Assembly: GCA_021785795.1 (NCBI GenBank)
Contig: JAJYEK010000050.1
Span: 1-22,983, forward strand
From: Pseudomonadota bacterium
Lineage (GTDB): Bacteria; Pseudomonadota; Gammaproteobacteria; Acidiferrobacterales; UBA6901
DNA: 22,983 nt
Direction of reading: 5' to 3'
The position numbers and the translations under genes are program-made. The notes beneath the pieces were generated by a model. It did not search any database. It was given only the letters and a program-made list of their open reading frames with translations, and had not been told where the DNA came from. Of the stretch, positions 1-22,983 are shown piece after piece. Positions within the stretch are counted from its first letter, which is position 1. Each line of letters begins with the position of its first letter.

Positions 1-132
1 CAGGTCGAGAATCTACCGCAGCCGCCCCTGGCCGCAGAGGCGCCTTCTGAGGACACGGCCAAGCGTCGTGCGTCGGGGACAAAGGAGCATCCGGGGCAGA
101 AATCACTCTTTGGCGGCGAGGGAGAACCATAA
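1..132 (+). CDS. C-terminal tail of an upstream protein (partial), possibly a DNA methyltransferase
   Basis: Frame 1 is open from the window edge to a TAA at 130-132 and encodes 43 residues ending in GQKSLFGGEGEP. The tail is Pro/Ala/Glu-rich with no domain visible. The stop lies one base before the GTG start of the YhcG-like gene, so the two are translationally coupled. In loci with a type III Res-like helicase, the gene at this position is often a site-specific DNA methyltransferase (Mod). That identity is inferred from context only, because the conserved part lies outside the window. Confidence 0.5.
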   Translation, partial: QVENLPQPPLAAEAPSEDTAKRRASGTKEHPGQKSLFGGEGEP

Positions 133-133
133 C

Positions 134-1228
134 GTGGCTGCGAAGTCGAAGCAGCCCGTTCCCATGAAACGCCCGCGCGGGGTGGCCAAACGCGTCCTGC
201 TGCGCGACATCCGCGGATTGATCGAGGAGGCACGGTCCGCTGTTGCGGCAACGGTCAACGCGGGTTTGACAATGCTCTACTGGCAGATCGGTCGGCGCAT
301 CTGCGACGAGCTCCTGCAGGGCGACCGGGCCGGATACGGGGAGGAGATTGTCTCGACACTGTCGGGACAATTGAGCGACGAGTATGGGACGGGGTTCTCG
401 GCCAAGAATCTGCGGCACATGATCCGGTTTGCGGAGGTATTTGAAGACGAACGAATTGTCTCGACACTGTGGAGACAATTGGGGTGGTCGCACTTCAAGG
501 AGATGATCTATCTCAAGGATCCGCTCAAGCGCGATTTCTATGCCGAGCTCTGCCGGATCGAACGCTGGTCGGTGCGCACGCTGCGGGAACGCATCGATTC
601 GATGCTCTATGAACGCACGGCGCTGTCCAAGAAGCCGGATCAGGTGATTCGGCACGCACTGGACACCCTGCGGAAAGAAGACCGGTTGACCCCGGACCTC
701 GTGTTTCGGGATCCTTATTTTCTTGATTTTCTCGGGCTCAAGGACCGGTATCTGGAAAAAGACCTGGAAGATGCCATTCTTCGCGAGTTGGAACATTTCA
801 TCCTCGAGCTGGGCGCCGGGTTTTCCTTCATTGCCCGTCAGAAACGGATCCAGGTCGACCACGACGATTACTACATCGACCTGCTGTTCTTTCATCGCGG
901 ACTCAAGCGGCTGGTCGCCATTGATCTGAAGCTGGGGGATTTCAAACCCGCCGATAAGGGACAGATGGAGCTCTATCTCCGCTGGCTGCAAAAGTATGAG
1001 ACGAAACCCGGTGAGCTTCCGCCCATAGGCCTCATTCTTTGCGCCGGCAAGAAACATGAGGTAGTAGAGCTGCTGGAATTGGAGCAGAGCGGTATCCGGG
1101 TCGCGGAATACCTGACGGAATTACCCTCCCGCCAGATCTTGGAGAAGAAACTCCACAAGGCGGTGGCCCAGGCCCGGCAGCGGATTGAAGGGCGGCCTTC
1201 CCCTCGAAAACGGAAAGCCGCGCCATGA
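134..1228 (+). CDS. yhcG: YhcG/DUF1016 family PD-(D/E)XK nuclease
   Basis: The protein has about 364 residues. The N-terminal part carries the DUF1016 signature (LYWQIGRRI, FSAKNLRHMIRFAEVF, QLGWSHFKEMIYLKDPLKRDFY). The C-terminal part is the YhcG nuclease domain, with DYYIDLLFFHRGLKRLVAIDLK matching the D...(D/E)xK active-site pattern. I chose the GTG at 134 because GAGGGAG at 118-124 sits 9 bases upstream and the preceding ORF ends at 132. The frame is open back to a GTG at 68, and an ATG at 164 is another option. The stop overlaps the next gene by 4 bases (ATGA), so the nuclease and the Res-like helicase are made together. Family members are associated with restriction and other defence loci. 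The function here is inferred. Confidence 0.88.
   Translation: MAAKSKQPVPMKRPRGVAKRVLLRDIRGLIEEARSAVAATVNAGLTMLYWQIGRRICDELLQGDRAGYGEEIVSTLSGQLSDEYGTGFSAKNLRHMIRFAEVFEDERIVSTLWRQLGWSHFKEMIYLKDPLKRDFYAELCRIERWSVRTLRERIDSMLYERTALSKKPDQVIRHALDTLRKEDRLTPDLVFRDPYFLDFLGLKDRYLEKDLEDAILRELEHFILELGAGFSFIARQKRIQVDHDDYYIDLLFFHRGLKRLVAIDLKLGDFKPADKGQMELYLRWLQKYETKPGELPPIGLILCAGKKHEVVELLELEQSGIRVAEYLTELPSRQILEKKLHKAVAQARQRIEGRPSPRKRKAAP
347..371. repeat. 25-bp imperfect palindrome, copy 1 (inside yhcG)
   Basis: The left arm ATTGTCTCGACA (347-358) and right arm TGTCGGGACAAT (360-371) are reverse complements at 11 of 12 positions around a central C. A second copy lies 108 bp downstream. It encodes IVSTLSGQL of the YhcG-like protein. 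Confidence 0.8.
455..479. repeat. 25-bp imperfect palindrome, copy 2 (inside yhcG)
   Basis: The left arm ATTGTCTCGACA (455-466) is identical to that of copy 1. The right arm TGTGGAGACAAT (468-479) again pairs at 11 of 12 positions. It encodes IVSTLWRQL, the segment leading into the conserved QLxWSHF motif of the family. Confidence 0.8.
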
Positions 1229-3915
1229 ATCGTCACGTCAACGCGATTGCCGGCCGCCTGAGCCTGCGCGCCCCGCAGCGCCGTTCCCTGGAGATCCTCG
1301 ACCGCCTCACGGAGATCGCCCCACCGGGTCAGGGCAGGGACGCGGCGGACGTGCTGGCGGTGATCCGGAGCGAGTTTCCCTCGGTCACAGACTTTGAGCG
1401 CGACTTCCCCTCCCTATGCTTTGCGCTCGCGACCGGGGTCGGCAAGACCCGGCTCATGGGGGCCTTTATCAGCTATCTGCACCTGGCCCATGGGATCCAC
1501 CACTTCTTTGTACTGGCGCCGAACCTGACCATCTACAACAAGCTGATCACTGATTTTACGCCCAATACGCCGAAGTACGTGTTCCGGGGGATTGCGGAGT
1601 TCGCGACGGATCCGCCCAGCCTGATTACCGGCGACAACTACGATCAGCGCGATCCGCTGAGTGGCTCGTTGTTTGGCCGGGTGCGGATCAACATCTTCAA
1701 TATCTCCAAGATCAACTCGGAGGTGCGTGGCGGCAAAGCACCCCGGATCAAGCGCCTGCGGGAATATATTGGGGAGAGTTACTTCGACTATCTGGCCGGA
1801 TTGCCGGATCTGGTGCTCCTGATGGATGAATCGCACCGCTACCGGGCCTCAGCCGGGGTGCGGGCCCTCAACGACCTGAAACCGATCCTGGGGTTGGAAT
1901 TGACCGCCACTCCCTTTATTGAGACCGCCAAGGGCGCGGTGGCGTTCAAAAATGTGGTCTACGACTACCCGCTCGGGAGGGCGATGGCCGATGGTTTTGT
2001 GAAGGAACCGGCGGTCGTCACGCGCCAGGACTTCAACCCGGCCGGCATGTCGGCAGACGAGATCGAGCGCCTGAAGCTCGAAGACGGCGTCCGCTTGCAT
2101 GAAAGTGTGAAGGTGGAGCTTGAAACCTATGCCCGCGAGCGCGATCAGCCCATCGTCAAACCGTTTCTGCTGGTGATTGCCCGCGACACCACCCATGCGA
2201 GCCAGTTATTGGCACTGATCCAGTCCGACGGGTTCTTTGCGGGGCGCTATCGGGACAAAGTCCTCCAGGTGGATTCGAGCCGGACCGGGGCGGAAGAGGA
2301 CGAGATGATCACGCGCCTGCTCAAGGTAGAGCAGAGCGAAGAGCCGACCGAGATCGTGATCCACGTCAACATGCTGAAGGAAGGCTGGGACGTGACCAAT
2401 CTGTACACGATTGTGCCGCTGCGGGCGGCCCATGCGCGCATTCTTATCGAGCAGTCCATTGGGCGTGGGCTACGGCTGCCGTATGGCCAGCGCACCGGCG
2501 TGACCGCCGTGGACCGGCTGAATATCGTGGCCCACGACAAGTTCCAGGAGATCATCAACGAAGCCAACCGACCCGGTTCGGCGATCCACCTGCAGGCGGT
2601 GGTGCTCGGGGCAGACGATCTGCAACGACAGACCGTGACCGTGGTGTCGCAGTCGCAGCTCGCCAGCCGCCTCGGTCTCAAACCGGACCAGGCCACCAGC
2701 CGCACTCTGGACGCGGGGGCGGAGGTCGCGCCGGCGTTCGATGGGCCCGGAGAACAAGCCGTGGCACAGATCGCCTATAGCATGATCCGAAGGCTCGAGA
2801 GTCAACCGCAGACGGTGCCGAGTGTCACCTACCTGCAGCGGCCGGAGGTCCAGGCGCTGGTGGTGGAGGAGGTCGCGGCGCAGTACCACCCCGCGCAGTT
2901 GACCTTGGATGGGGTGGTGCCGACCCCTGATATTGCCGCGATTGTGGCCCGGACGACGGACCTCGTCGTGCAGCAGACCATCGATATTCCCCGGATCCTC
3001 GTGGTGCCGCGGGGGGAGGCCAAATCGGGGTTCAAGCCGTTCACGCTCGAGCTTAAGACGCTCCAGTATCCCGCCGTGTCCGAGGATCTGTGGATTCAAC
3101 ATCTGCGGACGCATCAAACGGAGGTCATCGCCTTGGGCCGCAGCGGCGCCGAGGAGGTCCGTCTGGAAGATGTCGTTGTGAGCGCATTGGTCGATTTTGA
3201 TGATATTTCCTACGATGACCATGCGGAGCTGCTGTACGGGCTGGCCAGCCAGACGGTGGCCCATTTCCGGACGTACCTGTCCGAGGACGATACCCGCAAG
3301 GTGCTGCGTTGCTACCAGCGGGATATTGCCCAGTTTATCCACGCCCAGATGCAACCACACTATTGGGAGGAGGCGGACGGCTACGAGGTGAAGGTCAGCA
3401 AGGGGTTCACTGGCCTGAAGGAGCCGGCCTTTACAGCGAGTGTGGGCGAGCCTTACCTGGATTTCCACCAGTCGCCTGTGGACAAGAGCAATATGGCGAG
3501 ATATTGCTTTGGCGGGTTCGAGCGCTGTCTCTTCCTTCCTCCAGTGAAATTCCAATCAGATCCTGAGCGGCGACTTGCCGTCATTCTGGACCGGGAATCG
3601 ATCAGGTGGTTCAAACCGGCCAAGGGGCAGTTCCAGATTTTCTACAAAGATGGGGCGGGTCACGCAGAGTACCAACCCGACTTCGTCGCAGAAACTGAGG
3701 ATACCCTCTACATGCTCGAACCGAAGGCCCGAAACGAGATAGGGGACGCGAAGGTGATCGCGAAGAAGGAAGCGGCCGCGCAGTGGTGTCAGCAGGCGAG
3801 TGCACACACGGCCAGCTACGATGGAAAGCCGTGGCGCTACGTGCTCATTCCGCATGACGCGATTGCCGACAACATGACACTCGCCGGATTGGCGGGCCAG
3901 TTTACCATCGAATAA
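1225..3915 (+). CDS. Type III restriction Res-like DEAD/DEAH helicase with C-terminal nuclease domain
   Basis: This 896-residue SF2 helicase-nuclease has Walker A ATGVGKT near residues 69-75, the Walker B/DEAH variant DESH at 201-204, TATP at 227-230 and motif VI QSIGRGLR at 410-417. Near the C-terminus, YQPDF (D819) and LEPKA (E832, K834) form a D...ExK PD-(D/E)XK active site, as in type III Res subunits. The ATG overlaps the yhcG stop. No methyltransferase is complete in the window, so whether this is a classical type III restriction-modification system or a related YhcG-helicase defence system is open. The 3' end overlaps a convergent small ORF by 79 bp. I see no hairpin terminator after the TAA. 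Confidence 0.9.
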   Translation: MNRHVNAIAGRLSLRAPQRRSLEILDRLTEIAPPGQGRDAADVLAVIRSEFPSVTDFERDFPSLCFALATGVGKTRLMGAFISYLHLAHGIHHFFVLAPNLTIYNKLITDFTPNTPKYVFRGIAEFATDPPSLITGDNYDQRDPLSGSLFGRVRINIFNISKINSEVRGGKAPRIKRLREYIGESYFDYLAGLPDLVLLMDESHRYRASAGVRALNDLKPILGLELTATPFIETAKGAVAFKNVVYDYPLGRAMADGFVKEPAVVTRQDFNPAGMSADEIERLKLEDGVRLHESVKVELETYARERDQPIVKPFLLVIARDTTHASQLLALIQSDGFFAGRYRDKVLQVDSSRTGAEEDEMITRLLKVEQSEEPTEIVIHVNMLKEGWDVTNLYTIVPLRAAHARILIEQSIGRGLRLPYGQRTGVTAVDRLNIVAHDKFQEIINEANRPGSAIHLQAVVLGADDLQRQTVTVVSQSQLASRLGLKPDQATSRTLDAGAEVAPAFDGPGEQAVAQIAYSMIRRLESQPQTVPSVTYLQRPEVQALVVEEVAAQYHPAQLTLDGVVPTPDIAAIVARTTDLVVQQTIDIPRILVVPRGEAKSGFKPFTLELKTLQYPAVSEDLWIQHLRTHQTEVIALGRSGAEEVRLEDVVVSALVDFDDISYDDHAELLYGLASQTVAHFRTYLSEDDTRKVLRCYQRDIAQFIHAQMQPHYWEEADGYEVKVSKGFTGLKEPAFTASVGEPYLDFHQSPVDKSNMARYCFGGFERCLFLPPVKFQSDPERRLAVILDRESIRWFKPAKGQFQIFYKDGAGHAEYQPDFVAETEDTLYMLEPKARNEIGDAKVIAKKEAAAQWCQQASAHTASYDGKPWRYVLIPHDAIADNMTLAGLAGQFTIE

Positions 3916-4103
3916 ACGTAAAAGTATTTAGCCAAATATGCGAATAAAAATAAAATGATCACGCAACAGATCAGAAACAAACCCACGACCGCCAGAACAG
4001 ACTTCCACGCCAGCCCCAGGTATTTCCCCCTCAGATGCTTGTAAATATCGAGCTCATCCGGATTCAGAAACCGTTTTTCCGTTCGACTCAGACGTCCTGC
4101 CAT
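3837..4103 (-). CDS. Small single-pass membrane protein, unknown function
   Basis: The 88-residue product has a charged N-terminus (MAGRLSRTEKRFLNPDELDIY) followed by one strong hydrophobic stretch at about residues 33-58 (VVGLFLICCVIILFLF). An excellent ribosome site, GGGAGG, precedes the ATG by about 6 bases, which supports real translation. The last 26 or so residues lie antisense to the 3' end of the Res gene. The part outside that overlap is AT-rich, unlike its surroundings. No family is recognised. Confidence 0.55.
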   Translation of the reverse strand: MAGRLSRTEKRFLNPDELDIYKHLRGKYLGLAWKSVLAVVGLFLICCVIILFLFAYLAKYFYVYSMVNWPANPASVMLSAIASCGMST

Positions 4104-4360
4104 GGTTTGCCTCCCGGTTTGTGGTGGTGAGGTACGGCACGGTAGACCTCGGGGTTCAACCCGCTGTGGGGATTATATCGTATGCGTCCGTGGGTGATTC
4201 CGAAGTGAAGGGTGTTGGTCTCCGCCGGACGGGTCGTCCCGTGCGCGCGGTGTCCGATGGTTCCCTGCGTGGGGGCGGGCCGGTGGTATCGGTCACGCTG
4301 GGTGCCCGGCCGATCCCCGGGGGCATCCGGCCGCCGGTCATCCGCTGAGCATTCCGCCAT
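4088..4360 (-). CDS. Hypothetical hydrophilic protein, doubtful
   Basis: The 90-residue ORF is rich in Arg, Pro, His and Thr. It has no hydrophobic segment and no recognised motif. Its stop lies 14 bases inside the next minus-strand gene, so the two could be coupled. The upstream AGGACAGAG is a fair ribosome site. The N-terminal half looks like low-complexity translation of GC-rich DNA and the C-terminal half (YNPHSGLNPEVYRAVPHH) looks more protein-like. It could be noncoding. Confidence 0.3.
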   Translation of the reverse strand: MAECSADDRRPDAPGDRPGTQRDRYHRPAPTQGTIGHRAHGTTRPAETNTLHFGITHGRIRYNPHSGLNPEVYRAVPHHHKPGGKPWQDV

Positions 4361-4447
4361 CGTCTCTGTCCTGGTCCGGACCTTGTCCTGAAGCCCGTAT
4401 CCGTGCCCGCAGACCGGGTAGGGTGTCAGCTGGCCCGTGGATTGGAT

Positions 4448-4636
4448 CTACTTCCACCGAAACTCGTCCGGATGTCGCCAGTAGAGATAACCGGCATACG
4501 CCACGATCACGACGGATCCGATGCCGGAGACGATCCCGATCGTGGTGGAATCACCAAAGATAATCGCGAGCCCCATCGACCCCAGGACGGTCCATCCGAT
4601 CGCGCTGGCGATCCACGTTTCCTGGTCTCGGGTCAT
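4448..4636 (-). CDS. Small two-pass membrane protein, unknown function
   Basis: The 62-residue product starts at MTRDQETW and has two hydrophobic segments, about residues 9-28 and 31-52, ending in a charged tail YWRHPDEFRWK. This start is chosen because GAGGAC lies about 8 bases upstream. The frame stays open further upstream to 4879, but that part is not protein-like and overlaps the transposase remnant. It is probably cotranscribed with the two minus-strand ORFs that follow. No family is recognised. Confidence 0.55.
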   Translation of the reverse strand: MTRDQETWIASAIGWTVLGSMGLAIIFGDSTTIGIVSGIGSVVIVAYAGYLYWRHPDEFRWK

Positions 4637-4859
4637 GGGTGTGTCCTCATGGTGTTGTTCCCGACCATTATACCCTACGGTCAGGCGGGTGGGCCGCAAT
4701 CGAGGGGCTACTAATCGGCGAGGCTGTGTGAAAACGCACGGAGCGTTTATTGGTTGCCGAAGTCTGTGCTTGCTGTTTTCAGGCTCGAAGTTCTTCTGGG
4801 GATCAGAAAAGCGATGAAGGAAGTAACCGCAACGCCTTCTCAGGCCAGCATCGTGGCGA
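4637..4859. other. Noncoding stretch with probable IS1182-type element end
   Basis: No convincing gene is seen. The motif GAGGCTGTGTGAAAACGCA at 4720-4738 resembles the terminal sequence that I associate from memory with IS1182-type elements, and it lies about 120 bp beyond the 3' end of the transposase remnant, where an element end is expected. The inverted partner was not found on the other side of the remnant. Confidence 0.35.
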
Positions 4860-5395
4860 TCAGTCCATCGTGCCGACAATCTTCATGACGCGCTTCAAAT
4901 TGTAGGCCAGAACGCGCAAGCTCATTGCTGTCCTGACACGCTCCAGTGACCAGGTGAGGAAATGCGTCGCTCCCATCCAGTCCTTGATCGTGCCGAACGG
5001 GTGCTCGACCGTCTGCCGACGGATACGCATGACCTCAGGGTGCTTGTCGATCCGCCGTTGCATCGCTTCCAAACTGGCCTCATAGACATACCGGCTGACG
5101 TGTCGGTAATCGCTGGGCGTGCATTGTTCCTTGATCGCGCATCGCGGGCAATCTGAACTCCAGTAGTGGTTGATGAGGTGACCCTCCTCGACACGAGCGA
5201 AGCGCCCTATCAGGCGACTTCCCGCAGGACCGCGATAGGTGCCCGTAGCCTGATCGAAGACGAAATCCTCTGTGTGAAAGCGCCCCTCGGATCGGGCACT
5301 GGACATCCTCGGCTTGGAAACGACAGGAGTGATTCCGGCAACCTCACAAGCCAAATCTCATCGCCGCTGTAATAGCCACGATGCCAGTGTTTCAA
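4860..5395 (-). pseudogene. IS1182-family transposase remnant, N-terminally truncated and frameshifted
   Basis: Two minus-strand frames encode the C-terminal part of an IS1182/DDE transposase. The upstream frame gives HRGYYSGDEI (about 5350-5385). A single-base shift near 5346-5356 moves the reading to ACEVAGITPVVSKPRMSSA and on to RRQTVEHPFGTIKDWMGATH and LAYNLKRVMKIVGTMD, ending at 4860. These are conserved C-terminal IS1182 motifs, including the catalytic Glu region EHPFGTIK. The N-terminal two thirds of the usual 450-500 residues is missing beyond 5395. It cannot be a working transposase. Confidence 0.85.
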
Positions 5396-5827
5396 ACCCC
5401 ACCGTCGCGTTCATCGTGTCCGGTTGGTGTTTTCGCACGCCAAGTCAGGAAAGGTGCGTAACGCCGTAGCGAGAAGCACGAGGGTGAGCGGGTGAAGCAG
5501 CGAACCCATCGTGTCGTAGCGCCCTGATGGACACTGCATTGTGTCGGTAACGTGCGGCCGCAGGGTAGTCGAGGCCAGGCGACGGAGCGGGGCCCGGGAA
5601 CAGTGCGCCGTGACCAAGTGCGCAAGCGCAACCGGGATGTCCGGTCGCGTGTCACGAGGACCGGCGCACAATCGGTCTCCATTCCTACAGTGCCATGATA
5701 CAGACATATTGTCCCGAAGGTGCGTTCCTACTGGAGATGATCCGGCAGCTCCTGTCGCAAGCTTGCCGTCACTGAGGGTTGTGTATGACCGTGCTTCAAT
5801 ACGACACGGCATGGGACGAGGTGGCGC
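5396..5827. other. Stretch without a supported gene
   Basis: Open frames exist on both strands (for example minus 5411-6106 and plus 5541-5831), but they are Arg/Pro/Ser-rich, overlap each other and lack ribosome sites or family resemblance. No tRNA, terminator or repeat is seen. It may be decayed DNA next to the transposase remnant. Confidence 0.5.
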
Positions 5828-5998
5828 ATGAATAGTGGTGACAAAGACGGGGGCCAGAGTGGGTGGGTGGACGTGGGGATCACGCTGACGCTGATCGCCG
5901 CGCCGATCGTCATCGGCTACCTTGAGGAGTGGTTCGAGGCAGATCTGTCTTGGGTCAGGGTTCTTTGCGACATTGCACGAAAGACCAGGACGGGCTAG
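5828..5998 (+). CDS. Small (56-residue) single-pass membrane protein
   Basis: ATG at 5828 follows GAGGTGG by a suitable distance. The product begins MNSGDKDGGQSGWVDVGITL, has one hydrophobic segment (about residues 17-32, ITLTLIAAPIVIGYL) and ends in a short amphipathic tail with DLSWVRVLCDIARK. The segment and tail resemble the small protein at 6730-6912 (WDLSVVRDAVDAV). It lies 119 bp upstream of the YbjN-like gene. No family is recognised. Confidence 0.55.
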   Translation: MNSGDKDGGQSGWVDVGITLTLIAAPIVIGYLEEWFEADLSWVRVLCDIARKTRTG

Positions 5999-6117
5999 CG
6001 GCGCGAGGGGTGTTGGGCGCAGTTCGCATAGTGCCGTGCCGGAGGATCTGTGGTGATACCGGCGAGCAACGCGATGTCCGGTACGTGGGGCGTAATGTGG
6101 GATCAAAAGCGGGGTGA

Positions 6118-6645
6118 ATGTTAATGTCCGGCAAGATGCATAAGGAGGCGCCGCATGAGCAGCCCCGGTTGTTGCAGACGGTAGTGAGCGTGCTGGAGGA
6201 AGATGGTTTCTCCTGCGGACATGAACGGGAGGGGATCCTGACCATGACCTTTTCCGGGGATACGGGAAGCTGGCTGCTCTGGGCTGAAGTCCAGGAGGCG
6301 GAGGACTGGCGTGCCGTCACGGTGTTCTCATTAGCGCCGGTCGTTGTTCCGGAGGCCCGGCGACTTGCGGTTTGTGAGTTGTTGACGCGGATAAACGATG
6401 GTCGTCGGTTTGGCACTTTTGACATGGATATGGCTGACGGGCAGGTGCTGTGCAAGACCGGTCTGAATATGGCGGATGGCGCGATGACCAAAAAAATGTT
6501 CGAAGGGATACTCTACATGAATCTCTCTTTGATGAATGACATGCTAGCCGCGCTCATGGCGGTGGCTTTCGGGGGCGCTGATCCGTATTCCGTGCTGCAC
6601 GTGGAAAAGGAGCGTGAGGCACAGGGTCAGGGCACGCTTCAGTGA
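6118..6645 (+). CDS. YbjN domain-containing protein
   Basis: The 175-residue protein has the YbjN-like layout: an N-terminal helix (LLQTVVSVLEEDGFSC), a beta meander, then helices with NDGRRFGTFDMDMADGQVL and a long C-terminal helix MFEGILYMNLSLMNDMLAAL. YbjN proteins resemble type III secretion chaperones and usually have unclear roles as adaptor or stress proteins. ATG 6118 has only a weak GGGGTGA site, and ATGs at 6124 and 6136 are alternatives. The two flanking small hydrophobic proteins suggest a three-gene unit. No link to CRISPR is evident beyond position. Confidence 0.65.
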   Translation: MLMSGKMHKEAPHEQPRLLQTVVSVLEEDGFSCGHEREGILTMTFSGDTGSWLLWAEVQEAEDWRAVTVFSLAPVVVPEARRLAVCELLTRINDGRRFGTFDMDMADGQVLCKTGLNMADGAMTKKMFEGILYMNLSLMNDMLAALMAVAFGGADPYSVLHVEKEREAQGQGTLQ

Positions 6646-6718
6646 CGTGGCAATCCGCGCCGGACTGGAGTCACCCATGTTTCTGGCCAGTTGATCTCAG
6701 GGTCGGCGCATCAGTGTT

Positions 6719-6725
6719 AGGAGGT
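6719..6725 (+). promoter_or_regulatory. Strong Shine-Dalgarno site of the 60-residue ORF
   Basis: AGGAGGT, a perfect anti-16S match, sits 4 bases before the ATG at 6730 and is the main reason to accept that short gene. Confidence 0.7.
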
Positions 6726-6729
6726 AATC

Positions 6730-6912
6730 ATGGAAACGAGTAGTCATGGACGGGAAGTTCTGGGGAAGATCGGGGTCGCGTGTCTGGTCGCGGTCGGCAG
6801 TGTTCTCATTCGGGCAGGTCTGGATTATGCGGAAAACCGCTCGGGATGGGACCTGTCGGTGGTTCGGGACGCCGTGGACGCGGTTATGGACTCGAAGTCG
6901 CGCCCTTCCTGA
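6730..6912 (+). CDS. Small hypothetical protein with one hydrophobic segment
   Basis: The 60-residue product has a hydrophobic helix at about residues 13-27 (IGVACLVAVGSVLI) followed by an amphipathic tail with WDLSVVRDAVDAV. The perfect AGGAGGT ribosome site makes it likely to be translated. It shares size, layout and a D-L-S-x-V-R-x3-D pattern with the 56-residue ORF at 5828-5998, on the other side of the YbjN-like gene. Function is unknown. Confidence 0.6.
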   Translation: METSSHGREVLGKIGVACLVAVGSVLIRAGLDYAENRSGWDLSVVRDAVDAVMDSKSRPS

Positions 6913-7185
6913 ACAGCGGTCCCGGCGCAGTGGGTGTTGCCTTCCACCCCGCCTGTTTTCCACCTGGGCTATGCGGTGTCCCCGGTGTCGCGCCTTCCGT
7001 GCGCCGCGATGTCCGCGCCTTGACTGCGCGACGGATTTCTGGTGATCTTGTGCCATTTTGGGGAAACCACAAAAACAGCCCTGCGGCGCAACATATTCCC
7101 CCAGCGTACCGTGAGCGTGGCTGATGAATACAGGGCGGTGGCGGTGCGGGAATCATTCCATGCGAAGACTCTGTTGAAGGATGGC
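6913..7185. other. Gap before cas6, no supported gene
   Basis: The cas6 frame stays open back to a GTG at 7042, but the residues it adds (for example ILCHFGETTKTALRRN) have no counterpart I know in Cas6. The promoter of the interference operon may lie here. I could not find a convincing -35/-10 pair or terminator. Confidence 0.4.
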
Positions 7186-8232
7186 GTGACCCGGCCGGAT
7201 CAGTCGCATTTCGCGATCATGCTGCCGGTTGGCCGCTACCGTGCCCGCTTCCAGGCGGTTGGTCCCATCCGTTTACCTGCCTATGCCGGCTCGGCATGGC
7301 GCGGCGCGTTCGGTCATGCCCTGAAGCGTGCGGTGTGTGTCACGCACGTTCCGGCCTGTTGCGATTGCCTGTTGTATCGCTCCTGCGGTTACGCGTACGT
7401 TTTCGAGACTCCGCTGCCACCGGGGACCGAGAAGATGCGCAAGTACCCCGCCGCGCCCCACCCGTTTGTGCTGGACGTGGACCTAAAGGGTGGCGAGTGC
7501 GCGGCGGGGTCGCCCTATGACCTGGGGTTTACGCTGATCGGTCGCGGCAATCAGTACCTGCCTTACATCATCCTTGCCTTGCAGCGCGCGGGTGAGGAGG
7601 GCATTGGCGCAGCGCGGGGGCGCTTCGAACTGGGCTGTGTCGAACAACAGGATGCGCCGGACAGGGTTTGGCGGGTGATCTACGAGCCAGGCGGTCGCTG
7701 CGAGGCGTCGCCGCCCGGAATTCCGATCCTGCCGGCGGTACCCGGGTGTCTCACGGTGACATTGGATACCCCCCTGCGCCTCAGGCGTGATGCGACGATC
7801 GTAAATGCCGGCTCGTTTTCTTTCACGGCTTTTTTCTCGAACCTGCTGCGCCGCATCTCGATGTTGAGTTACTTCCACACGGATACGCCGCTGGAAACCG
7901 ATTTCGCCGCACTGGTGGGGGCGTCACGGGACGTGCCGGTGCACGACCCCGCGCTGCGCTGGTTCGACTGGACGCGCTATTCATCGCGCCAGAAGCGGGA
8001 AATGGCTCTGGGAGGGCTGCTAGGCACATTTCGTCTCGAGGGGGCCGGGCTCGATCCCTTCTGGCCGTATCTGTGGCTCGGCCAGTATGTGCATGCGGGC
8101 GCGGTCACCACCATGGGGCTCGGGCGGTACCGCCTGATCACGGCCGCAAGCTTGCCGGTAGGAACCGCAGAGGCGGAACGTGCCATCATCAGTGCGCAGG
8201 AGGGCGACGGGGGCCGCGCGGCTGGCCGCTGA
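7186..8232 (+). CDS. cas6: CRISPR pre-crRNA processing endoribonuclease Cas6 (RAMP)
   Basis: The roughly 348-residue protein cuts repeat RNA to make crRNAs for the Cmr complex. The N-terminal RAMP fold begins GRYRARFQAVGPIRLPAYAG, followed by GSAWRGAFGHALKR and a cysteine cluster (C58, C59, C61, C67) in ACCDCLLYRSC. The C-terminal glycine-rich loop TTMGLGRYRL (from about residue 308) is the Cas6 hallmark. I favour GTG 7186, which has GAAGGA 4 bases upstream. ATG 7219 and GTG 7042 are alternatives. It lies at the head of the interference cluster, 76 bp before csm6, and may have its own promoter. Confidence 0.87.
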   Translation: MTRPDQSHFAIMLPVGRYRARFQAVGPIRLPAYAGSAWRGAFGHALKRAVCVTHVPACCDCLLYRSCGYAYVFETPLPPGTEKMRKYPAAPHPFVLDVDLKGGECAAGSPYDLGFTLIGRGNQYLPYIILALQRAGEEGIGAARGRFELGCVEQQDAPDRVWRVIYEPGGRCEASPPGIPILPAVPGCLTVTLDTPLRLRRDATIVNAGSFSFTAFFSNLLRRISMLSYFHTDTPLETDFAALVGASRDVPVHDPALRWFDWTRYSSRQKREMALGGLLGTFRLEGAGLDPFWPYLWLGQYVHAGAVTTMGLGRYRLITAASLPVGTAEAERAIISAQEGDGGRAAGR

Positions 8233-8308
8233 CATGCCTGTTGCATAAGGGGGCGTGCGCTGCCCGCGCCGTGGGCTGGAACTGATACCGTAAGAGTAAA
8301 ACGAATAG

Positions 8309-9535
8309 ATGGAACCACACAATTATGCACGGCGTATCCTGCTCGCCGTCACCGGCCTTGCGCCTCAGGTAGTGACGGAGACAGTATATGCGCTGACACA
8401 GCAGCGAACCCCACTGTTCATTCCAACGGAGATGCATCTAGTTACCACCGTTAAAGGGGCCAATCGTGCACGCCTTACGCTCTTGTCGGACGAGCCAGGA
8501 TGGTTTCATCGCCTGCGTAGAGACTACCATTTGCCAGATATTCAATTCGACGAGAAGCACATTCATGTACTGCGCGATGCCGAGGGAAGACCGCTTGAGG
8601 ATATTCGTACGCCAGAAGATAACGAGAAAGCTGCAAACTTCATTACCGACCAAGTTCGCCGTTTGACGGCAGATCGGAATTCGGCGTTGCACGTCTCGAT
8701 TGCCGGCGGACGCAAGACGATGGGTTTCTATGCCGGCTATGCGCTCTCGCTATTTGGTCGTCCGCAGGATCGTTTGTCGCATGTGCTGGTGTCGCCACGT
8801 TTCGAGACCAATCAAAACTTTTATTACGTGACACCGCGCAGCTACGTTATCTATACCAATCCCCCAGAGAGCGAACCGCTGGATGCGAAAGACGCCGAAA
8901 TAACGCTGGCCGATATTCCTTTCGTGCGGCTGCGCCAGGGATTACCGGAACGATTGTTGGCGGGCAAGGCAACCTTTAGCCATGCCGTAGCGGCTGCTCA
9001 GAAGACCGTGGGACCACCAGAACTCGTGATTGACCTTAAGAGTCGGCGCATACGTGCGAGCGGCAGGATCATCCGCCTGCCGCCGGTGCAACTGGCGTTC
9101 CTCAGTTGGTTTGCCCGCCACGTACTTGCAGGGGATGCGCCGCTTAATTGTCCTAAAGACGGCGCACCTGAGCCGGGATACGCCAAAGCATTCCTTTCGG
9201 AACATCAGGCCATCATCGGCCCCATGGGTGACAACGAGGCAACCTGTAAGCGGCTTGAAGGCGGAATGGATAAGGAGTTCTTCGAGCAAACGAACGCCAA
9301 GCTGAAAGCTTGTCTCGTGCGTGAGCTTGGGCACCAAGCACACGCCTACCTTGTCGAGGGTCAAGGCAGTCCGCGGCGCCGCTATGCGCTCGGCCTGCTG
9401 GCCGCGGCGATCCGCTATGAACCGATTGCGACAACAAGCTTGCCGAAAGCTCATGGCAATACGCCAGCGGGTATAGTTCATGCGTCCAAACGGAAGCGCA
9501 ACACCCGACAAGCAACTCGAAAATCAGCAAAGTAA
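8309..9535 (+). CDS. csm6: NE0113-family CRISPR CARF protein (annotated as Csm6 ring nuclease)
   Basis: The 408-residue protein has an N-terminal CARF domain with RRILLAVTGLAPQVVTETVY (residues 8-27) and SIAGGRKTMGFYAGYALSLF (GGRKT 133-137), the pattern of the Cas_NE0113 family. It should bind cyclic oligoadenylate made by Cas10, and the family is named a ring nuclease in databases. The second half has ELVIDLKSRRIRASGRIIRL followed by PPVQLAFLSWFARH, which looks like a winged helix. I see no clear HEPN motif; RELGHQAH is only a weak R-x6-H match. The tail is Arg/Lys-rich. No good ribosome site precedes the ATG. Base composition is less GC-rich than neighbouring cmr genes. The stop lies 2 bases before the next ATG. 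Confidence 0.85.
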   Translation: MEPHNYARRILLAVTGLAPQVVTETVYALTQQRTPLFIPTEMHLVTTVKGANRARLTLLSDEPGWFHRLRRDYHLPDIQFDEKHIHVLRDAEGRPLEDIRTPEDNEKAANFITDQVRRLTADRNSALHVSIAGGRKTMGFYAGYALSLFGRPQDRLSHVLVSPRFETNQNFYYVTPRSYVIYTNPPESEPLDAKDAEITLADIPFVRLRQGLPERLLAGKATFSHAVAAAQKTVGPPELVIDLKSRRIRASGRIIRLPPVQLAFLSWFARHVLAGDAPLNCPKDGAPEPGYAKAFLSEHQAIIGPMGDNEATCKRLEGGMDKEFFEQTNAKLKACLVRELGHQAHAYLVEGQGSPRRRYALGLLAAAIRYEPIATTSLPKAHGNTPAGIVHASKRKRNTRQATRKSAK

Positions 9536-9537
9536 TC

Positions 9538-9643
9538 ATGAGCGAACCGATCATCACCTGCCCAAGCTGCGGCCACCCGTTCGCAGTGCCCGACGCTTTA
9601 AGCGTACAGCTTAGAGGCGAGATCAGCGAGCATCCGCCATGTC
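9538..9643 (+). pseudogene. DUF2130 gene, N-terminal fragment (zinc-ribbon part)
   Basis: ATG 9538 opens MSEPIITCPSCGHPFAVPDA, the typical DUF2130 start with a CPSCG zinc-knuckle half-site. After LSVQLRGEISE this frame becomes Arg/Gly-rich nonsense (running to 9813), while the homologous reading continues in another frame from about 9644. Most of the roughly 100-150-residue coiled coil normally found between the two parts is absent, so a deletion with a frameshift has occurred. Confidence 0.7.
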
Positions 9644-10429
9644 ATGGGCGAGGAGCAAACGCTCAAGCTCAAGGGAAAGGAGAAACAGATCGAGGATCTG
9701 CGCCAGGCACTGAAAAACGCTCGACGCAGGAGCGAGCCGGGCAGCCAAGAGTTGCAGGGCGAAGTGCTCGGACTCGACGTCGAAGCGGCGCTCACCGCCC
9801 GTTTCCCGACTGATACGATCCGGCCCGTCAAGAAGGGTGTGAGAGGGGTGGACCTGATCCAAACCGTCAGAAGCGAATCGCTCCAGCCCTGCGGGACCAT
9901 TGTCTGGGAAGTCACGAACGCAAGAAACTGGTCGAACGGGTGGATCGAAAAGCTTAAGGACGGCCAGCGCGAAGCGGATGCAATGCTCGCCGTGCTCGTC
10001 TCGATGACGCTGCCAGAGGGTGTACGTGGTTTCGGTTCCGAGAATGGCTTATGGGCGGTGGACCGGGCGAGTTATCTCGCCCTGGCCACCGCCTTACGCC
10101 ACCAACTCATTAAGGTCGCCCGCGTGCAGAGGACGGTGACCGGCGTGAGTGCCAAGATGGGAGCGCTCTACAATTATCTGTCGGGTCACGAAGTTCGCCA
10201 CAGGGTGGAAGCAATTGTCGAGGCGTTCACTGCCCTACAGGCGCAGCTCGCACGCGAGCAGCGTACGATGGAAAGACAATGGGCCGAGCGCGAAAAGCAA
10301 ATCGAACGCGTCATCACGCGCACTACTGGCATGTACGGGTCGCTTGCCGGCATCATCGGCTCAAGCCTGCCGGAGATCCCGGCGCTCGAACTCGACAACG
10401 TCCGGCTTCTGGAGGACAGTGATGCGTAA
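9644..10429 (+). CDS. DUF2130 protein, C-terminal fragment (probably from a broken gene)
   Basis: The 261-residue ORF starts inside the former coiled coil (KGKEKQIEDLRQALKNARRR) and contains the conserved DUF2130 core: SQELQGEVLGLDVEAAL, CGTIVWEVTNARNWSNGWI, a YNYLSGHEVRHRVEAIVEAF segment and the C-terminal TTGMYGSLAGIIGSSLPEI. Full-length family members are about 400 residues or more. There is no strong ribosome site at 9644. Translation could come only from this internal start. It sits inside the CRISPR operon between csm6 and cmr1. DUF2130 has no established CRISPR role that I know of. Confidence 0.65.
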   Translation: MGEEQTLKLKGKEKQIEDLRQALKNARRRSEPGSQELQGEVLGLDVEAALTARFPTDTIRPVKKGVRGVDLIQTVRSESLQPCGTIVWEVTNARNWSNGWIEKLKDGQREADAMLAVLVSMTLPEGVRGFGSENGLWAVDRASYLALATALRHQLIKVARVQRTVTGVSAKMGALYNYLSGHEVRHRVEAIVEAFTALQAQLAREQRTMERQWAEREKQIERVITRTTGMYGSLAGIIGSSLPEIPALELDNVRLLEDSDA

Positions 10430-10493
10430 CCGTGGGTTTGCCGGGCAAGAGAAGTGTGCGGCGCGCGATGATAATCGCTCCGCGGAGGGTGCG

Positions 10494-11543
10494 ATGAAAA
10501 AACTCAAATATCAGGTGAGCTTCACTACGCCCGCTTTCCTTGGCAACGCCGAGCAGGACGGGCAGTGGCGGACGCCGCCGTTCAAGGCACTGCTGCGGCA
10601 GTGGTGGCGGGTGGTATACGCCACCGATCACGGTTTCCGGGTAAATGTTGCAGACATGCGACGGGAAGAGGGCAAGCTGTTCGGTCATGCTTGGCTTGAC
10701 GACGACCATAATGCAGATGGGGGCAAAATCGCTGCGCGCAAGAGCCTGGTGCGTATATGGTTAGATAGGTGGAGTCCGGGTGCATTAAGAAAGGACAATT
10801 GGCCGCAGAACGCTGTCGTGACGCATCCAGAAGTCAATAGACCGGTGGATAGTGCCCTCTACCTTGGGCTCGGGCCGCTGGTTCGCGACAAGCGAGCCAC
10901 AATGCTCAAAACCAACGCGGCAATTCAGGAAGGCGAAACGGCCAGCCTTTCTATCGCCGTGCCAGATGAGCATGCGCCATGCGTCGAGCAAGCGCTCATG
11001 CTTATGCACCGCTACGGGGCGGTAGGGGGCCGTAGCCGCAACGGCTGGGGCTCGTTCTCGCTCGTCGGGGTGGATGAGTCATCAAAATTGTCACCGCTAC
11101 GTCTGTGGCGCGATGCGCTAAAACTCGATTGGCCGCACGCCATCGGTCAGGATGAAAGGCCGTTGATTTGGCAAACCGCGCCCCACAAGGACTGGAAGGC
11201 GCTGATGCAGGAACTGGCCACCATCAAGATCGGGTTGCGGACGCAGTTCAAATTCACAATGGGCGATCAAGCACCTCATCCCGAGGACCGGCACTGGCTA
11301 AGTTATCCTGTTAGCGGGCATTTGGTTAAACCGTGGGACAAGGCTCGATTGACCAATAGCCTGCGTCTCAAGATCCGCCCTGCGCCCGACGATTCCGGGC
11401 ATGTCGTCGGCGTGATTTTCCACGTCCCTTGTCTGCCACCCGAGAAGTTTAAACCGGATCCTCGCGTGATAGAAACTATCTGGCGGCGTGTTCACCTGTT
11501 TCTCGACGCGCCTGCACAGAAACTGTCCCGCATCCTGGAGTAA
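10494..11543 (+). CDS. cmr1: Type III-B RAMP protein Cmr1
   Basis: The 349-residue Cmr complex subunit starts MKKLKYQVSFTTPAFLGNAE, the usual Cmr1 opening strand and TPxFLG motif, followed by FKALLRQWWRVVYA. The G-rich RAMP loop GGRSRNGWGS falls at residues 178-187. Cmr1 caps the 3' end side of the crRNA-bound backbone. I chose ATG 10494 (GGAGGG 3 bases upstream) because the conserved region begins there. An in-frame ATG at 10422, also with GGAGG upstream and overlapping the DUF2130 stop, would add 24 residues. It is followed after 3 bases by cmr2. Confidence 0.9.
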   Translation: MKKLKYQVSFTTPAFLGNAEQDGQWRTPPFKALLRQWWRVVYATDHGFRVNVADMRREEGKLFGHAWLDDDHNADGGKIAARKSLVRIWLDRWSPGALRKDNWPQNAVVTHPEVNRPVDSALYLGLGPLVRDKRATMLKTNAAIQEGETASLSIAVPDEHAPCVEQALMLMHRYGAVGGRSRNGWGSFSLVGVDESSKLSPLRLWRDALKLDWPHAIGQDERPLIWQTAPHKDWKALMQELATIKIGLRTQFKFTMGDQAPHPEDRHWLSYPVSGHLVKPWDKARLTNSLRLKIRPAPDDSGHVVGVIFHVPCLPPEKFKPDPRVIETIWRRVHLFLDAPAQKLSRILE

Positions 11544-11546
11544 GAC

Positions 11547-14500
11547 ATGAGCAACGACATCCTCTGGCAAACCAAGATTGCTGCGCGCATCCACGACCCG
11601 GCCGAAAAGGCGCTTGTGCTGCTGCGCGATCCGGCGGGACACGAGGGCGGCACGTCGCGGGCCTTAAGGCGTCTGCTTGGACTGGATCAATTGCCGGCAG
11701 AACAGATTGACCCCGACAACAACGAGGCGCTGTCCACGGTCATTTTCAAGAAAGGCTTGCCGGTTTCCATCTACTGCCATGTCCAACACGCCGACTGGTG
11801 GGCCGCTGCGGCCGACCGGCCGCAATGGCCAATGCAGGAGGAGGTCCTGTCTTCCGGCAAGACCCTGGCCGTTGCCCCGTGGGCACAGGTACGCTGGACG
11901 CAAAAGCCGGTGCTCGTCCATCCACTGACGGGTGAGTCAGTCGACCTGCATGCATTGACCGATACCGATATCACCGACATCAAAGAACGCAGCTTCAAGC
12001 ATTTTTCCGGTCTGTTGGGCAAGCTCGGTGCCAACGATGGCGAGACGTACGATCTGCGCAAGGTCCTGCTTGCCTATTGGCGGTTTGGCCCGGATTTGTC
12101 GGTGACTGGAGCAGACACGGAAGACAACGGCAAGCTGGGTAAACTGTGGGAACTGCTTCCCGCTGATACCCGCATCCCGGATCATTCCATCTGGGATCAC
12201 CTCGACCTCACCTCTGCCTTCGCCGGCGCCTTTGCCGCTGACCCCCATGGTGAGGCCGCCCTGCTGACGATGTCCATCGGCCCAGTACAAGGCTTCATCG
12301 CTGCCGCCCGTAGTACCTCGGACCTGTGGGCCGGCTCACACCTGCTGTCACGCCTCGCATGGGAGGCGATGCGTCCGGTGTGTGAAGAGCTCGGCCCCGA
12401 TGCCGTCCTCTTTCCACGCTTGCGCGGCATCCCACAAGTCGATCTGTGGCTACGCGACCGGATGAACCTGCCGGATGAACTGTTTGCAGATTGCGAATGG
12501 ATGCGAGGCGGCACCGACGCCAACCCGCTATTCTCGGCCACTCTGCCCAACCGATTCGTGGCCGTGGTGCCGGCAGGCCGGGTACGGCGGATCGCTGAGG
12601 AGATCACGCAGGCCGTACGCCAGTGGTTGTTGGAGACTGGCGAAGATGCGGTGTCGCGCCTGTTGCATGCAGCGGGCCTTGATACCGAAACGGCCATGCC
12701 TTATGAGCAAATGAAAGCACAGCTCGCGGGATTCCCTGAGGTGCACTGGGCGGCGGTGCCTTTCTCGGTCATCAAGGCGCGCAATGCCAGGAAACAAACC
12801 GATCTCGACGTCACCGCCTTGTCCGCGGCCATGGCCCCATTCTTCGGTGTCGAGCCCGGCCAACCTTGCGGTTTCCTGGACAGCCAGGCCTGGCAGGCAC
12901 TCAGCGGGGAAATCGACTGGGGCGACGGCACCACCTTCTTCGCTCCCAATCCTGGCGTGTTTTACCCGGCGGTGTACGACTTGGCCGAACGGGTGCTGGC
13001 CGCTGCCAAGGCGACACGCATTTTTGACCAGAGCGAACAGCAGGGTTGGCGTTGCTCACTGACCGGAGAGGCCGAATGGCTGACGACCAACCGCGCTCAA
13101 TTGCAGAAATCGTATCGTCAGCAGACGGATACGCTCTGGGCCAAAGTTGCCGAGACAAGGCCCTCTTGGGCGAAGAAAGGTGAACACCTGAGCGCCTTGC
13201 CCGCCATCAAGCGGCTGTGGCCGACGATCTTCGCTGAGGAGGTTTCTCAGGCGATCGGTCAAGATATTGGCCGCTTCGTCGTTTCCACCCGTACCATGGC
13301 GCTGGCGTATCAACTCGACCGGTGGCTAGAAAAGGGCGGTCCGGCTGATGAGGGGTTCGATAAAGAGTGCAAAGAACGAAGGGCGGAGGCTGTCGCTCTG
13401 CCACGCAAGCTGATGCACCGCCACAGGGACAACAAAGTGGCGCTGGCTGCCGCTAAACTCATCCCCGGATTGCTGGAGGCTGTTCGCGACGAAGAAGATG
13501 AAAAAGCGTGCGAACGGGCAAAAGACCTTGTATGCCAGACCTTGAAAAAGGGATCTAACAAGGATGATGAGATCAGGCTCGAAACCTACTACGCACTGAT
13601 CATGATGGATGGCGACCGCATGGGCGCTATCATTTCCGGCGACGATAAGTCCGGTACCACGATTTCCTACCGCGATAGCTTCCACCCGCAGGTGAAAAAG
13701 GGCTTCGACGACCGTGCTGCCACGCAACCGCTGATCCAGCAATACGGCCGACAGAAGCGTCCTGTGTCGCCCAACCGGCATCTCGCCATCTCCGGCGCGC
13801 TCAACGACTTTTCCCAAACCGTGGTGCGGCAGGTGGTGGAAGAGGAGCATCTGGGTCGGGTCATCTACGCCGGAGGCGACGATATGCTGGCCATGCTGCC
13901 GGTAGCCGATATGCTTTCCACCATGCAGCGGCTGCGCCACGCCTACAGCGGTACGGTGCCCGAAGATAAAGATGTGGATTGGGGCGAATTGCGCAAGCGC
14001 GGGAAATTGGTCTGCAAGGGCGGATTTGCGTATCTGAACGGGAAACTTTTGCGCATGATGGGCAACAGGGCCACTACCAGTTGCGGCGCGGTGATCGCCC
14101 ACCACCAGGCTCCGCTCGGCGCGGTGCTGCGCGAATTGCGCACGGCGGAAAAACGTGCCAAGGCAGCTCAGCAGCAAGGCGGCGGCGGCCGCGATGCCTT
14201 TTCGATCACCGTCATCAAGCGCTCTGGTGGTGCACTGTACTTGACGGAGAAATGGGGTGAGCCGCTGGCAGTGCTCGGCGATCTGTGCGTTTTTCTGGCA
14301 CACGAGGACGTTTCCCGCCGTGCGGTGTACAACGCGCTGGAGTGGCTAATCGATTTGCCTGATCCAAAAGGAAAGCCGGAAATGCTGGAGTCCCTGCTGG
14401 CGTATCAACTTGCGCGGCAAGTGAGCGCACTGGACACGGAAAAGCGGGAGGTACTGAAAGACCAGGCAGCCATGCTTGCCGGACGCCTGGCGAAACTTGC

Positions 14501-14593
14501 TGCCGCGCAATTGAGAGAGCGCCTGAATTGGTTGCAAAATTTTCTCACTGTGGCTGAATTCCTGGCCCGAGAAACGCGTATCGGAGGTGAAGC

Positions 14594-14597
<4 letters not shown>
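11547..14597 (+). CDS. cmr2: Cas10/Cmr2, large subunit of the type III-B complex
   Basis: The 1016-residue protein has an HD pair in IHDPAEKALVLL (H16, D17), the Cmr2 palm signature MSIGPVQGFIAAAR (from residue 242) with DLWAGSHLLSRLAWEAM, a DGD motif (D688, D690) and the catalytic GGDD at 776-779 (YAGGDDMLAML). The intact GGDD predicts cyclic oligoadenylate synthesis on target RNA binding. The HD predicts possible single-strand DNA cleavage, although Cmr2 HD domains are often weak. Only one Cys (WRCSLTGEAEW) is obvious in the usual zinc-binding area. The stop overlaps cmr3 (ATGA). Confidence 0.95.
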
Positions 14598-17078
<2,481 letters not shown>

Positions 17079-17079
17079 G

Positions 17080-18285
17080 ATGCCAATTGCCGCTGTTCCC
17101 GGATATCTCGGACAAGACTTCACTGCAGCATCGCCGGCGATGCGGTTTGGCATATACCTCAAACTTTGGGGCACGAACAGCCGAACCAATACTTTGCGAT
17201 GGGAAACATATGATATCGATTATGAGGTGCGCGGGCAGAACCAGATGGAACGGGAGGTCAGGAAAGAAAACAAGGTTTCCGCACTGCGTGATGCCAGACG
17301 ATTGAACGACGACGATAAGAAGGCAATGCATGCCTTACTTGTTCGCCAGAGGCAGACGTTTGAGACCGTTGGTGCGATCAACGCCGTATTCCGCCTCGAC
17401 GCTGAGTCGGTCGCCCCCTTCACCACCGGATTGGGCAACGAACATCCTCTGGAAAATGGTTTTTCCTTTCTGAACCCCTACGGTCTGCCATACTTGCCGG
17501 GCAGCGGAATCAAAGGTGTGCTGCGTCAGGCAACATGGGAACTGGCGAGCGGAAAGTGGGGCGAATCTTGTTCTTGGAATGAGGACGACATCGCTGCCTT
17601 GTTCGGTTTGCAACCGAAAGACGGCGACACTGAGCACTCGCGCGGCGCGTTGATCTTCTGGGATGTCATCCCCCAGATCAAGGGCGACAGCCTCATGGTC
17701 GAGATCATGACACCCCATCAGAACCACTACTATCAACAGGATCACACCAAGGGTATGGGTAGCACCACCCCCCACGACTCCGGCCAGCCCATGCCCATCA
17801 GCTACCTTACCGTGCCACCCGGTTCCGGCTTCACCTTCCACGTTGGCTGCGACCTAGCCCTCTTGCGACGCATCGCTCCGACTCTGGCCGAAAACAACCG
17901 ATGGGAAGCCCTGCTCACCACCGCCTTCGAGCACGCCTTCCAATGGCTGGGCTTTGGCGCCAAGACATCTGTGGGTTATGGTGCGATGCGGGCCTTGTCG
18001 CTGGAAGAGGTCGAACAGGCCGACGCGGATGCCAAGGCGGCGACCCTGCATTGCGGCTGGGTTGACGAAACGATCAAAAGATTGACGAAGACGCATAACG
18101 CGAAAGCGTTGGATGTCTTGCGCGGCAAGCCGCTGGCCGAGGAGTGGAGAGCGCTTCAGGATCGGTCGCTGCAAGTAAAGGCATTTGCAGACATCAAGGC
18201 CCGCTGGCAGGCCCAAGGCTGGTGGAACAATCCACCCGGGAAATCCGCTAAGCAGGCAAGAGTTATGTATGAAGGCAGCGAATGA
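17080..18285 (+). CDS. cmr6: Type III-B RAMP protein Cmr6
   Basis: The 401-residue protein has FTTGLGNEHPLENGFSFLNP, then LPYLPGSGIKGVLRQATWEL (PGSGIKG 140-146), RGALIFWDVIPQ and the C-terminal glycine-rich loop GFGAKTSVGYGAMR (291-304), all Cmr6 hallmarks. It caps the 3' end of the crRNA backbone next to Cmr1. The roughly 90-residue N-terminal part and about 90-residue C-terminal tail outside the RAMP core are charged and not recognised. The stop overlaps the csx16 start. Confidence 0.93.
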   Translation: MPIAAVPGYLGQDFTAASPAMRFGIYLKLWGTNSRTNTLRWETYDIDYEVRGQNQMEREVRKENKVSALRDARRLNDDDKKAMHALLVRQRQTFETVGAINAVFRLDAESVAPFTTGLGNEHPLENGFSFLNPYGLPYLPGSGIKGVLRQATWELASGKWGESCSWNEDDIAALFGLQPKDGDTEHSRGALIFWDVIPQIKGDSLMVEIMTPHQNHYYQQDHTKGMGSTTPHDSGQPMPISYLTVPPGSGFTFHVGCDLALLRRIAPTLAENNRWEALLTTAFEHAFQWLGFGAKTSVGYGAMRALSLEEVEQADADAKAATLHCGWVDETIKRLTKTHNAKALDVLRGKPLAEEWRALQDRSLQVKAFADIKARWQAQGWWNNPPGKSAKQARVMYEGSE

Positions 18286-18578
18286 TGATTTACTTTGTTT
18301 CCCGACATCCCGGTGCGCGGGACTGGATGATGTCCCAGGGTTTATTGGTGGATGAAGTCGTTGAGCATATAGGCATTGACCAACTGCACTCCGGAGACGT
18401 AGTAATTGGTTCGCTACCCGTGAATTTAGCAGCGCACGTTTGTGCGTGCGGCGCGCGGTACGTGCATCTCACGTTGGACTTACCCTTGGAGGCGCGTGGT
18501 CGGGATCTAACAATGGAGGAAATGCGCCGCTACGGGGCACGCGTGGAGGAATACCAAGTGAGGAAAATAGCATGCTGA
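18282..18578 (+). CDS. csx16: Csx16 family CRISPR-associated protein (predicted ring nuclease)
   Basis: The 98-residue protein matches the Csx16 (VVA1548) pattern from end to end: FVSRHPGARDWM, LHSGDVVIGSLPVNLAAHVC, CGARYVHLTLDLP, ARGRDLTMEEMRRYGARVEEYQV. Csx16 has been proposed, and I believe shown for some members, to degrade cyclic oligoadenylate and so switch off type III signalling. Its place between cmr6 and a CARF nuclease, overlapping both, fits that role. Confidence 0.85.
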   Translation: MMIYFVSRHPGARDWMMSQGLLVDEVVEHIGIDQLHSGDVVIGSLPVNLAAHVCACGARYVHLTLDLPLEARGRDLTMEEMRRYGARVEEYQVRKIAC

Positions 18579-19705
18579 ATGCCAGCACCCACGTGCTGCT
18601 GGTATCTGCCCAGGCTGCTCCGAATCTGCTCGCCGCGCTCGACCCTGAGCTAAAGCCTGATGAGGTGGTATTGATGGTCACGCACAAGATGCGCGACCGC
18701 GCCGATGCGCTGGAAGCGGTACTACGAGAGTCGGGCGTCAAGGTTGCCCTCGTTGTGTTGGACGATGAGCACGATTTCTCCAAACTGGAGGGTACATTGC
18801 TCGAGCTTGCCAGCAGTCGAGAAGGTCAGGCCATTGCGCTCAACGTTACCGGCGGCACCAAGCTCATGGCCCTTGCCGCACAGTCGGTTGCTCAAGCGGC
18901 AGGTTGGTCCGTCTTCTATGTCGACGTCGATACTGATGAGGTAATTTGGTTGGGTAAGGAGTCCCACCGCAGGAAGCTGTCGGAATACCTCCGTTTGCGG
19001 CATTACCTGCGTGGGTATGGTTTCACTATAGAAGGGGAAATCCAATGTCCGCAACCGGAGCGACGGCATGCGGATCTTCTGCAAACGCTTGTCATGCAAG
19101 TCGGAAGCCTTGAGCAGCCGCTTAGCCAACTCAACTGGCTGGGGCAGGAATCTGAAGGCAAGAAAACGCTTCAAGTCAAACTTTCTGCCGAGCAATTGGA
19201 TAGCCGTGGGTTGGAAGCGCTCCTGCGATACTTCAAAGAAGCTGAGGTCCTTAGCGTAGCGGGAGACACGCTGAAGTTTGCCAGCGAGGAGGACCGAGAC
19301 TTCGCCAAGGGCGGGTGGCTTGAGCGGTACGTATTCAAGGTACTTAGTGATTCTGCTGGTGAGCTTGCGATTCGCGATAAGGCTGCCAATCTGGTAGTGA
19401 TGGATAGGGAAGGGGTAAAGAATGAGCTTGATGCCGCGTTTATGGCACGTAATCGTCTCTTCGTCGTCGAATGCAAGACGGCCCGAATGGATAAACCCGA
19501 GGCGCCCAAGGCGAACGACACCCTGTTCAAGCTTTCTGAAATCTGCAGACGAGTTGGGGGGCTGGGGGCACGCGGAATGCTGGCAAGTTACCGCCGATTG
19601 AGAGACCAGGAAAGATGCCTCGCTAAAGCCTTGGACATCGAGGTGGTGTGCGGTGTTGATCTTGCGCGTCTCGATGAACGCCTCAGGCGCTGGGTGAGGT
19701 CCTGA
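18572..19705 (+). CDS. can2: Can2/Card1-type CARF nuclease (DUF1887)
   Basis: The 377-residue effector has an N-terminal CARF domain with THVLLVSAQAAPNLLAAL and the ligand-loop NVTGGTKLMALAAQ (91-104). The C-terminal PD-(D/E)XK nuclease has GGWLERYVFKVL, D287 (ELDAAF) and E300-C-K302 (VVECKTAR). Card1/Can2 proteins bind cyclic tetra-adenylate and cut DNA and/or RNA. ATG 18572 lies inside csx16, overlapping its stop by 7 bases. The frame is open back to 18440, but that part is antisense-like filler over csx16. This is the last gene of the interference cluster. Confidence 0.9.
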   Translation: MLNASTHVLLVSAQAAPNLLAALDPELKPDEVVLMVTHKMRDRADALEAVLRESGVKVALVVLDDEHDFSKLEGTLLELASSREGQAIALNVTGGTKLMALAAQSVAQAAGWSVFYVDVDTDEVIWLGKESHRRKLSEYLRLRHYLRGYGFTIEGEIQCPQPERRHADLLQTLVMQVGSLEQPLSQLNWLGQESEGKKTLQVKLSAEQLDSRGLEALLRYFKEAEVLSVAGDTLKFASEEDRDFAKGGWLERYVFKVLSDSAGELAIRDKAANLVVMDREGVKNELDAAFMARNRLFVVECKTARMDKPEAPKANDTLFKLSEICRRVGGLGARGMLASYRRLRDQERCLAKALDIEVVCGVDLARLDERLRRWVRS

Positions 19706-20211
19706 GGGTCTCGGTAAGCGGAAATTCGACCACATCCATTCCGGAGTCGTGGCGTATCGGTGATAACCAGCGCCTTATCGTTATCCTACGCGGCACCAGA
19801 ATATTTCTTGACTTTGGCAAGCGCCGCATTGTGGTGATCAGAGCCCATGAGCTGGTGACAATAGTGGTGGCTACCTGGTTGGTGTCTCGCAGGCGAAATC
19901 AGTAGGGGCGTTCGCAATCGCGTCGTCCCGACCGCGATATTGTCATCGATCAGTACGGTCTGCTACCCGGACGAGTGACACAGTACCTCGTGGGATTGTG
20001 CGACGAGCTTTTCGTTGTCGGCCGCAGGCGGCGCGGTCCGGCTATCACTTTCTGCGGGGGTGACGGTGCAAATATTCAGGAGCATCTTTTCATCATTTAC
20101 ACTGGCAGGCGTTACCACGACAAGCTTGCCAACCCCGCGCCGGTGTTGGTATGGGAGTCTAATATTGCCGATCTGGTTCCCCTGCGAGGGATGACCCAAG
20201 AGGAGCAAGTT
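19706..20211 (+). other. Gap between can2 and cas2, with a coding-like frame in phase with cas2
   Basis: In the cas2 reading frame, the DNA is open from 19678 to 19902, has a single TAG at 19903-19905, and is then open again into cas2. The second piece (for example DQYGLLPGRVTQYLVGLCDE and later GGDGANIQEHLFIIYTGRRY) looks protein-like but matches no family I know. GTG 19975 and ATG 20191 are possible earlier starts. It may be a decayed gene, a cas2 N-terminal extension or the leader of the adaptation operon. No promoter was identified with confidence. Confidence 0.4.
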
Positions 20212-20496
20212 TTGACAGACCGGGACCTTTACATCGCCGCCTACGACATTGCGAGCGTACGCCGCCTGAGGGCGGCCCTCGGCTGTCTCAAGGGGTATGC
20301 GATCGGCGGCCAGAAGTCGGTCTTTGAGTGTTTCCTCACTGCATCCGAACGTCGCACCCTTCTCGAGAAGATGGGGGCCATCGTGAATCCGGAGGAGGAC
20401 CGATTTTTGCTCATTCGGCTCGATCCGCGCTCGCGAGTGCGTGTTCTCGGCATCGGCGTCGAGCCGCAGGATCCGCCCTTCTTCTATCACGGCTGA
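20212..20496 (+). CDS. cas2: CRISPR integrase subunit Cas2 (first copy)
   Basis: The 94-residue product begins LTDRDLYIAAYDIASVRRLR, with the Cas2 first strand and its Asp (AYDI), then GGQKSVFECFLTASERRTLL and a final strand RVRVLGIG. I chose TTG 20212 because GAGGAG sits 6 bases upstream and the resulting length is typical of Cas2. Starts at ATG 20191 or GTG 19975 would add 7 or 79 residues. It is 4 bases from cas1. Cas2 bridges Cas1 dimers during spacer integration. Confidence 0.87.
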   Translation: MTDRDLYIAAYDIASVRRLRAALGCLKGYAIGGQKSVFECFLTASERRTLLEKMGAIVNPEEDRFLLIRLDPRSRVRVLGIGVEPQDPPFFYHG

Positions 20497-20500
20497 TTCT

Positions 20501-21490
20501 ATGGGCACGCTTTATCTCGATAGGAAGGGGCTGGAAATACGAGCTGATGGCTCGGCACTAGCGCTCTACGAGCACGGCGCCCGCGTGCGTACCGTGCCAG
20601 CCGCACTCCTCGATCGCGTGGTGATCCGCGCCGAGACAGCCTTCACCAGTGGAGTGCTCGGGATGCTCGCCGAGGCGGGGGTGGCCATTACCGTGCTGGG
20701 TGGCCGGCAGGGACGCCGCGTCGCTCTCGTGATGGGCCGCGGACACAACGACGCCCGCATTCGGCTCGCGCAGTATGTCCGTTCTCAGGATGCAGCGTTC
20801 CGCCTGAGCTGGGCGTGCCGATTCATCGAGAAAAAGGTCGCCCATCAGATCGCATTTCTCGAGGCGGCGCTTGCCAGGCGTGCAGACCTGCGCAAGCCAC
20901 TCACCGACGCGCTTGCCACGCTGCGCAGCCTCCGTCTCCGCCTGGGCGGATCGAGGCCAGAGATTGCGGAGGCAGGTGTGCTGCGGGGGATCGAGGGCGC
21001 CGCTCAGGCGGCCTACTTCCGGGCCTATTGTGTGCTGTTCCCGGCTTCGCTCCACTTCGTGGGCCGCAACCGCCGCCCACCCCTCGATCCGGTTAATGCC
21101 TGTCTCTCGCTCGGCTATACGCTGACCCACGCCGAAGCGGTGCGTGTAGCTTATGCTGCCGGGCTTGACCCCTTGATCGGTTTTTACCATGAGACCGCCT
21201 TCGGCCGGGAGTCACTCGCCTGCGATCTCATTGAGCCGCTGCGGGCGGCGGTGGATGCCTGGGTCTGGGCGCTCTTCCGCAACCGGACGTTGCGCGAGGA
21301 GCATTTTAAGTCGGACCAGGGCGCTTGCCTCCTCGACAAAGTGGGCCGGGCGCACTTCTACGAACAGTTTGAGGGATTCCTGCATCCGGTAAGTCGTAGG
21401 CTGCGTCGCTATTGCCGGGTGCTGGTGCGTGCATTGCTCGACGGTATTGCTGCACCGGATGAACAGGGGTTCGGGGAAGAAGAGCCATGA
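20501..21490 (+). CDS. cas1: CRISPR integrase Cas1 (catalytic copy)
   Basis: The 329-residue protein has the N-terminal beta domain (LYLDRKGLEI, AGVAITVLGGRQGR) and a helical catalytic domain with E165 in LRGIEGAAQAAYF, H230 in GFYHETAFGRESLACDLIEPLR and D242/E245, the Glu-His-Asp/Glu metal site of active Cas1. DPVNACLSLGYTLTH is also conserved. The frame extends upstream to 20441 but that overlaps cas2. No strong ribosome site is seen, so coupling to cas2 is likely. The stop overlaps the next gene by 4 bases. It should integrate new spacers into the downstream array. Confidence 0.94.
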   Translation: MGTLYLDRKGLEIRADGSALALYEHGARVRTVPAALLDRVVIRAETAFTSGVLGMLAEAGVAITVLGGRQGRRVALVMGRGHNDARIRLAQYVRSQDAAFRLSWACRFIEKKVAHQIAFLEAALARRADLRKPLTDALATLRSLRLRLGGSRPEIAEAGVLRGIEGAAQAAYFRAYCVLFPASLHFVGRNRRPPLDPVNACLSLGYTLTHAEAVRVAYAAGLDPLIGFYHETAFGRESLACDLIEPLRAAVDAWVWALFRNRTLREEHFKSDQGACLLDKVGRAHFYEQFEGFLHPVSRRLRRYCRVLVRALLDGIAAPDEQGFGEEEP

Positions 21491-22401
21491 AGGCGCTGTA
21501 TCTCGACGGTCGTTCGCATGTGGAGGTCTTCCTCGATGGCCCAGCGCTTCGGGTGCGGACAGCAGGGCGGCCCGACGGGCGATACCCGCTGGCCCGCCTT
21601 GCCAGGATTGTGGCATGCGGGGCCGTGCGCTTTCAGCCGTACGTTCTACTCGCCTGTCTGCACTGTACGGTGCCAATCGTCATCCTCGACAACCAGGGCC
21701 GTTTCGTGCGGCTGTCATTTTCCGGCACGACGGGCAATGGACTGGCTCGCCACCTCGGGGAACTCGTTTGCTTGCCCCGCTACCGTTGTCGCTACGAGGC
21801 GTGGCGTCGGGCGACCGAGTCCGATGAGATGCGCCGGGTGGCCGGGCAGTATGGCGTGTCGGGGCATCCCTTGTCCCCTCGGCATTTGTGGCAGCGGATT
21901 TTCCGTATTCAATCGACATCGCGGAAAGTGCGCATTGGGCACGCCTACCGCACACTGCGGGGGCTGGCGATGGCGCACGCGGCCACCTGTTTTGCCCGGC
22001 TCGGAATGCCGCGCGATTCCGATCTCTGGAGTCCCGAGGAGTGGTGGATCCTGCGGGATTTCGTGGGGCTTCTCGAATGGAGCCATCCGTCCCTGGTAGG
22101 TATGCTGGTAGCCGGCGGCGAGACCATCGACCGTCGGGTCCTGACCTATCTCTTTGAGGCGCAATCTGCCGAGCGCGAGCAGCGCATTGACGCTTGGCGG
22201 CAAGCCTTGCTTCTTGCAATCCTGGGCATCCAAGTTGTCGCAGATCCTGACCGTGGGCAACGGAGTTCTGTTCCCCTCCCGTTTGTCCCTGGCGGACGAA
22301 TCCTCGACATCGGTGCTGGCCGGAAAAGAGGTACTCTGGTCAAAGAGAGAGCACGCCACTGCACAGCCTTCTGGCGCAGGGCGCCGGACCCGCATTCATG
22401 A
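21487..22401 (+). CDS. Second Cas1-like protein lacking the catalytic residues
   Basis: The 304-residue product starts KALYLDGRSHVEVFLDGPAL, with LARLARIVACGAVRFQPYVL and CTVPIVILDNQGRFVRLSFS, matching the neighbouring Cas1 beta domain strand by strand. In the helical domain, LRGLAMAHAATCF (A161) aligns with LRGIEGAAQAAYF of the active Cas1, replacing the catalytic Glu. GMLVAGGETIDRRVLTYLFE has V208 where the active copy has His, and no acidic residue at the third site. It overlaps cas1 and the second cas2 by 4 bases each. A structural or regulatory partner in a mixed Cas1-Cas2 complex is inferred. Confidence 0.8.
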   Translation: MKALYLDGRSHVEVFLDGPALRVRTAGRPDGRYPLARLARIVACGAVRFQPYVLLACLHCTVPIVILDNQGRFVRLSFSGTTGNGLARHLGELVCLPRYRCRYEAWRRATESDEMRRVAGQYGVSGHPLSPRHLWQRIFRIQSTSRKVRIGHAYRTLRGLAMAHAATCFARLGMPRDSDLWSPEEWWILRDFVGLLEWSHPSLVGMLVAGGETIDRRVLTYLFEAQSAEREQRIDAWRQALLLAILGIQVVADPDRGQRSSVPLPFVPGGRILDIGAGRKRGTLVKERARHCTAFWRRAPDPHS

Positions 22402-22784
22402 GTCATTCGGAATTGTGCCCTTGGCTCATTGTCTATGACATTGCGAACAGACGCAGGCTGGGTCGCGTGCACCGGTATCTCAGGCAACACGCCATCCCGG
22501 TACAATATTCAGTCTTCGTGCTGTATGGGAACGATCGGAAACTCAAGCACGTGCTCGAGGCCATCGAGGAACGCATCGATAGGGGCAAGGATGATGTGCG
22601 GGCCTATCACCTACCGCAGCGCTGCGAGCTTGTAATGCTCGGAACCCAGAACCTCCCACAGGGGATACTGCTGCCGACCCCGGGCCTCGCGAAACTCTTG
22701 CACGACGCGCTGATTCCGATCGGCACCGTCGCTACCGTGAAGGAATTCGGGTCCTCTGAAGAGGAGGTGATCGATGATACCTAA
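22398..22784 (+). CDS. cas2: Second Cas2 with acidic C-terminal extension
   Basis: The 128-residue product has the Cas2 ferredoxin-like core: LCPWLIVYDIANRRRLGRVH with the conserved Asp, RQHAIPVQYSVFVLYGNDRK, IDRGKDDVRAYHLP and the CELVMLG strand. About 35 extra residues follow and end in an acidic tail (GSSEEEVIDDT). It differs strongly from the first Cas2, so the pair is not a recent duplication. It is the last gene before the CRISPR leader and overlaps the second cas1-like gene. Confidence 0.88.
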   Translation: MSHSELCPWLIVYDIANRRRLGRVHRYLRQHAIPVQYSVFVLYGNDRKLKHVLEAIEERIDRGKDDVRAYHLPQRCELVMLGTQNLPQGILLPTPGLAKLLHDALIPIGTVATVKEFGSSEEEVIDDT

Positions 22785-22857
22785 CTTTGCCAGTGAGAAA
22801 AGGTCTGGCAAAGGGGTGCATAATATCTTGAATGTTGTGCAGAAATCGCTGTAAGCA
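22785..22857 (+). promoter_or_regulatory. CRISPR leader (short) with a hairpin
   Basis: The 73-bp AT-richer stretch separates cas2 from the first repeat. CTTTGCCAG (22785-22793) and CTGGCAAAG (22805-22813) form a perfect 9-bp inverted repeat with an 11-base loop starting right after the cas2 stop. There is no T-tract, so it is not a classical terminator. TGCATAAT at 22817-22824 could be an extended -10 for array transcription, but a good -35 at standard spacing is not clear. Confidence 0.55.
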
Positions 22858-22983
22858 GTTCGATGAGCAGACCTGATGAAGAAGGGATTACGACGAGCTT
22901 CACCCGTGCCTTGTGGTGATGGGAGGCGGTTCGATGAGCAGACCTGATGAAGAAGGGATTACGACGTGCGGGCGCTGGGATAT
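22858..22983 (+). CRISPR. CRISPR array, first two repeats (continues past the window edge)
   Basis: Two identical 37-nt repeats lie at 22858-22894 and 22929-22965. They begin GTTCGATGAGCAGACC and end AGGGATTACGAC. The first spacer is 34 nt (22895-22928), and 18 nt of the next spacer are present. Both spacers start with G, so a 38-nt repeat cannot be excluded. The repeat has no strong hairpin. Orientation is inferred from the leader-proximal cas genes. With 8-nt Cas6 processing the crRNA tag would be ATTACGAC. Confidence 0.93.

Follow-up and report, generated by a model that had tools for sequence, protein, structure and literature searches.

The locus and its type III-B neighbours

The window, by which we mean the whole 22,983 nt stretch of DNA analysed here, contains four ORFs on one strand between 20212 and 22784 that correspond to cas2, cas1, cas1x and cas2, where Cas1x denotes a diverged Cas1 without the catalytic Glu and His. 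An earlier note on this DNA had described four coupled genes encoding two Cas1 and two Cas2 proteins; the ORFs are indeed present, with Pfam calls of Cas2, Cas1, Cas1 and Cas2. The genes and features of the window are as follows.

7042..8232, + strand: Cas6 (PADLOC Cas6, 4.6e-100)
8309..9535, + strand: Csx1-like CARF protein (Pfam Cas_NE0113, 7.2e-49)
10338..11543, + strand: Cmr1-like subunit (PADLOC Cmr1, a weak match at 5.5e-8)
11547..14597, + strand: Cas10/Cmr2 (TIGR02577, 2e-70, over the cut-off)
14594..15763, + strand: Cmr3 (TIGR01888, 3.6e-23, under its cut-off)
15787..16686, + strand: Cmr4 (PADLOC Cmr4, 1.6e-59)
16683..17078, + strand: Cmr5 (TIGR01881, 1.1e-8, over the cut-off)
17080..18285, + strand: Cmr6 (TIGR01898, 5.3e-31, over the cut-off)
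18282..18578, + strand: Csx16 (TIGR02620, 5.1e-31)
18572..19705, + strand: Card1-like CARF nuclease (Pfam Card1_endonuc, 9.1e-25; CARF_Card1, 6.1e-16)
20212..20496, + strand: upstream Cas2, 94 aa, TTG start (Pfam CRISPR_Cas2, 6.1e-12)
20501..21490, + strand: catalytic Cas1, 329 aa, with Glu165, His230, Asp242 and Glu245 (Pfam, 3.7e-68)
21487..22401, + strand: Cas1x, 304 aa (Pfam Cas1, 27.7 bits)
22398..22784, + strand: downstream Cas2, 128 aa (Pfam CRISPR_Cas2, 1.9e-15)
22785..22857, + strand: putative leader from the sequence, 73 nt, separating the second cas2 from the first repeat
22858..22894, + strand: CRISPR repeat 1, 37 nt (direct repeat D3, ends set by eye)
22895..22928, + strand: spacer 1, 34 nt (from the sequence and the direct repeat)
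22929..22965, + strand: CRISPR repeat 2 (direct repeat); the array continues past the end of the window

Cas10/Cmr2 and Cmr subunits, by which a type III-B system is recognised, are found together in the window, and the adaptation genes lie 3' of this type III-B locus and 5' of the CRISPR array. The catalytic Cas1 (model pLDDT 84.7) belongs to an aligned set in which the Glu, His and Asp are present in all 93 rows and Glu245 in 91 of them. A Tyr-Asp pair is invariant in the aligned sets of both Cas2 proteins (12 of 12 upstream rows and 15 of 15 downstream rows). The two groups differ: identity to the upstream Cas2 of the window is 23-35% for the 15 downstream rows versus 50-65% for the 11 other upstream rows. 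The upstream protein is of constant size, with 92-96 aa in all 35 loci described below.

Cas1x has a Cas1 fold and has lost the catalytic Glu and His

Cas1x is recognised by the Pfam Cas1 family (PF01867) at 27.7 bits against a cut-off of 22.3, with a match that spans residues 14-91 only. Its predicted model, which like all the structure models is of a single chain, has a core of about residues 1-250 followed by a low-confidence tail, and shows the two-domain Cas1 fold with 246 residues aligned at 2.9 A. As the earlier note had proposed, the N-terminal beta domain is retained, and the LYLDG...LDGPAL motif that it carries is a hallmark of the family.

The same note had paired LRGLAMAHAATCF with LRGIEGAAQAAYF and read an Ala in place of the catalytic Glu. 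This pairing does not hold, since profile comparison aligns the Cas1x helix at ~151-171 with a later Cas1 helix at 197-219; hhalign on the helix alone gave the later helix as well (E 0.0021), its sole other alignment being to the last Cas1 helix (E 0.16). In the profile comparison Gly173 corresponds to Gly221, Ser182 to His230, Asp191 to Asp242 and Gly194 to Glu245, and the helix that bears Glu165 in Cas1 has no counterpart in Cas1x. The catalytic Glu and His are thus both gone, as had been claimed, but the His is replaced by Ser182 rather than by Val, and the claim that no acid is left at the third site is contradicted by Asp191: the Cas1x of the window keeps it, and 51 of 71 family rows have Asp at this position. 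No intact Glu-His-Asp triad is present, Asp191 being the only one retained of the Glu, the His and the two acids that make a catalytic integrase. As the Glu helix is absent, His has become Ser182 and Glu245 has become Gly194, Cas1x is not classed as an active integrase.

A different activity that uses Glu224, Asp17 and Asp191 is a highly improbable alternative. Acids are frequent at these positions in the 71-row Cas1x set, from which one interrupted copy (L015) is excluded, with 67 rows at position 224, 65 at position 17 and 54 at position 191, yet no conserved His was found in the family (the top column has His in 27 of 71 rows), and Asp17 sits in an N-terminal beta hairpin, distant in sequence from Asp191. 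The positions that are near-invariant, each in 60-71 of the 71 rows, are DGPAL, Pro34, Arg37, Arg40, Trp106, Gly173, Trp198 and Glu224.

The two domains have changed at different rates. Across 33 loci the mean pair identity of the N-terminal domain is 0.39 for Cas1x and 0.42 for Cas1, whereas that of the helical domain is 0.21 for Cas1x against 0.51 for Cas1. The Cas1 dimer is formed by the N-terminal domain, and it would therefore appear that the dimer-making part of Cas1x has been kept whilst the catalytic part has drifted. Even so, the drifted part still has near-invariant residues of its own, namely Trp106, Gly173, Trp198 and Glu224.

Spread, selection and natural knockouts

When species genomes were scanned with a profile, 15 loci were found, all in Pseudomonadota, in organisms such as Candidatus Contendobacter, Plasticicumulans, Marichromatium, Thiorhodococcus and Vineibacter; the scan was alignment-based and built on one motif pattern, so that members without the motif are missed. 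A scan of genome contigs with a single protein gave no match. In a survey of the class of Plasticicumulans, which we take to be Gammaproteobacteria, strong hits (70 bits or more) were found in 20 of 369 genomes and any hit in 40, and in the class of Vineibacter the corresponding figures were 2 and 13 of 385. Three of the 22 genomes with strong hits had already been counted in the 15, so that 34 genomes remain and, with the window, 35 loci. A further 31 genomes have weak hits only (20 in the Plasticicumulans class, 11 in the Vineibacter class); the eight weak-hit loci examined, all from the Vineibacter class survey, each have one cas1 and one cas2, the cas1 match in one of them (L032) being split over two frames.

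The search for the same four-gene order that the earlier note had called for shows that the order is kept: cas2, cas1 and cas1x follow each other in one direction in 35 of 35 loci, and in 33 of them the second cas2 comes next. In L047 and L053 the contig stops too early for this, but the beginning of a second Cas2 is readable by eye, for 21 residues in L047 and for about 50, then a stop, in L053. The ATGA overlaps at 21487 and 22398, which had been described as conserved, are present in the window but are not universal, and it is the gene order that is conserved. With start codons called by script and L015 and L045 excluded, the overlap is exactly -4 between Cas1 and Cas1x in 10 of 33 loci and between Cas1x and the second Cas2 in 6 of 31.

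Type III genes, scored by similarity to the proteins of the window, were seen close to 29 of the 35 modules: 16 have Cmr or Cas10, and 13 have just ancillary genes or Cas6. Two of the six modules without them (L011 and L015) are on contigs no longer than about 5 kb. Downstream of the second cas2 in the 33 loci, 21 have an array, 3 have a single repeat motif where the contig ends, 6 have less than 600 nt of sequence, and L037, L039 and L054 have more than 6 kb with no array. Searches of a phage collection for targets that could reveal strand bias, with the spacers of the window array and of the arrays of three relatives, out of the 21 arrays found, gave no match. The five organism-named Cas1x homologues come from Acidobacteria/Acidobacteriota or Terriglobia, and the Cas1 of the window groups with homologues of acidobacterial kind, on which an acidobacterial source would be likely. 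Carriage as plasmid or virus cargo was considered and set aside, as three Cas1x proteins had no plasmid match and no viral contig was found as a relative, in the collections and with the patterns searched.

Decay of Cas1x appears largely refuted by comparison of its sequences, and that it is a decaying duplicate which persists by chance is scarcely credible. The frame is uninterrupted in 34 of 35 loci, and dN/dS is 0.08-0.38 in 14 of the 15 pairs of lowest dN (all those with a Cas1x dN up to 0.36; Nei-Gojobori method on script alignments), although 10 of the 15 come from five Chromatiaceae loci and are therefore fewer independent tests than the count implies. This is the purifying selection that the earlier note had asked to be checked, and neither a broken frame nor neutral dN/dS, as expected of a pseudogene, characterises the gene. 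The remaining pair, L047/L048, has a value of 0.63 (0.41 for Cas1), and dS is below 1 in only five of the 15 pairs, for which dN/dS is 0.16, 0.16, 0.35, 0.38 and 0.63. Among the less close pairs listed of L001, L003, L005, L010 and L036 it is 0.31-0.60, and distant pairs reach 1.5, near saturation. L015 and L045, the latter with a mis-called start, were dropped from the dN/dS summaries, the domain conservation and the Mantel tests, and L047 and L053, in which the second cas2 is cut, from the Mantel tests also. The interrupted copy in L015, an internal deletion in genome G166, the fast-changing helical domain and the one close pair at 0.63 are what might be expected of decay; against this stand, besides the frames and the dN/dS values, near-invariant motifs shared by rows of two phyla. 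The view of the earlier note, a dead Cas1 that is not in simple decay, is therefore borne out by gene order, intact ORFs, low dN/dS, near-invariant residues and the Cas1 fold.

Cas1x is also tied near-strictly to one Cas1 clade. With the module Cas1 as query, 98 of the 369 genomes gave a match, 21 of them at 335 bits or more and the next at 229, and 20 of the 21 genomes with a full-length Cas1 of this clade are the twenty that have Cas1x. The exception, G166 (L055), has a 67-residue frame made of the two ends of Cas1x between an intact Cas1 and Cas2, and its downstream 1.3 kb shows one repeat and no spacers. Two more genomes, G112 (L056) and G071 (L057), retain the pair of cas2 genes but lack Cas1x, and their Cas1 is broken; 8 and 9 repeats, respectively, were detected there. 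G162 is a further member cut by its contig. In a tree the module Cas1 is separate from the outgroup rows (99/98) and the Cas1 of L055 falls within the group of the window (100/99), so L055 has lost its Cas1x; a single origin is likely, on a tree with an outgroup of eight rows only.

These losses bear on the idea that Cas1x is a brake, which forms inactive hybrids with Cas1 and so limits spacer uptake. A dead paralogue with a retained N-terminal domain could act in this way, and tight or overlapping genes would fix its dose. However, modules that have lost a brake should stay active, whereas among the three relatives that lack Cas1x, Cas1 is broken in two and only one repeat follows the genes in the third; a brake is therefore disfavoured and we regard it as improbable. 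That there are just three natural knockouts, two of them broken in Cas1 too, also counts against a joint role of Cas1x with the active Cas1.

Possible roles and related systems

Co-variation between the module proteins was assessed by Mantel tests. The plain test of Cas1x against Cas1 (r 0.71, 0 of 2000 permutations) says little because each of the six gene pairs reaches 0 of 2000. In the partial tests (eleven, with 2000 permutations each, uncorrected) the helical domain of Cas1x co-varies, beyond Cas1, with the upstream and the downstream Cas2 (partial r 0.27; 4 and 1 of 2000), which fits a subunit that touches Cas2. The N-terminal domain of Cas1x gave 35 and 44 of 2000 against the upstream and downstream Cas2, the helical domains of Cas1 and Cas1x gave 35, and the other tests gave 120-648, with 179 for upstream against downstream Cas2. 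For the N-terminal domains of Cas1 and Cas1x, with Cas2 controlled, co-variation was not significant (226 of 2000), which, along with the fast change of the Cas1x helical domain, tells against pairing of the two proteins.

The reading that we favour, at a probability of roughly 0.52, is that Cas1x is a dead Cas1 paralogue which belongs regularly to a type III spacer-acquisition module and is paired with the active Cas1 in a heteromeric integrase. In its favour are the fixed gene order, the intact frames and mostly low dN/dS, the near-invariant residues, the Cas1 fold, the near-strict link to one Cas1 clade together with the state of the few exceptions, and the co-variation of the Cas1x helical domain with both Cas2 proteins. 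That a dead copy is nevertheless kept suggests a built-in, non-cutting part of the integration machine. Cas1x would pair with the active Cas1 as a permanently non-catalytic subunit and the two Cas2 proteins would bridge the Cas1/Cas1x pairs into one heteromeric integrase, so that the division of labour between catalytic and non-catalytic subunits would be fixed in separate genes. The asymmetric integrase put forward by the earlier note is plausible as the leading mechanism. More tentatively, and on balance doubtfully, the four proteins could form an integrase of fixed asymmetry, with a catalytic and a dead Cas1 and two different Cas2, in which the prespacer ends would be handled by different subunits and spacer orientation set without a PAM; this, if true, would suit a type III system that needs to match RNA.

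A serious rival, possible though we lean away from it, is that Cas1x and the downstream Cas2 form a non-catalytic complex of their own beside the active Cas1 and upstream Cas2, which captures or sizes prespacers, or else binds the leader and the repeat, before handing over to the integrase. The mirror-like order, in which each Cas1 adjoins its own Cas2, the divergence of the two Cas2 groups and the co-variation of the Cas1x helical domain with the downstream Cas2 would all agree with this, but that domain co-varies with the upstream Cas2 as well.

The module is not rare, as 20 of the 369 genomes sampled from one bacterial class have it, and a split of roles between two genes, if true, would amount to a natural separation-of-function experiment. 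Were the heteromeric integrase correct, removal of Cas1x alone would show the job of the non-catalytic copy, be it holding Cas2, sizing DNA or choosing orientation. To our knowledge it is an open question how type III systems without a reverse transcriptase gain usefully oriented spacers, and the type III genes near most of the modules bring this question into play.

The earlier note knew of no characterised system with this layout, which may hold for function; the second Cas1 is, however, in PADLOC-DB, and doubled cas1 and cas2 genes are in print. The PADLOC-DB profile PDLC01185 ('Cas1, diverged variant, second in the loci') matches 24 of 24 Cas1x rows and is the top PADLOC match for the Cas1x of the window; in keeping with its label, Cas1x follows cas1 as the second Cas1 in all 35 loci. 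The general Cas1 model PDLC01608 also matches 24 of 24. PDLC01185 is a profile with a label; neither a function nor an analysis of the active site was found attached to it, nor any mention of a second Cas2 or of the distribution. In the accounts of Acidithiobacillus ferrivorans YL15, with a type III locus that has two copies of cas1/cas2 (PMC5438186), and of Methylobacter KS41, with a locus called III-A that has csx1, csx16 and two cas1/cas2 copies (PMC6119699), the doubled genes are probably the same module, likened here by description; each account, in the text available, devotes one sentence to it and says nothing of the order of the genes, of lost catalysis or of conservation. Other candidates were rejected, as the second cas1 is in another locus (PMC6998098, PMC5626976) or the cas1 and cas2 genes are scattered (PMC4406477), judging from the relevant excerpts. 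The module is not mentioned in the portions available of the 2025 CRISPR classification text (PMC12669027). The doubled genes had thus already been noticed, and in the excerpts of the literature covered we found no published account of loss of catalysis, conservation, spread or function.

With type III-B (Cmr) systems the window shares Cas10, Cmr3-6, Cas6, Csx16 and Card1, and differs in its doubled adaptation module. In E. coli Cas1 the catalytic residues are E141, H208, D218 and D221, and Cas1-solo group 1, stand-alone cas1 genes outside CRISPR systems, lacks some activity residues (both from the text available of PMC9939771), so that dead Cas1 proteins are already known; by comparison of the descriptions Cas1x differs in that it comes with an active Cas1, with two Cas2 proteins and, in most cases, with type III genes. 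A solved integrase, in the parts of the paper at hand, is built of a Cas2 dimer that carries two dimers of Cas1, in which some copies are catalytic and others are not (PMC8102632), and non-catalytic Cas1 is also described in an excerpt of PMC6895254, a precedent in favour of the heteromeric integrase. Canonical integrases, including those with RT-Cas1, have the same Cas1 fold and Cas2 partners as the module. They are built, however, on Cas1 homodimers in which the non-catalytic copy is the product of the same gene, whereas Cas1x is a separate gene without the Glu and His, and the presence of two Cas2 genes is likewise a feature of the module and not of canonical Cas1-Cas2 integrases.

Surroundings of the CRISPR locus in the window

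The CRISPR locus of the window lies close to another likely defence pair, since a nuclease gene and a helicase gene stand near it, and a transposase fragment separates these two genes from the locus. Within the locus itself a DUF2130 gene (9538-10429) may be split between two frames. The features concerned are:

68-3915: genes for a YhcG-type PDDEXK nuclease and, after it, a type III restriction-like helicase
4860-5354, minus strand: DDE_Tnp_1_6 match (6.8e-13), the transposase fragment
9538-9813: weak zinc-ribbon match at its start (E 0.0063)
9644-10429: DUF2130 body

The tail of Cas1x

Past about residue 250 the tail of Cas1x, the diverged Cas1 without the catalytic Glu and His, is unlike that of its nearest relatives, P0002 and P0003 (window 22230-22401), and the same tail is of low confidence in the predicted structure model. 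By eye, the C-terminal residues of P0002 and P0003 (IHESF, LHESL) resemble part of a window stretch that is read in another frame, in the ORF at 22154-22438.

Cas2 variants, arrays and repeats at other loci

In a different locus of genome G380 (L059, 1851-3662, minus strand) two differing cas2 genes are followed by one ordinary cas1, and no second Cas1 was seen between or beside this double cas2. The second Cas2 that follows Cas1x in L053 (1-261, minus strand) runs for about 50 residues and then meets a stop near the contig end. Downstream of the complete double modules (cas2-cas1-cas1x-cas2) of L037, L039 and L054 no CRISPR array was found in more than 6 kb each. A lone CRISPR repeat without spacers (8100-8140) adjoins the module of L055, in which Cas1x has an internal deletion.

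Placement of the L055 Cas1

The genome that carries L055 is from the Plasticicumulans class, and in the tree its Cas1 falls within the group that includes the window and acidobacterial homologues (support 100/99); this placement hints at transfer between phyla.
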